DNA of 64,000 bases, from assembly GCA_012959995.1 (NCBI GenBank), contig DUCC01000012.1:1-64000 (forward strand). Direction: 5' to 3'. The DNA comes from Acidimicrobiia bacterium (GTDB taxonomy: Bacteria; Actinomycetota; Acidimicrobiia; Acidimicrobiales; MedAcidi-G1). This document shows positions 1 through 64,000 of the stretch, one piece after another. Positions within the stretch are counted from its first letter, which is position 1. Each line of letters opens with the position of its first letter. Made by a program: the position numbers and the translations under genes. The notes beneath the pieces were generated by a model that did not search any database, was not told the DNA's origin, and saw nothing but the letters and a program-made list of their open reading frames with translations.

Positions 1-65
1 CCAAGGCGTACTTTCGGGTTTTCTAATACATTTCCGCCGGTTGATGCGCTTTCTCCGACTTCCAT
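1..65 (-). CDS. N-terminus of an unidentified protein (partial)
   Basis: An ATG at 65-63 on the minus strand is preceded by a purine-rich Shine-Dalgarno-like run (GGGGGGAAGAT) and opens a frame with no stop to the window edge. The 21 visible residues begin MEVGESASTGGNVLENP and match nothing I recognise. The gene would diverge from the hydrolase at 181, leaving about 115 bp of shared promoter region. The ribosome-binding site is the main support. The product cannot be named from so little. Confidence 0.45.
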   Translation of the reverse strand, partial: MEVGESASTGGNVLENPKVRL

Positions 66-180
66 ATCTTCCCCCCCTAGTTTGTTGGGGCAAAGAGTAG
101 TACAACTCGGCCTGGCTTGCCAGAGCACCCCCGCATCAGTCACGCTGCTAGCAAACAAGAGTCGGCAATGAAAGGAAACT

Positions 181-1158
181 ATGAGTTTCTTAAATGAAGT
201 AAAACGACACAATGTTGACGCTTTCGGCTACCGAATGCATGTGGCCGAAATGGGTGAAGGGCCGCTGGTGTTGTTTGTGCATGGGTTTCCCGAATCTTGG
301 TATTCGTGGCGCAACCAACTGCCGGCATTGGCAGCTGCCGGGTACCGAGCCGCCGCTATAGACGTGCGTGGTTATGGATCGTCGGCCACCCCAGAAGGGT
401 TCGACGCTTACCGGTTGGTGGATTTAGCTGCCGATTGTGTTGGGGTGGTTCAAGCCCTCGGTGAAACCACGGCCACCATCGTGGGTCACGACTGGGGTTC
501 CCCTATAGCGGCTGCCGCCGCCCGTTTACGGCCCGATGTTTTTACGGCAATGGCATTACTGAGCGTGCCTTATGATGCCCGTAACGATCACCGGCCTTCC
601 GAGACCTTCGCCAGTTTCAGCGATACCGAAGAGTTTTACATCACCTATTTCCAAAAACCGGGGCAGGCCGAAGCAGAAATAGCAAAAGACCCCCGCCGTT
701 GGTTAGCGGGCTTTTACTTCTCAGCGTCAGGGGACTGCCCGCCACCTGAACCGGGGCAAAAATCTATGGGGTTCGTGCCTCCCGGCGGCTTGCTAAGCGA
801 CGGATTTTCTTATCCCTCCAGCCCACTGGAGTGGATGACCGACGCAGATTTAGACTTCTACACGGCAGAGTTTGCCAAGGCCGGATTTACCGGTGGGCTC
901 AACCGCTACCGGTGCATTGACTATGACTGGGTTGATCTGCGAGCTTGGCATCATGCAGCTATTAGGCAGCCCTCGTTGTTTATTGGTGGAGAAAAAGACG
1001 GCCCCACACAATGGGGGGCGGGCGCCATTAGCCGGTATCCAGAGACTTTGCCAGGCCTTCGGGGGACCCACATTTTAGAGGGGGCCGGTCACTGGCTGCA
1101 GCAAGAAGCAGCGGAGACGGTGAACGACTTGTTACTGGAGTTCCTCGACGGGCTTTAA
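181..1158 (+). CDS. Epoxide-hydrolase-like alpha/beta hydrolase
   Basis: This 325-residue protein has the alpha/beta-hydrolase layout of soluble epoxide hydrolases and haloalkane dehalogenase relatives. The oxyanion motif HGFPESW is at residues 34-40, DVRGYGSS at 61-68, and the nucleophile elbow GHDWGSP at 102-108, giving Asp104 as nucleophile. The likely catalytic histidine is His304 in GAGHW near the C-terminus. An aspartate nucleophile followed by W fits the epoxide hydrolase branch better than esterases. No signal peptide is visible, so it is probably cytosolic. The ATG at 181 follows AAAGGAAACT, a good ribosome-binding site. The substrate is unknown. It is separated from the permease downstream by 47 bp, so a shared transcript is possible but not shown. 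Confidence 0.88.
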   Translation: MSFLNEVKRHNVDAFGYRMHVAEMGEGPLVLFVHGFPESWYSWRNQLPALAAAGYRAAAIDVRGYGSSATPEGFDAYRLVDLAADCVGVVQALGETTATIVGHDWGSPIAAAAARLRPDVFTAMALLSVPYDARNDHRPSETFASFSDTEEFYITYFQKPGQAEAEIAKDPRRWLAGFYFSASGDCPPPEPGQKSMGFVPPGGLLSDGFSYPSSPLEWMTDADLDFYTAEFAKAGFTGGLNRYRCIDYDWVDLRAWHHAAIRQPSLFIGGEKDGPTQWGAGAISRYPETLPGLRGTHILEGAGHWLQQEAAETVNDLLLEFLDGL

Positions 1159-1205
1159 ACGGCGACTTGAACGCACTAAGGTCGCTTATCATCTAGGGTT
1201 AGTCA

Positions 1206-3290
1206 ATGTCGGACAACAAATCAGGAAAACTAACCCGCTCATTGGGCTTGCGCCATGTGTTTTCGCTGTCTACCGGAGCGATGCTTTCTTCGGGTCTTTT
1301 TTTGCTCCCGGGTTTGGCGGCTGCTAAAGCCGGGCCGGCCGCCATATTGGCTTATCTAATAGCGGGAGTGTTTGCCGTGCCAGCCATGCTGAGTGTGGCC
1401 GAACTTTCTACGGCCCTTCCCAAAGCGGGCGGGGCTTACTATTTTCTAGAGCGTGCTCTCGGGCCGGCGGTGGGTACGGTAGCCGGGTTCGGCACTTGGC
1501 TTTCTCTGGTACTCAAAGATGCTTTCGCCATGGTAGGCATGAGTGCTTATTTGGTATTGGTTTTAGATGTCAACACCACTTGGTTGGCCTTGGCGCTCAT
1601 TGGTTTTTTTACTTTCATCAATGTGGTGGGCTCGAAAGCCAGCGCTTCGGTGCAGTTGGCCATGGTGGCGTTTGTTATTGCGGTCATGGGGTGGTTCTTG
1701 GTTGAAGGGCTTTGGGAAACAAAAGCCCGTGGTCTTGATGATCCAAACCTAGAGCCCTTCTTCACCACTGGGTCATCGGGGGTGATGGCCGTGGTGGGTT
1801 TGGTGTTTGTTTCCTATGGCGGGCTTACCAAAGTGGCTAGTGCAGCGGAGGAAGTGGAAGACCCTTCGCATCGCATTCCTTTAGGTATGGCGCTTTCGTT
1901 GGGGGTAGCCACCTTGCTTTACACTTTGGGGGTTTTGGTGGCGGTGGTGGTGGTTCCTCCGGAGCAGTTGCATCAAGATTTAGCACCTATTCACACTGCG
2001 GCGGTGGCCGTGCTGCCTCCGTTGGGGGTAGGACTTATCGTTATCGCTGCGTTGGCTGCTTTTGCTTCGGCGGTAAATGCCGGCATTATGGCGGCCGCTC
2101 GCTACCCCATGGCCATGGCTCAGGATGGCTTGTTGCCCGCCCGTTTGGGAGGCATTGGTAAGTTTGGTACCCCCACGGTGGGGGTAGTTATGACCGGTTC
2201 GTCTATTGCGGTGGTGGTCTTGATTTTTGATGCAGAGGCCATAGCTAAGTTGGCGAGTGCTTTTGTTTTGTTGACTTTGGGTTTGGTTAACTTGGCGGTC
2301 TTGGTGTTGCGGGCTTCTCGTATCCAGTCTTACGCCCCGGCTTTTCGGGCGCCTTTGTATCCGTTTACGCAGTTTGCTGGTCTTGCCGTGTCGGTGTATT
2401 TGATATGGCAGTTGGGCCCGGTGCCTCAGTTGTTTGTTTTGATAGTCAGTGTGGTGGCCTGGACGTGGCATCACTTTTACGCTCAGGGCCGCACCAAACG
2501 AGCCGGCGCTATCCGCCATGTTTTTGAGCGGTGGGGTTCCGAAGTCGATAGAGGTCTTGACCGTGAGATGAGTGCGGCCATGGCCGGCCACGGCTTGCGT
2601 GATGTTGACGACTACCACGGTTTGATCGCTCGGGCTTCGGTGTTGTCAATCCCCGAGGGCACAGATATTTCCGAGGCCGCTGATCGGGCGGCCACCGTGT
2701 TGTCGGATCAAATTGGCTTATCGCGAGAACGAGTCACGGAGCGCTTTTTAGAGACTGGTTCTTTGTGGATCCAGCCGTCAAGCGACCACCCGACGGCTAC
2801 CCCTGTGGCTTTGTTCGAGGCCATTGATGACGACCAGTTAGTGATCGTGCGTTCGGCTGCTGGTATACGTATTCCGGCTGCTTGGGGGGGTTCGGGCGAA
2901 CGAGTGAACGCTCTCTTCTTTTTGGCGGGTACCACGGCTAACGCGGGCCGGTCGCTTCGTTTGGCCGGCGAGTTAGCCAGCCACTTGCATACCGGGGCTC
3001 GTGAAGTGGGCGAGGCGGCGGATGAGGCATCCGTCAAGTCGGCGTTGTTGCCCGAGGCCATGATTACCCAATACACCTTGTTTCCCGAAGGCCTTGATGC
3101 GGCTTTGATCGGCAAAAAAGTGGGGGCGCTTGGTTTACCTAAAGGTGTTGAGGTAGCGGCATTGATTCGCTTCGGGGTGTCGTTGCCGGTGGAAGATGAA
3201 TTGGTGTTAGAAGCCGATGACCAACTCACCTTGGTGGGACCCGCCGAGGTCATGCCCGCTCCAGGGGCGCCTATTCCTGCCTCCCGGTAG
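1206..3290 (+). CDS. APC-family amino acid permease with EIIA-like and RCK_C-like cytosolic domains
   Basis: A 694-residue three-part protein. Residues 1 to about 430 form a 12-helix APC permease with the unwound-helix motif GAMLSSGLFLLPG at 24-36, which in this family contacts the amino acid backbone. Residues of about 473-616 resemble a PTS EIIA type-2 domain, with SSDHPTATPVALFEA where EIIA proteins carry the phosphorylatable histidine. Residues of about 617-683 look like an RCK_C/TrkA_C domain (LIGKKVGALGLPKG, then EADDQLTLVG). RCK_C domains bind small ligands and gate transporters, so transport is probably allosterically controlled. The substrate is unknown. The permease part is certain; the two soluble domain names rest on pattern recognition. 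It converges on the nitroreductase gene with a 37-bp gap. Confidence 0.88.
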   Translation: MSDNKSGKLTRSLGLRHVFSLSTGAMLSSGLFLLPGLAAAKAGPAAILAYLIAGVFAVPAMLSVAELSTALPKAGGAYYFLERALGPAVGTVAGFGTWLSLVLKDAFAMVGMSAYLVLVLDVNTTWLALALIGFFTFINVVGSKASASVQLAMVAFVIAVMGWFLVEGLWETKARGLDDPNLEPFFTTGSSGVMAVVGLVFVSYGGLTKVASAAEEVEDPSHRIPLGMALSLGVATLLYTLGVLVAVVVVPPEQLHQDLAPIHTAAVAVLPPLGVGLIVIAALAAFASAVNAGIMAAARYPMAMAQDGLLPARLGGIGKFGTPTVGVVMTGSSIAVVVLIFDAEAIAKLASAFVLLTLGLVNLAVLVLRASRIQSYAPAFRAPLYPFTQFAGLAVSVYLIWQLGPVPQLFVLIVSVVAWTWHHFYAQGRTKRAGAIRHVFERWGSEVDRGLDREMSAAMAGHGLRDVDDYHGLIARASVLSIPEGTDISEAADRAATVLSDQIGLSRERVTERFLETGSLWIQPSSDHPTATPVALFEAIDDDQLVIVRSAAGIRIPAAWGGSGERVNALFFLAGTTANAGRSLRLAGELASHLHTGAREVGEAADEASVKSALLPEAMITQYTLFPEGLDAALIGKKVGALGLPKGVEVAALIRFGVSLPVEDELVLEADDQLTLVGPAEVMPAPGAPIPASR

Positions 3291-3310
3291 TTTTCGAGCA
3301 GGCCCAAGCA

Positions 3311-3340
3311 AAAGAAAGTAGAAACCGCTACGAGCGTTTC
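3311..3340 (-). terminator. Possible terminator between convergent genes
   Basis: A hairpin at 3321-3340 pairs GAAAC(C)GCT with AGCGTTTC around an ACG loop, with one bulged base. On the minus strand it is followed by TACTTTCTTT, a T-rich tail, so it could end transcription of the nitroreductase operon. It overlaps the nitroreductase stop codon (3328-3330). The stem is imperfect, so support is modest. Confidence 0.3.
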
Positions 3341-4011
3341 TGGCCGAAGAGATCCCACGAAGTGATTTTTTCTGCGCCCCGATAACGAGGAGCAACCCCC
3401 CAGTGGCCGGTGGGGTGACCCAAAGGAAGCAGGGCTAAGACCTCGTAACGCTCGGGGATACCAAGCAATTGACGAACCTCATCTTCGTAAATGCGGTGCA
3501 GGGTAGTCAACGAGGTGCCGAGTCCCAGCGATCGGGCGGCCAACATAAAGTTTTGCACCGCAGGATAAACCGAAGCATGGGTAGGGCCGACCGGCATGGC
3601 CCCCTCATCGTCGTAGATGGTCATATCTATGGTTGGCATAAGCACTAAAACGTGCACCGGAACGTGCTCTAGGGTTTGGGCAAGGTGCTCAGTGGCCCGA
3701 TTGTTGCGTGCCCAACTTTCCCGCACCTGATCATTGGGGAATTCCTGGGGGGCGACCGCCGGGCCATAACGGTCCCACCCGCGGCGATACAGGTCAGCCA
3801 AACCGAGACGTAAAGCGGGGTCTTGAACTACCATAAATTGGTAGGGCTGAATGTTCCCTCCGCTGGGTGCTTGAACGGCGGCACGAAGACATGTCCAAAT
3901 ATCTTCTTCGCTTACCGGCTGCTCAGAATAACGACGCATGGCGCGGTTGGTCATGAGCCCATCAAGGAGGCCAATGTCGTTACCTTTGGAGAGTCCTGGC
4001 TGAAAGGTCAT
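3328..4011 (-). CDS. Nitroreductase-family FMN oxidoreductase
   Basis: A 227-residue nitroreductase-fold flavoprotein. TNRAMRRYS (residues 21-29) corresponds to the phosphate-contacting arginine motif of the family, and APSGGNIQPYQF (48-59) is the conserved FMN loop. The C-terminal LLPLGHPTG segment is also typical. Members reduce nitro groups, quinones or enones with NAD(P)H; some are dehalogenases or dehydrogenases, so the substrate cannot be fixed. It is the last gene of a four-gene minus-strand operon (7115 to 3328), 6 bp after the crotonase, which suggests a reductive or oxidative step in the same acyl-CoA-linked catabolic route. The ATG at 4011 is the only sensible start. Confidence 0.85.
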   Translation of the reverse strand: MTFQPGLSKGNDIGLLDGLMTNRAMRRYSEQPVSEEDIWTCLRAAVQAPSGGNIQPYQFMVVQDPALRLGLADLYRRGWDRYGPAVAPQEFPNDQVRESWARNNRATEHLAQTLEHVPVHVLVLMPTIDMTIYDDEGAMPVGPTHASVYPAVQNFMLAARSLGLGTSLTTLHRIYEDEVRQLLGIPERYEVLALLPLGHPTGHWGVAPRYRGAEKITSWDLFGQKRS

Positions 4012-4017
4012 TATTTT

Positions 4018-4809
4018 CTACTTTCCGGTAAATTTTGGTGGACGCTTTTCTTGGAGAGCGCTCAACGCCTCGGTGAAATCTTGCGAAGCAAAGGTGACCG
4101 TTTCTAAAGCGGTAGCTAAGTCAAAGGCCGGCCCGCAGGTCTGTTTTATCCAACTATTTATAGCCTGTTTGGTGTATTGAACGGCTTGCGGGGCCCCGCC
4201 GGCCAGTCGTTTAGCCCAAGCAAGACCAGCCGTCAAACAAGCATCTGAATCGGAAGCCGTCTCAACGATGAGCCCCAAACGTTCTGCTTCGACGGCCGTG
4301 AGGGGGTCACCGGTAAGCAAAAAACGTTTCGCCAATTGTGGGCCTAGGGCCAGAGGCCAAGCAATGGTTCCCCCATCACCGGCCACAATGCCTACCTGAA
4401 CATGAGGGTCGCCCAGACGAGCCGTTTCGGACATGACGGTGATGTCGGAGAGCAAAGCGATGCTGGCCCCTAAACCCATGGCATGTCCGGTTACCGCTGA
4501 CACCAACGGAAGATGAAGGTCTAGCAGGTCCCAAATAATAGATTTTCCATCTAGGCGAAGGTTGGCTGCATACCCCGGCTCTGAAAAACTTGGAAACCAC
4601 CCGAAATCCCCCCCGGCGGTAAAAGCTTTCTTGCTTCCGGCCAGCAAGACCGCTCGGGCCTCTCGTTCGTTGCGCAAATATTTAAACAAATTGGTGAGCT
4701 CATGATGCATCTGCTCGTCAACCTTGTTGAGCGGGTCAGCGGGGTTGTCGATGGTTACCACCAGCACATCTTGGTGGCGTTCAAAGTGAAGAAATTCAAA
4801 GTCAATCAT
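4018..4809 (-). CDS. Enoyl-CoA hydratase/isomerase (crotonase) family protein
   Basis: A 263-residue crotonase-fold protein. The oxyanion-hole segments are AGGDFGWF and GHAMGLGASIAL. At the position of rat hydratase Glu144 (PEI in classic enzymes) this protein has DPHVQVGIVAGDGG, with His instead of Glu, so ordinary hydratase chemistry is doubtful. This His-containing version recurs in an actinobacterial and proteobacterial subgroup annotated only as family members. I chose the ATG at 4809, not the upstream in-frame start at 4884, because AAGGAAATCTG precedes it and the upstream stretch lies inside the neighbouring gene. It overlaps the end of that acyl-CoA dehydrogenase gene by 8 bp, indicating translational coupling. 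Confidence 0.88.
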   Translation of the reverse strand: MIDFEFLHFERHQDVLVVTIDNPADPLNKVDEQMHHELTNLFKYLRNEREARAVLLAGSKKAFTAGGDFGWFPSFSEPGYAANLRLDGKSIIWDLLDLHLPLVSAVTGHAMGLGASIALLSDITVMSETARLGDPHVQVGIVAGDGGTIAWPLALGPQLAKRFLLTGDPLTAVEAERLGLIVETASDSDACLTAGLAWAKRLAGGAPQAVQYTKQAINSWIKQTCGPAFDLATALETVTFASQDFTEALSALQEKRPPKFTGK

Positions 4810-5959
4810 CAGATTTCCTTGGGTGGGGGTTCGGGTAGTTAGATAGCCGAGGCTCACGAGGTAGACCAAGAATACGCTCACCAATAATATTGCGTTGGAC
4901 TTCGCTGGTCCCGCCCCCGATGGTCAAGGCCGGAGAAAAAAAGTACCCCCACGGCCAAAGGTCTTCTTCCTCGTGATAGGGGTAGTGCCCATCAAGCAGT
5001 GGAGCAGCGCCGCGTAAGTCGGCCACCAGGGCCATAGCTTTTTGACCATGCCGGTCACCTAGGGCCTTACGAAGCGACGACAAAGGGCCCGGATCACCAT
5101 CGGCCATTTGGGCGCTCATAATGCGCTGGTTGAGAAGTTTCAGAATGACCATCTCGGTGTAGAGATCAGCGATTCGTTGGCGCATTACCGGGCTGGGGCT
5201 GTCGAATGATCGCAATTTGTCAAGTACCTGATCATCGTTGGGGCCTAAACCCCACAACACGCCGCCTTCGGAAAGAGAAACCCTTTCGTTGGTTAAGGTG
5301 ACCTTGGCCAACGACCAGCCTTGGTTTTCTTGGCCCACCAAACAGTCAAGGGGTATTCGAACATCGGTGAAAAAAGTTTCGTTGAAGTGGCGCCCTCCCG
5401 ACATTTCAAGCACCGGTCGGATCTCTATACCCGGAGTGCGCATGTCGAGGAGAAAGTAGGAGATCCCTTTTTGGGGCGGGCCCTCGCTTGATGTTCGGGC
5501 CAGCAGAATACCCCAGTCGCTGGTCTCTGCTTGAGAAGACCAAAGTTTGGACCCATTTATGAGGTAATGGTCGCCATCTCGTATGGCCTTAGTTCGTAAA
5601 GACGCCAAATCGGATCCGGCCTCTGGTTCGCTAAAAAGTTGACACCACGTTTCGGTACCGGCCAACATGGGGGGAAGGAAACGTTCTTTTTGCTCTTCGG
5701 TTCCTCCGGCCAAGATGGTCGGCCCGGCCCACCCCACCCCGATGGACACGTTGGGGAGGACAACGCCGGCTGTTTGAAGCTCTTGATCAATAAGCAACTG
5801 TGTTTCGGCGCCGGCGCTGCGCCCCCACGGGTCGGGCCAGTGGGGGGCTATGAAGCCGGCCTGAGCGAGATCTTGTCGTGTGGGGGAGGGGTGAGCATTG
5901 AGCCACCCGCGAATTTCGATGCGGCGAGGATCGCTATCGGCGGGAAGTGAAAAGTCCAT
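4802..5959 (-). CDS. Acyl-CoA dehydrogenase
   Basis: A 385-residue acyl-CoA dehydrogenase with the N-terminal helical domain, the FAD-contacting WCQLFSEPEAGSDLASL segment, KLWSSQAE, and a C-terminal GGTSEVQRNIIGERILGLP. The C-terminal helix and GGTSE motif are typical of the family, but the residue before GTSE is Gly, not the Glu base of short/medium-chain enzymes, so the catalytic base must lie elsewhere, as in the branched-chain and FadE-like members. The ATG at 5959 starts 4 bp after the stop of the upstream flavoprotein; the ORF can be extended to 5995 but would then overlap that gene. The substrate is unknown, and the context (crotonase, nitroreductase) suggests an acyl-CoA route. Confidence 0.88.
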   Translation of the reverse strand: MDFSLPADSDPRRIEIRGWLNAHPSPTRQDLAQAGFIAPHWPDPWGRSAGAETQLLIDQELQTAGVVLPNVSIGVGWAGPTILAGGTEEQKERFLPPMLAGTETWCQLFSEPEAGSDLASLRTKAIRDGDHYLINGSKLWSSQAETSDWGILLARTSSEGPPQKGISYFLLDMRTPGIEIRPVLEMSGGRHFNETFFTDVRIPLDCLVGQENQGWSLAKVTLTNERVSLSEGGVLWGLGPNDDQVLDKLRSFDSPSPVMRQRIADLYTEMVILKLLNQRIMSAQMADGDPGPLSSLRKALGDRHGQKAMALVADLRGAAPLLDGHYPYHEEEDLWPWGYFFSPALTIGGGTSEVQRNIIGERILGLPREPRLSNYPNPHPRKSDD

Positions 5960-5963
5960 GTTT

Positions 5964-7115
5964 TTAGAGAAACGTGGTGTCGGTTTGGAGACCAAAACGA
6001 AGGCGGCCGGTTAGCTCGTGGATTCTCGGGGCAACCATGGCGTGGGTGGCGGCCACTTGGCCATCACGGATTATGCGTTGAAGTGGCTCGTTCAGATACA
6101 CCGCACTTCCCCCTGCTTCTCGTTGAAGGTGAGTCAGCGCATCGGCGCACCGCTGGGTGGCGTCACAGGCAGCTAAGCGAAGGGAGCGCCGGTGCTCAAC
6201 GGTGAGCGGTTGGCCGGTGAGCGCCATGCCCCAAGCTTCCCCCACGGCGTCATGCAAGAAGGCTCGAGCCGAGCGTGCGGTGGCTTCGGCAGTGGAGACT
6301 GTTATTTGCCCGGAGGCGCGTTCGGCCAGCGTTCGTCCCGAACCGGCAGGTTTTTTTTCTGTGGCCAGTTCGGCGAATCGTTCTACTGCACCATCGAGTA
6401 AGCCAACAGTTACGGCGGCGATTCCCATGGCCAGTATCCCATAGAAAGGAAATCGCCATTGCGGCCCATCCAGACGTGGGGTAGCTGTCATAAGTTGCAC
6501 CCAACGGCCCTCGGGGACAAAGACATCACTTACTTGGTAATCGGTTGACCCGCTGCCGGATAGGCCAGTAACTCGCCAAGTGTCAAGGTGTTGAACGTCG
6601 GAGCGCTTAAAAAACACAAAAGGGGCGTAGAGACCATCGGCCCGTTTGATGGGGGTGTCTGTTTGGTCGACTAAAAGGGCACCCCCGCCGACCCAGGTGC
6701 AGTGTTGGGTGCCGGACCCCCAAGCCCAAGTGCCGGAGACCTGCAGGCCTCCATCAACAATTTTTGCTTTGCCGAACGGAGCAGCAAAACCTCCGGTGCA
6801 AGAATCGGCGGGCCCATAAATCTCTTGGGCGAAAGGCTCATCAAGATAGCCGGCTAGCAGGGAGGTAGTAGCAGCGATCATGACACACCATGCGGTTCCC
6901 CCGTCGTAGCGTGCCACCTCCGAAATGATGTTAAGCCCGGTGGCTACATCAACTTCTGGCCCTCCGAGGCTGGCTGGGGTGAAAAGCCGAAACAGCCCAG
7001 CACTCGTTAAATCGTCAACCACGTCTTGGGGTAACGAGCGATTATTTTCAATGCGTTGCGCTCGCTTAGCCAACGAGGGGCCGAGGTCTCTTGCTGCTTG
7101 AAAAGGGTCACCCAT
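5964..7115 (-). CDS. Acyl-CoA-dehydrogenase-fold flavoprotein, possibly a monooxygenase (HsaA-like)
   Basis: A 383-residue protein of the acyl-CoA dehydrogenase superfamily. The N-terminus (LPQDVVDDLTSAGLFRLFTP), the middle GGTAWCVMIAATTSLLAGY, and the C-terminal REAGGSAVYLNEPLQRIIRD resemble the flavin-dependent monooxygenase branch (HsaA, DszC, p-hydroxyphenylacetate hydroxylase C2) more than true dehydrogenases. No GxxSE catalytic Glu motif is seen. It is the first gene of the leftward operon and its ATG (7115-7113) overlaps the divergent strand's CATG. Such proteins need a separate flavin reductase, and the nitroreductase at the end of the operon could be related to that need, but this is inference. 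A plain dehydrogenase role remains possible. Confidence 0.78.
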   Translation of the reverse strand: MGDPFQAARDLGPSLAKRAQRIENNRSLPQDVVDDLTSAGLFRLFTPASLGGPEVDVATGLNIISEVARYDGGTAWCVMIAATTSLLAGYLDEPFAQEIYGPADSCTGGFAAPFGKAKIVDGGLQVSGTWAWGSGTQHCTWVGGGALLVDQTDTPIKRADGLYAPFVFFKRSDVQHLDTWRVTGLSGSGSTDYQVSDVFVPEGRWVQLMTATPRLDGPQWRFPFYGILAMGIAAVTVGLLDGAVERFAELATEKKPAGSGRTLAERASGQITVSTAEATARSARAFLHDAVGEAWGMALTGQPLTVEHRRSLRLAACDATQRCADALTHLQREAGGSAVYLNEPLQRIIRDGQVAATHAMVAPRIHELTGRLRFGLQTDTTFL

Positions 7116-7233
7116 GGAAAGAAACTACGTGACGCTTCTTAGCGGTGCAAATTTAAGAAACGGTGACGGCACAGGAGGCTTGCCTGAAGCGAGCAGCGGT
7201 AGTGTTTACCGCTGGTGGTTCTATCCTCACGGT

Positions 7234-7479
7234 ATGACTCCGATTGTTTATTGGCGGCCTGGTTGTGGATTTTGTATGCGCTTGATGCGCGGCATCGAAG
7301 AGGCAGGCTTAGCGGTTGAAACCCGGAACATTTGGGAAGACCCCAAGGCGGCGACTTTTGTGCGTTCGGTAACCGGAGGCAACGAGATTGTTCCCACGGT
7401 TTCGTTGGGTGACCGCAACATGGTCAACCCCAGCATTGGCGACCTTTTGGCGCTGATAAACGAACCGGGCGAGAACTAA
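7234..7479 (+). CDS. Mycoredoxin/glutaredoxin-like protein
   Basis: An 81-residue thioredoxin-fold protein beginning MTPIVYWRPGCGFCMRLM, with a CGFC redox pair near residue 11-14, a TVSLGDR segment in place of the cis-Pro loop (IVPTVSLG) and a C-terminal NPSIGDLLALI helix. The size and sequence suit the actinobacterial mycoredoxin family, which reduces mycothiol mixed disulfides. The frame is open from 7114, but the first 40 residues are unlike any glutaredoxin and overlap the divergent start, so I chose the ATG at 7234. The ribosome-binding site is weak. A strong hairpin follows the stop. Confidence 0.88.
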   Translation: MTPIVYWRPGCGFCMRLMRGIEEAGLAVETRNIWEDPKAATFVRSVTGGNEIVPTVSLGDRNMVNPSIGDLLALINEPGEN

Positions 7480-7491
7480 CTCAAATGTTTC

Positions 7492-7535
7492 AAATCTTCG
7501 TGATATGGGAACAGGCCCCACATCACGAAGATTTT
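7492..7535 (+). terminator. Hairpin terminator after the glutaredoxin gene, first copy of a duplicated element
   Basis: A perfect 13-bp inverted repeat, AAATCTTCGTGAT (7492-7504) with ATCACGAAGATTT (7522-7534), is extended inside by TGGG/CCCA pairing, and followed by TTTTG. It lies 13 bp after the glutaredoxin stop. Its inner part ACAGGCCCCACATCACGA (7511-7528) is repeated exactly at 7607-7624. It probably ends glutaredoxin transcription, although the T-run is short. Confidence 0.55.
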
Positions 7536-7598
7536 GTAGAGCCTGCTCTAAAGCCGTTTAAATAAAGGGTTTTGTAGAATACTTTGAGAAAGCCCGAC

Positions 7599-7624
7599 AT
7601 GTGGGGACAGGCCCCACATCACGA
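7599..7624 (+). promoter_or_regulatory. Leader stem-loop beside the AhpD-family gene, second copy of the element
   Basis: ATGTGGGG (7599-7606) and CCCCACAT (7612-7619) form a perfect 8-bp stem with a 5-base loop ACAGG. The 3' part continues as an exact 18-base copy (7607-7624) of the sequence at 7511-7528. The stem ends only a few bases before the GAGGAGGGG ribosome-binding site of the gene starting at 7634, so it would sit in its leader and could affect translation. A function is not established. Confidence 0.45.
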
Positions 7625-7633
7625 GGAGGGGTA

Positions 7634-8221
7634 ATGGCACGAGTTGAACCAGTGGCACAGGAAGCTTTGCCGCATTTGGCGGAACAATTTGTGTTGGTTG
7701 AATCGGTGATGGGTTTTGTGCCGGCCAGTATGCGGACCATGGCTCGTCTCCCTGGCTTAACCGAATCTTTCGGGGCGCTGGCTGCTGCGGCTTTTGGGGC
7801 GGGCCACCTTTCCCCTGCTCTGGTGCAGATGGTGGCTCATGTGGCGAGCAACGCTTCGGGTTGTCGTTATTGCCAGGCCCACACGGCATCCGGTGCTCAC
7901 CGGGCTGGAGTGGCTGTAGAAAAAATAGCCGCCGTTTGGGAATTCGAAACTGATGATCAATTTGATGAAGCGGAGCGTGCTGCTTTGCGGTTAGCTCGAG
8001 ATGCGGCAGCGGTACCTAACGCCACCACTGGTCAGCATTTTGAGGATTTGGCTAAACATTGGCCACCAGAGGCGGTAACCCAAATGGTGGCGGTGGTCGC
8101 CACCTTCGGGTTTTTGAATCGCTGGAACGACACCATGGCCACCACGCTGGAAGAAGAACCCAAAACCTTTGCCGCTCAGCACCTCACCCCAAATGGTTGG
8201 GAACCCAGCAAGCACCAATAA
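7634..8221 (+). CDS. Carboxymuconolactone decarboxylase/AhpD-family protein
   Basis: A 195-residue all-helical protein with the AhpD/CMD motif CRYCQAHTASGAHRAG, in which the CxxC pair and downstream His form the redox or proton-relay site. Family members include AhpD-type peroxidase adaptors and real decarboxylases; an intact CxxC argues for a thiol-redox role. Its context next to a glutaredoxin supports that weakly. The ATG at 7634 follows a strong GAGGAGGGG ribosome-binding site; an in-frame GTG at 7601 lies inside the leader hairpin and is rejected. There is a 296-bp gap before the next gene. Confidence 0.87.
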   Translation: MARVEPVAQEALPHLAEQFVLVESVMGFVPASMRTMARLPGLTESFGALAAAAFGAGHLSPALVQMVAHVASNASGCRYCQAHTASGAHRAGVAVEKIAAVWEFETDDQFDEAERAALRLARDAAAVPNATTGQHFEDLAKHWPPEAVTQMVAVVATFGFLNRWNDTMATTLEEEPKTFAAQHLTPNGWEPSKHQ

Positions 8222-8308
8222 GAAAAGAGCCTCCGCTCTAAGCCGAAGAAGCCGGTTAGCGAGGCACTTCCAACAACGATCGCTTCGCCAAACCACTCAC
8301 CGAGAGCG

Positions 8309-8328
8309 ACCCCACAGTACGGGGTTTT
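8309..8328 (+). terminator. Weak candidate terminator in the gap before coxS
   Basis: ACCCC (8309-8313) pairs with GGGGT (8321-8325) across a 7-base loop, followed by TTT. The stem is only 5 bp. The rest of the 8222-8517 gap shows no gene and no clear riboswitch, and presumably holds the promoter of the cox-like operon. I saw no convincing molybdenum-cofactor motif there. Confidence 0.3.
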
Positions 8329-8517
8329 AAAAGCGGTCACCGCCTTAGTGGGAGTTCATTTTTTCTGCGGGTGTGGCAGTAAGAGAGACCTAGTTTCGGC
8401 CAATCAGCCATGACAGTTGCGCATTAGCCCAAGGTGTGGCATCATCGTCCTTCGGGTGTTCCGGGGGATTTCGGCGTCGTTGCCGGAGGCGGGCATTCGT
8501 GAAACAAAGGGATTGAG

Positions 8518-8970
8518 ATGCAGATCTCCCTCACCATTAACGGCACCGAGTATTGCGAAGAAGTGGAACCACGCACTCTCTTGGTGCATTTCATTCGAGA
8601 CCAACTGGGCTTAACCGGCACCAACATTGGTTGTGATACCAGTTCGTGCGGGGCCTGCACCATTTTGGTTGATGGCCAATCGGCCAAATCGTGCAACCTG
8701 CTGGCAGTACAAGCCGAAGGCTCTGAAATTACCACCATTGAAGGCCTCGCCGGCGAAGACGGACTCCACCCCATGCAGCAGGCCTTCCATGAATGCCATG
8801 CCTTGCAATGCGGGTATTGCACCCCCGGCATGGTGTTGGCTTCGGTATCGCTGGTTGAGGAATACCCCGACCTGGACGGTCAAGGAGTAAGAGAAGGTTT
8901 AGAGGGCAACTTGTGCCGCTGCACCGGTTATCAAAATATCGTCAAGGCCGTTTTGTCGGTCGGTAAATAG
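8518..8970 (+). CDS. coxS: Small [2Fe-2S] subunit of a molybdenum hydroxylase (form II CoxS-like)
   Basis: A 150-residue iron-sulfur subunit with two [2Fe-2S] sites: an N-terminal plant-ferredoxin-like site ([16 protein letters not shown] and a later SC) and a C-terminal helical site (CGYCTPG then CRCTG). These are the electron-transfer clusters between the molybdenum and FAD subunits in the xanthine oxidase family. The gene is 12 bp upstream of the large subunit and shares its operon. The ATG at 8518 is preceded by GGGATTGAG, a moderate ribosome-binding site. The order S-L-M differs from the classic M-S-L of form I CO dehydrogenase operons. Confidence 0.94.
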
Positions 8971-8982
8971 GGGAGAAACAAA

Positions 8983-11370
8983 ATGACCGTTACTGATGAC
9001 ACTGTCACCACCTCCGGGATTATTGGCCAACCCCGGCTTCGTAAAGAAGACCCGGCGCTCCTCACCGGTGAAGCAAAATTCATGGATGACTTGGCGCTGC
9101 CCGGTGCGCTTTGGGTTCACTGTGTGCGTAGCCCCCACGCTCACGCCACCATTGTTTCTATTGACACTTCAGCCGCTCTGGCCACCGAAGGGGTAGAAGC
9201 GGTTTATACCGGAGCCGATTTGGCAGATCTCTGGGAGGCGCCGTTGCCCTGCGCCTGGCCAGTCACCGATGACATGAAAAGCCCCGATTATTGGCCGGTA
9301 GCGCAAGGAAAAGTATGCCATGTGGGTGACATCGTGGCTGTGGTAGTAGCTAGTTCACGCTACACCTCGGCCGATGGCGCCGAAGGGGTAGTTGTTGACT
9401 ATGAGGTATTGCCCGCAGTGATTTCGATAGAAGATGCCGTGACCGATGAAGTGGTGATCCATGAAGGCCTGGGTAGCAATGTTTCCTATGAATGGCCACT
9501 CATCCCTGACCCTGAAGGGGTTGAAGCGGCTTTCGCCAACGCCACTCATCACATCACCGAAACCTATGTGCATCAACGGTTGATTCCGGCGCCCATGGAA
9601 CCTCGGGGGGTAGCGGCGGTGCCTTCGCCACATAACGGCGACATGATCCTTTACTCTTCCACCCAAATCCCGCACATTTTGAAAGTGATGGCCGCCCTCA
9701 CCGCAGGTATTCCCGAACACAAACTGCGAGTAATCGCTCCTGCAGTGGGTGGAGGGTTCGGTTGTAAATTGGGTGTCTATCCCGAAGAAATTATTTGCTT
9801 GACGCTGGCCCTGCGCCATGGAGTACCAATTCGTTGGACCGAAGGCCGTACCGAAGCAGCTACCGCCACCATTCAGGGGCGGGCGCAACGCCAAACCATT
9901 GAGCTGGCGGCCGACGAAAACGGCAAACTTCTGGCCGTTCGAGCCACCTTGTTGGCCGACATGGGGGCTTACTTACAGCTAATCACCCCCGGAGTGCCGC
10001 TGTTGGGGGCCTTTCTTTTCCACGGCCTTTACGACGTGCCGCTTTATTCGTTTACTTGCAAAAGCGTGTTTACTAACTTGACCCCCACCGATGCCTATCG
10101 TGGTGCTGGGCGACCAGAAGCCACTTATGCCATTGAGCGGGCTATGGATGTTTTGGCTCTTGAGGTGGGCGTCGGCCCCGACGAGATTCGGTCACTTAAC
10201 TTCATCCCCACCGAGAAGTTCCCCTACGACTCACCGGCCGGACTGGTTTTTGACTCGGGCGACTACCAACCCGCTTTAGACCGTGCCAAAGAACTCATTA
10301 ATTGGGAGGATCGCCGGGCCGAACAAGCCGAGCGCCGAGCGACTGGATCAAAAACTCATCTTGGCTTAGGTATCTCTACCTACGTTGAAATGTGTGGCCT
10401 CGCCCCGAGCCGGGTATTGGCATCACTGAACTACGGCGCCGGTGGTTGGGAATCTGCCACCGTGCGCATTCTTCCTACCTGCAAAGTTCAGGTGGTCACT
10501 GGCGCCACCCCCCACGGCCAAGGACACGAGACCGCTTGGTCCATGATTGTCGCTGACCGTTTGGGGGTGGACCCAGATGACGTTGAGGTGTTGCACTCCG
10601 ACACGGCCATTTCACCGCTGGGGTTGGATACGTATGGCTCTCGTTCTTTGTCGGTCGGGGGTACTGCTATTTGGATGGCTACCGAAAAAGTGGTGGAAAA
10701 AGCGTCGCTTATTGCTGCCCACATGCTTGAAGCCAACGCTGACGACCTTGAGTTGGCCAACGGCGTGTTTAGCGTAAAAGGTACCCCGGGGGCTGAAGTT
10801 CCTTTAGCCGGCGTGGCCTTTGCCGCCTTTACCGCCCATGATTTGCCCGATGGGTTAGAACCCAACCTGCAAGCCGAAGTCACTTGGGACCCGCCAAACT
10901 TCACCTTCCCGTTTGGGGCACATATTGCTTTGGTGGAGATTGATGAAGAAACTGGTGAGGTTGAGATCATCGACTATGCGGCCGTTGATGATTGCGGCAA
11001 TCAAATCAACCCCATGATTGTCGAAGGCCAAGTACACGGCGGCATTGTGCAAGGCATCGGTCAAGCCCTTTGGGAAGAAGCGGTTTATGACGAAGACGGG
11101 CAGTGCCGATCTACCAACTTAGGTGACTATTTGGTGCCGTCGGCCGCCGAAACGATCGACATGAAACTTGACCATACAGTGACCCCATCGCCTACTAACC
11201 CGTTGGGGGTTAAAGGTATTGGCGAAGCGGGGACCATCGCTTCGACCCCGGCGGTGATGAACGCCGTGGTAGATGCTTTACGGCATCTCGGGGTGACCGA
11301 AATGGCTATGCCAGCATCACCCATGCGGGTGAGGCGAACTATTGAGGCCGCTCAAGGAGGTGTGTCATGA
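8983..11370 (+). CDS. coxL: Large molybdopterin subunit of form II CO-dehydrogenase-like hydroxylase
   Basis: A 795-residue xanthine-oxidase-family catalytic subunit. The active-site loop at residues 371-377 reads AYRGAGR, the signature of form II CoxL, not AYxCSFR of form I, which carries the Cu-binding cysteine for CO oxidation. The C-terminal GVKGIGEAGT holds the catalytic glutamate. Molybdopterin-binding segments AVGGGFGCK and GATPHGQGH are present. Form II enzymes have disputed or unknown substrates, so CO oxidation should not be assumed; a purine or other heterocycle or aldehyde oxidation is equally possible. It is flanked by coxS (12 bp) and coxM (ATGA overlap). No coxDEF maturation genes lie nearby. 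Confidence 0.94.
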   Translation: MTVTDDTVTTSGIIGQPRLRKEDPALLTGEAKFMDDLALPGALWVHCVRSPHAHATIVSIDTSAALATEGVEAVYTGADLADLWEAPLPCAWPVTDDMKSPDYWPVAQGKVCHVGDIVAVVVASSRYTSADGAEGVVVDYEVLPAVISIEDAVTDEVVIHEGLGSNVSYEWPLIPDPEGVEAAFANATHHITETYVHQRLIPAPMEPRGVAAVPSPHNGDMILYSSTQIPHILKVMAALTAGIPEHKLRVIAPAVGGGFGCKLGVYPEEIICLTLALRHGVPIRWTEGRTEAATATIQGRAQRQTIELAADENGKLLAVRATLLADMGAYLQLITPGVPLLGAFLFHGLYDVPLYSFTCKSVFTNLTPTDAYRGAGRPEATYAIERAMDVLALEVGVGPDEIRSLNFIPTEKFPYDSPAGLVFDSGDYQPALDRAKELINWEDRRAEQAERRATGSKTHLGLGISTYVEMCGLAPSRVLASLNYGAGGWESATVRILPTCKVQVVTGATPHGQGHETAWSMIVADRLGVDPDDVEVLHSDTAISPLGLDTYGSRSLSVGGTAIWMATEKVVEKASLIAAHMLEANADDLELANGVFSVKGTPGAEVPLAGVAFAAFTAHDLPDGLEPNLQAEVTWDPPNFTFPFGAHIALVEIDEETGEVEIIDYAAVDDCGNQINPMIVEGQVHGGIVQGIGQALWEEAVYDEDGQCRSTNLGDYLVPSAAETIDMKLDHTVTPSPTNPLGVKGIGEAGTIASTPAVMNAVVDALRHLGVTEMAMPASPMRVRRTIEAAQGGVS

Positions 11371-12185
11371 TCCCCGCCGCCGTTGGATACATCCGAGCCG
11401 ACTCTGTTGAAGCAGCGATTGCTGCGTTAGGGGAGCACGGTGATGAAGCCAAGTTGCTGGCCGGTGGTCAGTCGCTGATTCCTTTGATGCGCTTGCGGTT
11501 AGCGGCGCCTTCCATGCTGGTTGATGTGGCGGGCATCACTGAACTTTCTGGTATCTCCATTGAAGGCGACACGGTGTCCATTGGAGCCATGACCACCCAT
11601 AGTGTTCTGGAGCATTCAGCAGAACTCGCCGCGGTTTGCCCGTTGTTGGCTCATGTGGCTTCGGTGGTGGGTGATCCGGCCATTAGGCATCGAGGAACAC
11701 TTGGCGGTTCGTTAGCTCATGCCGATCCGGCTTCGGACCTGCCGGCGGCCGTGTTGGCGCTGGGGGGGACTCTGGTGGCTTCGGGGCCAAACGGAACCCG
11801 TGAGATACCAGTCACTGAGTTTTTCACCGGTTTTTTTGAATCCACTTTGGCTGATGATGAAATATTGACGGAAATTAAGGTGCCGGTTTCTACCGGTGGT
11901 TGGGCTTATCAAAAGTTCAACCGGCGAGCCCAAGATTGGGCCATTGTGGGAGCCATGGTGGCTGAGGGTGGCGCCGGGGTTGCTTTGGTCAACATGGGGG
12001 CGACTCCGTTGCGGGCTGGAGGGGTTGAAGCGGCGGTGGCCGGTGGAGCGACGGCGGCCGATGCGGCGGCCAGTGCACCAGACGGCACAGACCCTTCTTC
12101 AGACAACAATGGGGATGCTGCTTACCGTGAACATTTGGTTCAAGTGCTGACTGGTCGAGCGTTACGAGAAGCGGGTGTCGCTTGA
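11367..12185 (+). CDS. coxM: FAD-binding medium subunit of molybdenum hydroxylase (CoxM-like)
   Basis: A 272-residue FAD subunit of the xanthine oxidase/CO dehydrogenase family. AGGQSLIPLMRLRL and HRGTLGGSLAHADPASDLPA are the two conserved FAD-binding loops of this class. The start overlaps the coxL stop as ATGA, indicating coupled translation. Residues after about 220 (an Ala-rich stretch with TAADAAASAPDGTDPSS) look like the variable C-terminal tail. It passes electrons from the iron-sulfur subunit to an acceptor, probably a quinone or NAD; the acceptor is unknown. The downstream lipoprotein gene overlaps its 3' end by 11 bp. Confidence 0.93.
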   Translation: MIPAAVGYIRADSVEAAIAALGEHGDEAKLLAGGQSLIPLMRLRLAAPSMLVDVAGITELSGISIEGDTVSIGAMTTHSVLEHSAELAAVCPLLAHVASVVGDPAIRHRGTLGGSLAHADPASDLPAAVLALGGTLVASGPNGTREIPVTEFFTGFFESTLADDEILTEIKVPVSTGGWAYQKFNRRAQDWAIVGAMVAEGGAGVALVNMGATPLRAGGVEAAVAGGATAADAAASAPDGTDPSSDNNGDAAYREHLVQVLTGRALREAGVA

Positions 12186-12606
12186 TACATCGCCTTTTTT
12201 AGTTTCGCTGGGTTTTGCGTTGCTAGCCGGGGCTTGTACTACAGAAGGGAACGTATTTTCTCTGGGTGTCGGTCAGTGTTTTGTTGATGACGTTGGGGCG
12301 GTTGATGTTTCCAATGTTGGCATTGTGGACTGCACCGAACCGCATCTCAATGAAATATTTGCTTTGCCAGAATTACCTGATGGGGATTTTCCTTTGGTGA
12401 CTGTGGACGAAGACTCAGCGATGCTGTGTTTCGACAATTTCAACAGTTATGTAGGTGTTGATTACTCGTTTTCCATCTACGAAGTAGGTTTCTTGCGGCC
12501 TTCTCAAGAGACCTGGGCCGAGCTTGACGATCGAGAAGTGGTGTGTTACCTGTTTGACATGAACGGTGAAACCAAAACAGGTACGGCACGTGCTTCTGGG
12601 CGTTAA
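12175..12606 (+). CDS. Septum-formation-type lipoprotein (Septum_form-like domain)
   Basis: A 143-residue exported protein. Its N-terminus has a short hydrophobic stretch ending in the lipobox LLAGAC, with Cys21 as the likely lipidated residue. The mature part carries a cysteine-containing motif VGQCFVDD, followed by VDCTEPHLNEIFA, the hallmark of the actinobacterial septum-formation domain, with a third Cys later (MLCFDNF). The function of that family is not well known. The GTG at 12175 lies 11 bp inside coxM, so it is translationally coupled to the hydroxylase operon, which is unexpected for a cell-envelope protein. Its stop interlocks with the stop of the convergent nuclease gene in TTAA. 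Confidence 0.78.
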   Translation: MSLDTSPFLVSLGFALLAGACTTEGNVFSLGVGQCFVDDVGAVDVSNVGIVDCTEPHLNEIFALPELPDGDFPLVTVDEDSAMLCFDNFNSYVGVDYSFSIYEVGFLRPSQETWAELDDREVVCYLFDMNGETKTGTARASGR

Positions 12607-13724
12607 GGCCCACCGGGAAGCGATTCGCACGGCTCACCGTCACCGTCGCCATCTAAGCGGCTGACATCGCCGTACCACGGAGCATAAGTTTCGTACCAAG
12701 CTAGTGCTTGTTGATAGGTGGCAAAGTCACTGCAGTTCATGGCGTTGCCCGGGTTGGCGGGCTGGCTGGTTTCGGACGGGATGGTTGAGGTGCTGGTGGT
12801 TGGTCCGAGTTCAACAGGTTCGCCTAAGTCGATGGGTGGGCCGAGGTCTATGACGGCTGGGGTTTCGTTCAGCACCGTCGGTTCGCTTGAGCAGGTGGCC
12901 AGCATGTCTTCTAAAGCAACCAGTTCAGTGGCTGTCACGGTGAGCGACCAGCGAATTTTTATGTCGGCCCAAGTGTCGGCATAGGTACACCAGTAACTGC
13001 TGTCTGGAGGGCGCCAATCTTCTGGCCCTCGTGACCCTTTGGACCGGTTAGCAGAAGCCGACACGGCAATAAGATGGCTGGGGTCAGAAAGGTCGTTGTA
13101 ATAACGCTGCTTGGTGTCGGCGCCCCAAGCCCACCCACCTGAACGGTGCGCATTGGCCAAAGGAACAAAATGGTCAATATCAAGGTCGCTCGGGTCGGTA
13201 AACCATGTTCCGGTAAAGGCCCCAAACCAGCTTCCCCCAGCGATCAAACACCCGCTGTCGTTAAGAAACACTGAGCTGGCCGACTCCAACATGAGTACTT
13301 CATGACGGGTAGAGAGGCAATCGCCATCGGTGTCGACCCACCCCGGCCCCCAGTGGTCGCGGTCATAAGAAACGGGGGGAGGGGCTTCGCTGACCACTAG
13401 TTGACTGAGGAGGCTTTCTGTCCAATGGGGCACTGGCCCAGTGGGGGGAGCGGTGGTGGCGACCAACCCAACGGTGGTCGGGGGTATGACAACAGCAGGT
13501 ACGGTGGCGGTGGCAACCGGTGGGGCCGTAGTTGCTGGGGTGGTTGTGTTGGCCGGGGCGGTAGACATCGGGGCCGCGCTGGTTGAGGTTGTAGTTAGAA
13601 CAAGGGGGATTGTGGTGGTTAGTGCTTGCCCCGCGCTTTGGCGCGTGGGTTCAGAAGGGCTGGCGCAGGCGGCCCCAAAAACTATGAGCGCCACCATGCT
13701 GGCCCGCAGGGGAAGTGCGGTCAT
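12603..13724 (-). CDS. Exported HNH-type endonuclease with Excalibur domain
   Basis: A 373-residue secreted lipoprotein candidate: hydrophobic N-terminus with lipobox FGAACASP (Cys20), then a long Thr/Ala/Pro/Val linker to about residue 100, a nuclease domain, and a C-terminal Excalibur domain (LDGDGDGEPCE, calcium-binding). The nuclease core has DLDIDHFVPLANAHRSG and NRSKGSRGPEDW, typical of the HNH/DUF1524-like family found in actinobacteria, with the DH pair as metal and general-base site. It probably cuts extracellular nucleic acid, for nutrient scavenging or defence, but that is inference. The stop codon interlocks with that of the convergent lipoprotein gene (TTAA at 12603-12606). Confidence 0.85.
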   Translation of the reverse strand: MTALPLRASMVALIVFGAACASPSEPTRQSAGQALTTTIPLVLTTTSTSAAPMSTAPANTTTPATTAPPVATATVPAVVIPPTTVGLVATTAPPTGPVPHWTESLLSQLVVSEAPPPVSYDRDHWGPGWVDTDGDCLSTRHEVLMLESASSVFLNDSGCLIAGGSWFGAFTGTWFTDPSDLDIDHFVPLANAHRSGGWAWGADTKQRYYNDLSDPSHLIAVSASANRSKGSRGPEDWRPPDSSYWCTYADTWADIKIRWSLTVTATELVALEDMLATCSSEPTVLNETPAVIDLGPPIDLGEPVELGPTTSTSTIPSETSQPANPGNAMNCSDFATYQQALAWYETYAPWYGDVSRLDGDGDGEPCESLPGGP

Positions 13725-13755
13725 GCCCCCATGATGGCTTATTAAAGAGAAAAAG

Positions 13756-13938
13756 TCACCCCACTAAGTAACTCATGGCCTTGGTGTGCCAAGTCATCCG
13801 CCCAGTTTGCGCTTCTCTGGCGTCGACCCGGTTCGCTAAGGCGATGCCGGTGTTCATGCCTAGCCAGCGAAAAGGTTCGGGTTCCCATGAGCGTGATTTA
13901 TGTCCGACCCAGGGCAGGCGGGGCACCGTGACCGGTGC
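13756..13938 (-). pseudogene. C-terminal remnant of a FAD-dependent oxidoreductase
   Basis: A minus-strand frame of 60 codons with no start reads VTVPRLPWVGHKSRSWEPEP and then FRWLGMNTGIALANRVDARE before the stop at 13756. The WVGHKSR...WEPEPxRWLG pattern is the C-terminus of actinobacterial flavin oxidoreductases in my recollection. No N-terminal FAD-binding half is present. The frame is closed upstream by a TGA at 13941-13939, immediately after an unrelated fragment. I read this as what is left after deletion. The assignment of the family is moderate. Confidence 0.5.
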
Positions 13939-14040
13939 TCAAGATACGACCTTGTCGGACCTCCACCCGTCGGGGGATGGCTGGGCGGGGTCCATGCTAT
14001 GGATAACCCCGTTGGTGAAAATGGTTGATTCGGCGGTCAT
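13939..14040 (-). pseudogene. N-terminal remnant of an amidohydrolase-like gene
   Basis: An ATG at 14040 opens 33 codons, MTAESTIFTNGVIHSMDPAQ onward, ending in TGA. The FTNGVIHSMDPAQP pattern is the N-terminus of YtcJ-like amidohydrolases, whose metal-binding domain would normally follow for more than 500 residues. Here it stops and passes in frame into the flavoprotein tail at 13756-13938. It looks like a deletion joining two unrelated genes. It could also be a tiny unrelated ORF. Confidence 0.4.
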
Positions 14041-14098
14041 TTGAGGAAAGCCTTTTTGACGCAGACAATAGAAATCATCGCTAACCCAAGTAAATTTG

Positions 14099-14141
14099 AC
14101 TGATTCCGTTGCGCTACTGGCGCGATAGCAACGGAATCAGT
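14099..14141. promoter_or_regulatory. Perfect 14-bp inverted repeat upstream of the transaminase
   Basis: ACTGATTCCGTTGC (14099-14112) and GCAACGGAATCAGT (14128-14141) are perfect inverted copies separated by 15 bases. No T-run follows on either strand, so a Rho-independent terminator is unlikely. The position, 64 bp before the transaminase start at 14205, suits an operator or mRNA leader structure. The Lrp/AsnC-type regulator encoded just downstream is a natural candidate for binding, but this is inference. Confidence 0.5.
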
Positions 14142-14204
14142 AGTATCAGTCATGTTCGGAGACTAGCCCCTTCTAATTTTTTGCACCAAAGAGAAAGAAA
14201 AAGT

Positions 14205-15593
14205 ATGCCCATCACCGATCATCAAGAATTAGTAGAAAAAGCAGAAGCACACCTTTGGGGCCACTTCACGGTACTCAACAATTCGGTGGACGGCATGCGG
14301 ATAATTGAACGCGGCGACGGCTGTTACCTTTGGGACACCGAAGGTAACCGATATTTTGATGGCCTTTCTGGCCTTTTCTTAAGCCAACTCGGCCACGGCC
14401 GCACAGAGTTGGCTCGTGCCGCGGGTGAACAAGCAGCCACTCTGGGGTACTTTCCCATCTGGACTTACGGCCACCCCACCGCTATTGAACTAGCAGCCAA
14501 ACTTGCTGAACTGGCACCTGGTGACATCAACCGGGTGTTCTTTACCACCGGTGGTTCAGAAGCCGTGGAGTCTGCCTGGAAGCTCGCTCGACAATACTTC
14601 AAACTTAAAGGCGAACCGGAACGCACCAAGGTGATAAGCCGCAATTATTCTTACCACGGCACCACCATGGGGGCGCTGTCAATTACCGGCTTAGATTCCA
14701 TAAAAACTATGTTTGAGCCGCTGGTTCCTGGAGCCATAAAAGTTCCCGAAACCAACCACTACCGTTGCCCCCTTTGCCAAGACGAGCCTCATTGTTCCCT
14801 GCACGCTGCTGATGCCATTGAAGAAGCTATTTTGGCTGAAGGGCCCGAAACCATTGCTGCCGTTTTTCTTGAACCAGTACAAAATGCTGGCGGTTGTTTT
14901 GAACCCCCTCCCGGCTATTTCGCTCGGGTAAGAGAAATTTGCGACAAATACGGTGTGTTGCTGGTTTCCGACGAAGTCATATGCGCCTTTGGTCGCCTCG
15001 GCTACATGTTTGGTTGCCAGCGCTACGACTACCAGCCCGACATGATCACCACCGCTAAAGGCCTTACCTCGGGTTACTCGCCGTTAGGTGCTTTGCTGGT
15101 CAGCGATAAAGTATCGGAGCCTTTCGTCGGCACCGGAGAAGCTTTTTTGCATGGCATCACCTTCGCTGGCCACCCCGTGAGTTGTGCGGTAGCCCTGGCC
15201 AACTTGGAGATCTTCGAAAAAGAAGACATTTGCGGCCATGTACGCAACAACGAAGAGGCCTTCCGGGCCTCGTTAGAAGAACTCACCGATCTGCCCATCG
15301 TGGGTGATGTGCGAGGCGCTGGCTACTTTTATGCCATCGAGTTAGTAAAAGACCGAGCCACCCGGGAGTCGTTTAGTGATGCCGAGCGTGAGCATTTACT
15401 ACGCGGGTTCTTCTCTAACCGATTGCTTGAACTGGGGCTTATCTGTCGAGCCGATGATCGTGGCGAACCGGTTATCCAACTCTCTCCGCCGCTTATCTCG
15501 GGCCCAGATGATTTTGCGTTCATCAGCACCACCTTGCGTCAGGCCCTCACCGAAGCCATGGCCGAAATGGAACGCTGGTCAAATGCCAGATAA
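14205..15593 (+). CDS. Class III aminotransferase
   Basis: A 462-residue PLP-dependent omega-aminotransferase. Key features are GGSEAVESAWK, YHGTTMGALS, the Asp of VSDEVICAFGR that contacts the PLP ring nitrogen, and the lysine in TAKGLTSGYSPLGA that forms the Schiff base. A cysteine-rich insert, YRCPLCQDEPHCSLHA, lies near residue 187-202 and is unusual, perhaps a metal-binding or structural loop. The frame is open further upstream, but the ATG at 14205 has AAAGAGAAAGAAAAAG before it and begins the conserved part. It overlaps the Lrp/AsnC regulator gene by 11 bp. The amino donor is unknown; beta-alanine, taurine, GABA or putrescine-type amines are typical. Confidence 0.9.
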   Translation: MPITDHQELVEKAEAHLWGHFTVLNNSVDGMRIIERGDGCYLWDTEGNRYFDGLSGLFLSQLGHGRTELARAAGEQAATLGYFPIWTYGHPTAIELAAKLAELAPGDINRVFFTTGGSEAVESAWKLARQYFKLKGEPERTKVISRNYSYHGTTMGALSITGLDSIKTMFEPLVPGAIKVPETNHYRCPLCQDEPHCSLHAADAIEEAILAEGPETIAAVFLEPVQNAGGCFEPPPGYFARVREICDKYGVLLVSDEVICAFGRLGYMFGCQRYDYQPDMITTAKGLTSGYSPLGALLVSDKVSEPFVGTGEAFLHGITFAGHPVSCAVALANLEIFEKEDICGHVRNNEEAFRASLEELTDLPIVGDVRGAGYFYAIELVKDRATRESFSDAEREHLLRGFFSNRLLELGLICRADDRGEPVIQLSPPLISGPDDFAFISTTLRQALTEAMAEMERWSNAR

Positions 15594-16053
15594 AAGCGGC
15601 GAAATATTTTCACTTGATGAGATAGATAAAGCCATCATTGGCGAACTCCAAGTGGATGGCCGCATGGCTTTTTCTCAATTGGCGCCCAAGGTAGGGCTCT
15701 CGCAAGCAGCAGTACGCCAACGAGTAAACCGGCTCACCGAACGCGGGGTTATTCAAATAGTGGCGGTAACCGACCCGTTGAGTTTGGGCCTCACCACCCA
15801 AGCCATGGTGGGGGTCACTGTTTCGGGCGACGTGCGCCAAGTGGCGGCAGCCATCGGGGCCATGGAAGAAGCCGAATACGTGCTGGTAACAGCCGGCCGT
15901 TACGACGTGTTAGCCGAAGTGTTGTGCGCCAACAACGAAAGCCTGTTGGCTTTAGTCAACGACCAGATTCTCGGGCTACCCGGAGTTACCGGCACTGAAG
16001 TTTTCTCCGTCTTGCGTATGGAAAAAATGACCTTCAGTTGGGGAACCGGTTGA
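15583..16053 (+). CDS. Lrp/AsnC-family transcriptional regulator
   Basis: A 156-residue regulator: an N-terminal winged helix-turn-helix (IDKAIIGELQVDGRMAFSQL, then VGLSQAAVRQRVNRLTERGV) and a C-terminal RAM/ligand-sensing domain (VTAGRYDVLAEVLC). Such proteins sense amino acids and control catabolic genes. The frame extends upstream to 15376, but that stretch is a shadow of the transaminase; the ATG at 15583, overlapping its 3' end, is consistent with the protein family. Tight coupling to the transaminase suggests it senses that enzyme's substrate and may act on the inverted repeat at 14099 or on the opposing operon at 19441-16072. Confidence 0.93.
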   Translation: MPDKSGEIFSLDEIDKAIIGELQVDGRMAFSQLAPKVGLSQAAVRQRVNRLTERGVIQIVAVTDPLSLGLTTQAMVGVTVSGDVRQVAAAIGAMEEAEYVLVTAGRYDVLAEVLCANNESLLALVNDQILGLPGVTGTEVFSVLRMEKMTFSWGTG

Positions 16054-16071
16054 GTTTTTCGAAAAAAACCG

Positions 16072-17283
16072 TTAAACAGTTTTTGCTGCTTCGGCCAAGG
16101 CATCAATCATCTTGCCGATTTCCTCATCGGTGATAACCAGCGGTGGGCAGATAGCCAGGCAAGTGCCCATAGGGCGCATAATGACCCCATTGGCCATCAT
16201 GGCGTTACGCAAAGGCACGGTATCTCGGTTGAGTTCGGCGGCGTAGACGGCACCCATGCCTCGCCATGAATCAATGAGCCCGTCGCTAGCCAATGCAGCC
16301 AACCCTTCTTGAAGTTTTGCTCCAATATGGTCGGCCCGGTCAACAAGACCTTCACGTTCCATGATGTTGATGTTGGCCACGCCAGCGGCACAAGCAGCGT
16401 TGTGGCCGGAATAGGTGTAGCCGGTACGCAACAGGTAGCCCGGTTCTGAAAGCTCTTCTGAGAGTTCTTGAGAAACAATGACCCCAGAAAGCGGCAAGTA
16501 GCCCGAGGTTACGCCCTTAGCGAAAGTCATCAGGTCAGGAGTAACGCCAAAGGTTTGTGCCCCAAACCAAGAACCGGTTCGGCCAAAGCCACAGATTACT
16601 TCGTCAAAAATAAGCAACGCCCCATGCTGGTCGCACAAGCGGCGCAAGCCTTCGAGGTAGCCGTCAACTGGTGGGTACACCCCGCCGGCCCCTTGCACCG
16701 GTTCAGTTAAAACGGCAGCGATGCGGTCACCGTGTTCGGCAAACAACGAGGCGGCCGCTTCAAGATCGTCGTGAGGAACCTCCATGAAATGAGGAACCAA
16801 ATCGCCCCAGCCTTCTCGGTTTAAAGCGATGCCCTGCGCTGAGGTGCCACCCCAGTTGGTGCCGTGGTAACCGTTGGTGCGTTTAACAATAATTTGCCGG
16901 TCACTTTGCCCGCGGTTTTGCATAACCACCCGAGCAATCTTGAGCACGGTGTCTACCGCTTCCGAACCAGAACAACCCAAAAACACGCGCCCATCAGGGT
17001 GGGGGGAGCGTTCAGCAATCATGTCTGCTACCTGACGAGCCGGATCGTTAGTAAACGGAGCAAAAGTGTTGTAGCCGTGAATCTGGTTCATTTGATTGGT
17101 GACGGCGTCGACAATCTCGGTGCGTCCGTAACCTACCTGGCAGAGCCAAAGGTTGGCAATACCATCGATGTACCCGTTGCCCGCCTCGTCGTAAACAGTA
17201 GAACCCTCACCGCGGACGATGTTGATGTAATCACTTTCATCTTGGGCTGCTAGGGAAAAGGGGTGAAGTAGTGCTCCGCTCAT
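16072..17283 (-). CDS. Class III aminotransferase, last gene of the ureohydrolase operon
   Basis: A 403-residue PLP-dependent transaminase with GCSGSEAVDTVLKIAR, NGYHGTNWGGTSAQG, FDEVICGFGRTGSWFG and the Schiff-base lysine in TFAKGVTSGYLPLSG. It differs from the gene at 14205 and lacks the cysteine-rich insert. The ATG at 17283 overlaps the stop of the MFS gene (ATGA). In an operon with a ureohydrolase and transporter, it would plausibly transaminate the amine or omega-amino acid produced by the ureohydrolase, such as GABA, beta-alanine or putrescine. That specificity is inferred from neighbours. Confidence 0.9.
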   Translation of the reverse strand: MSGALLHPFSLAAQDESDYINIVRGEGSTVYDEAGNGYIDGIANLWLCQVGYGRTEIVDAVTNQMNQIHGYNTFAPFTNDPARQVADMIAERSPHPDGRVFLGCSGSEAVDTVLKIARVVMQNRGQSDRQIIVKRTNGYHGTNWGGTSAQGIALNREGWGDLVPHFMEVPHDDLEAAASLFAEHGDRIAAVLTEPVQGAGGVYPPVDGYLEGLRRLCDQHGALLIFDEVICGFGRTGSWFGAQTFGVTPDLMTFAKGVTSGYLPLSGVIVSQELSEELSEPGYLLRTGYTYSGHNAACAAGVANINIMEREGLVDRADHIGAKLQEGLAALASDGLIDSWRGMGAVYAAELNRDTVPLRNAMMANGVIMRPMGTCLAICPPLVITDEEIGKMIDALAEAAKTV

Positions 17284-18482
17284 TCGTAAAGTCTCCTCAA
17301 TGGTTCGGTAGGCACACCAGGGCGTACCCGTTTATGATCTTCGGGTTGGGTTAACACCGTCCCGATTATTAGCAGTACGGCCATAGTAATGACCGTGACG
17401 GTCCACGCAATAGTGTCGCCGCTCATCCCATAAATAAAAGCAATGGTTAGCGAAGAAATAGCACCGGCGGCTACCTCAACGGCGCTGAGCAAGCCTTGAG
17501 CGGCCGCCTGGCGTTCTTCGGGTACGGCGGCCGAGGCCAACATGGGAATAGTCGGGAAGCCAAAACCTTCGATTACTGAGGTAAGGGTGGTGACGGCCAC
17601 CAGCCACCACACCCCGGGTACCAAACCATAGAAAAAGATAATGATTACCATGCCGGCCATGGTGCCCACCGCCCAACGGCGCGCTCCGTAACGTTGGGCC
17701 AGAACCCCACCGAGGGGCGAAAGAAGCGGCATGGGAAGAGCAGCCAGCGTTAAAGCAATACCGATGGTGGTTTGGTCAGCGCCGCGGAAGTCCATTTCGA
17801 GTATCCACACCGATTCAAAAGCTCCGATGAAAACAAAGTAAGCGGCGGCCATAACGAGAGCGCCAACGAGCCGGCGAATACGTAAAAGCCCAGAGAGACC
17901 AAGACGCTCGGTGTCTTGGGGAGCGCTGTCTGTTTGTGCTTTAAAAGAAGCAGGGAGCAAAAGAAACAAAAATGCCGCTAAGGCCCAAAAAGAAGCACGA
18001 AACCCCGCCACTGCAGTAATGCCGGTAACCAGCAGCGGAGACACCATAAATCCCGCCACATCGAAGGCCCCTAAGCGGCCCAGATTACGGCCCAAGTTCT
18101 TGGGGTCGGCCACAATAACGGTACGGCGCACTGCCGGGCCGCCGGTGCCCAAAGCAAAACCATAAAGCGAACGACCCAAAACGTAATGCCAAAGTTCGTC
18201 TCCTACCGCCAAGGTCACTAAAGAAAGCCCACCCAGAATTAAAGATGTTCGCAACATAAGGGGGGCTCGCCCTCGATCGGCCAAGGGGGCCATCAGTAAA
18301 CTGGCCACGAAGGCCGTAGCGAAGCCCGAAGAGATAGCTAACCCGATGCCGAAGTTGGAGAACCCCAACTCATTTTTAAGTTCGGCCAACAACACCACTA
18401 CCCCACCTAAGCCAGCGGTGAGGCCAAACAAAATCAAATAGTAAGGAGCCAAACTCGGCCCGGAACGCTCGGCGGTGGCCAT
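17280..18482 (-). CDS. MFS transporter
   Basis: A 400-residue 12-helix major facilitator. LMAPLADRGRAPLMLRTS matches the loop 2-3 signature, and LGGVLAQRYGARRWAVG its repeat in the second half. No soluble domains are seen. I start it at the ATG at 18482, three bases after the ureohydrolase stop; the ORF could begin further upstream but would overlap that gene. The position between ureohydrolase and transaminase suggests uptake of the substrate, or export of product, of that pathway. Substrate unknown. Confidence 0.87.
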   Translation of the reverse strand: MATAERSGPSLAPYYLILFGLTAGLGGVVVLLAELKNELGFSNFGIGLAISSGFATAFVASLLMAPLADRGRAPLMLRTSLILGGLSLVTLAVGDELWHYVLGRSLYGFALGTGGPAVRRTVIVADPKNLGRNLGRLGAFDVAGFMVSPLLVTGITAVAGFRASFWALAAFLFLLLPASFKAQTDSAPQDTERLGLSGLLRIRRLVGALVMAAAYFVFIGAFESVWILEMDFRGADQTTIGIALTLAALPMPLLSPLGGVLAQRYGARRWAVGTMAGMVIIIFFYGLVPGVWWLVAVTTLTSVIEGFGFPTIPMLASAAVPEERQAAAQGLLSAVEVAAGAISSLTIAFIYGMSGDTIAWTVTVITMAVLLIIGTVLTQPEDHKRVRPGVPTEPLRRLYE

Positions 18483-18484
18483 AA

Positions 18485-19441
18485 CTAGTCTCGGTAAACC
18501 ACGCCGGGCATGACGCACAGCATTTCGTACAACAAGTTGGCGCCCGTCAAGCTCGTTAAGCCCGAAGTGTCATAAATAGGAGCCACCTCCACCAAGTCAC
18601 AACCCACCAGGTTCAACCCGCGACAACCGCGCACAATCTCTAACGCCTGCGGCATGGTAAGCCCACCAACCTCCGGGGTGCCAGTACCCGGAGCAAACGA
18701 CGGGTCTAACCCATCAATATCGAAACTTACATAAACCGGGCCATCGCCCACCTGCTCTCGCACCTCGGCCATCAGCGGGGTCAAACTTTTGTGCCAACAC
18801 TCTTCAGCTTGAACCACACGAAAGCCCTGTTTGCGAGACCAGTCAAAATCTTCAGCGGTGTAACCGGTACCCCGCATGCCGATCTGCACTACCCGAGAAC
18901 AATCCAACAGGCCCTCTTCTACCGCCCGGCGAAACGGGGTGCCGTGAGCAATCTTGGACCCAAACATGGTGTCGCTTATATCGGTATGGGCATCAATATG
19001 TATCAACCCCACCGGCCCATGCTTTTTGGCCATAGCCCGCAAAATAGGCAACACAATGGTGTGGTCGCCGCCCATGGTGGCAGTAATCAAATCATGAGTC
19101 AGCAACTGGTCGAAACGTTTTTCAATAGCGGCGATGGCTGCTAAAAGGTCAAAAGGGCTCGAAGCCACATCGCCGATGTCGTCAATGCGTAAAGAGTCAA
19201 AAGGAGCCGCCCGAGTGCCCATGTTGTAGGGCCGCAAGAGCACCGACTCGTCACGGATACCTCGTGGGCCAAAACGAGCGCCGGGTCGGTTCGAGGTGCC
19301 GATATCAAAAGGCACCCCTACCACAGCAATGTCCAGGTCTTTGGGTTCGCTCTGGCCAGGCAAGCGCATGAAGGTAGCGATGCCCCCGTAACGAGGCATT
19401 TCATTCCCGCCCAAAGGTTGAGGGTTTGTGTTATCAGCCAT
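18485..19441 (-). CDS. Ureohydrolase (agmatinase/guanidino-acid hydrolase family)
   Basis: A 318-residue arginase-fold enzyme with the dinuclear manganese ligands: GGDHT (His127), IDAHTDISD (Asp150, His152, Asp154) and SFDIDGLDPSFAPG near residue 240. FRRAVEEG and GTGTPEVGG are typical of the agmatinase side. It hydrolyses a guanidino compound to urea plus an amine. Agmatine, guanidinobutyrate and guanidinopropionate remain possible. ATG at 19441 follows TTGGAGAAGCC. It heads the leftward operon of MFS transporter and transaminase, and diverges from the carboxyltransferase at 19544 across a region with two matching palindromes. Confidence 0.88.
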   Translation of the reverse strand: MADNTNPQPLGGNEMPRYGGIATFMRLPGQSEPKDLDIAVVGVPFDIGTSNRPGARFGPRGIRDESVLLRPYNMGTRAAPFDSLRIDDIGDVASSPFDLLAAIAAIEKRFDQLLTHDLITATMGGDHTIVLPILRAMAKKHGPVGLIHIDAHTDISDTMFGSKIAHGTPFRRAVEEGLLDCSRVVQIGMRGTGYTAEDFDWSRKQGFRVVQAEECWHKSLTPLMAEVREQVGDGPVYVSFDIDGLDPSFAPGTGTPEVGGLTMPQALEIVRGCRGLNLVGCDLVEVAPIYDTSGLTSLTGANLLYEMLCVMPGVVYRD

Positions 19442-19465
19442 GGCTTCTCCAACGGGTTACTGAAA

Positions 19466-19521
19466 GGCAGTCTGCCACAAAGATACGGTAATGCAGGCAT
19501 CGGATTCCTATGGCAGACTGC
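19466..19521. promoter_or_regulatory. Two matching palindromes in the divergent promoter region
   Basis: GGCAGTCTGCC (19466-19476) is an 11-base palindrome, 5+1+5. TGGCAGACTGC (19511-19521) is its 11-base partner, so the two copies together form an inverted repeat (GCAGTCTGCCA against TGGCAGACTGC) with 33 bases between. Both lie in the 102-bp gap between the divergent ureohydrolase and carboxyltransferase genes, the classic placement of operators for a dimeric regulator. The regulator is not identified. Confidence 0.5.
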
Positions 19522-19543
19522 GAACCTGAGTGAGAGGATTCTG

Positions 19544-21061
19544 GTGAGCGACAAATTTCAAGAAGCGACAAAAAAAGCCCAAGCAGTAACCGAAAAAGGT
19601 GCTGAGCGTTTAGCCCGTGACGCCAAACTCCCCGTGCGAGAGCGTGTCGCCTTGTTGTTCGATGAAGGGACTTTTATCGAAGACGGTCTGCTGGCCAATG
19701 CCTTGGCAGAAAATCTGCCGGCCGACGGCGTGGTAACCGGAGGAGGGCTAGTAGAGGGACGCCCCGCCTTGGTGGTAGCTAACGACCCCACAGTAAAAGC
19801 CGGCTCCTGGGGGGCACGGACCGTCGAAAAAATTATTCGCCTAACCGAAAGAGCGTTAGAAACTGACCTGCCGATCTTCTGGTTCATTGACTCCGCCGGG
19901 GCCCGCATCACCGACCAAGTAGAACTCTTCCCGGGCCGCCGAGGAGCGGGACGCATTTTTCACAACCAAGTGGCTTTATCGGGCCGGGTGCCGCAAATCT
20001 GTTGCCTGTTTGGCCCCTCAGCAGCTGGCGGAGCGTACATTCCGGCTTTTTGCGACGCCGTGATCATGGTAGAAGGCAACGCCTCAATGTATTTGGGGTC
20101 ACCGCGCATGGCCGAAATGGTGGTGGGCGAACAAGTCACGCTAGAAGAAATGGGCGGGGCCCGCATGCACGCCACCGTTTCGGGCTGCGGCGACAACTTG
20201 GCCGTCGACGACACCGATGCCATTGACCAAGCACGCTGGCTGTTCTCTTACCTACCCACCAGTTGGGAAGAGGCCCCACCGGTCGCCGCCCCCGCCGAAC
20301 CGGACACCCCGCTCACCGCTCAGACCATCCCCACCGACGACAAAGAGGGCTACGACGTACGGCGGGTAATTAAAAGCCTGGTAGACGCCGACACGTTTTT
20401 CGAGATCAAGCCGCTCTTTGCCCCCGAACTCGTCGTGGGTTTTGCTCGCTTGGCTGGCAACACCGTGGGTTTGGTGGCCAACAACCCGGCAGTAACCGGC
20501 GGTGTACTTTTCGTAGACTCAGCCGACAAAGCGGCCCGTTTCATTTGGTGGTGCGATGCTTTCAACGTGCCACTCATCTACCTCGCCGACGTACCGGGGT
20601 TCATGATCGGCACCCAAGTAGAACGCCAAGGCATCATTCGTCACGGCGCCAAAATGATTACTGCGGTGTCAGAAGCCACCGTGCCCACCGTGTCGGTTAT
20701 TTTACGCAAGGCCTACGGCGCAGGGCTTTATGCCATGGCTGGCCCCGGGTTCGGGCCCGATGCCTGCCTGGCTTTGCCCACCGCAGAGATCGCCGTAATG
20801 GGCGCCGAAGCTGCCGTAAACGCCGTGTATGCCAACAAAATTGCCGCCATAGAAGACCCACAAGAACAAGAAGACTTTATTGAACAACGGCGCAATGAAT
20901 ACGATGAAGACGTCGACCTGATGCGTCTCGCTGCCGACCTGGTCGTAGATGCGGTGGTGCAACCCGAAGACCTGCGCCGAGAACTTATTTTGCGCTTGGC
21001 CCTGGCGGCCAGCAAAGACCGCCACTTTTCACGCCGCCGCCACGGCGTCCCCCCGGTATAA
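19544..21061 (+). CDS. Acyl-CoA carboxylase carboxyltransferase (beta) subunit
   Basis: A 505-residue biotin-dependent carboxyltransferase of the propionyl/methylcrotonyl/acetyl-CoA carboxylase type. It has the paired crotonase-fold halves, with FIDSAGARITDQ, GPSAAGGAYIPAF, YLADVPGFMIGTQVE and RKAYGAGLYAM as conserved segments. The partner biotin carboxylase subunit is not encoded here. I chose GTG at 19544, preceded by GAGAGGATTCTG; the frame extends to 19418 but the upstream residues are unlike the family. It is the first gene of the operon that runs to the methyltransferase at 31823 and is followed by an acyl-CoA dehydrogenase after 9 bp. The acyl-CoA substrate is unknown; leucine breakdown is one possibility. 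Confidence 0.9.
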   Translation: MSDKFQEATKKAQAVTEKGAERLARDAKLPVRERVALLFDEGTFIEDGLLANALAENLPADGVVTGGGLVEGRPALVVANDPTVKAGSWGARTVEKIIRLTERALETDLPIFWFIDSAGARITDQVELFPGRRGAGRIFHNQVALSGRVPQICCLFGPSAAGGAYIPAFCDAVIMVEGNASMYLGSPRMAEMVVGEQVTLEEMGGARMHATVSGCGDNLAVDDTDAIDQARWLFSYLPTSWEEAPPVAAPAEPDTPLTAQTIPTDDKEGYDVRRVIKSLVDADTFFEIKPLFAPELVVGFARLAGNTVGLVANNPAVTGGVLFVDSADKAARFIWWCDAFNVPLIYLADVPGFMIGTQVERQGIIRHGAKMITAVSEATVPTVSVILRKAYGAGLYAMAGPGFGPDACLALPTAEIAVMGAEAAVNAVYANKIAAIEDPQEQEDFIEQRRNEYDEDVDLMRLAADLVVDAVVQPEDLRRELILRLALAASKDRHFSRRRHGVPPV

Positions 21062-21070
21062 GGAGCAGCC

Positions 21071-22216
21071 ATGCTGGAGTTCACCGAAGAACAAGAATCA
21101 TTTCGCCACGTAGTGCGAGAGTTCGCCGAAGCAGAAATACGCCCCCACGTTGAAAAATGGGACCGCGACCATATTTTTCCCACTGACACCGTGCGGGCCA
21201 TGGGCGACCTCGGCTTGTGCGGCATCATGTTTGACGAAGAGTGGGGAGGCGCCGGCGCCGGTTTGACCACCCAGTGCATCGCCATTGAAGAAATTGGTCG
21301 AGTGGACCAGTCCATGGGCATCACCTTGGAAGCCGCAGTTTCGTTGGGGGCACGCCCCTTGGCCGAATACGGCACCGCCGATCAAAAAGCAGAATGGCTG
21401 CCCGATCTCGTGGCCGGGCGCCGGTTAGCGGCCTTTGGTCTCACCGAACCCGACGGCGGATCTGACGCTGGGGCCACCGCCACCCGAGCCGAATTAGTAG
21501 ACGGCCATTGGGTGATAAACGGTGCCAAAACATTTATCACCAATGCGGGTACCGACATCACCTCGTTGGTCACGGTGACCGCTCGAACCAGCGAGGGTAT
21601 CTCGTCCATCATTATCCCATCGGGCACCGAAGGCTTTATTGTTGAACCTCCGTATCGCAAGATGGGCTGGCACGCCTCAGACACCCACGGGTTGGTGTTC
21701 AACGACTGTGTGGTGCCTGAAGCCAACTTGTTGGGTAAACCCGGCCGAGGGTTCGCTCAGTTTTTATCCACCTTGGATGACGGCCGGGTGGCTATTGCTG
21801 CGTTAGCCGTTGGCCTTATTTCCGCTTGCCTTGAAGAGTGTGTGGTTTACGCCAACCAGCGTAAAGCTTTCGGTAAAACCATTGGTTCTTATCAAGCGGT
21901 GGCCTTTAAATGTGCCGACATGGCCACTTCGTTACATACCGCTCGCCTCGCTACCTACCATGCAGCCGGGTTGCGTGATGCGGGTCGGCCTTACAAGCGT
22001 GAAGCCGCTATCGCCAAGTTGCATGCCACCGAGGCGGCGGTTACTGCTACCCGAGAAGCTACTCAAATCTTTGGTGGTTACGGTTTCATGGATGAGACTG
22101 CTGTGGCACGCTATTATCGGGACGGTAAGATCTTAGAAATTGGCGAAGGCACCAGCGAAATACAGCGTATGGTGATTAGCCGGGATTTAGGACTTGGTGA
22201 ATCCGCCTCAAAGTAA
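21071..22216 (+). CDS. Acyl-CoA dehydrogenase
   Basis: A 381-residue acyl-CoA dehydrogenase with FGLTEPDGGSDAGATATRAE, INGAKTFITNAG, RKAFGKTIGSYQAV and the C-terminal YYRDGKILEIGEGTSEIQ. The Glu before GTSE is the catalytic base position in isovaleryl/short-chain enzymes, where present, so this looks active. With a carboxyltransferase directly upstream it could serve branched-chain acyl-CoA oxidation. It sits in the tryptophan operon, 30 bp before the hydratase gene, but no step of that pathway needs an acyl-CoA dehydrogenase. Confidence 0.92.
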   Translation: MLEFTEEQESFRHVVREFAEAEIRPHVEKWDRDHIFPTDTVRAMGDLGLCGIMFDEEWGGAGAGLTTQCIAIEEIGRVDQSMGITLEAAVSLGARPLAEYGTADQKAEWLPDLVAGRRLAAFGLTEPDGGSDAGATATRAELVDGHWVINGAKTFITNAGTDITSLVTVTARTSEGISSIIIPSGTEGFIVEPPYRKMGWHASDTHGLVFNDCVVPEANLLGKPGRGFAQFLSTLDDGRVAIAALAVGLISACLEECVVYANQRKAFGKTIGSYQAVAFKCADMATSLHTARLATYHAAGLRDAGRPYKREAAIAKLHATEAAVTATREATQIFGGYGFMDETAVARYYRDGKILEIGEGTSEIQRMVISRDLGLGESASK

Positions 22217-22246
22217 CGAGGTGGTGTAGAGAAAAGATATTTAGAA

Positions 22247-23023
22247 GTGAGTGAAAGTGAATACGGGCTGGCTGCCTTACTTCGCGAGGCTTACACGGCT
22301 TCTGCTCTTTTGCCTCTGCGTGACCGCATGCCTGAAGTCAGCGTGGCCGCCGCTTACCGCATCCAAGACCTCAACACCGCTTGGTGGGTAGCCCAAGGCC
22401 GAGAGCCAGTGGGACGCAAAATTGGTTTGACCTCGCCAGCGGTGCAACAACAACTCGGCGTTGACCAACCCGACATGGGGGTGTTATTTGCCGACACCCA
22501 AGTAGCCGATGGCGCCGCCGTCGATCTCAACGGCTATTTGCAACCCAAGATTGAAGCTGAAATAGCTTTAGTTCTCGCCCACGACCTTGAAAACCCTGCC
22601 CCCACGGTGGCCGAAATAGAAAAAGCAGTGGACTACGTGGTGCCGGCTATAGAAATTGTGGACAGTCGCATTGCTGACTGGGACATCAAAATCTATGACA
22701 CGGTGGCCGACAACGGTTCTTCAGCCGGGTTCGTGTTGGGCAGCACGCCCAGAGCACTCGGCGAACTTGATTTGCTGCTGTGTGGCATGAAAATTACCTG
22801 TGGTGAGGAAATTATTTCTTCCGGTGTCGGAGCCGCCTGCTTAGGTCACCCGCTGAACGCTGCCGCGTGGCTCGCCCAATACCAAGCCAGTACTGGTGTG
22901 CCTTTGCGAGCGGGAGAAATTGTGTTGACCGGTGCTTTGGGGCCTATGGTGGTCGCCGTCGCTGGTGAAACCTATGACATAGATATCAACGGGGTAGGAG
23001 AGGTAAGCGTGAGTTTTCAATGA
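22247..23023 (+). CDS. dmpE: 2-oxopent-4-enoate hydratase
   Basis: A 258-residue member of the fumarylacetoacetate-hydrolase-like hydratase family. [38 protein letters not shown] and [16 protein letters not shown] follow the DmpE pattern (IKIQDTVADN in DmpE), not the DmpH one. It adds water to 2-oxopent-4-enoate, giving 4-hydroxy-2-oxovalerate, the substrate of the aldolase encoded two genes on. GTG start at 22247; the product end overlaps the next start (ATGA). The paralogue at 24977 fits the decarboxylase. The split is by motif similarity and is fairly sure. Confidence 0.88.
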
Positions 23024-23958
23024 GTGAAGTAGCAGCCAAAGTGGCCATCATCGGGTCGGGCAACATTGCCTCTGACCTGATGATCAAAATTAAGCGACTC
23101 TCAGAATCTTTGGAGATGACGGCCATGGCGGGCATCGACCCGGAGTCCGATGGCTTAGCCCGCGCAAAACGCATGGGGGTGGCGACCACCAGCGAAGGGA
23201 TCGACGGCCTAGTGGCTTTAGATGAGTTCGCCGATATCTCGCTGGTTTTTGATGCCACCTCAGCCGGGGCACACGCCCACCATGCCGCAGTGCTGGCCAC
23301 CCACGGCAAACAAGTAATCGACCTCACCCCAGCGGCCATCGGCCCGTATGTCGTGCCGCCAGTCAACCTTGATGTCAACCTTGAAGCTCCCAACCTCAAC
23401 ATGGTGACCTGCGGCGGACAAGCAACCATTCCTATGGTGGCTGCTTTGGCGGCTCATGCTGAAGTGCATTACGCCGAGATCGTGGCTTCCATTGCTTCAC
23501 GCTCGGCTGGCCCCGGTACGCGAGCCAACATTGATGAGTTCACCGAAACCACTTCGCGGGCAATAGAAAAAATAGGCGGCGCCACCCACGGAAAAGCCAT
23601 CATTGTGTTGAACCCGGCGGAGCCACCGCTGACCATGCGCGACACCGTGTTTTGCCTTACCGGACCCGGCGACCAAGGAGCGATGCGTCAAGCGGTGGAA
23701 GCCATGGTGGCCGATGTGCGAGCTTACGTGCCCGGCTACCGGCTTAAACAAGACGTACAGTTTGAAGCTATTGAAGAACCTTTGTTGTTGCCGGGTATCG
23801 GCACGTTTAGCGAAGGCTGGAAGGTCACGGTGTTTTTAGAAGTGGAAGGCGCCGCCCACTATTTGCCTTCTTACGCCGGGAACTTAGACATCATGACCTC
23901 GGCGGCTTTACGCACCGGTGAACAAGTAGTGGCGGCCCGAAAAGGAGCATCCTCGTGA
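23020..23958 (+). CDS. dmpF: Acetaldehyde dehydrogenase (acylating)
   Basis: A 312-residue NAD-dependent acylating acetaldehyde dehydrogenase. [14 protein letters not shown] at the N-terminus is the Rossmann nucleotide loop; [17 protein letters not shown] contains the catalytic cysteine (MVTCGGQ). It converts acetaldehyde and CoA to acetyl-CoA, and in meta-cleavage pathways forms a channelling complex with the aldolase DmpG, encoded next with a GTGA overlap. That coupled arrangement, and length close to 312, match DmpF/MhpF. It is the final step of the tryptophan route to acetyl-CoA. Confidence 0.95.
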
Positions 23959-24980
23959 CTGTCGTTGACCGTCTTTACATCTCTGACGTCACCTTGCGTG
24001 ACGGCATGCATGCCATTAATCATCAATATGACCTCGACACTGTGCGGTCTATCGCCGCGGCGCTTGATGCCGCCGGGGTGGACTCCATTGAGATCGCTCA
24101 TGGTGATGGCTTAGCCGGGTCAAGTTTTAACTACGGCTTTGGCCTGCACACCGACGCTGAATGGATAAGCGCAGTGGCCGAGGTGGTCACCCAAGCCCGT
24201 ATCACGGTGCTCTTGTTGCCCGGTATCGGCACCATTGATGACCTCCGTCAAGCTCATGACCTCGGGGCCACCTCGGTGCGGGTGGCCACCCATTGCACCG
24301 AAGCCGATGTGGCTCTCCAGCATTTAGCCGAAGCCCGCAACTTGGGTATGGACACGGTGGGTTTTTTGATGATGTCCCACATGAACGACCCGGAGCCTTT
24401 AGCTCAACAAGCCAAAATAATGGAAGATGCGGGAGCACAATGCGTCTATGTGGTTGATTCAGCTGGTGCTATGCATATGAACGACATTGCGGCCCGCTTC
24501 GAAGCCTTTGATCGAGTGCTGCAACCGGAAACTGAGCGAGGGATGCATGCCCATCACAACCTGGCTCTTGGGGTAGCCAACGCAGTGATCGCCGTAGAAC
24601 ACGGGGTGACCCGGGTTGATGCTTCGTTGGCGTCTATGGGGGCGGCCGCGGGTAACACGCCGTTAGAAGCTTTTATCGCTACTGCGGATCGCTTGGGTTG
24701 GAACCACGGGTGTGACCTTTTTGCCTTGATGGATGCTGCCGACGATTTGGTACGCCCGTTGCAAGACCGGCCGGTACGGGTAGATCGAGAAACCTTGTCT
24801 ATTGGCTATGCCGGGGTGTACTCCAGCTTTTTGCGTCACGCCGAACGAGCAGCGGCCGCCCACGGGCTAGAAACCCGTGAGGTGCTGGTGGAAGCCGGCC
24901 GCCGCCGTTTGGTTGGGGGCCAAGAAGACATGTTGATGGATATCGCCTTAGACATGGTGGCCAAAAAGGAACAAGCATGA
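23955..24980 (+). CDS. dmpG: 4-hydroxy-2-oxovalerate aldolase
   Basis: A 341-residue DRE-TIM-family metalloaldolase. The N-terminal [17 protein letters not shown] contains the LRDG catalytic/metal motif, [15 protein letters not shown] follows, and [15 protein letters not shown] supplies the two histidine metal ligands. It cleaves 4-hydroxy-2-oxovalerate to pyruvate and acetaldehyde, and the latter is channelled to DmpF upstream. The start overlaps the dmpF stop (GTGA), and the stop overlaps the next gene (ATGA). Confidence 0.95.
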
Positions 24981-25750
24981 TTGAGATTCAAGCAATAGCC
25001 GAGCGGTTAGATGCGGCCCAGGCTCAAGCAACCGCTATTGACCAACTCGCCGAACCGTTAGACATCGCCGAGGCCTACCAGGTGCAAACGGCTTTATTGG
25101 CGCTGCGAGTTAACCGTGGCGAAACCCTTACCGGGGTCAAGATGGGCTTTACCTCGGCCGCCAAACGAGAACAAATGGGGGTCGATGACCTCATCTTTGG
25201 TGTGCTCACCGACGCCATGGCCATAGATAACGGCGGCACCACCGGCCTGACCGCCTATGTGCACCCGCGGGTAGAACCTGAGGTGGCTTTTCGTCTCGGA
25301 AAAACCGTGTCTGGGGACCTCTCGCTCGGCGAAGCCCGGTTGGCCGTTGATGCGGTGGCTCCGGCGCTCGAGATCATTGATTCTCGTTACCGAGACTTCA
25401 AGTTTTCGTTAAGCGATGTAGTGGCCGATAACTGTTCGTCAGCGGGTTATGTGCTGGGGCCTTGGCAAAATCAAACCGACTTACTTGACGACACCACCAA
25501 CTTGGGCATGGTCATGAGCGTCAACGGGCAACAAGTGCAGGTGGGGAGCAGCGCCGCCATTAGCGGCAACCCGTTGCAGTCGGTGATAGATGCCGCCCGC
25601 TTAGCCAAAGAATGCGGTGCCGAACTCCCAGCCGGCAGCATCTTGTTAGCGGGGGCCGCTACGGCAGCGGTACCGCTAGAAGCAAACAGCACGGTCACCT
25701 TGGCTGTGCAGCATTTGGGCGAAATTTCTTTTCGGGTAGTGGGCTCATGA
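24977..25750 (+). CDS. dmpH: 4-oxalocrotonate decarboxylase
   Basis: A 257-residue FAH-fold paralogue of the hydratase at 22247. [37 protein letters not shown] and [18 protein letters not shown] match DmpH (IDSRYENFKFDL, TAAVP) better than DmpE. It would decarboxylate 2-oxohex-3-enedioate (from aminomuconate after deamination) to 2-oxopent-4-enoate. DmpE and DmpH usually form a complex, and both are present in one operon. ATGA overlaps on both sides show tight coupling. Confidence 0.88.
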
Positions 25751-26199
25751 GCGACCAGTCCTCAACCAGCAACTCTGGAGTCCAAGATTCGGGGGTTATT
25801 GCCGGCAAAGCCCAACCACGCGGCAAGTACCCGCATTACCGCCGTGCCGGGGATTTTATTTTTGTTTCTGGCACCAGTTCTCGCCGCCCCGACGACACTT
25901 TTGTGGGTGCGGAAGTGGACTCTGCTGGCCAAACCACTTTCGACATAAAAGCTCAGACTCGGTCAGTGATCGAAAATATTGCCGACACCTTGCATGCCGC
26001 CGGATCAGACCTCAGCAATGTGGTGGAGATCTCGTCGTTTTTGATTGATATGGAAGATTTTGCTGGCTACAACGAGGTGTACGGCGAGTTTTTTGATCAC
26101 GACGGCCCGGCCCGTACCACGGTGGCTGTGCATCAGTTACCTCACCCGCTGATCCGTATCGAAATTAAAGCCGTCGCTTACCACCCGCAAGAAAAATAA
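25747..26199 (+). CDS. amnD: 2-aminomuconate deaminase, RidA/YjgF family
   Basis: A 150-residue RidA-fold protein. [20 protein letters not shown] and [20 protein letters not shown] match AmnD-type deaminases, and the C-terminal [13 protein letters not shown] carries the Arg that binds the carboxylate in RidA proteins. By context it deaminates 2-aminomuconate to 2-oxohex-3-enedioate plus ammonia, as nbaF/amnD do. The frame is open from 25612 but the conserved protein begins at ATG 25747, overlapping the upstream stop (ATGA). A general RidA housekeeping role is the alternative, but the pathway context is strong. Confidence 0.85.
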
Positions 26200-26209
26200 G
26201 GAGTAGCCC

Positions 26210-26749
26210 ATGCCTGACGCAAGAAGTTTGAAGGCTTTCAATTTTAAAAGCTGGATTGACGATCATCGTGACCTCTTAAAGCCCCCGGTCAACAACAAGT
26301 TGATTTGGGAAAACAGCGACCTGATGGCTTTTGTAGTGGGCGGGCCCAACGTGCGCACCGACTATCACGATGACCCGGTAGACGAGTTCTTTTACCAAAT
26401 CGAAGGTGACATGTTCTTGCGGATAGTCGAAGAATCTGGCCAACCCCCGATTGATATTGAGATCAAAGAGGGCGAAGTGTTTTTCTTGCCTGCGCATACT
26501 CGTCATTCGCCGCAACGCCCGGACGCTAACAGCGTGGGTTTGGTCATTGAACCGGCTCGGCCTCCCGGCGCAGCGGACGCTTTTGAGTGGTATTGCCCAC
26601 AGTGCTTTGCCTTGGTTTATCGAGCGGAGGTCATCTTGAACTCCATCGTGGATGACCTCCCACCGCTGTTTAGTGCTTTTTATGACAGTGAAGAAAAGCG
26701 CACTTGTGGTTCGTGCGGCCACCTGCACCCCAGCCGGGATGAAGCGTGA
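26210..26749 (+). CDS. nbaC: 3-hydroxyanthranilate 3,4-dioxygenase
   Basis: A 179-residue cupin extradiol dioxygenase. The catalytic iron ligands are His53 and Glu59 in DYHDDPVDEFFYQ, and His96 in LPAHTRHS. Two Cys pairs (CPQC at 129-132 and CGSC at 166-169) form the additional rubredoxin-like iron site characteristic of the bacterial enzyme. It opens 3-hydroxyanthranilate to 2-amino-3-carboxymuconate semialdehyde (ACMS). The good ribosome-binding site AAGGAGTAGCCC precedes ATG 26210. The next gene overlaps its stop. Confidence 0.96.
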   Translation: MPDARSLKAFNFKSWIDDHRDLLKPPVNNKLIWENSDLMAFVVGGPNVRTDYHDDPVDEFFYQIEGDMFLRIVEESGQPPIDIEIKEGEVFFLPAHTRHSPQRPDANSVGLVIEPARPPGAADAFEWYCPQCFALVYRAEVILNSIVDDLPPLFSAFYDSEEKRTCGSCGHLHPSRDEA

Positions 26750-27744
26750 AAATAGATATTCATGCGCATTTTTTTCCTGAGGTCAGCCGGGAAGAAGCCC
26801 AAGTTTTAGGTGTTGAAGATGCCCCTTGGCTGCGGGTAGACAACGACCAAGCGGGAATGATTATGGCCGGTGATCGGGAATACCGCCCGGTCCACGCTCC
26901 CCTTTGGGATCCGCATGCCCGTTTGGCCGAGATGGACGTCAACGGGGTGGACATTCAGGTCATTTCGGCTACGCCGATTCTCTTTTCCTATGTGGGTGAC
27001 CCCGACCGAACCACCCAGTGGGCTGCACAAATAAATGATTTGGCGTTAGAAATGTGTGCTGCCGACTCTCAACGCTTGCGCCCTCTCTGCCAGGTGCCGC
27101 TACAAGATCTCGATCGAGCATGTCAAGAGGTTTCTCGAGCGGTGACCGCCGGCCATGTCGGGGTGCACATCGGTAACCATGTGGAAGGCCGCAACCTCGA
27201 TGACCCGACTATGTTGGCTTTTCTTGAGCATTGTGCTGGTGAAGGTATTCCGGTGCTGGTGCACCCGTGGTCCATGATGGCGGCAGAACGGATGCCGAAA
27301 TACATGTTGCAATGGTTGGTGGGCATGCCGGCCGAAACTCATTTAGCTATTTTGTCGCTGATTCTGTCGGGGGCTTTTGAACGCCTGCCCCGCGACCTAA
27401 AAATCTGCTTTGCTCACGGGGGCGGCAACTTTGCCCAACAACTGGGGCGGGTAGAGAACGCTTGGCATCGTCGGGACATTGTGCGCCAAGACTGCCCGCG
27501 CCCTCCTTCAGAATATGTGGAGCGCTTTAGTGTGGATTCAGCGGTGTTTGATGACACCACTTTGCGTTTCCTGCTTGATGTAATGGGGGAGTCGCGGGTG
27601 CTTATGGGCTCCGACTACCCGTTTCCTTTGGGAGAAATCCACCCCGGCAAGATGATCGAAGAGTCACCATTATTTAGCGACGCAACTCGCCAAGCAGTGC
27701 TTTACGACAATGCGGCAAACTTTTTTGGAGTAGGAAATGACTGA
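26746..27744 (+). CDS. nbaD: 2-amino-3-carboxymuconate-6-semialdehyde decarboxylase (ACMSD)
   Basis: A 332-residue amidohydrolase-fold decarboxylase. MKIDIHAHFFPE gives the HxH zinc ligands (His6, His8); HPWSMMAAERMPKYML, FAHGGGNFAQQLGR and MGSDYPFPLGE supply the later His and Asp. It decarboxylates ACMS to 2-aminomuconate semialdehyde, steering flux away from quinolinate and NAD synthesis towards degradation. The GTG start overlaps the dioxygenase stop (GTGA), and its end overlaps kynureninase by 8 bp. The next enzyme expected, aminomuconate-semialdehyde dehydrogenase, is not found in this window. Confidence 0.95.
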   Translation: MKIDIHAHFFPEVSREEAQVLGVEDAPWLRVDNDQAGMIMAGDREYRPVHAPLWDPHARLAEMDVNGVDIQVISATPILFSYVGDPDRTTQWAAQINDLALEMCAADSQRLRPLCQVPLQDLDRACQEVSRAVTAGHVGVHIGNHVEGRNLDDPTMLAFLEHCAGEGIPVLVHPWSMMAAERMPKYMLQWLVGMPAETHLAILSLILSGAFERLPRDLKICFAHGGGNFAQQLGRVENAWHRRDIVRQDCPRPPSEYVERFSVDSAVFDDTTLRFLLDVMGESRVLMGSDYPFPLGEIHPGKMIEESPLFSDATRQAVLYDNAANFFGVGND

Positions 27745-29032
27745 AGTTTTTGACCTCACCGAGGCCTGCGCCCAACGCCTTGACGACCAAGACCCGATGG
27801 CTTCTTTTCGCCACGAGTTCGTGTTGCCCGTCACCCCAGAAGGAGAAACCGAAACCTATTTGGTGGGCAACTCACTGGGTATACCGCCGGCCCAAACCGG
27901 CGCATATCTGCAAGCAGAGTTTGCCAAATGGGGCAAGATGGGAGTGCGAGGCCACGAGGTGACCGACCAAGAGCCCGACTACCCGTGGGCCTCTTATCAA
28001 GAGTCGTTGGCTGGCCCCATGGCCGAACTGGTGGGCGCTAAACCCGAAGAGGTCACGGTAATGAACAGCCTGACCACCAACTTGCATTTGTTGATGGTCA
28101 GTTTTTACCAACCCACCGCTCAGCGGTTCAAAATCCTTATTGAAGGGCACGCTTTTCCTTCGGACCATTTCGCCGTGGAATCTCAAATACGGCAACGAGG
28201 CTTCGACCCAACCGGCGCACTGGTCACCGTGGACCCCCGGCCCGGAGAAGACTGCCTAAGAGAAGAAGACATCGCCGCGGCCATAGAACAACACGGCGAT
28301 CAACTGGCTTTGGTGTTGTTCCCCGGCGTGCAGTACTACACCGGCCAAGTGTTCGACATGGCAAGCATCGCCACTCAAGGCCACGCCGTGGGAGCCATGG
28401 TGGGCTTCGACTTGGCCCATGCGGTAGGCAACATTGAGTTAGAACTGCATGATTGGGATGCCGACTTTGCCGCCTGGTGCACCTACAAATACCTCAACTC
28501 GGGGGCCGGAGCCACCGCCGGATGCTTCGTGCATCAACGCCACATCACCCGCACCGACCTGCCGCGTTTCGAAGGCTGGTGGGGCACCAACAAGGCCACC
28601 CGTTTCGAAATGGAAAACGTATTTGACCCCATACCCACCGTTGAGGGGTGGCAAACCTCAAACCCACCAGTGTTTGCCATGGCGCCTATTCGGTCATCGC
28701 TAGAAGTCTTTACCCGAGCAGGCGGCATGGGCCCCTTGCGAGAAAAAACCGAAAAACAAATCGCTTACCTGGATTTCTTGTTGGCCCAAGAATTGCCAAC
28801 AGAAATACAAAACATCACCCCGCAAGACCTTGCACAACGAGGCTGCCAGTTCTCTTTGCGGGTCATGCCTGGGCATCGGCCCGGACGAGAAGTCTTCGAA
28901 GCATTGGAAGCCGCAGGGGTGGCTTGCGACTGGCGTTACCCCGATGTGATCCGCATCGCCCCCGTGCCGCTCTACAACACGTTTCTTGATATTTATCGCT
29001 TTGTGCAAATACTTAAAGAAATGCTGCAATGA
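27737..29032 (+). CDS. kynU: Kynureninase
   Basis: A 431-residue PLP enzyme of fold type I. YLVGNSLGIPP and MNSLTTNLHLLM near the N-terminus, DLAHAVGN for the aspartate contact, and WCTYKYLNSGAGATAG containing the PLP lysine match kynureninase. It cleaves 3-hydroxykynurenine to 3-hydroxyanthranilate and alanine. It starts 8 bp inside the ACMSD gene and overlaps the monooxygenase start (ATGA). Length is close to the family norm of about 420. Confidence 0.95.
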   Translation: MTEVFDLTEACAQRLDDQDPMASFRHEFVLPVTPEGETETYLVGNSLGIPPAQTGAYLQAEFAKWGKMGVRGHEVTDQEPDYPWASYQESLAGPMAELVGAKPEEVTVMNSLTTNLHLLMVSFYQPTAQRFKILIEGHAFPSDHFAVESQIRQRGFDPTGALVTVDPRPGEDCLREEDIAAAIEQHGDQLALVLFPGVQYYTGQVFDMASIATQGHAVGAMVGFDLAHAVGNIELELHDWDADFAAWCTYKYLNSGAGATAGCFVHQRHITRTDLPRFEGWWGTNKATRFEMENVFDPIPTVEGWQTSNPPVFAMAPIRSSLEVFTRAGGMGPLREKTEKQIAYLDFLLAQELPTEIQNITPQDLAQRGCQFSLRVMPGHRPGREVFEALEAAGVACDWRYPDVIRIAPVPLYNTFLDIYRFVQILKEMLQ

Positions 29033-30378
29033 GCAAACACCTGACCATTATTGGGGCTGGCCCAGCGGGGTCCATGCTGAGCGTTTTGTTGGCTCGGCAA
29101 GGCCACACCGTCACGGTCTACGAGAGCCGCCCCGACATGCGCATCACCGATATTTCGGCCGGGCGTTCCATCAACCTGGCTTTGGCCACTCGAGGCATTG
29201 AGGCCTTGAAAGCCATTGGGGTTATGGAAGAGGTGGAGCCCTCGCTGATTCCGATGTATGGGCGCATGATCCACGACGAAGACGGGCAAACATCGCTCCA
29301 AACTTATGGAAGCCGCCCCCATGAATACATCAGCTCGGTGTCCCGTACGGCGCTGAACAGTGTGTTGCTTGACGCCGCTGAAGCCACCGGCCGGGTAACC
29401 ATTCATTTCGACATGCGTTGCCGGGGCGTGGACTTTGACCAGAACCTCCTCACCTTTACCAGAGGTGAAGAAACGGTGGAGGTTCCCTTTGTCATGGTAT
29501 TTGGCACCGACGGTTCGGCTTCGGCAGTGCGAGAGTCGGTGTTGGAAGCCAACGGGGGTCAACTAACTTTGGAGCCTTTAGTGCACGGCTACAAAGAACT
29601 CACTTTGCCCGCCGGCCCCCACGGGGAGTTTCTTATCGAGCGAGCGGCCTTACATATTTGGCCCCATAAAGACTTTATGTTGATCGCTTTGCCCGACCCC
29701 GACGGCTCTTTTACCGTCACCATATATTTGCCCGTGGAAGGCCCGGGCAACACCTTTGAACAACTAGTTACCGACGAACAAGTAACCGACTTCTTTGCCC
29801 AGCACTTCGCAGACTTTGCGGCCCTGGCTCCCGACCTGACCGCCCAGTTTGCCGCCAACCCTTTGGGCTTGTTGGCTACCGTGCGCACCACCGGGTGGGC
29901 TTTTCAAGACCGTGCGGTCTTGCTGGGTGATGCCTCACACGGGGTGGTGCCTTTTCATGGTCAAGGCATGAATGCGGCGTTTGAATCATGTATTGAACTC
30001 GACCGTTTTCTCAAAGAGCACCCTGACGATTGGGCAACGGCCTTTGCCGCTTTTGAACAAAGCCGCAAACCAGACACCGACGCCATTGCTGACATGGCGG
30101 TCGACAATTATGTTGAGATGAGCACCAGCGTGGTTGATGAGCGCTACGTGCTGAAGCGAGCGTTGGCCCTAGAAATGGAAAAACGTTGGCCCGAAACGTT
30201 TGTGCCGCGCTACGGCATGGTCATGTTCAGCACCGTTCCGTACGCGGTGGCCCAAAGCCGGGCTCGGGCTCAGGGAAAGATTTTAGATCAACTCACGGCC
30301 GGGATTGCCACAGTGGATGAGGTGTGTTGGGAAACCGCCGCTGCCTTGGTGGCTGACCTCGAACCGCTACCCAGTTAA
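29029..30378 (+). CDS. kmo: Kynurenine 3-monooxygenase
   Basis: A 449-residue group-A flavin hydroxylase. IIGAGPAGSMLSVLLARQGH is the FAD dinucleotide loop, RSINLALATRG and GDASHGVVPFHGQGMNAAFE bind FAD and substrate. It hydroxylates kynurenine at C3 with NADPH and oxygen. No formamidase gene (N-formylkynurenine hydrolysis) was identified beside it; the alpha/beta hydrolase at 33266 or the metal-dependent genes elsewhere might supply it. Overlap with kynureninase (ATGA). Confidence 0.94.
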   Translation: MSKHLTIIGAGPAGSMLSVLLARQGHTVTVYESRPDMRITDISAGRSINLALATRGIEALKAIGVMEEVEPSLIPMYGRMIHDEDGQTSLQTYGSRPHEYISSVSRTALNSVLLDAAEATGRVTIHFDMRCRGVDFDQNLLTFTRGEETVEVPFVMVFGTDGSASAVRESVLEANGGQLTLEPLVHGYKELTLPAGPHGEFLIERAALHIWPHKDFMLIALPDPDGSFTVTIYLPVEGPGNTFEQLVTDEQVTDFFAQHFADFAALAPDLTAQFAANPLGLLATVRTTGWAFQDRAVLLGDASHGVVPFHGQGMNAAFESCIELDRFLKEHPDDWATAFAAFEQSRKPDTDAIADMAVDNYVEMSTSVVDERYVLKRALALEMEKRWPETFVPRYGMVMFSTVPYAVAQSRARAQGKILDQLTAGIATVDEVCWETAAALVADLEPLPS

Positions 30379-30388
30379 GGAGAAAAGC

Positions 30389-31171
30389 ATGGACCTCACT
30401 TACGGTGATTACCTCAAAATAGATGAACTGCTGGACCTTCAGCAGTGTCTCTCGGATGGGCCTGAACACGACGAAATGCTGTTCATCATCATCCACCAGG
30501 TGTATGAGCTTTGGTTTAAACAGGTGCTCCATGAAGCCGACCAGTTGGCGGTCTACATCACCGAAGGCGAACCCGCCCGGGGCTCGCATCAACTGAAACG
30601 TATTTTGAAAATCTTTAAAACCTTGGTCGGGCAACTTGATGTGCTGGAGACCATGACTCCGCTGGAGTTTGTTTCTTTCCGGGATTTTTTAGATTCGGCC
30701 AGTGGTTTTCAGTCGGCCCAGTTTCGGGAGTTGGAGTACCTGCTGGGCTTAAAAGATCCGCAGCATCTGGCCCACTTTGCCGACCGGCCCAAAGAGTTGC
30801 GGCGCCTTGAAGACCGCTTTGGCGCCCCCAGCCTATGGGACGCCTTTTTGCGTTACCTGGCTAACGAAGGTTCGGCAGTGCCTCAAGAAATCCTGGACCG
30901 TGACGTCACCCAACCCACCGAATCTTCACCTGAGGTGCAGGCCATCTTGCTGGACGCTTACCGCAACCGGCCGGACATCGCCCAACTTTGTGAATCCCTC
31001 ACCGACCTTGATGAGGGGTTACAAGAGTGGCGGTACCGGCATGTAAAGATGGTACAGCGCACCATTGGGGCCAAGATGGGCAGCGGCGGGTCATTAGGGG
31101 TGGAATATTTGCAGGCCACCTTGTTTAACCCCGTCTTCCCAGACCTTTGGATTATCCGCACCGAGTTCTAA
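30389..31171 (+). CDS. kynA: Tryptophan 2,3-dioxygenase
   Basis: A 260-residue heme dioxygenase. EHDEMLFIIIHQVYELWFKQ (from residue 26) contains the substrate-site Phe32 and His36, equivalent to Phe51 and His55 of the Xanthomonas enzyme. His218 in RHVKMVQRTIG is the proximal heme ligand. The loop GSGGSLGVEYL follows. It opens the indole ring of tryptophan. The frame runs upstream to 30305, but the ATG at 30389 has AAGGAGAAAAGC before it. As first enzyme of the route it is placed last in the operon among the catabolic genes. Confidence 0.95.
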   Translation: MDLTYGDYLKIDELLDLQQCLSDGPEHDEMLFIIIHQVYELWFKQVLHEADQLAVYITEGEPARGSHQLKRILKIFKTLVGQLDVLETMTPLEFVSFRDFLDSASGFQSAQFRELEYLLGLKDPQHLAHFADRPKELRRLEDRFGAPSLWDAFLRYLANEGSAVPQEILDRDVTQPTESSPEVQAILLDAYRNRPDIAQLCESLTDLDEGLQEWRYRHVKMVQRTIGAKMGSGGSLGVEYLQATLFNPVFPDLWIIRTEF

Positions 31172-31193
31172 ATTCGAGTTCTAGGCTGGAGGA

Positions 31194-31823
31194 ATGGGCC
31201 ATCATCAGCATGTACACGAACACGACAAAGGCTTACGGGCCAACCTGCATTGGTTGCGGCAGATCCGCAAGTTTTGGCAGTCTGATACCAACCGGGCGGT
31301 CACCGCTTTAGTAAACGTGCAGGCCGGCGAAACGGTGCTTGATATAGGTGCTGGTATGGGCCCGGCTACCGTGGTGGCGGCTCGTAAAGGGGCCACAGTT
31401 ATTGCCGTGGACCCTTCACCGATGATGCGAAAGATGTTGTCTTTTCGTCGATTGGGACAACGAGCCCGCAGTCGTATAACCGTGGCCGATGGGGTGGCAG
31501 AGAACCTGCCCGCCGAAGATGGCGCCATTAACGCAGCATGGACAGTCAACGCTATTCACCATTGGGTAGATCTCGAAGCGGCTTTCGACGAACTGGCTCG
31601 GGTGCTGGCCCCTGGTGGCCGCATTATTTTACTTGATGAAGATTTCACCCACCCTGACCACCCGTTGTACGCCACCCACAGTGGGCACGAAGACGAACTC
31701 ACCAACGTGGTGGTTGATGAAATCGCTGCTTCGTTGACCGCCCGAGGCATTGAAGCCACCGGCGAGTTGACCACCATGGCTGGGGTACCGGTCAAACTGA
31801 TTCAGGGTGCAAAAACTCTTTAG
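31194..31823 (+). CDS. Class I SAM-dependent methyltransferase
   Basis: A 209-residue Rossmann methyltransferase. [20 protein letters not shown] is motif I for SAM binding, AVDPSPMM motif II, ENLPAEDGAINAAWTVNAIH motif IV, and VLAPGGRIILLDEDF motif VI. The acceptor is unknown; the N-terminus is His-rich (MGHHQHVHEHDKG). It follows tryptophan dioxygenase by 22 bp with a GGAGG ribosome-binding site, so it is probably in the same transcript, but no methylation step belongs to the pathway. It ends convergent with the amidase, sharing the bases TTAG at 31820-31823. Confidence 0.85.
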   Translation: MGHHQHVHEHDKGLRANLHWLRQIRKFWQSDTNRAVTALVNVQAGETVLDIGAGMGPATVVAARKGATVIAVDPSPMMRKMLSFRRLGQRARSRITVADGVAENLPAEDGAINAAWTVNAIHHWVDLEAAFDELARVLAPGGRIILLDEDFTHPDHPLYATHSGHEDELTNVVVDEIAASLTARGIEATGELTTMAGVPVKLIQGAKTL

Positions 31824-33217
31824 ACCACTGGGTCAATGGGGGTGATAATCCCCAGTTGGGCTTCAATGGCCCCGGCAGCGGCTAGGGCTAAATCGTCTCG
31901 CCAGCGGTCGGCCACGCATTGCACGCCTTGCGCTAAACCTTCGCTTACCCCTACCGGCACGCAAGCGGCCGGTAGGTTTAAAATATTGGGTGGGGTAATG
32001 CAGCGCAACAAGTTGGTCAAACCGGGGATGCCCATTGAATCCAAGTCGGCATCGTGTTCAAAAGGTTTAGTGGTCCAGGTGGGCATGATAACCACGGGGT
32101 TTTCATCAAAGAAGGTGCTCCACAAGCGACTGAGGCGTACGAACTCGGCTTGCACTAAGGGCGGCGGCATACTTTCACTGGGAAAGTTTTCGCCCATTTC
32201 GTCCAAGCTGTCGGCCAAACCTTCACTAAGCATGGGGCGAGCCATTTGCATTATCACTCCAATGTCAAGGGACAGTAGGTGGCCCCAGACTTCTTGGCAG
32301 CGTTCCATCTCCGGCGGGGTGGCATCAGTGATCTCCCATCCGGCAGCGACCAAAGCATCGGCAGCTTTGTTGACGGCATCAGTAACCCACGGGTCACAAG
32401 GGCCCCCGGGCACTTCACGCAAAATGGCCGCTTTGCGGGGAGCCTCGAGGCTTTCCATGGCTACGGTTACTGAGCGAGGATCGCGAGAGTCCCGACCGTT
32501 GAGGATGGCCATAGCTGTCCAAAGGTCGTCAACCGAGCGAGCCATCGGGCCATCGGTGCCCATGAGGTAGAAAGAAAGCGGATCATTTTGGTCGTGTTCG
32601 AAAGAACTAAAGTGGGGCAGACGCCCGTGGGTAGGTTTTAACGAGGCGATGCCACAACAAAAGGCTGGGTTGCGCAACGAACCGCCGATGTCGTTGCCGA
32701 GGCCAATGGGGGACATGCCTGAACTAATGGCTGAGCCTTCGCCGCCGCTGGAACCACCCGCGGTCAGGTTGGGGTGCCATGGGTTGCGGGTGAGGCCTCG
32801 TAGGGGATTGTTGGTGGAAACCCTCAAGCCTAGTTCGGGCAGGTTGGTGCGACCCAAAGGCACGGCACCGGCATTACGCATGCGCTCTACCAGTGGGGCA
32901 TCAACCGCGGAAACCATTTCGGCAAAGACGGGGAGTCCACTAGTGGTGGCGGTGCCGGCCACGTCAATATTTTCTTTAATGGTGAACGGGACCCCATGGA
33001 GTGGGCCGAGGTCTTCGCCGGCGGCGATAGCCGCATCAGCAGCATCCGCCTCCGTTTGGGCCCGTTCGGTCAAAGTGACGGTCACGGCATTGAGGTGGCC
33101 ATTGACCTGTCCAATGCGGTCAAGGTGGGCATCAATGACTTCGCGACTTGATACCTGCTTAGATGAAATAAGGTCGGCGAGCTCGCCGGCCGTACGCTGC
33201 CATAGTTGTTCGCTCAT
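31820..33217 (-). CDS. Amidase-signature-family amidase
   Basis: A 465-residue amidase with the Ser-cisSer-Lys triad: Lys81 in PFTIKENIDVAG, the cis-Ser in AGGSSGGEGSA (about 156-157) and the nucleophile Ser180 in GNDIGGSLRNPA. It hydrolyses an amide bond to a carboxylate; the substrate cannot be told from sequence. It is convergent with the methyltransferase and divergent from the hydrolase at 33266, with 48 bp between starts. GatA of the tRNA amidotransferase is unlikely because no gatB/C is present and the sequence is a stand-alone type. Confidence 0.88.
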   Translation of the reverse strand: MSEQLWQRTAGELADLISSKQVSSREVIDAHLDRIGQVNGHLNAVTVTLTERAQTEADAADAAIAAGEDLGPLHGVPFTIKENIDVAGTATTSGLPVFAEMVSAVDAPLVERMRNAGAVPLGRTNLPELGLRVSTNNPLRGLTRNPWHPNLTAGGSSGGEGSAISSGMSPIGLGNDIGGSLRNPAFCCGIASLKPTHGRLPHFSSFEHDQNDPLSFYLMGTDGPMARSVDDLWTAMAILNGRDSRDPRSVTVAMESLEAPRKAAILREVPGGPCDPWVTDAVNKAADALVAAGWEITDATPPEMERCQEVWGHLLSLDIGVIMQMARPMLSEGLADSLDEMGENFPSESMPPPLVQAEFVRLSRLWSTFFDENPVVIMPTWTTKPFEHDADLDSMGIPGLTNLLRCITPPNILNLPAACVPVGVSEGLAQGVQCVADRWRDDLALAAAGAIEAQLGIITPIDPVV

Positions 33218-33265
33218 TTAGAGAACATAGCCTTAAGACCATTGATCACACCACTTGGAGTAACC

Positions 33266-34144
33266 GTGCCACAGTTAGAAGCCAACAACTTGACTTTCGA
33301 ATACGAGACTTTTGGAGACGCTGAGGCGCCCCCCGTACTGTTCATCATGGGTTTGGGTGCGCAGATGATCACCTGGCCAGCAGAACTTTGCCAAGCGGTA
33401 GCGGATGAGGGTTATCGGGTGGTTCGCTTTGATAATCGAGATATTGGTTTATCAAGTTATTTGGATCACCTTGGTGACCCCGACATGATGGAAATCTTTG
33501 GGGCTGCTGTAGCCGGTGAGTCGGTTGATGCCCCGTACGTGTTAGCAGATATGGCGCTTGATTCGATCGGGGTGCTTGATGCTTTGGGTTATGAGACGGC
33601 GCATATTGTGGGGGCTTCCATGGGCGGAATGATTGCCCAGCGTTTGGTAATCAACCACCCAGAGCGGGCTCGCTCGTTAACGTCTATTTTCTCTATGCCG
33701 CGGTTTATTCTTGGTGACGATGAGGTTTCGGCTGCGTTGATGGGTGAAGCCCCAGAAACTCGCGAAGAGCGCATCGTGGCAGGGATTGAGGCAGCCCGAC
33801 TTTTCTCGGGCGGCGGGTTTCCTTTTGATGAGGATGAGGTGCGCCTACGGGTGGCGGAAGGCATTGACCGAGCTTGGCACCCGGAGGGGCAGGTGCGGCA
33901 AACAGCAGCTATTGTTGCTGACGGCGATCGCACCGAGGGCTTGCAACAGGTTGATCTTCCGACGGTGGTAATTCATGGCACAGGTGATCGTTTGGTTATT
34001 CCGCAAGGTGGCCAAGAAACTGCCGATGCCGTGCCGGGTGCCGAGTTGGTGTGGATCGATGGCATGGGTCATGAACTTCCCGAAGCGGCTTGGCCCACCA
34101 TGATTAACGCTATGGCCACCCTGTTCGCCCGAGCTGAAGCTTAA
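33266..34144 (+). CDS. Alpha/beta hydrolase
   Basis: A 292-residue alpha/beta hydrolase. LFIMGLGAQMITWP is the oxyanion-hole region, HIVGASMGGMIAQRL the nucleophile elbow with Ser in GASMGG, VIHGTGDRLVIPQGG the acid region (Asp in GTGDR), and IDGMGHELP holds the catalytic His. An ORF extends to a TTG at 33206, but that overlaps the amidase; GTG at 33266 follows ACTTGGAGTAACC and fits the family. Possible roles include esterase or 3-oxoadipate enol-lactonase-like chemistry; nothing decides it. Confidence 0.82.
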   Translation: MPQLEANNLTFEYETFGDAEAPPVLFIMGLGAQMITWPAELCQAVADEGYRVVRFDNRDIGLSSYLDHLGDPDMMEIFGAAVAGESVDAPYVLADMALDSIGVLDALGYETAHIVGASMGGMIAQRLVINHPERARSLTSIFSMPRFILGDDEVSAALMGEAPETREERIVAGIEAARLFSGGGFPFDEDEVRLRVAEGIDRAWHPEGQVRQTAAIVADGDRTEGLQQVDLPTVVIHGTGDRLVIPQGGQETADAVPGAELVWIDGMGHELPEAAWPTMINAMATLFARAEA

Positions 34145-34199
34145 TCTTCTACGGGCCTGGGTCAGACCATGGATCCGCAGTTTGGGTTTGAGATATTAG

Positions 34200-34433
34200 G
34201 CGAAGTTAGGCCTGCATGATGATGAGGCGTTTTGGGATACCAAGGTTGTTCGGGATTACCGGGTGCAATTGGTAGACGAATAAGGCGGGTTCTCTTCGGT
34301 GGGGCTACCCGGCCGAGAGGCCGTAGCGAAACTTGCTTTGATAGCTCGAGCCAATGCCCTACGAAAAGAACAGGGCCAGCCTTTATCGAGCTTCGCCGTG
34401 ACTATAAACCCAGCTACTTGGACTAAAAACTAG
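34200..34433 (+). pseudogene. Possible decayed gene fragment in the 34145-34475 gap
   Basis: One frame of 77 codons plus the terminal stop is open except for a TAA at 34281. It reads DDEAFWDTKVVRDYRVQLVDE before that stop and then GLPGREAVAKLALIARANALRK, which looks like a genuine helical protein. A CAA-to-TAA change would explain the stop. No family was recognised. The flanking gap otherwise holds only the rmuC promoter region. It could be chance, as no start with a ribosome-binding site was found. Confidence 0.3.
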
Positions 34434-34475
34434 GTATACCCCGACATTGTCACACCCCGCGTCTACCTTTGAGGC

Positions 34476-35642
34476 ATGGAAATCATTACCGTCATTGCTT
34501 TGTTGGTTGCCCTTGTCGCAGTGGTCTGGGCTTTGCGGCAATCTTCAGAACCCAGCGGCCCTCCGTTGGATAACGCTGCGTTAGCCCACCACATTGGGGC
34601 GGAGGTAAAAGCGCAAATGTCCGAGGTGGCCACGGCGGCCCTCGAATCAAACAACAAACAGTTCCTCACCTTGGCTGACCAAAAAATGCAAGGCCTTCAA
34701 GCGCCGTTTGATGCCGAAATGAAAAAACTGGCCGAGGAGGTTGGGCGCTTGGAGGAATCAAACAAAGAACGCAAAGGGGCCGTTGATGAGCTGATGAAAC
34801 AAATGGGCACCAAGATCACCGAGTTGAATACCTCCACGGTGACTTTGTCGCAGGCCTTGCGCTCACCGACCTACCGAGGTTCCTGGGGCGAACAACAACT
34901 GCGCAATGTGATTGAGATGGCCGGCATGACGGCCTATTGCGATTTTGAAGAACAAAAACAAGGAGAAAACCAAGAAGGTAATCGGGTGCGTCCCGATGTT
35001 CGGGTACGGCTACCTAATGGTGCTCATCTCGCTATTGATGCCAAAACCCCTTTTGAGGCTTACGCCCGAGCCCAAGAAGCTACTGACCCCGCGGTGGTGG
35101 AGTTAGAACTTAAGGCCCATGCCCTCGCTCTGAAAAAACATGTAGATGAATTGGCTTCTAAAAAATATTGGGAGCACAACGATGGCCCTGCACCGGAGTA
35201 CGTCATCTTGTTTGTGCCTGGTGAATCGTTTCTGGCCGATGCTGCTCGGGCCCGTCCCGAGTTGTTGGCTGAGGCCATGAACAAGCAGGTGTTGTTGGCT
35301 TCGCCGGTGAACCTGTTGGCTTTACTTTGGGCTGTGCATCGCGGGTGGCAAGAGGCCCGTATTTCAGAAAACGCTCGAGAGATTGCCGAGTTGGGCGAAG
35401 AACTTTATAACCGGGTCGGTGTGTTGCTTGAGCATGTAGACAAAACCGGGCGAGGCCTAAGCACTGCGGTCAATGCCTACAACAAACTGGTGGGTTCAGT
35501 AGATGGGCGTCTCATGCCTTCGCTGCGCAAGTTCCCCGAACTGGGGGTGGGAAGCGACGAGTTGACTACCCCACAAGCATTGGAAGCATTGCCGCAAAAA
35601 ATACAGTCTGAAGAGCTAGCGCTCCCGGTCGGTGAAGACTAA
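34476..35642 (+). CDS. rmuC: DNA recombination protein RmuC
   Basis: A 388-residue RmuC-family protein. A single N-terminal membrane segment (IITVIALLVALVAVVWAL) is followed by a coiled coil of about residues 35-110 and the conserved nuclease-fold core: RGSWGEQQLRNVIEMAGM, RVRPDVRVRLPNG, AIDAKTPFEAY and YVILFVPGESFLADA. RmuC limits rearrangements between repeated sequences in E. coli. The stop interlocks with that of the amine oxidase relic on the other strand (CTAA at 35639-35642). The start follows a gap containing a possible gene relic. Confidence 0.93.
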   Translation: MEIITVIALLVALVAVVWALRQSSEPSGPPLDNAALAHHIGAEVKAQMSEVATAALESNNKQFLTLADQKMQGLQAPFDAEMKKLAEEVGRLEESNKERKGAVDELMKQMGTKITELNTSTVTLSQALRSPTYRGSWGEQQLRNVIEMAGMTAYCDFEEQKQGENQEGNRVRPDVRVRLPNGAHLAIDAKTPFEAYARAQEATDPAVVELELKAHALALKKHVDELASKKYWEHNDGPAPEYVILFVPGESFLADAARARPELLAEAMNKQVLLASPVNLLALLWAVHRGWQEARISENAREIAELGEELYNRVGVLLEHVDKTGRGLSTAVNAYNKLVGSVDGRLMPSLRKFPELGVGSDELTTPQALEALPQKIQSEELALPVGED

Positions 35643-36480
35643 AACTGCCAAGTATTAATTACCGCAAGCGCTTCTTCAACTATTTGATCATCGCTCCAAG
35701 TCTCTATTTTGGTGGCTGACCGAGCAGTGTTGTAGCCACCCAAAATCGGTTTACCGGTCCATTTCATAGCGTTGTAGCACTCAACAAAATGCCCACGTTG
35801 ATTCGGCATGTGACCAATGAGGTCAGTCCGGTATCCCAAAACGGTTTTTAAATTTTAAAACCACTTTGTTGATGAGCCCTATACCGAGGTTGTCCACCGC
35901 TGATTGTTGTTTAAGGGGCAACGCAGGATTAAACGAAACCGTACCGGCCGGTAACACCCCTAACGGCAAAGTGATTACCACCGAATCTGCAGTGAATTCC
36001 CCGCTGTTTGTTGCCACCTGAACCTCGCTGGCAGCATGATTGATTGACGAAACTGCCGTGGAGAGCCGAATGTCAAGATCGGTGTTCGTGTCTTGAAACA
36101 AAGGAAGATAGCCACCCACCGAAACGGCGCCGCCTCCTCGCGTTTGGTCCTCTTCCCATGAAGTAGCCATGGCCAACTCATCAATGTGGGCAGGTCATCA
36201 GTGTTCAATTTCGGTGGCCACCGCATAGTCAAACCAGCGCTGTTCTTGAGAGGTAAGTGCAGCACGTAAAGGTGCCAACTGTGGGCCCATAGCGCGGGAA
36301 GTAAGGTATGCCGATGGCCGCCCAGTTTATTGGCCGAGAAATTGATGCAAGTTGAGACCACTGAATCTACGTGCCATCCCAGTCAAAGAGCGGACCGTTG
36401 TTCTCGTCGGTCGAAACAAGATCAATACCCAACAATCGAGCTCGTTGTTTAAGCGGGGTGAAAAGTTGGTGCTGACTAGA
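35639..36480 (-). pseudogene. Flavin amine oxidase pseudogene, N-terminus missing
   Basis: Three minus-strand frames carry successive pieces of one flavin-containing amine oxidase (polyamine oxidase/LSD1-like). Piece A (36480-36367) reads QLFTPLKQRARLLGIDLVST and ends in TAG. Piece B, in another frame, includes EQRWFDYAVATEIEH, then two TGA codons (36200-36195), then GGGAVSVGGYLPLF and NKVVLKFKNRF. Piece C (from about 35839) reads HMPNQRGHFVECYNAMKWTG and GGYNTARSATKIETWSDDQI to the stop at 35639. The N-terminal FAD-binding part is absent because the MocR gene ends at 36483. Frameshifts and stops show this is not functional. Confidence 0.88.
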
Positions 36481-36482
36481 GG

Positions 36483-37832
36483 CTAGGCGCTGATGCGTCG
36501 CCCACCGGAAGCCCGGGCCGCTTCGGCTAACAATTTTGCCAACTGGTCGTAGTCCCCGTCTACTGTGCTCACCGTTAAACGGAGGTGGTCGCTTTTTTTA
36601 TTTACGCAAAAAGGGCTCCCTGGGGCGGCCCCAATGCCGTGAGAAGCCAAGCTGATGAGGGCCGTGGATTCGTCAGCGACCTCCAGCCAAAGATTGAAAC
36701 CTGACTCTCCGGGAATGCTGACCCCCTGCTCAGCGAGTGCCGCCACCAGCGCCGAGCGTCTTTGGGCGTAGGTATGGCTGGATGTGTTTACCAGTTGAGC
36801 CACTGCCGGGTCGGTAAGTAAGTGAAGGAGAACCCCCTGTAATAAGCGGCTGCTCCAGGCTGGCCCGAGTTGGCGGCGGTGAATGAGCGCATTGATGATT
36901 TTGGCTGGGCCACCTACGGCGCCCAGTCGAAGGTCGGGGCCGTAGGCCTTGGAAAAACTATGAATGTGTACTACCTGGTTGGAGAGTCGGCTCCCCAAAG
37001 AGTTGAGGTCAGACCCGGCAACTTCGCCAGAATGGTCATCTTCGATAATTAATAAATCACGGCCTTCAAGAAGTTCGGCTAATTGGTCGGCTCGTTGGGC
37101 AGAAAGATTCCAACCGGTGGGGTTGTGGGCCCGAGGTTGTAAGAGCACCGCTTGAGGGTCAAGTTCAAGGGCTGCGGCAAAGGCCTCTGGGTCGGGTCCG
37201 TCTTTTGCCATGGCCACTGGGAGGAGTTCAGCACCAGCCAACTCCAGCATGTCTAAGGCTGGTGGAAACCCGGGGTCGGTAACGATGACCCGGTCGCCGA
37301 AGTTTATGTTGCTGGTAATAATGCGATCTAAACCGTCCATGGCTCCGTCAACCACGGTGATTAATTGGGCCGGGTACGGCCATTGTTCAACCAATAAATC
37401 ATTCAGGGCGGGAAGGGTTGGCCAATCAAGGTAACTCGAAACGGGTAGTTCGTTGCGTAAAGAGGCGAGGGCGGTTTCTAGCGAGGGCAGCAATTTGGGG
37501 TCGGGGGTGCCGGTGCTGAGATCCCATTGGTAAGTATCGGGGTCAACAGGGACTTGCCAAAAACGGCCAGGGTCGTCTGGTTGACGGCGCGATCGAACAA
37601 AGGTACCGCGCCGGCCGTCAGTAGTGACCAGCCCCGCATGCTGCAAACGACGCCAAGCATCGGTCACCGTAGAAGGGCTAATGCCTAGGGCTTGAGCGAC
37701 GGAGCGCACCGTGGGAAGCCGATCGTTGCCGCTGACCTCGCCGGAGCTAATTAAACGCCCCACGGCGGCGGCGATACCCGCCGGGCTTTTGTCGGTGACG
37801 GAGTTGGTAATGATGTTGAGGAGGTTGTGCAT
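36483..37832 (-). CDS. MocR-type GntR regulator with aminotransferase-like domain
   Basis: A 449-residue MocR protein: an N-terminal GntR winged helix (LPTVRSVAQALGISPSTVTD, then AWRRLQHAGLVTTDGRRGTF) and a fold-type I aminotransferase-like effector domain with the PLP lysine in HSFSKAYGPDLRLG. Such proteins sense amino compounds through PLP. The ATG at 37832 has no clear ribosome-binding site; the ORF can extend to 37883. It diverges from the pyrimidine operon at 37944, and TGTGCC-GATT-GGCACA lies between. Control of that operon, whose transaminase acts on beta-alanine-type compounds, is likely but inferred. Confidence 0.88.
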   Translation of the reverse strand: MHNLLNIITNSVTDKSPAGIAAAVGRLISSGEVSGNDRLPTVRSVAQALGISPSTVTDAWRRLQHAGLVTTDGRRGTFVRSRRQPDDPGRFWQVPVDPDTYQWDLSTGTPDPKLLPSLETALASLRNELPVSSYLDWPTLPALNDLLVEQWPYPAQLITVVDGAMDGLDRIITSNINFGDRVIVTDPGFPPALDMLELAGAELLPVAMAKDGPDPEAFAAALELDPQAVLLQPRAHNPTGWNLSAQRADQLAELLEGRDLLIIEDDHSGEVAGSDLNSLGSRLSNQVVHIHSFSKAYGPDLRLGAVGGPAKIINALIHRRQLGPAWSSRLLQGVLLHLLTDPAVAQLVNTSSHTYAQRRSALVAALAEQGVSIPGESGFNLWLEVADESTALISLASHGIGAAPGSPFCVNKKSDHLRLTVSTVDGDYDQLAKLLAEAARASGGRRISA

Positions 37833-37866
37833 ATTTTTTTGATTGTTACTAAATGGGTATTGTGTG

Positions 37867-37882
37867 TGTGCCGATTGGCACA
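37867..37882. promoter_or_regulatory. Candidate MocR operator in the divergent gap
   Basis: TGTGCC and GGCACA form a perfect 6-bp inverted repeat with a 4-base spacer, GATT. It lies in the 111-bp gap between the MocR gene (start 37832, leftward) and the beta-ureidopropionase gene (start 37944). The flanks are alternating TG/GT, partly low complexity, which reduces the weight of the call. Binding by the adjacent regulator is inferred from position only. Confidence 0.35.
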
Positions 37883-37943
37883 TAGTGTGTCAGAAAGAAA
37901 ATGATGTTGCAAGACCCGATTGAAACATTTTGAGGAGAAACCC

Positions 37944-38786
37944 ATGACAAACATCGTTCGTTCAGCCATGGTCCAAGCAGCGTGGACCGGCGATAAAGAA
38001 TCAATGATTCAACTTCACGAGCAATACGTAGCCGAGGCAGCAGCCAATGGGGTGCAAGTTATGTGCTTCCAGGAGTTGTTCTACGGCCCGTACTTTTGCC
38101 AAGTGCAAGACGCCGCTTTTTATGACTACGCCGAAGCCATTCCTGACGGCCCCATCACCAAACGCTTTCAAGAACTTGCAGCTAAACACAACATGGTGTT
38201 GATTTTGCCCATGTACGAAAAAGCCCAAGAAGGTTTTTTGTATAACACCGCAGCGGTCATCGACGCTGACGGCACCTACCTAGGCAAATATCGCAAGACC
38301 CATATCCCGCAGGTCAAAGGTTTCTGGGAAAAGTTCTACTTCCGTCCCGGCAACTTGGGCTACCCGGTGTTCGACACGGCAGTAGGCCGAGTGGGCGTTT
38401 ACATCTGTTATGACCGTCATTTCCCCGAAGGATGGCGTGCCTTGGGCCTCAACGGTGCCCAAATGGTCTTTAACCCATCGGCCACCAGTCGTGGACTTTC
38501 TAAGTACCTGTGGCAAATTGAGCAACCCGCTTCTGCGGTGGCCAACATGTACTTCGTGGGCGCCATTAACCGGGTAGGAATTGAAGACTTGGGTGAAAAC
38601 GATTTCTACGGCACCACTTATTTTGTCGACCCCCGAGGCCAGTACGTGGGCGATGTTTGTTCAGAAACCGAAAACGAACTCATCGTACGAGACCTTGACC
38701 TTGACCAAGTAGAAGAAACCCGCAACCAATGGGCCTTTTACCGTGACCGCCGCCCCGACATGTACGACCCACTGGTTCAACCGTAG
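37944..38786 (+). CDS. Beta-ureidopropionase-like carbon-nitrogen hydrolase
   Basis: A 280-residue nitrilase-superfamily amidohydrolase with Glu in CFQELFYGPYF, Lys in KYRKTHIPQ and Cys in VYICYDRHFPEGWR as the catalytic triad. The pattern and operon (dihydropyrimidinase, transaminase, semialdehyde dehydrogenase) point to N-carbamoyl-beta-alanine hydrolysis to beta-alanine, CO2 and ammonia. N-carbamoylputrescine amidase is the main alternative. The ATG at 37944 follows TGAGGAGAAACCC; the ORF extends back to 37920 without support. It is the first gene of the operon. Confidence 0.88.
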   Translation: MTNIVRSAMVQAAWTGDKESMIQLHEQYVAEAAANGVQVMCFQELFYGPYFCQVQDAAFYDYAEAIPDGPITKRFQELAAKHNMVLILPMYEKAQEGFLYNTAAVIDADGTYLGKYRKTHIPQVKGFWEKFYFRPGNLGYPVFDTAVGRVGVYICYDRHFPEGWRALGLNGAQMVFNPSATSRGLSKYLWQIEQPASAVANMYFVGAINRVGIEDLGENDFYGTTYFVDPRGQYVGDVCSETENELIVRDLDLDQVEETRNQWAFYRDRRPDMYDPLVQP

Positions 38787-38810
38787 TTCAACGACCCATC
38801 GGAGAAAAAT

Positions 38811-40100
38811 ATGGCTACCAACGCAGAACTCTTAGCACGCCATAAGGCGGTGTTGCCGTCTTGGCTGGCCCAGTACTACAACCCTCCTATTTCTTTGGAT
38901 AGCGGTGAAGGACGCCACGTTTTTGATGTGGAAGGCAACCGTTACCTCGACTTCTTTGGTGGTATTTTGACCACCAGCCTGGGTTACAACATCCCAGAGG
39001 TCACTCAAGCTATTCAAGCGCAGGCCCCCAAAACCCTGCACTCGTCAACGCTTTATCTTTCGGAACCCATGATTGAGTTGGCTGAACTCATTGCTGACCT
39101 TTCGGGTATTCCCGATGCCAAAGTATTTTTTACCACCTCGGGAACCGAAGCCAATGATGCTGCTTTGATGCTGGCCACTACTTATCGGAAGTCCAACCAA
39201 GTGTTGGCTATGCGCAACAGTTACCACGGCCGGTCGTTTACTACCATTGCCATTACTGCGCAACGGTCTTGGTCACCCACCAGCGTGAGCGGGCTCTCGG
39301 TCAATTACGTCCACGGCGGCTACCGCTTGCGGAGCCCTTTCCGGGCTTTCGATGACGAGGCTTACACCACAGCCTGTGTCGACGACCTGACCCAAGTGTT
39401 TGACATGATGACCTCCGGTGACGTGGCGGCCATGATCGCTGAACCCATTCAAGGAGTGGGCGGCTTTGCCACCCCACCCGACGGTTTCTTTGGCGCCATG
39501 AAAAAAGAACTCGACAACCGCGGTGTGCTCTTTATCTCTGATGAGGTCCAAACCGGCTGGGGCCGCACCGGCGACCATTTCTGGGGCTACCAAGCTCACG
39601 GCATTACTCCCGACATTTTGACCTTTGCCAAAGGGGTGGGCAACGGTTTGGCTTTAGGCGGGGTAGTGGCTAGCGCCGAATTGATGGACTCTTTGCCCGG
39701 CAACTCGCTTTCGACCTTCGGCGGGAACCCGCTGAGTAGCGCCGGTGCCCTCGCCACCATCAACTACATGTTGGACAACGACACTCAAGGCAACTCGAAA
39801 CGTATGGGTGAGCGCTTGGTGGCCAAACTGCAACCAGCAGTTGATGACTCCACCGTAGTGGCCGAACTCCGTGGTCGCGGATTGATGCAAGCCATCGAGA
39901 CCGTGCAGCCCGGCTCATTAGAGCCTAATGTTGAAGCGGCTAGTCAAATCATTGAACAAGCTCGTGTCGCTGGCCTGTTAATCGGTAAGGGCGGGCTCTA
40001 CGGCAACGTTTTACGTATCGCTCCACCCATGACGGTGACCGAAGCAGAAATTGACGAAGCAGGCGACATTTTAGTTGACTGTATAAAAGCATTGGATTAA
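38811..40100 (+). CDS. Class III aminotransferase (beta-alanine/3-aminoisobutyrate type)
   Basis: A 429-residue PLP-dependent aminotransferase resembling the AGXT2 branch, with FFTTSGTEANDAALMLATTY, SYHGRSFTTIAI, the PLP-contacting Asp in FISDEVQTGWGRTG and the Schiff-base Lys in LTFAKGVGNGLALGG. AGXT2-type enzymes transfer the amino group of beta-alanine or 3-aminoisobutyrate to pyruvate or glyoxylate, giving the semialdehyde used by the dehydrogenase encoded downstream. Ribosome-binding site GGAGAAAAAT. It sits 24 bp after the ureidopropionase gene. Confidence 0.9.
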   Translation: MATNAELLARHKAVLPSWLAQYYNPPISLDSGEGRHVFDVEGNRYLDFFGGILTTSLGYNIPEVTQAIQAQAPKTLHSSTLYLSEPMIELAELIADLSGIPDAKVFFTTSGTEANDAALMLATTYRKSNQVLAMRNSYHGRSFTTIAITAQRSWSPTSVSGLSVNYVHGGYRLRSPFRAFDDEAYTTACVDDLTQVFDMMTSGDVAAMIAEPIQGVGGFATPPDGFFGAMKKELDNRGVLFISDEVQTGWGRTGDHFWGYQAHGITPDILTFAKGVGNGLALGGVVASAELMDSLPGNSLSTFGGNPLSSAGALATINYMLDNDTQGNSKRMGERLVAKLQPAVDDSTVVAELRGRGLMQAIETVQPGSLEPNVEAASQIIEQARVAGLLIGKGGLYGNVLRIAPPMTVTEAEIDEAGDILVDCIKALD

Positions 40101-40125
40101 TAAACCAAGACAAAGAGGGGAAATC

Positions 40126-41538
40126 ATGACCAAGCTCATTAAAAATGGAACCGTAGTTAGCGCTACCGGCCGCCACGCAGCAGAAGTGTTGGTGGATGGA
40201 GCAACCATTGTGGCGCTATTGCAACCCGGTTCGGATACGGCATTAGCTGCCGAAGCCGGCGCCGAAGAGGTTATCGATGCCACTGGTAAATACGTCATAC
40301 CCGGCGGTATCGACAGCCACACCCACATGGAATTGCCTTTCGGTGGAACCGCCGCCTCCGACACTTTCGAAACGGGAAGCCGTGCTGCTGCTTGGGGCGG
40401 AACCACTACCATTATTGACTTTGCTGTTCAAACCTATGGCCAAAATGTACGCGATTCGCTAGAGGCCTGGTTCGCAAAAGCCGAAGGTGAATGCGCCGTG
40501 GACTACGGATTCCACATGATTCTGGGCGACATTAACGAAGCGTCATTAAAAGAAATGGACACTTTGGTCGGCGAAGGCATTAGCAGTTTCAAACTATTCA
40601 TGGCTTACCCCGGCGTCTTCTACAGCGATGATGGCCAAATCTTGCGAGCCATGCAAGTAGCGGCCAACAACGGCTCGCTTATTTCTATGCACGCCGAGAA
40701 CGGTATTGCCATTGATGTGTTGGCCGAACAGGCAGCTTCTCGTGGCGATACTGGCCCGGTGTTTCACGGGTTGACCCGCCCGTCGTTGTTGGAAGGTGAA
40801 GCCACTTTCCGAGCGATTCAATTGGCCCTGGTGGCTGGCGCTCCGGTTTATTTTGTGCACCTTTCATCGAGCGAAGCACTCGAAGCCGTGGCTGCGGCAA
40901 AAGACAAAGGCCACAACGTTTTTGCCGAGACCTGCCCGCAATACCTGTACCTCAACCTGGAAGACCACCTCGGTGCTCCAGGTTTTGCCGGGGCTGGTTA
41001 CGTTTGTTCAGCGCCCCTGCGCACCAAGCACCACTCCCACCAAACCGATTTATGGAAGGGCCTACGCACCAACGATCTGTCCATCGTGGCCACCGACCAT
41101 TGCCCTTTCTGCATGAAGGATCAAAAAGACCTTGGGGTAGATGACTTCCGGGCTATCCCCAACGGAATCGGCGGGGTTGAACACCGCATGGACCTCATTT
41201 ACCAGGGTGTGGTTATGGGCGAAATGACCCTCGAGCGTTGGGTAGAAACTTGTTCCACTACCCCGGCCCGCATGTTTGGTATCTACCCGCAAAAGGGCGT
41301 TATCGCCCCCGGTTCAGATGCCGACATTGTGCTCTACGACCCGCAAGCCACCAGCACCATTTCGGTAGACACCCATCACATGAACATGGATTACTCGGCC
41401 TACGAAGGCATAGAGATTGCCGGCAAAGTCGACACCGTCATGTCTAAAGGCAAGGTCATTATTTCTGATAACGCTTATCACGGCCGAAAAGGTGACGGCA
41501 GTTACCTTAAACGTGGTTTGTCTACTTACCTTCACTAA
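40126..41538 (+). CDS. hydA: Dihydropyrimidinase
   Basis: A 470-residue cyclic amidohydrolase. GGIDSHTHMELPFGG gives the HxH metal ligands, SSFKLFMAYPGV has the carboxylated Lys, and MHAENG and VHLSSSEALEAVAAAKDKGH supply the next histidines; ATDHCPF the Asp/His. It opens dihydrouracil, dihydrothymine or hydantoins to N-carbamoyl amino acids, the substrate of the ureidopropionase at 37944. Good ribosome-binding site AGGGGAAATC. No gene for the preceding step, a PydA-type dihydropyrimidine dehydrogenase, lies here. Confidence 0.94.
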   Translation: MTKLIKNGTVVSATGRHAAEVLVDGATIVALLQPGSDTALAAEAGAEEVIDATGKYVIPGGIDSHTHMELPFGGTAASDTFETGSRAAAWGGTTTIIDFAVQTYGQNVRDSLEAWFAKAEGECAVDYGFHMILGDINEASLKEMDTLVGEGISSFKLFMAYPGVFYSDDGQILRAMQVAANNGSLISMHAENGIAIDVLAEQAASRGDTGPVFHGLTRPSLLEGEATFRAIQLALVAGAPVYFVHLSSSEALEAVAAAKDKGHNVFAETCPQYLYLNLEDHLGAPGFAGAGYVCSAPLRTKHHSHQTDLWKGLRTNDLSIVATDHCPFCMKDQKDLGVDDFRAIPNGIGGVEHRMDLIYQGVVMGEMTLERWVETCSTTPARMFGIYPQKGVIAPGSDADIVLYDPQATSTISVDTHHMNMDYSAYEGIEIAGKVDTVMSKGKVIISDNAYHGRKGDGSYLKRGLSTYLH

Positions 41539-41556
41539 TCATTTTCAGGAGCACCA

Positions 41557-43044
41557 ATGCAAGAAATTCATCACCTCGTTGATGGCCAAGCCAAACCGGG
41601 CACTTCGGGAAACACCGCACCAGTGTTTAACCCGGCGACCGGTGAACAAACCGGCCAGATCGGCTTGGCATCAATCGAAGAAGTCGACCAAGCAGTCGCT
41701 TCGTCTAAAGCAGCTTTTCAAGAGTGGGGCACCGTGTCGGTGGCTCGCCGTACCAAGTTGCTTTACAACTTTCGCAACCTTGTGGAAGCCAACGCTGACG
41801 AAATTGCTCGTCGTTTAACCGCCGAACACGGAAAAGTAGGCGACGATGCCCGTGGCGAAGTAGCACGAGGCATTGAAAACATTGAGTTTGCTTGCGGCGT
41901 AGCCGATGCGCTTAAAGGCACCCACACCGAACACGCCTCAACGGGAGTAGACGTTTATTCAGTGCGGCAGCCGTTGGGGGTTTGTGCGGGAATAACCCCA
42001 TTTAATTTTCCAGCAATGGTGCCTTTGTGGATGATCCCGAATGCCGTGGCTTGCGGAAACACGTTCATCTTGAAGCCTTCAGAGCGTGACCCTTCTGCTC
42101 CTCGCTTCATTGTTGAACTCGCCCAAGAAGCCGGCTTCCCTCCAGGGGTCATCAACATGGTTAACGGCGACAAAGTAGCAGTGGACCGCTTGCTGGAACA
42201 CCCTGATATCAAAGCAGTGAGCTTTGTCGGGTCAACCCCCATCGCTAAATATGTTTACGCCACCGGGGCCGCCCACGGCAAACGAGTACAAGCCCTCGGA
42301 GGCGCCAAAAACCATATGATCGTGTTGCCCGATGCCGACATCAATTTGGCCGCCGATGCCGCAGTCTCTGCCGCTTATGGTTCAGCTGGCGAACGCTGCA
42401 TGGCTATTTCAGTGGTGGTGGCTGTGGGTGGCGTAGCCGACCAATTGGTTCCGGCCATTAAAGAACGCATGTCCAAGTTGGTTATTGGCCACGGTGATGA
42501 TCCCGCCTCAGAAATGGGCCCGGTAATCACCTGTGAGCATCGTGACCGGGTAGCGGGTTACATCGCCGCCGGTGCCGAAGCAGGCGCCGATGTGGTGGTC
42601 GATGGACGAGATTTCGCCTTTGAAGGCAACGGGTCGTTTATTGGTGTTTCTTTGTTGGACAACGTCACCACCGATATGAGCGTTTACACCGACGAGATTT
42701 TTGGTCCAGTGCTTTGCGTGGTCCGGGTAGACACCTATGCCGAAGGCGTGCAAATGATTGCCGACAATGATTTCGGTAACGGAGCGGCCATCTTTACCCG
42801 AGACGGGGGAGCAGCTCGTCAGTTCCAACAAGATGCCGACGCAGGCATGGTGGGTATTAACGTGCCTATTCCTGTACCGGTAGGTTACCACTCGTTTGGT
42901 GGTTGGAAAGACTCACTCTTTGGCGACACCACCATGTATGGCCCAGAGGGAATGCGTTTTTACACCCGCCCCAAGGTGGTAACCAGCCGCTGGCCCGACC
43001 CCGCAACCAGCAGCGTTGACCTGGGCTTCCCCCAAAACGATTGA
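41557..43044 (+). CDS. mmsA: CoA-acylating methylmalonate-semialdehyde dehydrogenase
   Basis: A 495-residue aldehyde dehydrogenase of the MmsA/IolA group. FNFPAMVPLWMIPNAVACGN is the characteristic MmsA segment, SERDPSAPRFIVELAQEAGF and FVGSTPIAKYVYATGAAHGK the nucleotide region, and GSAGERCMAISVVV holds the catalytic Cys. It turns malonate or methylmalonate semialdehyde from the transaminase into acetyl-CoA or propionyl-CoA. A role as the missing aminomuconate-semialdehyde dehydrogenase of the tryptophan operon is unlikely, since that enzyme is not CoA-acylating. Ribosome-binding site CAGGAGCACC. Confidence 0.93.
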   Translation: MQEIHHLVDGQAKPGTSGNTAPVFNPATGEQTGQIGLASIEEVDQAVASSKAAFQEWGTVSVARRTKLLYNFRNLVEANADEIARRLTAEHGKVGDDARGEVARGIENIEFACGVADALKGTHTEHASTGVDVYSVRQPLGVCAGITPFNFPAMVPLWMIPNAVACGNTFILKPSERDPSAPRFIVELAQEAGFPPGVINMVNGDKVAVDRLLEHPDIKAVSFVGSTPIAKYVYATGAAHGKRVQALGGAKNHMIVLPDADINLAADAAVSAAYGSAGERCMAISVVVAVGGVADQLVPAIKERMSKLVIGHGDDPASEMGPVITCEHRDRVAGYIAAGAEAGADVVVDGRDFAFEGNGSFIGVSLLDNVTTDMSVYTDEIFGPVLCVVRVDTYAEGVQMIADNDFGNGAAIFTRDGGAARQFQQDADAGMVGINVPIPVPVGYHSFGGWKDSLFGDTTMYGPEGMRFYTRPKVVTSRWPDPATSSVDLGFPQND

Positions 43045-43057
43045 TCGGAGACTAGTA

Positions 43058-44056
43058 ATGGATTTTGGTGTAGTACTTCAAACTGACCCCCCGGCCTCTC
43101 GGGTGGTTGAGTTGGCTCGTTTGGCTGAAACCTTAGGTTTTACCCACGGGTACACCTTCGACAGCCACGTGCTTTGGCAAGAGCCGTTTCCGATTTATGG
43201 CGCCATGTTGGCCGCTACCGAAAAAATGATCATTGGCCCGATGGTCACCAACCCCGGTACACGAGACTGGACGGTTATCGCCTCGTTGTTCGCCACGCTA
43301 AACGACATGTACGGCGAACGTACCGTTTGTGGTATCGGCCGAGGCGACTCCGCTATGCGGGTTATTGGTAAAAAGCCGTGCAACTTGGCCACTCTGGAAG
43401 AATCCATGAAGGTCATCAAAGCCTTAGCCGAAGGCGAAGAAGTCGACTATCACGGAACACCCCTCTCGTTTCCTTGGCGCCAAGGAGGGTCGCTGCCCGT
43501 CTGGATGGCTGCCTATGGCCCTAAAGCCTTGGCGCTCTGTGGCCGACAAGCCGACGGGTATGTTTTGCAGTTAGCCGACCCACAAATAGCGGCCTGGACC
43601 ATCGGCGCCGTTCGACAGTCCGCTGAAGAAGCAGGCCGCGACCCGGATTCCATCACTTTCTGTGTGGTAGCACCGGCCTATGTGGGTGACGACATCGCCC
43701 ACCAGCGAGACCAAGTTCGTTGGTTTGGCGGCATGGTGGGTAATCACGTAGCCGACTTGGTGGGTCGTTATGGCGCCGACAGTTCCATGGTTCCTCAAGC
43801 CCTGACCGATTACATCGAAGGCCGCAAAGGCTACGACTACGCCGACCACGGTCGGGCGGGTGCTGAACATACCGACTTTGTACCCGACGAGATTTTGGAT
43901 CGCTTCTGTATTTTGGGCAACGAGGCAGCGCACATTGAGCGTTTAGAAGAACTCCGTGCTTTGGGCGTTGACCAGTTTGCGGTGTACCTGATGCACGACC
44001 AAAAAGAAGAGACGCTAAACGCTTACGGCCAACACATTATTCCGGCTTTTCAGTGA
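43058..44056 (+). CDS. Luciferase-like (LLM) F420- or FMN-dependent oxidoreductase
   Basis: A 332-residue TIM-barrel LLM protein. MDFGVVLQTDPPASRVVELA at the start, TVCGIGRGDSAMR and LPVWMAAYGPKALALCGR are typical of the F420-dependent branch related to methylenetetrahydromethanopterin reductase (I recall a CPS_4043-type subfamily). ATG 43058 follows ATCGGAGACT. It is coded between the semialdehyde dehydrogenase and the ABC importer, with a GTGA overlap to the latter, so it belongs to the pyrimidine operon. It may reduce or oxidise a pyrimidine ring in place of dihydropyrimidine dehydrogenase, or open it like RutA, which is also LLM fold. This is inference; the cofactor is not proven. Confidence 0.85.
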   Translation: MDFGVVLQTDPPASRVVELARLAETLGFTHGYTFDSHVLWQEPFPIYGAMLAATEKMIIGPMVTNPGTRDWTVIASLFATLNDMYGERTVCGIGRGDSAMRVIGKKPCNLATLEESMKVIKALAEGEEVDYHGTPLSFPWRQGGSLPVWMAAYGPKALALCGRQADGYVLQLADPQIAAWTIGAVRQSAEEAGRDPDSITFCVVAPAYVGDDIAHQRDQVRWFGGMVGNHVADLVGRYGADSSMVPQALTDYIEGRKGYDYADHGRAGAEHTDFVPDEILDRFCILGNEAAHIERLEELRALGVDQFAVYLMHDQKEETLNAYGQHIIPAFQ

Positions 44057-44913
44057 TCAACAAACGCCTCCGCCTGGTGTTGACCGTGGTGGTGGCTTTG
44101 GTCGTGGTGGTAGCCCTCTGGGAGGGTTATAAGTGGATGGGCCAACAAACCGATGATCACTGGCCGGGCACCAATTTTGGTTTACCAACCGCCACCAACG
44201 ACATCATCATGCCGCATGCCGCTGACATTCTTGGCGAGTTGACCACCGACATTCGAGACGGTCGAGACACCCTGCCCATGTATGTGTTCCTCTTGAAAAA
44301 GGCATGGTTTACTTTTCAAGAGGCATCTATTGGTTTCGTGTTGGGGCTTTCTATCGGCATGGGTTTAGCGGTGTTAATGACCCGATGGAAGGTGGCTGAA
44401 AAGGGGTTGCTGCCGTGGATAAATGTGTCACAAACTATTCCGCTTATTGCTTTAGCTCCGTTGGTGGTTACTTGGGGCCGTCAACAAAACATGCCTGACT
44501 TGTTGAGTATTTCGCTTATTTCCACCTACCTAACCTTTTTCCCCGTAGCGGTAAGCGGACTGCGGGGTTTGCAATCCCCAGATGCCGACCATGTTGAGTT
44601 GATGCGTTCTTATGCCGCTTCGTGGCGCACTACTTTGTTTAAGTTGCGCTTACCAGCCTCCCGTCCCTATCTTTTTCCGGCTTTAAAAATTGCTGGCACC
44701 CTAAGCATCGTGGGGGCCATTGTGGGTGAAATATCCATTGGCACCAAAACAGGCCTTGGGCGAGCCATTTTGGAGTACGCCCAACGCTATGCCGTGGCGC
44801 CCGAACGGCTTTATGCATCAGTAATCGGGGCGGCTTTTTTAGGCCTAACTGTATTTGGTCTTATCAATTTGACTGAGCGCTGGGTTATGCGGCGCACCAG
44901 AGAGGTTATTTAG
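44053..44913 (+). CDS. ABC transporter permease
   Basis: A 286-residue integral membrane permease of the SsuC/TauC/ThiX type, with an N-terminal membrane anchor (VLTVVVALVVVVALWEGY), about six helices and the EAA-like loop DADHVELMRSYAASWRTTLF. It works with the ATPase at 44913, the second permease at 45695 and the binding protein at 46492. GTG start overlaps the upstream stop; stop overlaps the ATPase start by one base. Position in the pyrimidine operon suggests uptake of a pyrimidine or its derivative. Confidence 0.92.
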   Translation: MINKRLRLVLTVVVALVVVVALWEGYKWMGQQTDDHWPGTNFGLPTATNDIIMPHAADILGELTTDIRDGRDTLPMYVFLLKKAWFTFQEASIGFVLGLSIGMGLAVLMTRWKVAEKGLLPWINVSQTIPLIALAPLVVTWGRQQNMPDLLSISLISTYLTFFPVAVSGLRGLQSPDADHVELMRSYAASWRTTLFKLRLPASRPYLFPALKIAGTLSIVGAIVGEISIGTKTGLGRAILEYAQRYAVAPERLYASVIGAAFLGLTVFGLINLTERWVMRRTREVI

Positions 44914-45695
44914 TGAGCAGCGAACACGCAGTATCAGTAACTGAGGTAGGAAAAGTCTTCAACGAGGGAAGCGTCGATGAGGTAGCGGCCCTTTCTGGTA
45001 TTGATCTCAACATTGAGCCCGGTGAGTTTGTTTCTTTAATTGGGCCCTCAGGGTGCGGTAAATCTACTTTGCTTCGTCTCATTGGCGACTTATTGGAACC
45101 CTCAGCGGGAGCGGTCAGTGTGTTTGGAAAATCAGCCCACCAAGCCCGCATGGACCAGGACTATGGCATGGTGTTCCAGCATGCCGGTTTGTTTGATTGG
45201 CGCAAGGTAGCGGCCAACATTGAGTTGCCGTTGGAGTTACGTGACTGGTCAAAAGCCGACCGAGCGGCCCGATCAAAAGAAATGTTAGACCTTGTTAAGT
45301 TGCCTGATTTTGGTAACCATTACCCACGCCAACTTTCTGGCGGGATGCAGCAAAGGGTCTCTATCGCTCGGGCTTTGTCTTTCAAGCCGAAATTGCTACT
45401 GATGGATGAACCCTTTGGCGCCCTTGACGAGATGACCCGGGAACACATGCAGATTGAATTGCTGCGCATTTGGGAAGAAACAGGTACCACCGTGGTTTTT
45501 GTTACGCACTCCATCCCCGAAGCAGCTTTTTTGTCTAATCGCGTGGTGGTGCTTTCACCACGCCCTGGTCGGGTGCATTCAATAATTGAGGTAGATCTTG
45601 GGCAGCGCACAGAAGATACTCGTGAAAACCCAGAGTTTTTTTCTACGGCTACAAAAATCCGTGAAGCACTTCGGGCCGTGGAGGCCGCTCAATAA
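44913..45695 (+). CDS. ABC transporter ATP-binding protein
   Basis: A 260-residue nucleotide-binding subunit: Walker A GPSGCGKST, Q-loop MVFQHAGLFDWRK, signature LSGGMQQRVSIARAL, Walker B LLLMDEPFGALDEMT and H-loop VTHSIPEA. It belongs to the nitrate/taurine/sulfonate (SsuB/TauB) importer class. GTG start shares one base with the upstream stop codon. It drives uptake through the two permeases on either side. Confidence 0.94.
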   Translation: MSSEHAVSVTEVGKVFNEGSVDEVAALSGIDLNIEPGEFVSLIGPSGCGKSTLLRLIGDLLEPSAGAVSVFGKSAHQARMDQDYGMVFQHAGLFDWRKVAANIELPLELRDWSKADRAARSKEMLDLVKLPDFGNHYPRQLSGGMQQRVSIARALSFKPKLLLMDEPFGALDEMTREHMQIELLRIWEETGTTVVFVTHSIPEAAFLSNRVVVLSPRPGRVHSIIEVDLGQRTEDTRENPEFFSTATKIREALRAVEAAQ

Positions 45696-46495
45696 TGCGC
45701 TCTCGCTGGTCGGCTCTTTGGCCCCCTTTGTTGACGGGGGTAGGGGGCTTATTGCTGTGGGAAGGCATGATTATAGTTTTTGGGATTAGAGAGTTTTTGC
45801 TTCCCAAGCCATCGTCGATCTGGGCTGAGTTGTTCGCCGAGTGGCCTGTCTTAAGTCATGCCGGTTGGGAAACTGGGCGCATAGCTTTTAGCGGACTGGT
45901 GTTGGGTGTACTCGCTGGGGTGGTTTTGGCCTTTGTCACCAATCGCTTCCGCTCGCTTAACGAGGGGCTGACTCCGTTAGCGGTGGCGGTGAACGCCACC
46001 CCTATTGTCGCTTTGGCTCCCATTTTTAATGCTTGGTTTGGTATTACTGGAGTAGTTAGCAACCAAGCCGTGGTAATTGCTGTGGTGTTCTTTCCGGTAT
46101 TTATTAATACCGCTAAAGGACTAACTGAGGTGCACCCTGATGAAATTGAACTGATGCGTTCGTACGCTTCTAGCGAATGGACTATTCTCCGTGAGGTGCG
46201 CGTTCCTAATGCTCTTCCATTTTTTGCCAACGCTTTGCGAGTGGTCGCTCCGCTTTCGGTGATTGCCGCCATCGTGGCCGAATATTTCGGTGGCCCACAA
46301 GACCGCATCGGCAATGTCATCACCTCAAATGCCGCCTTCGCCCGCTATGACGTGGCCTGGGCCGCTATTGCCGTGGCCTCCGCTTTTGGTCTTGCTCTTT
46401 TTGCCGGAGCCGTGCTCATCGAACGCCTGAGCACACCGTGGCGTATGGCCACCCAAGTCGAAATAACCAACAATAAACCCGGGAGGGGAAAATGA
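45695..46495 (+). CDS. ABC transporter permease (second)
   Basis: A 266-residue permease with about six membrane helices and the EAA loop HPDEIELMRSYASSEWTILR. It pairs with the permease at 44053, so the channel is probably a heterodimer. Start ATG overlaps the ATPase stop (TAATG). The stop overlaps the binding-protein start. Confidence 0.92.
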   Translation: MRSRWSALWPPLLTGVGGLLLWEGMIIVFGIREFLLPKPSSIWAELFAEWPVLSHAGWETGRIAFSGLVLGVLAGVVLAFVTNRFRSLNEGLTPLAVAVNATPIVALAPIFNAWFGITGVVSNQAVVIAVVFFPVFINTAKGLTEVHPDEIELMRSYASSEWTILREVRVPNALPFFANALRVVAPLSVIAAIVAEYFGGPQDRIGNVITSNAAFARYDVAWAAIAVASAFGLALFAGAVLIERLSTPWRMATQVEITNNKPGRGK

Positions 46496-47616
46496 ATAAG
46501 AAAAAAATAACAATGCGTATCCTCGCATTACTGGCCGCCATGTCGTTGTTTTCTGCAGCTTGCGGCTCTGACGACGTAGCGGTAGGCACTGGCGACTGCG
46601 AGACCGTTGATTCGATTAGTTTGCAATTGCAATGGCTTACTCAAGCACAGTTTGCTGGTTACTACGCAGCGGTTGATAGTGGCATTTACGCTAACTACTG
46701 CCTTAACGTGACCATCCTTGAAGGTGGTGTAGACATCGTGCCTCAGCAGCAACTTGCTTCGGGCGCCGTTGACTTCGCTATTTCATGGGTACCAAAAGCC
46801 TTGGTTTCTCGCGAAGGCGACATGGACATCGTGAACGTGGCGCAGGTCTTCCAGCGCTCCGGTACCTTGCAGGTTTCATGGGCTGATTCCGGTATCAACA
46901 CCCCTGCCGATTTGGCAGGCAAGACCGTTGGTAACTGGGGTTGGGGTAACGAGTTCGAGTTGCTGGCTGGCGCCCGCAGCGCTGGTTTAGACCCAGCAAC
47001 CGACTTCACCTTGGTGCAACAGTCCTTTGACATGCTGGCTTTGTTGACCGGCGAAATTGATGCCTCTCAAGCCATGATCTACAACGAATATGCACAGGTA
47101 TTGGAAGCCACCAACCCGGATACCGGCGAGTTATACACCGCAGATGACCTTTCGGTAATCAACTGGAACGATGTCGGTACCGCCATGTTGCAAGACGCTA
47201 TTTGGGCTGACGGTGCCCGTCTTTCCGACGAGGCTTACGCCGACATCACCACTCGTTTTGTGGCCGGCTCCCTTGAAGGTTGGGCTTACTGCCGTGACAA
47301 CGCACAAGCATGTGTTGACATTGTGTTGAACAATGGTTCAGCACTGGGTGCTTCACACCAGGCTTGGCAAATGAATGAGATCAACGGTCTCATTTGGCCA
47401 TCGGCTGGTGGCGTAGGAGTCATGGATTCAGCGCAATGGGATCAAACCATCAGCGTTGCTACTTCAGAATCCATTTTGGCTGCTGCTCCGGACTCGGGTG
47501 CCTACACCTCAGAGTATGCCGAAGCTGCGGTAGCTATTTTGGAAGCTAAGGACATTGATACCAAGGGCAATGGTTGGACACGAGCCACCATTACCTTGAA
47601 CGCAGGCGGCGAATAA
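46492..47616 (+). CDS. NMT1/THI5-like ABC substrate-binding lipoprotein
   Basis: A 374-residue extracytoplasmic solute-binding lipoprotein. The signal peptide ends with lipobox SLFSAACGSDD; the mature part has the NMT1/THI5-like fold, including WLTQAQFAGYYAAVDSGIYA, GGVDIVPQQQLASGAVDFAI and GKTVGNWGWGNEFELLAGAR. Members of this group bind pyrimidine precursors, sulfonates or nitrate. Given the operon, a pyrimidine or hydantoin-like ligand is likely but unproven. ATG overlaps the upstream stop and follows GGGAGGGGAAA. A strong terminator follows. Confidence 0.93.
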   Translation: MNKKKITMRILALLAAMSLFSAACGSDDVAVGTGDCETVDSISLQLQWLTQAQFAGYYAAVDSGIYANYCLNVTILEGGVDIVPQQQLASGAVDFAISWVPKALVSREGDMDIVNVAQVFQRSGTLQVSWADSGINTPADLAGKTVGNWGWGNEFELLAGARSAGLDPATDFTLVQQSFDMLALLTGEIDASQAMIYNEYAQVLEATNPDTGELYTADDLSVINWNDVGTAMLQDAIWADGARLSDEAYADITTRFVAGSLEGWAYCRDNAQACVDIVLNNGSALGASHQAWQMNEINGLIWPSAGGVGVMDSAQWDQTISVATSESILAAAPDSGAYTSEYAEAAVAILEAKDIDTKGNGWTRATITLNAGGE

Positions 47617-47633
47617 TCTTCGCTTGACGCACT

Positions 47634-47677
47634 AAGCGGGCGGTAGGGTCAGGTTTCTGGCTCTCCCGCCCGCTTTT
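47634..47677 (+). terminator. Rho-independent terminator of the pyrimidine operon
   Basis: AAGCGGGCGG (47634-47643) pairs perfectly with CCGCCCGCTT (47666-47675) in a 10-bp GC-rich stem, followed by the T-run TTTT (47674-47677). It lies 18 bp after the binding-protein stop and presumably ends the operon. Confidence 0.8.
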
Positions 47678-47713
47678 GCGCGCTTACCCATTTAAGGAAA
47701 GGCTTAATCTTCT

Positions 47714-48352
47714 ATGGAAAAACGTCTCCCACGGCCTAATGGGCCGCTCGCGGGCCGCCTCTTGTCAATGCTTGCAGGGTTGGTTCTTTTTGGTGCAGGT
47801 ATTTCACTACTTTTTCTGGCTGATTTTGGCGTGGGCCCTTGGGATGTTTTTCATGATGGGTTAGCCAATCAAATCGACCGATCAGTGGGAACAGTAATCA
47901 TTGGCGTGGGGGTGTTGATGCTGGTTCTTTTGGTGGCTTTTCGTCAACCATTAGGGATAGCCACTTTGGCCAATGTGGTCATCATTGGGGTGGTGGTTGA
48001 TGCAACAATGGATGCTTTTGCCATGCCATCAACGATGTGGGTTCGCTTGTTGTTGATGTTTGGTTCTCCAGTCATGGTGGGGCTCGCCTCCATGCTTTAT
48101 CTAGGGGCAGGTTTAGGGGTAGGCCCACGAGACGGCATGATGACCGCTTTAATGGATTCAGGGCGCAGCGCTCGCCTAGCGCGCACCAGCATTGAGTTAG
48201 GAATTCTCGTTTTGGGCATCTTGCTGGGAGGGTCCTATGGGGTAGGTACGGTGGTTTTCGCCTTAGGAGTAGGGCCGTCTTACCAGTTCTTTAGCCACCG
48301 GGTTTGGCCCGGTTGGGTTGAACTCACCGGCTTTGGGGTATATCGCCGCTAG
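47714..48352 (+). CDS. YczE/YitT-like integral membrane protein
   Basis: A 212-residue membrane protein with about five hydrophobic helices. FGVGPWDVFHDGLANQI and its repeat LGVGPRDGMMTALMD are the characteristic YczE-type GxGPxD motifs. The function of the family is unclear. It starts at ATG 47714; a purine-rich AAGGAAAGGC lies 8 or more bases upstream, so the spacing is long. It follows the terminator at 47634 and is probably separately transcribed. Confidence 0.82.
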   Translation: MEKRLPRPNGPLAGRLLSMLAGLVLFGAGISLLFLADFGVGPWDVFHDGLANQIDRSVGTVIIGVGVLMLVLLVAFRQPLGIATLANVVIIGVVVDATMDAFAMPSTMWVRLLLMFGSPVMVGLASMLYLGAGLGVGPRDGMMTALMDSGRSARLARTSIELGILVLGILLGGSYGVGTVVFALGVGPSYQFFSHRVWPGWVELTGFGVYRR

Positions 48353-48395
48353 CCCATCTAGGCATTTCGGGTAGCCATCTTCTAGCGTCTTGTAT

Positions 48396-49808
48396 ATGGG
48401 CGGAAACATTGATCAGTTAACACCGGTAGAACGGCGAGCCTGGTTGGCCCTTAGCGTGGCCACCCTCGCGGCATTGCTTACCGTTATAGATATCTCTATT
48501 GTCAATGTGGCGTTTCCTTCTATTCGTCGAGACTTAGGGGCGAGCGAAGCGGGCCTTTCTTGGGTGCTTTCGGGTTACTCAGTGGCCGTTGGGGCATTTT
48601 TGTTAATTTCGGGTCGGCTGGCCGATCAAAAAGGTCGCCGTAAGCTTTTCCTTATTGGGGTAGCGGTTTTTATGGTTGGCTCTTTATTGTCGGGTGTAGC
48701 GCCAAGCCCTGGTTTTCTTATTGCTGCTCGGGTGCTGCAAGGCGTAGGGGCTTCTATTTTGAGTCCCGCCTCGCTCTCTATGATTCTTCCTGAGTTTCCT
48801 CCCGACCGGCACTCCATGGTTATCGGTATTTGGGGTGCCTCCGCGGCCTTAGGGGCAGCGATTGGCCCGACCATGGGGGCAATTTTGATTGATGCTTTTA
48901 ATTGGCGGTGGGTATTTTTTGTCAACGTGCCGGTGGGTTTGGTCATTTTTGTTTTGACTCCACGGTTTGTTCACGAAAGTAGCGACCCGGATGCCGAAGA
49001 TGGCTTTGATTCGTTAGGGGTTCCTGCCGGCACCTTAGGCGTAGCGCTTTTGTTGGTGGCTGTAGTGCAGGGCGGGGAGTGGGGGTATGGCTCTCCTTCT
49101 ACGTTAGCTACGGCGCTGGTGGGGCTTTTGTTGGTTTTGGTTTTGATTCGCCGGTCGGCCACGCACCCGTACCCGTTGCTGGACCTCAACTTATTTCGGA
49201 TCCGTGCTTTTTGGTCGGCGGCGGTGGGGCAAACATTATTCTCCACGGCGTTTATTGCCACGGTGCTGTTCAACACACTGCTTCTCCAAGAACTTTGGGG
49301 CTGGTCGGTGTTAGCGGCAGGTTTCGGCGTGGTACCTGGCCCGGCTTTAGCAGCGCTGCTGGGTGGGCCGATTGGGTCAGTCGCTGATCGGGTGGGCCAC
49401 CGAACGCTGGTAGTCATCGGCAGCGCTTCGGCCGCTTGTTGCCCCCTGTGGCTTATTATCCGGGCGAACGGAGAGGGCGGGTATTTCTCTACTTTGCTTC
49501 CGGCTCACCTTATGTTGGGCATCGGGGTGGCCTGTTCGTTCGCTACTTTTTCTTCTATGGGGATGAAAAATGTTCCTCCGCAACGTTTTGCTACGGCCAG
49601 TGCAACTTTGCGCACGGGCTCGTCGATGGGCTTTGCCGCCGGGGTCGCCATAGCGGTAGCGGTATTCACTTCGCAAACTAGTAAAGGGCCGTTGGTGGCT
49701 TTTGATCGAACCTGGCTGTTTATGGCGGTAACTTTTGCCAGTGGGTCGATTTTCTGTGCGCTCGCTTGCCCTTCTAAAAAGGAACTTATGCAGGGGTCCC
49801 CAAGCTAA
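48396..49808 (+). CDS. MFS drug/export transporter, DHA2 (14-helix) type
   Basis: A 470-residue major facilitator with 14 probable helices. ALLTVIDISIVNVAFPSIRR is the DHA2 motif D1-type start, LSWVLSGYSVAVGAFLLISG follows, GRLADQKGRRKLFLIG is motif A, and GASILSPASLSMILPEF motif C. It would export drugs or metabolites with a proton. The ORF opens at a TTG 48390; I prefer the ATG at 48396. Its 3' end overlaps the P450 gene on the other strand by 23 bp. Confidence 0.9.
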   Translation: MGGNIDQLTPVERRAWLALSVATLAALLTVIDISIVNVAFPSIRRDLGASEAGLSWVLSGYSVAVGAFLLISGRLADQKGRRKLFLIGVAVFMVGSLLSGVAPSPGFLIAARVLQGVGASILSPASLSMILPEFPPDRHSMVIGIWGASAALGAAIGPTMGAILIDAFNWRWVFFVNVPVGLVIFVLTPRFVHESSDPDAEDGFDSLGVPAGTLGVALLLVAVVQGGEWGYGSPSTLATALVGLLLVLVLIRRSATHPYPLLDLNLFRIRAFWSAAVGQTLFSTAFIATVLFNTLLLQELWGWSVLAAGFGVVPGPALAALLGGPIGSVADRVGHRTLVVIGSASAACCPLWLIIRANGEGGYFSTLLPAHLMLGIGVACSFATFSSMGMKNVPPQRFATASATLRTGSSMGFAAGVAIAVAVFTSQTSKGPLVAFDRTWLFMAVTFASGSIFCALACPSKKELMQGSPS

Positions 49809-51009
49809 CGGGGAAGGTTTCTCGACCCCGCAAAATGATGCGGCCATTCATGACGGGGTCCCCGTGGTGCGCCAGGTCGGGGAAGCGGCGGAGCAATCGG
49901 GTAATAGCGATTTCGCCTTCCATGCGGGCTAAGGCTGCGCCGAGACAATGGTGAATGCCGCTGCCAAATGCAAGGTGACGGCCTGCTTCGGGGCGAGTGA
50001 CGTCAAGGTCGTTGGCGGTGGGTCCCCAAAAGGTTTCGTCTCGGTTGGCGCTCCCGAGGGCAGTGAGGACCATCTGGTCTGCGGCTATTTCTACTCCGCT
50101 TATTGTGGTGTTTTGGGTGAGGCGCCGGCCCGAGGTTTGAACTGGGCTGTCGTAGCGAAGGAGTTCTTCGACCATGTTTTCATCAACCGAGAGATCGGTT
50201 TGCACGAGGCGCATTTGATCGGGGTGACTGAGGAGAGCGTGGGTCCCGTTGCCAATCAAGTTGACGGTGGTTTCATGGCCGGCTACAAAGAGTAGGCCGG
50301 TCATTGATAAGAGCTCTTCTTCGTCGAGGCGGTCGCCTTCTTCTTCGGCTTCTACCAGCGCAGTTAATAGGTCACCTTGTGGATTTTTGCGTTTCTGGGC
50401 GATGGCATCAAGCAAGTATTCATCCATTTTTTTACCGCTGCTTATAGCGGCGTCTACTTGCTCGGGGGTAAGAAAGGGTTCCAGGGTGCGGGCTAAATCT
50501 TGCGACCACTGGCGCACCATGTAGATGTCGGTATCGGGAAGTCCCAACATGCGATGGATAACCATAAAGGGAATAATGAAGGCGTATTCAGTGATGAGGT
50601 CAATGTGGTCGGCGTCGGCTAACTCATCAAGTAACTCGTCTACGATGACTGCTGTTTGGTCCCGCATGCGAGCAATGGCCCGAGGGGTGAAGGTGCGTTG
50701 TACCAATTTACGTAAGCGGGTGTGGTCGGGTGGGTCGAGGCCCAAAATTGATGGCCCGCGCTCTTCGCGTCGGTCTTGCAGGGCCTTCATGTGTTCGGGG
50801 ATTTCCCGGTCGGTTTCGAAGCGTTGTACAGAAGTGGTGGGGTCGCGAAGCAACTGGAATGCGTCTTCGTATCTTGACAAGATGAGGATGCCCAGTGGGG
50901 TGCGGTGCACGGGATCTTCGGTGCGGAGGCGGGCGTAGGTCGGGTAGGGGTCGACCATAAACTCTGCGTCGAAGGGGTTCCAAGAAGGCGGGTTAAGCGT
51001 GGTGGTCAT
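49786..51009 (-). CDS. Cytochrome P450
   Basis: A 407-residue class I-type bacterial P450. I-helix AGHETTVN, the ExxR of VEELLRYD, and the heme-binding FGSGIHHCLGAALAR, with Cys355 as axial ligand, are present. No membrane anchor. It needs ferredoxin and reductase partners not encoded here. Substrate unknown; the EELLRYDSPVQTSGR segment is common in macrolide/steroid-type CYPs. ATG at 51009; an in-frame TTG at 51015 is possible. It overlaps the convergent MFS gene by 23 bp. Confidence 0.93.
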   Translation of the reverse strand: MTTTLNPPSWNPFDAEFMVDPYPTYARLRTEDPVHRTPLGILILSRYEDAFQLLRDPTTSVQRFETDREIPEHMKALQDRREERGPSILGLDPPDHTRLRKLVQRTFTPRAIARMRDQTAVIVDELLDELADADHIDLITEYAFIIPFMVIHRMLGLPDTDIYMVRQWSQDLARTLEPFLTPEQVDAAISSGKKMDEYLLDAIAQKRKNPQGDLLTALVEAEEEGDRLDEEELLSMTGLLFVAGHETTVNLIGNGTHALLSHPDQMRLVQTDLSVDENMVEELLRYDSPVQTSGRRLTQNTTISGVEIAADQMVLTALGSANRDETFWGPTANDLDVTRPEAGRHLAFGSGIHHCLGAALARMEGEIAITRLLRRFPDLAHHGDPVMNGRIILRGRETFPVSLGTPA

Positions 51010-51055
51010 AGCCAAACGCTACCGAGTTCGCTTCCTTGATGGCGAGTTGGCCAAG

Positions 51056-51934
51056 TTAGTTTTTTATTTTGGCGAGGGTTTTTAGGCGCCAGTCTTCGGT
51101 GGTGTCCACGGCGTTGAAGGTAAAGCAGTGGATGTTGGTGATGTTGAGCTTGTTGGCGTGGTTAGAGAGTTGAGCAAGGAGTTTGCTGGGGTTATAGCCA
51201 CCTGGTGAAAGGAGGCGAATGACCGAGGAGTTGTTCTTTTTGAGATAACGGGCCGAATGGCCAATGCCGAGACGTAAAGAGATGGTTATTAGTCGGGTGC
51301 GGTCAATGGCCCCCGGCACTCCGATATGGCAGGGCAAGGTGAGGCCGGTGGCTCGTTGTTCGCTAAGCCAAGATTTGATTTTGTTGGGGTCAAAACACAT
51401 TTGCGTGGCTATATACCCGTGGTAACCGGCTTCGGTGATAAGGGTTTGTTTTTCTCGTAAAGCGTCAAGAAGCGCTTGGTCGGGAATGCCCTGGTGTCCG
51501 TCGGGGTAGCAGCCAATGCCTACGGTGTCGATGTTGGGGCTAAGGGCAAAAAAGGCCCGCATGAAGCTGGCCGCATCATAAAAAGGGCCGCGTTGGTCGG
51601 CGTCTCCGCCGATAATGAAAACCTTTTTTATACCTTGTTCGTTGACTCGCTTTACGATGTGCTCCACATGTTCTTGGCTTTCCACCATGCGAGCGGCGAA
51701 GTGAGGAATGGTGGTGTGCCCTTGGGCGGCAAATTCGGCACAAAGGTCAAGGGTGTCGTCAATGGTTTTTGCGGGCGAGCAGGTCACCGACATAGTGGAG
51801 TTGGCGGGCAAAAATGCTTCTTGGTCGCGTACGTTCTTAAGCGGAATCAACTCATAGGTCATGTTTTCCAATAACCGGTGCTGAACCGTTTGGTCGCCTC
51901 GAGTTTTGCGGGGGAGTGCTTTTGCGCCACCCAT
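51056..51934 (-). CDS. metF: Methylenetetrahydrofolate-reductase-like protein
   Basis: A 292-residue MetF-fold protein with TIM-barrel segments TMSVTCSPAKTIDDTLDLCA, HTTIPHFAARMVES, KVFIIGGDADQRG and TQMCFDPNKIKSWLSEQR. In this gene cluster it would run in the oxidising direction, turning methyl-THF from the corrinoid transfer into methylene-THF, or in the biosynthetic direction. The ATG at 51934 follows the Fhs stop by one base; another ATG at 51862 has GGAAAAC before it and starts nearer the conserved region, so the true start is uncertain. It is co-transcribed with fhs. Confidence 0.82.
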   Translation of the reverse strand: MGGAKALPRKTRGDQTVQHRLLENMTYELIPLKNVRDQEAFLPANSTMSVTCSPAKTIDDTLDLCAEFAAQGHTTIPHFAARMVESQEHVEHIVKRVNEQGIKKVFIIGGDADQRGPFYDAASFMRAFFALSPNIDTVGIGCYPDGHQGIPDQALLDALREKQTLITEAGYHGYIATQMCFDPNKIKSWLSEQRATGLTLPCHIGVPGAIDRTRLITISLRLGIGHSARYLKKNNSSVIRLLSPGGYNPSKLLAQLSNHANKLNITNIHCFTFNAVDTTEDWRLKTLAKIKN

Positions 51935-51935
51935 A

Positions 51936-53633
51936 TTAGCTGAGCCCTACGATTTCACCGTTTTCGTCTATGTCAATTCTGGCCGCCGCGGGGCTTGAGC
52001 CAAGGCCCGGCATGGTGCGCATGTCACCACAAATGGGGTAAACAAAACCGGCGCCTACCGAAGCCCGTACTTCGCGTACGGGCAGGGTCCAGCCGGTGGG
52101 GGCGCCCTTAAGGGAAGCGTCAGAACTGATGGAGAGATGTGTTTTGGCGATGCAAACCGGAAGTTCGCCGAAGCCGTTTGCTTCGTAGGTGTCAATTTGT
52201 TTGTTGGCTTTGGCCGAGAAGTCCACACCGTCGGCCCCGTAGATTTTTTGGGCCACCGTACGAATCTTGTCCCGGATAGACATTTCGTCGGGGTACAGAA
52301 CCTTAAAGTTGGAGGGTTCATCGGCTGCTTCGGCTACCGCTTCGGCCAGTTGGGCGGCGCCTTTTCCGCCATCGGCAAAGTGGGTGGTGATGGCTACTCG
52401 AGTACCGTATTCGTCGGCGATTTCTTCAATGGCTTTAATGTCAGCGTCGTAGTCGCCGGGGAAAACGTTGATGGCTACCACCGGGGAAACACCGTGGATT
52501 TGCATGTTTTCCAGTTGCTTGCGCAGGTTGTCGCCACCTTGATGCACTTCATCGGGGTTTTCAGCCAAGAGGGCTTCGGGAAGTGGCTTGCCGGCCACAA
52601 TTTTGTGGTTACCGCTGTGGGCTTTGAGGCCACGAACGGTAGCCACCAGCACCGCGGCATCGGGGGCGATGCCAGAGTAGCGGCACTTGATGTTGAAGAA
52701 CCTTTCGGCGCCCATGTCGGCACCGAAGCCTGCTTCGGTAAGTAAGAAGTCCCCGGTGTGGATACCGATTTGGTCGGCCACGATAGATGAGTTGCCGGTG
52801 GCAATATTGCCGAAAGGGCCGCAGTGCACTAAAGCAGGGGTGCCTTCAAGGGTTTGCATCAGGTTGGGTTTGATGGCTTCGCGTAGGATCACCGTCATGG
52901 CGCCCGCTACCTCAATGTCTTCGGCGGTTACTGGACTGCCATCTTTGTCGTAGCCCACCACGATGCGACCCATGCGGGTGCGGAGGTCTTGGAGTGAGGT
53001 GCACAAGGCGAGGGCGGCCATTACTTCTGAAGCGGCAGAAATATCAAAGCCGGTTTCGCGGGGTATGCCGTCAAGGCGCCCGCCTAAGCCGATGACCACG
53101 TTGCGTAAAGCACGCTCGTTAATGTCGACTACGCGTCGCCAAGTGATGTTATGCAAGTCAAGGTTGCTTTTGTTTCCGTGAAAAAGGTGAGCGTCGAGCA
53201 TGGCCGAGCACATGTTGTGGGCGGCGGTAACGGCGTGGGTGTCGCCGGTGAGGTGTAAATTTAGGAGTTCCATAGGAACGACCTGGCTGTAACCGCCCCC
53301 GGCGGCCCCACCTTTAATGCCGAAGGTGGGGCCCATAGATGGTTGCCGAATGGCAATGGTGGCTTTTTTGCCGATATGGCTGAACCCTTGCCCGAGGCCG
53401 ACCACAGTGGTGGTTTTGCCTTCGCCGAGGGGAGTGGGGGTAATGGCGGAGACCACTACGTAACGAGCTTTAGGCCGGTCGCTCATGGCCTCAATGGCTT
53501 CAAGTTTTATCTTGGCTGTGCTATCACCGTAGGGCTCTAAATATTCGGTGGGGATCCCCGCATCGGTGGCGACATCAACGAGAGGTCGCAACTTTGCGGC
53601 GCGAGCGATTTTTAGGTCAGAGGGGAACGGCAT
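51936..53633 (-). CDS. fhs: Formate-tetrahydrofolate ligase
   Basis: A 565-residue Fhs. ITPTPLGEGKTTTVVGLGQG is the P-loop (about residue 65 on), then QPSMGPTFGIKGGAAGGGYS and NVFPGDYDADIKAIEE. It interconverts formate, ATP and THF with formyl-THF. In catabolism of methylated amines it can recover ATP from formyl-THF by running backwards. ATG at 53633; a TTG 3 codons upstream is possible. The upstream gap of 144 bp carries two palindromic operator-like sites at 53737-53774. Coupled to metF. Confidence 0.95.
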   Translation of the reverse strand: MPFPSDLKIARAAKLRPLVDVATDAGIPTEYLEPYGDSTAKIKLEAIEAMSDRPKARYVVVSAITPTPLGEGKTTTVVGLGQGFSHIGKKATIAIRQPSMGPTFGIKGGAAGGGYSQVVPMELLNLHLTGDTHAVTAAHNMCSAMLDAHLFHGNKSNLDLHNITWRRVVDINERALRNVVIGLGGRLDGIPRETGFDISAASEVMAALALCTSLQDLRTRMGRIVVGYDKDGSPVTAEDIEVAGAMTVILREAIKPNLMQTLEGTPALVHCGPFGNIATGNSSIVADQIGIHTGDFLLTEAGFGADMGAERFFNIKCRYSGIAPDAAVLVATVRGLKAHSGNHKIVAGKPLPEALLAENPDEVHQGGDNLRKQLENMQIHGVSPVVAINVFPGDYDADIKAIEEIADEYGTRVAITTHFADGGKGAAQLAEAVAEAADEPSNFKVLYPDEMSIRDKIRTVAQKIYGADGVDFSAKANKQIDTYEANGFGELPVCIAKTHLSISSDASLKGAPTGWTLPVREVRASVGAGFVYPICGDMRTMPGLGSSPAAARIDIDENGEIVGLS

Positions 53634-53736
53634 TGTTCTCAATTCGAATCTTCAGGGCACTAAGGCGCAGGACGGTTATTAAGCCTTTCAGGCGTGGCCT
53701 GACTGGTTTAACGAGTGTAGTTCTTTTTTCTTAAGA

Positions 53737-53774
53737 TTTCCACTAAGCGGGATACACATCCCACTTAGTGGGAA
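53737..53774. promoter_or_regulatory. Two palindromic operator-like sites upstream of fhs
   Basis: TTTCCACTAAGCGGGAT (53737-53753) and ATCCCACTTAGTGGGAA (53758-53774) are 17-bp near-palindromes of the form TTCCCAyNNwGyGGGAA, with centres 21 bp apart, two DNA turns. They sit about 105-141 bp before fhs and directly after the mttB stop. The two are also mutually complementary, so the mttB transcript's 3' end could form a 17-bp hairpin with a 4-base loop. The same sequence recurs at 59959-60081 and 62589-62625. Confidence 0.7.
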
Positions 53775-53777
53775 TTT

Positions 53778-55316
53778 TTAAACGAAGCTGTCGGGAATCT
53801 CTTCTTTGCGCCGGGCCATGAAATCTAACAAAGACTCGTCAATGGACTCATCTAGAGCAGGAGCCTCATACTCGGCGAGCTGCTTTTTCCAAATAGCGTT
53901 GGCCCGTTGAGCGGCATCCAAACTGCCGTCTTCTTCCCATTTCTCATAGCTGTCGTTGTTGGCAATCTCCGAGCGAGCAAAGGCTGTTTCAAAGTTGGCG
54001 TAGGTGTGAGCGGCCCCCAAGAAGTGTTGCCCCGGGCCTACCTCGCGGATTGCATCCATGGCTTGGCCGTTTTCGCTGAGGTCAACACCGGCCACCAACT
54101 TGGACATCAACCCGCATTGGTCGGCATCAATGATGAACTTTTCGTAACCCATGCTGAGCCCGCCTTCGAGCCAGCCCGCAGAATGCAACATAAAGTTTAC
54201 TCCACCCAATAAGGATGGCAAGAGGGTGGCCATGCTTTCGGCCGCTGCTTGCGCATCAGCAATTTTGGATCCACACAGGCTGCCCCCGGAACGAAATGGC
54301 ACACCCAAACGTCGAGCTAAAGCGCCGATGGTAAAAAGCACTAAGGCTGGTTCGGGAGTGCCAAAGGTGGGGGCGCCGGTTTGCATAGACATGGAGGAGG
54401 CAAACGAGCCAAAGACCACCGGTGCCCCGGGGTTAACTAATTGTACGAAGGTCATGCCAGCTAAGGCCTCGGCCAGGGTCTGTGCGGCGACTCCGGCCAC
54501 CGTTACTGGGGCCATGGCGCCGGCTAAAATAAAGGGGCTGATGACGGTGGCCTGCATGCTTTTGGCGTAGGCCTCGGCCGCTCCCAACATGGTGGCATCC
54601 CATGATAAAGGCGATGAAGCATTGATGAGGCTGGTCATCACCGTGTTTTGGCTTACAAACTCATCACCAAAAACGAACTTGGCCATGTCAATAGAATCTT
54701 GCGCTCGTTCGGCCGCAGTAACCGAACCCATGAAGGGTTTATCGCCGTAACGCAAATGGGCGTAAACCATGTCGAGGTGGCGGTGAGAAACGGGGATATC
54801 TACCGGCTCGCAAACCGTTCCTCCGGTGGAGTGCATGTGAGGGCTGAGGTAAGCCAACTTGACGAAGTTTCGAAAATCTTCGATGGTGGCGTAGCGGCGG
54901 CCTTGGTCGAGGTCGCGTACAAAGGGCGGCCCATAAGCAGGGACAAATACTGTGGCGTCGCCACCGATTTGCACGCTTCGCGCTGGGTTGCGAGCATGAT
55001 GGGTGTACATGCTTGGTGCGTTAGCGGTAATGATTTCTCGACACATGCCCCGGGGAAAGCGCACCCTTTCGCCATCTACTGAGGCCCCAGCATTTTTTAA
55101 TAAAGTAAGAGCCGAAGGGTAGTCACGAAAGTCAATACCAATTTCTTCCAAAATGGTGTCGGCGTTTTTTTCAATTTGAATCAGGCCTTCTTCAGGAACT
55201 AACTCCACCGGGGCAATAGAGCGAGTGAGGTAGGGCTTGACCTCTGCGGTGTTTTCGCGGCGAGCAGCCTGGCGAGCCGAGCGGCCGCCAGATCGACGAC
55301 GGGGAGTTTCACTCAT
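53778..55316 (-). CDS. mttB: MttB-family corrinoid methyltransferase (non-pyrrolysine)
   Basis: A 512-residue TMA methyltransferase superfamily protein encoded in one uninterrupted frame without an internal TAG. The region around GGSLCGSKIADAQAAAES (residues 344-361) aligns with the pyrrolysine neighbourhood of MttB but has ordinary residues. Such non-Pyl relatives (MtgB, MtpB, MtcB, MtyB) demethylate quaternary amines such as glycine betaine, proline betaine or carnitine onto a corrinoid protein. The N-terminus, RRRSGGRSARQAARRE, is basic. Substrate not determined. ATG at 55316 has AAGGAAGACCCC before it. It closes the operon that starts at 59909. Confidence 0.9.
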   Translation of the reverse strand: MSETPRRRSGGRSARQAARRENTAEVKPYLTRSIAPVELVPEEGLIQIEKNADTILEEIGIDFRDYPSALTLLKNAGASVDGERVRFPRGMCREIITANAPSMYTHHARNPARSVQIGGDATVFVPAYGPPFVRDLDQGRRYATIEDFRNFVKLAYLSPHMHSTGGTVCEPVDIPVSHRHLDMVYAHLRYGDKPFMGSVTAAERAQDSIDMAKFVFGDEFVSQNTVMTSLINASSPLSWDATMLGAAEAYAKSMQATVISPFILAGAMAPVTVAGVAAQTLAEALAGMTFVQLVNPGAPVVFGSFASSMSMQTGAPTFGTPEPALVLFTIGALARRLGVPFRSGGSLCGSKIADAQAAAESMATLLPSLLGGVNFMLHSAGWLEGGLSMGYEKFIIDADQCGLMSKLVAGVDLSENGQAMDAIREVGPGQHFLGAAHTYANFETAFARSEIANNDSYEKWEEDGSLDAAQRANAIWKKQLAEYEAPALDESIDESLLDFMARRKEEIPDSFV

Positions 55317-55329
55317 AGGGGTCTTCCTT

Positions 55330-57324
55330 TCAACGGGTGTGCCGGCGACGGCGCCTTGGGCCGGTCTCGGTAATGGTTCGTTCGGGCAAGGTCATGCGCG
55401 TAGACAGGCCGGGGTAAAGGGCGGTGCGGTGAGGAATAGCCATGGCGTCAATGAAATGCGCTTGAAAAGCTGGTTCGGTGGCTGTTTCGATTTTTTCTAT
55501 TTCGGTGACTATGCGTTGAATGTCTTGTCGGGCGGCTCCGGAGAGCAAGGCGATGACTGCACCGGCCCCGGCGGCGTTACCCACCGAACGCACTTGGTCG
55601 GGGAGACAATCAGGGATAAGCCCCAAAACTGTAGCCCGCAAGGTGTCTATATGGCTTCCAAAAGCACCAGCTAACTCAATGTGATCAAGGTGATCTACTT
55701 CGAGATGGTCCATGAGCAACCGGATCCCGGCATAAAGAGCGGACTTGGCCAGTTGGATAGCTCGAATATCGTTTTGGGTAACAACTAAAGGAGGGCTGCC
55801 GTCTTGTGGATCATGTAAGACGTAGCGCATGGTGCGACCGTCGGGTTCGATGCGAAAACTCGGGCGAGTGCCTGCTCCGCCGATCACCCCATCGGCGTCC
55901 ATGAGCCCGGCCAAAAAAAGCTCGGCTACTACTTCAATAATTCCCGAGCCGCAGATGCCGGTTACTCCTGTTGGTGCTACGGCTTCAACAAACCCTGGTT
56001 CGTCCGACCACGGGTCAACCCCCAGTACCCGAATACGAGGTTCACCGGTTTCGGGGTCGATGCGTACCCGTTCAATGGCCCCGGGGGTGGCTCGTTGTCC
56101 TGCGGTAATTTGTGCCCCTTCAAATGCCGGGCCAGTTGGGCTGGAGGCGGCCAACAGGCGGCCTTTGCCGGCCAGTAAAATCTCTGCGTTGGTGCCCACA
56201 TCAACCACCAAGGTGACCTGATCTTTGGGATTGTCTTGTGGCCGGGTGGCCAAGATGACCGCCGCTGTGTCGGCCCCGACGTGACCGGCGATACAAGGCA
56301 ACACATGGATGCGTCCCGCAGGGTGAATGTCAAGATCAAGGTCTTGCGGGGTGCGGTCAACTGCTTTTTCGATACCCAAAATAAACGGTGCTTGGCCAAG
56401 GGGTATCGGGTCAATGCCGAGAAATAAGTGGTGCATAACCGGGTTGCCGACCAGAACCATTTCTAAGACATGGTGAGGCGACACATCAATTTGTTGGCAA
56501 AGCTCACCAATGAGGTCGTTAAGAGATTGACGTACGGCGGTGGTCATTTCGGTGTCTCCGCCGGGGTTCATCATGACGTAAGAGACTCGACTCATGAGGT
56601 CTTCGCCAAAACGAATTTGTGGGTTCATGGTGCCTGCGGTGGCCAGCACATCACCAGTGGCCAGATCGCATAAGTGGGCGGCGATGGTGGTCGAGCCAAC
56701 GTCTATCGCTATGCCAAGTGCTTGGTCTTTTAGCCCCGGCCAATGGGCTACTACTTGGTGGTCGTCTCGAATGGCCACCGTGCAAAGTCCAGAAGAAATT
56801 GGTTCTTGCGAAACAAGAGGACTAATGGTCAGGGTGGTGAGTCCCCATTGCTCTTCAAGTGCCTCAAGGATGAGTTCTTGTGGGTTGTCGTTGTTGGTGG
56901 CCTTTATCTCAATTAGGCGAAGTACCAGAACTGGGTCAAGTTCGAGACGGCCAAGGTCTATTTCTTTCCGGATGACCTGCTGGTGGACTTGGCTCTCGGT
57001 GGGCACATCAATAACAAGGTCGCCGCAAACGGTGGCGGCGCAAGCCAAATTGTTTTGGGTCAGGAGGGGACGGCGGCCCTGATAGTTGGTTTCCATGATG
57101 GAAGAAACCGAAAGGTGTTGTCGTTGAGCGGTGATGCCATGTTTAGAAAATTCGCCAAACATCGGTTCCACTTGGCAGCGTCCACAGATGCCACGACCTC
57201 CACAGACAGAGTCGAGGTCTACGCCGAGTTGTCGAGCTGCATCGAGCACCGTGGTGCCGGCAGTTATTTGGCCGCGTCGTCCTGAGGGGGTAAAAACAAC
57301 GAGGTGGTCGTCGACGGCGGTCAT
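55330..57324 (-). CDS. RACo-like reductive activator of corrinoid protein
   Basis: A 664-residue protein with an N-terminal [2Fe-2S] ferredoxin domain (Cys41, Cys47 and Cys50 in CGGRGICGRC; the fourth is probably Cys95 in LACAA) and a C-terminal ASKHA actin-like ATPase region (IDVGSTTIAAHLCDL, VVDVGTNAEILLAG, ELAGAFGSHIDT). This matches RACo-type activators that reduce inactive cob(II)alamin to cob(I)alamin with ATP. It is the partner of the corrinoid protein at 59208. I chose the ATG at 57324, one base after the methyltransferase stop; the frame extends upstream inside that gene. In air-exposed cells, reactivation would be needed often. Confidence 0.88.
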   Translation of the reverse strand: MTAVDDHLVVFTPSGRRGQITAGTTVLDAARQLGVDLDSVCGGRGICGRCQVEPMFGEFSKHGITAQRQHLSVSSIMETNYQGRRPLLTQNNLACAATVCGDLVIDVPTESQVHQQVIRKEIDLGRLELDPVLVLRLIEIKATNNDNPQELILEALEEQWGLTTLTISPLVSQEPISSGLCTVAIRDDHQVVAHWPGLKDQALGIAIDVGSTTIAAHLCDLATGDVLATAGTMNPQIRFGEDLMSRVSYVMMNPGGDTEMTTAVRQSLNDLIGELCQQIDVSPHHVLEMVLVGNPVMHHLFLGIDPIPLGQAPFILGIEKAVDRTPQDLDLDIHPAGRIHVLPCIAGHVGADTAAVILATRPQDNPKDQVTLVVDVGTNAEILLAGKGRLLAASSPTGPAFEGAQITAGQRATPGAIERVRIDPETGEPRIRVLGVDPWSDEPGFVEAVAPTGVTGICGSGIIEVVAELFLAGLMDADGVIGGAGTRPSFRIEPDGRTMRYVLHDPQDGSPPLVVTQNDIRAIQLAKSALYAGIRLLMDHLEVDHLDHIELAGAFGSHIDTLRATVLGLIPDCLPDQVRSVGNAAGAGAVIALLSGAARQDIQRIVTEIEKIETATEPAFQAHFIDAMAIPHRTALYPGLSTRMTLPERTITETGPRRRRRHTR

Positions 57325-57325
57325 G

Positions 57326-58216
57326 TCAAGATGAGCGGCGACGCCCTCCACGGCGTTCGCGGGTAGGGGCGTTGGGATCGCGGTTGGCGCGTATCCAGGC
57401 GGCACAGTCGGAGTCGGTTCCGGCCAGAACGTCGGCGGCCATTACTGCTGATTTAACTTCGGCGTGCATGGGGTTCATGATGGCCGAGGTCATGCCGTGA
57501 CTCATGGCCATGGCCAAAAAGGTGCCGGTTATTATGTGCCGGTTGGGTAGCCCAAAACTGACGTTGGAGGCTCCGCAGGTGGTATTGACCTTGAGCTCTT
57601 CACGAAGGCGCCGCACCAAAGCAAAAACTTGCTGGCCGGCCGTGCCCATGGCGCCGATTGGCATTACCAGAGGGTCAACGACCACATCACAGGCGGGGAT
57701 TCCATGGTCGGCGGCCCGTTCAACAATGCGCTTGGCTACGGCAAAACGTACGTTGGGGTCTTCGGAGATTCCAGTGTCGTCGTTGGATATTGCGACTACT
57801 GCTGCGCCGTGGCGGGCCACCAAAGGCAACACGCGCTCCATGACTTCTTCTTCGCCGGTCACTGAGTTGACCAAGGCTTTTCCTTGGTAGACCCCGAGGC
57901 CTGCTTCGAGGGCCTCAATGATTGAGGAATCAATAGAGATAGGGAGGTCGGTCACCGATTGTACGAGTTGAATAGCTTGGGCTAACAGAGCGGGCTCGTC
58001 GGCGAGGGGAATGCCGGCGTTGACATCGAGCATGTGGGCGCCGGCTTCGGTTTGGGCTATAGCGTCAGCGGCCACTCGGCTGAAGTCACCGTTTTTCATT
58101 TCTTCGGCCAACAGTTTGCGCCCGGTGGGGTTAATGCGTTCGCCAATCATGACGAATGGCCGACCGAAGCCGATAGCGACCTCTTTGCTGGCTGAACTAA
58201 GAATGGTGTCGGTCAT
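57326..58216 (-). CDS. Methyltetrahydrofolate:corrinoid methyltransferase (pterin-binding)
   Basis: A 296-residue pterin-binding TIM barrel of the dihydropteroate synthase superfamily. FVMIGERINPTGRKLLAEEM, DVNAGIPLADEP, ISIDSSIIEALEAG, NSVTGEEE and GASNVSFGLPNR are typical of MeTr/AcsE/MtgA. It would move the methyl group from the corrinoid protein to THF. The MTHF enters the MetF step. RBS AGGAG precedes ATG 58216. The basic C-terminal tail RERRGGRRRSS is unusual for the family. Confidence 0.9.
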   Translation of the reverse strand: MTDTILSSASKEVAIGFGRPFVMIGERINPTGRKLLAEEMKNGDFSRVAADAIAQTEAGAHMLDVNAGIPLADEPALLAQAIQLVQSVTDLPISIDSSIIEALEAGLGVYQGKALVNSVTGEEEVMERVLPLVARHGAAVVAISNDDTGISEDPNVRFAVAKRIVERAADHGIPACDVVVDPLVMPIGAMGTAGQQVFALVRRLREELKVNTTCGASNVSFGLPNRHIITGTFLAMAMSHGMTSAIMNPMHAEVKSAVMAADVLAGTDSDCAAWIRANRDPNAPTRERRGGRRRSS

Positions 58217-58228
58217 GAGGTTCTCCTC

Positions 58229-58546
58229 TTAAGAGTTTTGATCTTCTGTTGGTTCAAGGCCGCCGGAGCGTACAAGTTTTTTGATTCGTTCGGCCGGGTA
58301 ATCGATGTCAACACGAATCAGGGCGTCAGCGACTTCTTGAGCCAAGTCAGCACTACAAGGCTGACTTTCTCGGCGCCATTGGGTGACGTAATCGTCGATC
58401 CCAGTAAGGCCCGCCACCATGGCCGCTTGGTCAATGGCTAACTGAAAACGTGCGTCAAGGAGCCCTTTTTCTCGGGTGCGGCCTTTTTGTGCGGTTATCT
58501 GCGCTGGGATATCGCGCCAAAAGATAGTTACCAATGCGGTGGCCAT
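58229..58546 (-). CDS. Virulence-factor-domain protein, corrinoid operon companion
   Basis: A 105-residue protein with the pattern of the small so-called virulence factor family: VTIFWRDIPAQI, QKGRTREKG, RFQLAIDQAAMVAGL and YVTQWRRESQP. The name is historical, and the biochemical role is unknown to me. In several bacteria such genes lie beside corrinoid methyltransferase genes, which suggests a part in that system. No membrane segment or signal peptide. Starts 12 bp upstream of the DUF-like gene's operon partner order; only 4 bp separate it from the DUF1638-like gene. Confidence 0.7.
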   Translation of the reverse strand: MATALVTIFWRDIPAQITAQKGRTREKGLLDARFQLAIDQAAMVAGLTGIDDYVTQWRRESQPCSADLAQEVADALIRVDIDYPAERIKKLVRSGGLEPTEDQNS

Positions 58547-58550
58547 GGTG

Positions 58551-59198
58551 TTAATACGCTCCTATGGGTTGCCGGTTGGGGGAACTCAGTTCAACCACGC
58601 TGGTGGCAAGTTCTCCGTAGCCGGTGGGGCAAAGTTCAAAACGTAAGCCAAGCCGTTGGGCGGCGGTTTCGGCTTGAGCCACCAAGTCTGGGTTATCAGT
58701 TTGTGCGAGGTAAACCAAACGAGTGTAGTTGCCAAAGTAATCGCTGAGCAACTCGGGGTGGGTGTCTAGCCAGAGGGCTTTGATGACCAGGCGGTCAAAG
58801 TGTTTGACTAAAAAATCGGTGAGGTAAAAGGTGCCTGGTTCGGCGTCGTGGAGTCGGGCGAAGGTTTGTTGGCCGGCAAAAAATTCGTAGCAGTGGGCAC
58901 CAGGGAGGCGTTCTACGCCGAGTTCTTCGCAGACTGCGTCGAGGCGGCCGCCGGTGCCGCAATCGGCATAACCCACGTAGATGGTGTCGTAAAGTCCGGC
59001 GGCGGCACGTACTCGCTGGGCCACGGCGTCAGGAATTTTGTCTGGAGTGTTGTGATAAGAGGCGGGCAAGCACGCTATTTCTACCCCCGGCAGGTTGTTG
59101 ACCTCTATCACCTGCAAGAGTTCACGCGATAAGGCCCCACAAGCCACAATGAGCGTGCGTTCGCCGGTCATGTGCCCGGCTGGGCTTTCGGAGGTCAT
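58551..59198 (-). CDS. DUF1638-like protein
   Basis: A 215-residue soluble protein. TLIVACGALSRELLQVIEVN, YHNTPDKIPDAVAQRVRAAA and YVGYADCGTGGRLDAVCEEL match the DUF1638 family as I remember it, including the conserved Cys of ADCGTGG. The family is associated with corrinoid methyltransferase clusters in archaea and bacteria and is of unknown function. The fairly conserved Cys/Gly/His (GAHCYEFFAG) residues suggest ligand or metal binding. It is between the corrinoid protein and the virulence-factor-like gene. Confidence 0.75.
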   Translation of the reverse strand: MTSESPAGHMTGERTLIVACGALSRELLQVIEVNNLPGVEIACLPASYHNTPDKIPDAVAQRVRAAAGLYDTIYVGYADCGTGGRLDAVCEELGVERLPGAHCYEFFAGQQTFARLHDAEPGTFYLTDFLVKHFDRLVIKALWLDTHPELLSDYFGNYTRLVYLAQTDNPDLVAQAETAAQRLGLRFELCPTGYGELATSVVELSSPNRQPIGAY

Positions 59199-59207
59199 GG
59201 CTTAGGG

Positions 59208-59909
59208 TTAAGCAGCGGCGCGGCGCTCGGCGATAAGGCGCTGAGCGGTTTCGGCGGCCACGGCAGCATCTCGGCAGTAAGCATCGGCTCCGATGGCTTC
59301 GCCAAATTCTTCGTTGAGGGGGGCTCCGCCTACGATGACTATGTATTCCTCGCGAAGGCTTTTCTCTTTGAGGACGTCGATAACGACCTTCATGTAGGGC
59401 ATGGTGGTGGTCAACAAAGCGGACATGCCAAGGAAATCTGGCTTGTGTTCATCTAGAGCGCCGAGGAATTCTTCAACATCGGTGTTGATGCCCAGGTCGA
59501 TAACTTCGAAGCCGGCACCTTCGAGCATCATGCCCACCAAGTTTTTCCCAATATCGTGGATGTCTCCCTTGACGGTACCGATAACGATTTTGCCAATCGG
59601 TTCTACGCCGGTTTCGGCCAGCAGGGGGCGCAAGATGGCCATGCCGGCTTTCATGGCGTTGGCCGAGAGAAGTACCTCGGGGACAAAGAGGATGCCGTCG
59701 CGGAAGTCGATGCCGACGATGCGCATTCCTTCTACTAGGGCGTCGTTGAGTACCCGTCCGGGTTCCCAGCCGCGGGCTAATAAAATGTTGGTGCCTTCGG
59801 CAATTTCGTCGGCCAGTCCGTCGTAAAGGTCGTCATGCATTTGGGCGGCGAGGTCCTCGTCGGACAGGTCGGCTAAGATGATTTCTTCTTCGGGTTGTTC
59901 TTCTACCAT
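59208..59909 (-). CDS. Corrinoid (B12-binding) protein of the methyltransferase system
   Basis: A 233-residue MtgC/MttC-type protein. After an acidic N-terminal extension (EEQPEEEIILADLSDEDL) comes the helical cap (residues of about 25-100) and the B12 domain with GDIHDIGKN at 115-123, where His118 is the lower cobalt ligand, then VIDLGINTDVEEFL. It accepts methyl from MttB-like protein and hands it to the pterin methyltransferase. ATG at 59909 has GGAGGAACC. First gene of the leftward operon; its promoter region holds several palindromes at 59959-60081. Confidence 0.94.
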   Translation of the reverse strand: MVEEQPEEEIILADLSDEDLAAQMHDDLYDGLADEIAEGTNILLARGWEPGRVLNDALVEGMRIVGIDFRDGILFVPEVLLSANAMKAGMAILRPLLAETGVEPIGKIVIGTVKGDIHDIGKNLVGMMLEGAGFEVIDLGINTDVEEFLGALDEHKPDFLGMSALLTTTMPYMKVVIDVLKEKSLREEYIVIVGGAPLNEEFGEAIGADAYCRDAAVAAETAQRLIAERRAAA

Positions 59910-59958
59910 GGTTCCTCCGTAGATAAGGGACGTGCCCTATTGGCCGCTTTATGAGACG

Positions 59959-60081
59959 AACCCACAAAGTGGTGAATTTTGCAATGTTCCCATAATGCGG
60001 GAAATACCTATATGGTGGGAACTCTACTCATCTTTTCACTAAGCGTCCACCATCATCTCCATACTTCCCGGATGGTGGCAA
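59959..60081. promoter_or_regulatory. Array of five operator-like palindromes in the divergent corrinoid/IclR promoter
   Basis: The 202-bp gap between the corrinoid protein gene (left) and the IclR gene (right) holds several variants of the 17-bp site: AACCCACAAAGTGGTGA (59959-59975), TTCCCATAATGCGGGAA (59987-60003, perfect arms), TACCTATATGGTGGGAA (60005-60021, right arm only), TTTTCACTAAGCGTCCA (60033-60049, degenerate) and TTCCCGGATGGTGGCAA (60065-60081). Several copies between a regulator and its divergent target operon is the classic autoregulated arrangement. Confidence 0.7.
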
Positions 60082-60111
60082 GCAGCCAAAAGTTACCCAA
60101 AGAGGCAAAAT

Positions 60112-60864
60112 ATGAAAACTGTACAAAGCATTGATCGGGCGTTCTCCCTTCTTGAAGAAATCACGCGAAAACCAGCCGGCATAAGTGACCTGGCCCGCAG
60201 CGTAGATCTGCCCACCAGCACGGTGGCTCGGTTGCTTTACACCTTGGAAGACTTAGGGGCAATCGTGCGCACAGCCGACGACACCACTTACCAAATCGGC
60301 CCGGCTTTATTGACCATGGCCACCACCGTGGACCCCACACAAAGCCTCTTGGCCGTTGCTCAACCGCATTTGCTTGACCTCGTAGAGGCTCTGGGCGAAA
60401 CGGTTGGCTTGTCTATACCCGCCGGTTATGACGTGCATTATATCGGTGAGGCAGATTCTCCCCATCCGGTTCAGATAAGAGATTGGACCGGGGTGAGTTT
60501 ACCCATGCATGTGGTGCCTGCCGGCTTGGTCATTTTGTCTCAATGGCCAAACGATGCAGTAGACAGATTTCTGGATCGGCCGCTTGATCGCTTTACCTCA
60601 AAAACGGTGATCGACCCTGAGCAGATTCGTCCACGCCTGGAGGTTGCTCGCCGTCAGGGCTACCTATGGGCCCACGAAGAATTCTCTGAAGGCATTAACT
60701 CGGTGGCTGCCCCGCTCTACAACAACACTGGCGTGGTGATGGGTGCGTTGCATAGTCACGGGCCGGCCTATCGTTTTCCCGACGAAACCATGGAAGAAAT
60801 CATTGGCCAGCGGTTAGCTCAAGTAGCAGCCATTATCTCTGAAGCCTTGGGATACCACCCTTAA
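60112..60864 (+). CDS. IclR-family transcriptional regulator
   Basis: A 250-residue IclR protein: N-terminal winged helix (VQSIDRAFSLLEEITRKPAG, then LARSVDLPTSTVARLLYTL) and a C-terminal GAF-like effector domain (SVAAPLYNNTGVVMGALHS). It faces the corrinoid operon across a gap with multiple palindromes, and one similar site pair lies before fhs and another before the flavoprotein at 62753. It is thus the best candidate for the regulator of the whole block, responding to the methylated amine or an intermediate. ATG at 60112 has GAGG upstream. Confidence 0.93.
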   Translation: MKTVQSIDRAFSLLEEITRKPAGISDLARSVDLPTSTVARLLYTLEDLGAIVRTADDTTYQIGPALLTMATTVDPTQSLLAVAQPHLLDLVEALGETVGLSIPAGYDVHYIGEADSPHPVQIRDWTGVSLPMHVVPAGLVILSQWPNDAVDRFLDRPLDRFTSKTVIDPEQIRPRLEVARRQGYLWAHEEFSEGINSVAAPLYNNTGVVMGALHSHGPAYRFPDETMEEIIGQRLAQVAAIISEALGYHP

Positions 60865-60889
60865 AAAACATGAAAAGGCCGGGTTAAAC

Positions 60890-61717
60890 ATGTCGGCGAT
60901 TTATGGAGTAGCAGCAGCACTAGGGGTCGGGGTGGGCGATCATTTCACCCGCAACTCCTCAGACCGTGCCACCATCAGTCAGTCGTTAGGGGCGTTCCTT
61001 TTTGGCGGTTTTTTTCTTGCTCTCACCGCAGCAGCGGTAGCGGGTAGCGAGTGGCGAACCGTTGACTTGTTGATCGGAGCGGCCAGCGGGTTTATCGGAG
61101 TGGCTGCGTTGGGCGCGCTTTACTTGGGTTACCAGTCGGCCAACGTGGCAGTCGTGGGCCCTCCGGCTGCTGTTCTCTCAGTGGCCTTACCTACGGTGTT
61201 TTCTTTACTTTGGGGAAACGCTCCGTCATCAGCAGTATTAGGTGGCATTGCTTTGGGAGTGCTTTCTGTACTGCTCATTACCTTTGATCCGAATTTTACG
61301 GGCGACTTAAAAAAGGGCGTGCTTTTTAGTGCTCTCTCCGGAGTCAGTTACGCCGCTCTTTTCGTGGTGCTTGACCTGGCCTCTCCAGAGAGCGGGCATT
61401 GGCCGATGGTTTCGCAAAGGTTGGTGGGTTTTGGAGTTTTTGCTTTTTTGAGCAAACGGGCCACGGTTTCGATATTTCCAGATCGACGAGCGATTGGGCT
61501 AGCCAGCCTGGGCGCTTTTTGGGGCGGGCTAGGCGCATTGTCTTTTCTTTACGGCTTGCAACATGGCGACCTCGCCCCAGTTGCTGCCGCCGGTACGCAG
61601 TACGCCGCCGTCACCGTGGCCTGTGGTTGGCTTTTTCGGGGAGAAACTCTACGCCTCTGGCAATGGCTAGGGCTGTTGGGCACTATGGGTTCGCTGACCC
61701 TCATTGTCTTTGGCTAA
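60890..61717 (+). CDS. DMT-superfamily (EamA-like) transporter
   Basis: A 275-residue membrane protein with about ten helices and the two-repeat EamA arrangement (AALYLGYQSANVAVVGPPAA in the first, ALSFLYGLQHGDLAPVAAAG in the second). These carriers move small metabolites or are exporters; the substrate is not evident. It follows the IclR gene by 25 bp. Uptake or efflux of the methylated amine substrate or product is a reasonable guess. Confidence 0.85.
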   Translation: MSAIYGVAAALGVGVGDHFTRNSSDRATISQSLGAFLFGGFFLALTAAAVAGSEWRTVDLLIGAASGFIGVAALGALYLGYQSANVAVVGPPAAVLSVALPTVFSLLWGNAPSSAVLGGIALGVLSVLLITFDPNFTGDLKKGVLFSALSGVSYAALFVVLDLASPESGHWPMVSQRLVGFGVFAFLSKRATVSIFPDRRAIGLASLGAFWGGLGALSFLYGLQHGDLAPVAAAGTQYAAVTVACGWLFRGETLRLWQWLGLLGTMGSLTLIVFG

Positions 61718-61775
61718 GGACGCCATCTTTTTAGGATCAACGGTCTTGGATCCAAGCAGGGAATAGGATTCATCT

Positions 61776-62582
61776 ATGACGAGAGCGAACAAAGATTCTG
61801 CTGAGAGTTCAACTACTGGGCAGCAAAGGGTATTGATTACGGCAGGAGCCTCAGGTATTGGCGCGGCCATGGTGACTGCTTTTTTAGACGATGAGGCTCA
61901 AGTGCATGTTGCTGACTTGCCGGGGCAACTCCACGACCTTCCTCCCGGAGTTACGGCCACCGCCGCAGACGTGTCGGACCCTGACCAGGTAGATCAACTT
62001 TTTGACGAAGCGGTGCAGGTCATGGGTGGGGTAGATGTGTTGTGCAACAACGTGGGCATCGCTGGGCCAACCGGGGCGCTAGAGGAACTTGAGGTATCCG
62101 AGTGGGACCGAACGATGGCCGTCAACGTGCGCTCCATGTTTCTTTGTTGCCGTCGGGCCATCCCGTTGATGAGAGCCCAAGAGTCCGGAATTATTTTGAA
62201 TACGGCTTCCACGGCGGGCTTAGTGGGCTACCCCTTGCGGAGCCCTTACGCCGCTTCAAAATGGGCGGTGGTGGGGTTAAGCGCCACCTTGGCCATGGAG
62301 TTGGGTGAGTTCAATATTCGGGTGAATACCTTATGCCCGGGTTCGGTGGGTGGTGACCGCATGGATCGAGTAATCGCTGCCGAAGCTGTTGCGCTGGGTC
62401 TCTCTGAAACGGTTATTCGTGAGCGTTACCAGGACCAAGTGTCCATGCGGTCGTTTATCGAAGGAGCGGATGTGGCTGCTATGGCAGTTTTTCTAGCTTC
62501 ACCGGCGGCGCGTTTTGTTAACGGGCAGGTCATCTCGGTTGATGGTGGTTTGGAAACCCTGCGTACCGTTTTCCGCCGATAA
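61776..62582 (+). CDS. Short-chain dehydrogenase/reductase
   Basis: A 268-residue SDR. ITAGASGIGAAMVTAFLDDE is the cofactor-binding TGxxxGIG loop, CNNVGIAGP the NNAG-like motif, and YAASKWAVVGL the catalytic YxxxK. NAD(P)-linked oxidation of a hydroxyl is expected. Substrate unknown; it could act on a hydroxylated amine such as choline-derived or carnitine-like compounds, consistent with the neighbourhood. ATG at 61776. It precedes the operator pair at 62589 by 7 bp. Confidence 0.9.
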   Translation: MTRANKDSAESSTTGQQRVLITAGASGIGAAMVTAFLDDEAQVHVADLPGQLHDLPPGVTATAADVSDPDQVDQLFDEAVQVMGGVDVLCNNVGIAGPTGALEELEVSEWDRTMAVNVRSMFLCCRRAIPLMRAQESGIILNTASTAGLVGYPLRSPYAASKWAVVGLSATLAMELGEFNIRVNTLCPGSVGGDRMDRVIAAEAVALGLSETVIRERYQDQVSMRSFIEGADVAAMAVFLASPAARFVNGQVISVDGGLETLRTVFRR

Positions 62583-62588
62583 AAAAGT

Positions 62589-62625
62589 TTCCCGCTAGGT
62601 GGTCAGGCTTCCCATTATGTGGTTG
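62589..62625. promoter_or_regulatory. Two operator-like sites upstream of the flavoprotein gene
   Basis: TTCCCGCTAGGTGGTCA (62589-62605) and TTCCCATTATGTGGTTG (62609-62625) keep the TTCCC left arm and the GTGG right arm of the motif seen at 53737 and 59987. Their centres are 20 bp apart. The second overlaps the -35 hexamer at 62623, so a bound regulator would affect the promoter of the gene at 62753. Confidence 0.65.
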
Positions 62626-62650
62626 ACTTTTACTTTTGTTGGATTAAGAT
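62623..62650 (+). promoter_or_regulatory. Sigma-70-like promoter of the flavoprotein gene
   Basis: TTGACT (62623-62628) and TAAGAT (62645-62650) are separated by 16 bases and lie about 103 bp before the start at 62753. The spacing and the matches to TTGACA and TATAAT make this the most convincing promoter in the region. The intervening leader has no clear structure. Confidence 0.5.
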
Positions 62651-62752
62651 CCCCGCAGGACACCGGCTATGTGCTCACGTGCCCTATCTTGCAAATAACC
62701 TAACCAGAGTCGCCTCTCACAGTCGGTCTCTGCTGCCTACTGGAGTATTTCA

Positions 62753-64000
62753 ATGAGCGAATTTCCCACTAACGCCAAAGTCGTGGTTATCGGGGCCGGC
62801 ATCGTCGGCAACTGTTTAGTAGGTCACTTGGCCCGCTTGGGTTGGACCGACCTTGTTCTCATAGAAAAAGGGCCTCTTCCTAACCCCGGCGGCTCCACTG
62901 GCCACGCCTCAAACTTCATTTTTCCGGTTGACCACAATAAAGAAATGGCCCTGCTAGGCGAGCAAAGCGCCGACCAATACCGAGACATGGACCTCTCAGT
63001 AGATTCTGGCGGCATCGAAGTCGCCCGTACCCAAGAACGCATGGATGAACTTGACCGCCGCATGACCTCCGCTAAAGCCTGGGGTATCGAAGCCCACCTA
63101 CTCAGCCCAGCCGAAGTAAAAGAACTCGTTCCCTTCATCAACGAAGAGGTCATCTTGGGCGGTTTCTACTGCCCAACCGTTTCGGTCGTTGACTCGCTAG
63201 AAACCGGCACCGTAATGCGCAAAGAAGCCATCGAAACCGCCGGCTGTCAAGTATTCGCCAACACCGAAGTTCTGGACATCGAAACCACCCAAGGCGAAGG
63301 CGGCGTCACCACGGTGAGCGCCGTAGTCACCGACAAAGGCCGTATCGAAGCCGAGTACGTGGTCGTGGCCTGCGGCGTGTGGTCAAACCGCATCGCCAAC
63401 ATGGCCGGAGCCACCATCCCCTTGGTGCCCACCGTGCACCAAATGGCCGACGTGGGCCCCATGGACATCTTGGCCGAAACCAACAACGAAATCGGCTACC
63501 CCATCGTGCGCGACATGGACACCTTCTGTTACGAGCGCCAATCCTCAGGCTCCATGGAAGTCGGCTCCTACGGCCACCGGGCCATCTTGCATCACCCCGA
63601 TGAAATCCCCTCCAACCAAGAAGCCGCCTTATCGCCCACCGAAATGCCCTTCACCCCCGATGACTTCGATGACCAAATGGAAACAGCCATCGAACTCATA
63701 GACATGCTTGGCGACGCCGAAATAAAATACGCCATCAATGGTTTGCTGTCTTTAACACCCGACGGCATGCCCTGCCTCGGCGAAACTATTGAGGTACGTA
63801 ACCTTTGGTCAGCGGCCGCCGTTTGGGTAAAAGAAGGCCCCGGCATGGCTCAAGTAGTCGCCGAATGGATGACCTACGGCTACCCCCGAGTTATCGACGC
63901 CCACGGCGCAGACCTGGCTCGCTTTTACGAAGGCGAACGCTCCGACGAACACATCTGGTCACGAGCCGACGAAAGCTTCATCAAAACCTACGGCATCGTG
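62753..64000 (+). CDS. Dimethylglycine/sarcosine dehydrogenase-like flavoprotein (partial)
   Basis: The first 416 residues of a DAO-family flavoenzyme, open to the window edge. VVVIGAGIVGNCLVGHLARL is the FAD loop; GSTGHASNFIFPVD (residues 47-60) puts His51 where dimethylglycine and sarcosine dehydrogenases covalently bind FAD (GSTWHA in those). AAAVWVKEGPGMAQVVAEW matches the GcvT-containing long members, so a C-terminal folate domain probably lies beyond. It would oxidise an N-methyl group, delivering formaldehyde or methylene-THF. ATG at 62753 has TGGAGTATTTCA. Its promoter has operator-like sites. Confidence 0.88.
   Translation, partial: MSEFPTNAKVVVIGAGIVGNCLVGHLARLGWTDLVLIEKGPLPNPGGSTGHASNFIFPVDHNKEMALLGEQSADQYRDMDLSVDSGGIEVARTQERMDELDRRMTSAKAWGIEAHLLSPAEVKELVPFINEEVILGGFYCPTVSVVDSLETGTVMRKEAIETAGCQVFANTEVLDIETTQGEGGVTTVSAVVTDKGRIEAEYVVVACGVWSNRIANMAGATIPLVPTVHQMADVGPMDILAETNNEIGYPIVRDMDTFCYERQSSGSMEVGSYGHRAILHHPDEIPSNQEAALSPTEMPFTPDDFDDQMETAIELIDMLGDAEIKYAINGLLSLTPDGMPCLGETIEVRNLWSAAAVWVKEGPGMAQVVAEWMTYGYPRVIDAHGADLARFYEGERSDEHIWSRADESFIKTYGIV

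Follow-up and report, generated by a model that had tools for sequence, protein, structure and literature searches.

An APC permease of an Acidimicrobiia bacterium with a C-terminal RCK_C domain and an EIIA-Ntr-like domain that lacks the phospho-histidine

Introduction

The CAT-type APC transporters GkApcT and MjApcT are the nearest solved sequences and folds for the membrane part of the permease analyzed here, and to our knowledge neither has a C-terminal tail of the kind described below. The APC-type fold is also shared with KimA (8b71), and an RCK_C domain is tied to a transporter in the c-di-AMP-regulated proteins CpeA and KtrA, as it is here. In contrast to CpeA, KtrA, and KimA, neither the c-di-AMP signature nor the synthase was found for the present protein. 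The SLC4 exchangers (band 3, AE2, and BTR1) differ from it in being eukaryotic, in having another membrane fold and an N-terminal cytosolic domain, and are not known to have RCK_C. Their cytosolic domain is reported to have an EIIA-like fold (PMC4664831), and an EIIA-like fold on a transporter is what the present protein has as well.

In E. coli and Salmonella, EIIA-Ntr (PtsN) acts on transport proteins in trans. It is reported to bind TrkA and KdpD (PMC5024086), and unphosphorylated PtsN is described as silencing the CPA1 antiporter YcgO, which has RCK and CorC domains, by attaching to its cytoplasmic tail, probably at CorC (PMC11808508). The EIIA-Ntr fold is thus paired with RCK-bearing transport proteins, as in the present permease, but here the two are joined in cis on the chain of an APC permease, and the phospho-histidine is missing. 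APC permeases fused or adjacent to UspA have already been reported from haloarchaea (PMC3102087). These haloarchaeal proteins resemble the present one in a related membrane part, the TM3 Lys, the TM6 G-x-T-K motif and a fused regulatory module, but have Usp where the present protein has the pseudo-EIIA and RCK_C domains.

Here we describe a permease encoded on contig DUCC01000012.1 of an Acidimicrobiia bacterium; the window denotes the whole 64-kb stretch that was analyzed. No published description of the three-domain architecture was found in searches of one open-access library, and the protein is best read as a new domain combination within a known kind, namely APC permeases to which a cytosolic regulatory module is fused.

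Results

Domain architecture

An open reading frame of 694 amino acids was confirmed at 1206-3290 on the forward strand (Table 1). A chance origin is excluded because the gene recurs in 49 further genomes. An earlier note, made from the sequence alone, had described an APC transporter followed by EIIA type-2-like and RCK_C/TrkA_C-like parts, and these were found to be real by Pfam, predicted folds, and profile comparison; its idea of a cytosolic regulatory module on a permease is supported as well. The full-length model had a pLDDT of 83.4 and a pTM of 0.80, and an AlphaFold2 model of residues 427-694 had values of 78.2 and 0.78. In the full-length model the linker between membrane part and C-terminal domains forms helices at 436-443 and 449-460, and its mean identity to the window protein is 0.81 in subgroup A and 0.52 in subgroup B (defined below). 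The window protein had no Pfam match to Usp, the defining feature of the haloarchaeal APC-UspA fusions.

Table 1. Features of the permease gene and its upstream neighbour (positions in the window)
Feature	Position	Strand	Basis
alpha/beta hydrolase gene, directly upstream	181..1158	+	Pfam Abhydrolase_1, 7.6e-30
APC-fold membrane domain, residues 1-425	1206..2480	+	Pfam AA_permease_2; full-length model compared to GkApcT 6f34
Lys104, predicted helix 87-117 (taken as TM3), invariant	1515..1517	+	aligned rows
Linker, residues 426-467 (GAIRHVFERWG...DRGLDRE...)	2481..2606	+	domain identities; model helices
PtsN/EIIA-Ntr-like pseudo-EIIA domain, residues 468-618	2607..3059	+	VIA-align to 1a6j; hhalign to genuine EIIA
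Glu538, at the place of the EIIA phospho-histidine	2817..2819	+	alignments with 4gqx, 3urr, and 1a6j
TrkA_C/RCK_C domain, residues 619-684	3060..3257	+	Pfam TrkA_C; Foldseek 3jxo_B

The membrane part

The match to AA_permease_2 (residues 13-406, E 2.6e-46) places the protein among the APC amino-acid permeases. The full-length model was found to fit GkApcT 6f34 with Z 44.0 and an rmsd of 2.1 over 415 aligned residues, and KimA 8b71, which has the APC-type fold in common, with Z 39.9. The closest solved sequences were GkApcT 6f34 and 5oqt. The window protein is a CAT/ApcT-like APC transporter, with an amino acid or amine as its probable substrate.

Lys104 was K in all 54 rows that have a residue there (three of 57 rows are cut), as was its equivalent in the five aligned haloarchaeal relatives. 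Lys209 (window 1830-1832), in a membrane helix, was K in 50 of 55 rows. These two lysines mark this permease subfamily, from which the ApcT-type TM5 Lys is missing. That lysine is presumably the proton-coupling residue of GkApcT and MjApcT, and its position was hydrophobic here in all 55 rows. To judge from these alignments, the coupling ion of the subfamily may differ from that of the ApcT-type proteins.

Both C-terminal domains are real

At E <= 1 the window protein was not matched by Pfam EIIA (PF00359), which matched one of the 26 members of the C-terminal alignment A1 (the window and 25 of the 49 loci) with E 0.23. All seven distant relatives, described below, had sub-threshold matches in this region, with E from 6.6e-5 to 0.475 and above 0.03 in three. 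Among the 11 mid domains of alignment A5 (window, three loci, and the seven distant relatives), seven matched at E <= 1 and the Pfam cut-off for EIIA was not reached.

The fold of the predicted structure is that of EIIA type 2. E. coli EIIA-Ntr 1a6j aligned to the model of residues 427-694 with Z 17.6 and an rmsd of 2.2 over 144 residues (model residues 42-192), and the four best structural matches were all EIIA-Ntr structures (Z 17.6, 16.9, 16.0, and 15.7). EIIA-Mtl structures ranked below these (Z 13.4-13.7), while the SLC4 cytosolic domains of band 3, AE2, and BTR1 scored Z 11-15. The top Foldseek match of the C-terminal model was PtsN 3urr (E 2.6e-6). A search of the PDB with the A5 profile gave four distinct sequences at E <= 10, all of them EIIA-Ntr proteins, with a best E of 0.0061. 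When the A5 mid domains were compared by hhalign to five genuine EIIA domains, drawn from the genomes of three of the distant relatives, the probability was 94 and E 1.4e-7; the sequence-only comparison of A1 alone to genuine EIIA gave a probability of 1.4, and A5 with its distant relatives was needed for the signal. The EIIA-like part is too diverged for Pfam in the clade of the window.

TrkA_C (PF02080) matched residues 631-682 with 31.8 bits against a cut-off of 27, and was present in all 26 members of A1. Foldseek related the C-terminal model to the TrkA ring protein 3jxo_B (E 3.7e-5), while the VIA-align table hardly covers the RCK_C part. Assignment to RCK_C/TrkA_C thus has both the Pfam match and a TrkA-like fold. 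The structure prediction of the C-terminus that the earlier note had suggested as a check therefore contains both folds, and since the TrkA_C match, the EIIA-Ntr model match, the distant PF00359 matches and the hhalign result agree, we regard an EIIA-Ntr-like and an RCK_C domain as confirmed.

The phospho-histidine is missing

Read by eye, residue 538 aligns with the active-site His of the PtsN stretch 'iph' in 4gqx, 3urr, and 1a6j. Across 57 rows (the window, 49 loci, and seven distant relatives) this residue is Glu in 28, Asp in 26, Gly in two, Tyr in one and His in none, so that Glu or Asp is found in 54 of 57; the Tyr and Gly residues belong to three of the seven distant relatives. At residue 583, the place of the second EIIA His, which we take to be functional in EIIA, His is kept in three of 57 rows. 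The phospho-accepting His that characterizes EIIA and EIIA-Ntr is therefore absent. The conserved Ser525 and His528 were also considered for this place and were dropped in favor of residue 538, to which both the order of strands in the model and the alignments with PtsN point. In EIIA-Ntr, H73E is reported to serve as a phospho-mimic (PMC6456747).

PTS and diadenylate cyclase genes in carrier genomes

Neither HPr (PF00381), diadenylate cyclase (DAC, PF02457) nor EIIA (PF00359) was matched in the genome of the window, which is 96.66% complete. The same searches were positive for HPr in seven, for DAC in 11 and for PF00359 in eight of 14 control genomes. Among the 49 other carrier genomes, HPr was found in one (L010) and DAC in two; the completeness of these genomes is not given, and so a single absence carries little weight and it is the pattern that counts. 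The genome partners, HPr for EIIA and diadenylate cyclase for a c-di-AMP-type RCK_C, are thus not found with the window protein. In the seven distant relatives DAC was present in all and HPr in four. L010, a metagenome-assembled genome labelled Gammaproteobacteria, has an Acidimicrobial permease gene as well as the sole HPr of the 49, and is perhaps a mixed bin.

The earlier note had the EIIA domain accept phosphate from HPr and proposed a search for PTS genes. This search yielded neither HPr nor PF00359 in the own genome. With the phospho-His missing from all 57 rows and HPr from the own genome and 48 of 49 carriers, phosphorylation by HPr is unsupported.

The RCK_C domain and c-di-AMP

Pfam detected no Rossmann domain RCK_N (TrkA_N) in the window protein (E <= 1), which does not contain a complete RCK. 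In TrkA-type proteins ATP and NAD are bound by RCK_N, and the nucleotide binding put forward earlier thus lacks the usual ATP/NAD site here.

The published c-di-AMP signature of RCK_C is (I/L)(I/L)x2DxRx5N(I/L)(I/L) (PMC10117811). Neither this strict form nor a looser one was found in any of 50 sequences (two of which, L049 and L030, are truncated there), and the core DxRx5N in none of 57 rows (L049, L030, and L052 being cut before or inside it). The control for this result is weak, as neither form occurred in 30 RCK_C matches from four genomes including that of the window; the core, read by eye, was seen in one of the 30 (L086). Two of six Streptomyces RCK_C domains are reported to bind c-di-AMP (PMC10117811), and the RCK_C of the chloride channel EriC is reported to give no c-di-AMP signal, with the full-length protein not ruled out (PMC5919688). 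Presence of RCK_C alone is therefore no proof of c-di-AMP binding. Six TrkA_C matches, spread over four open frames, were counted in the own genome, which has no DAC match. A c-di-AMP-like ligand, as suggested earlier, does not find support, since DAC is missing from the own genome and 47 of 49 carriers and the published signature is absent. The ligand of RCK_C may be other than c-di-AMP.

Distribution and conservation

A single search of genome contigs, with the C-terminal 268 residues as query, returned 49 loci in 49 further genomes. Counted by eye, 39 of these are labelled Acidimicrobiales, Acidimicrobiaceae, Acidimicrobiia, Candidatus Microthrix or MedAcidi bins, nine have general actinobacterial labels and one is labelled Gammaproteobacteria. 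Subgroup A (L001-L031 and L033) is 70-91% and subgroup B (L032 and L034-L048) 55-60% identical. L049 (65% over 167 residues) is cut short and belongs to neither subgroup; its neighbours are like those of L034, L042, and L043. Within the own order 27 of 248 genomes matched at E <= 1e-6, 18 of them strongly (E below 1e-120). At the level of the phylum eight of 296 genomes matched at E <= 1e-8, namely the own genome and the seven distant relatives, which keep the order APC, mid domain, and RCK_C with 35-40% identity over the matched part (BLAST). In one of the seven, L052, the frame stops early in RCK_C and the N-terminal part is encoded in a different frame, indicating a broken or misassembled gene.

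Mean identities to the window protein for the membrane part, pseudo-EIIA, and RCK_C were 0.78, 0.81, and 0.58 in subgroup A (27 rows), 0.62, 0.65, and 0.42 in subgroup B (16 rows), and 0.46, 0.29, and 0.21 in the distant relatives (seven rows; six for RCK_C). For these values L003, L010, L022, L027, and L030 were omitted from subgroup A, and L049 is in neither group. L003, L010, and L022 are cut at the 5' end, and L027, L030, and L049 at the 3' end; cut rows were counted wherever the residue was present, and L052 was read in one frame only. Pseudo-EIIA is thus as strongly conserved in the clade as the membrane part, and conservation is lowest in RCK_C. With identities no lower than those of the membrane part in both subgroups, pseudo-EIIA is no relic in decay.

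The clade has a specific conserved pseudo-EIIA patch (LWIQPS..HPTATP, WGGxGE, NALFFLAG, and GRxLRLAGEL), of which LWIQPS..HPTATP is absent from the distant relatives. Together with the slow evolution of the domain, the lack of this motif in the distant relatives points to a function that was gained or fixed in the clade of the window.

Haloarchaeal permeases with other regulators

When plasmid records were searched in translation, 241 matched, 118 being from Salmonella, and no match reached 80% coverage of the query. Haloarchaeal permeases ranked highest, and 10 of the top 11 matches were inspected (H9, of the same species as H8, was omitted). The five that were aligned (H2, H4, H5, H6, and H11) were 0.39-0.44 identical to residues 1-425 of the window protein, and all five share its TM3 Lys and its G-x-T-K motif in TM6. 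Usp was fused in four of five scanned haloarchaeal permeases (in L098 below the Pfam cut-off), the fifth having no tail, and Pfam matched neither EIIA nor RCK_C in these five proteins.

A TrkA-type gene was located within 2.5 kb at six of the 10 loci (H2, H4, H5, H8, H10, and H11), in four of them (H2, H4, H5, and H8) as the next upstream gene on the same strand; none was annotated at H1, H3, H6, and H7, and the plasmid gene table is incomplete. On haloarchaeal plasmids a short TrkA_N-type protein is encoded directly upstream of the APC permease (L099:2070-4672, L098:2034-4690, and L106:2076-4672), overlapping it by four bases in L099 and L106. The TrkA_N assignment is by Pfam for L098 and L099 and by annotation for L106. 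This protein might gate the permease as a separate subunit.

Discussion

We tentatively favor, at somewhat short of an even chance, that the C-terminus is a regulatory module, consisting of a phosphorylation-dead EIIA-Ntr and an RCK_C domain, on a CAT/ApcT-like permease and acting via a ligand, an ion or a partner. The module would be cytosolic and probably dimeric, and would alter the transport rate on binding an ion, a metabolite or a partner protein, presumably without phosphate transfer and without c-di-AMP. Candidate binding places are RCK_C and/or the clade-specific patch of pseudo-EIIA. The window protein could then be read as a cis version of the action of PtsN on transport proteins, minus the phosphate transfer. 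The own genome has no HPr, DAC or PF00359 match, and the haloarchaeal kin of the membrane part are tied to other regulators, both of which agree with such a module. Against it, the low conservation of RCK_C weakens the case for a conserved ligand site there, and subgroups A and B have no functional neighbour in common.

A more specific proposal is that the acidic residue at the phospho-His place acts as a permanent phospho-mimic by which pseudo-EIIA holds or releases RCK_C, the pair signalling K+ or ionic conditions to an amino-acid transporter that serves osmotic balance. The nearest folds are those of EIIA-Ntr (Z 15.7-17.6), with EIIA-Mtl scoring lower (13.4-13.7), EIIA-Ntr is reported to bind TrkA and KdpD (PMC5024086), the tail of YcgO, silenced by PtsN, is described as containing an RCK domain (PMC11808508), Glu or Asp is found in 54 of 57 rows where H73E is a reported phospho-mimic (PMC6456747), and six of 10 haloarchaeal loci have a TrkA-type gene closer than 2.5 kb. 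However, three of seven distant relatives have Tyr or Gly at the phospho-His place, the PtsN contact proposed in YcgO is CorC and not RCK (PMC11808508), the loci H1, H3, H6, and H7 are without an annotated TrkA-type gene, and the five scanned haloarchaeal proteins have no Pfam match to EIIA or RCK_C. We consider this proposal unlikely. A C-terminus that serves dimerisation or stability only, without a signalling role, seems possible but rather doubtful. RCK_C domains dimerise, and SLC4 cytosolic domains largely serve as interaction platforms. The latter have the same EIIA-like fold (Z 11-15; PMC4664831), but the clade-specific conserved patch exceeds what a scaffold would seem to need.

The earlier note suggested that transport may be gated by carbon/phosphate state, with phosphate taken from HPr, together with a nucleotide second messenger. 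Its idea of a regulatory tail is supported, whereas the gating by HPr phosphate and a c-di-AMP-like messenger is not. Both domains do belong to the right folds, and the distant relatives have DAC (7/7) and often HPr (4/7), but the phospho-His (0/57) and the c-di-AMP signature are absent, and the own genome and nearly all carriers have no HPr or DAC match. We regard it as highly improbable; for the clade of the window, PTS gating and c-di-AMP gating are both unsupported. The ancestral module might have used such signals, as DAC occurs in two of 49 carriers and all seven distant relatives, and HPr in four of the latter.

Returning to the regulatory module acting via a ligand, ion or partner, its origin could be pictured as follows, though we hold this scenario to be speculative and its probability low. 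An EIIA-Ntr would have been captured by an APC permease, frozen as a phospho-mimic by Glu or Asp, and re-evolved in Acidimicrobiales into a new ligand or gating surface via RCK_C, leaving a cis-fused and PTS-free descendant of the PtsN/K+ switch in control of amino-acid or amine uptake.

The permease presents a PTS-type domain that is well conserved on a transporter in genomes without detectable HPr, which allows EIIA-like domains to be studied without phosphate, as in band 3. The comparison further suggests that related APC permeases bear different regulators, pseudo-EIIA and RCK_C in Actinomycetota and Usp, often with a TrkA-type neighbour, in haloarchaea. These differences make the coupling of sensor and transporter testable through domain exchange.

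The gene neighbourhood was followed as a clue to the substrate and led nowhere, as subgroups A and B share no conserved neighbours. Subgroup A has the alpha/beta hydrolase and acyl-CoA-type genes as neighbours, none of which is found in subgroup B. In the window the hydrolase ends 47 bases before the permease, and half of the sources (25 of 50, counting the window and 49 loci) have it upstream in the same orientation with gaps of 9-95 bases; the two genes are perhaps co-transcribed.

Elsewhere in the window, acetaldehyde dehydrogenase and DmpG-type genes are located at 23020-24980 and genes for an amidohydrolase, a kynureninase and an FAD monooxygenase at 26746-30378, and the region 23020-30378 looks like a tryptophan/kynurenine catabolic island. 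At 53778-57405 a trimethylamine methyltransferase family protein (MTTB, E 1.2e-223) adjoins a RACo-type reductive activator, a pair for which demethylation of methylated amines is possible. A three-subunit molybdenum hydroxylase (2Fe-2S, molybdopterin, and FAD subunits) is encoded at 8518-12185.
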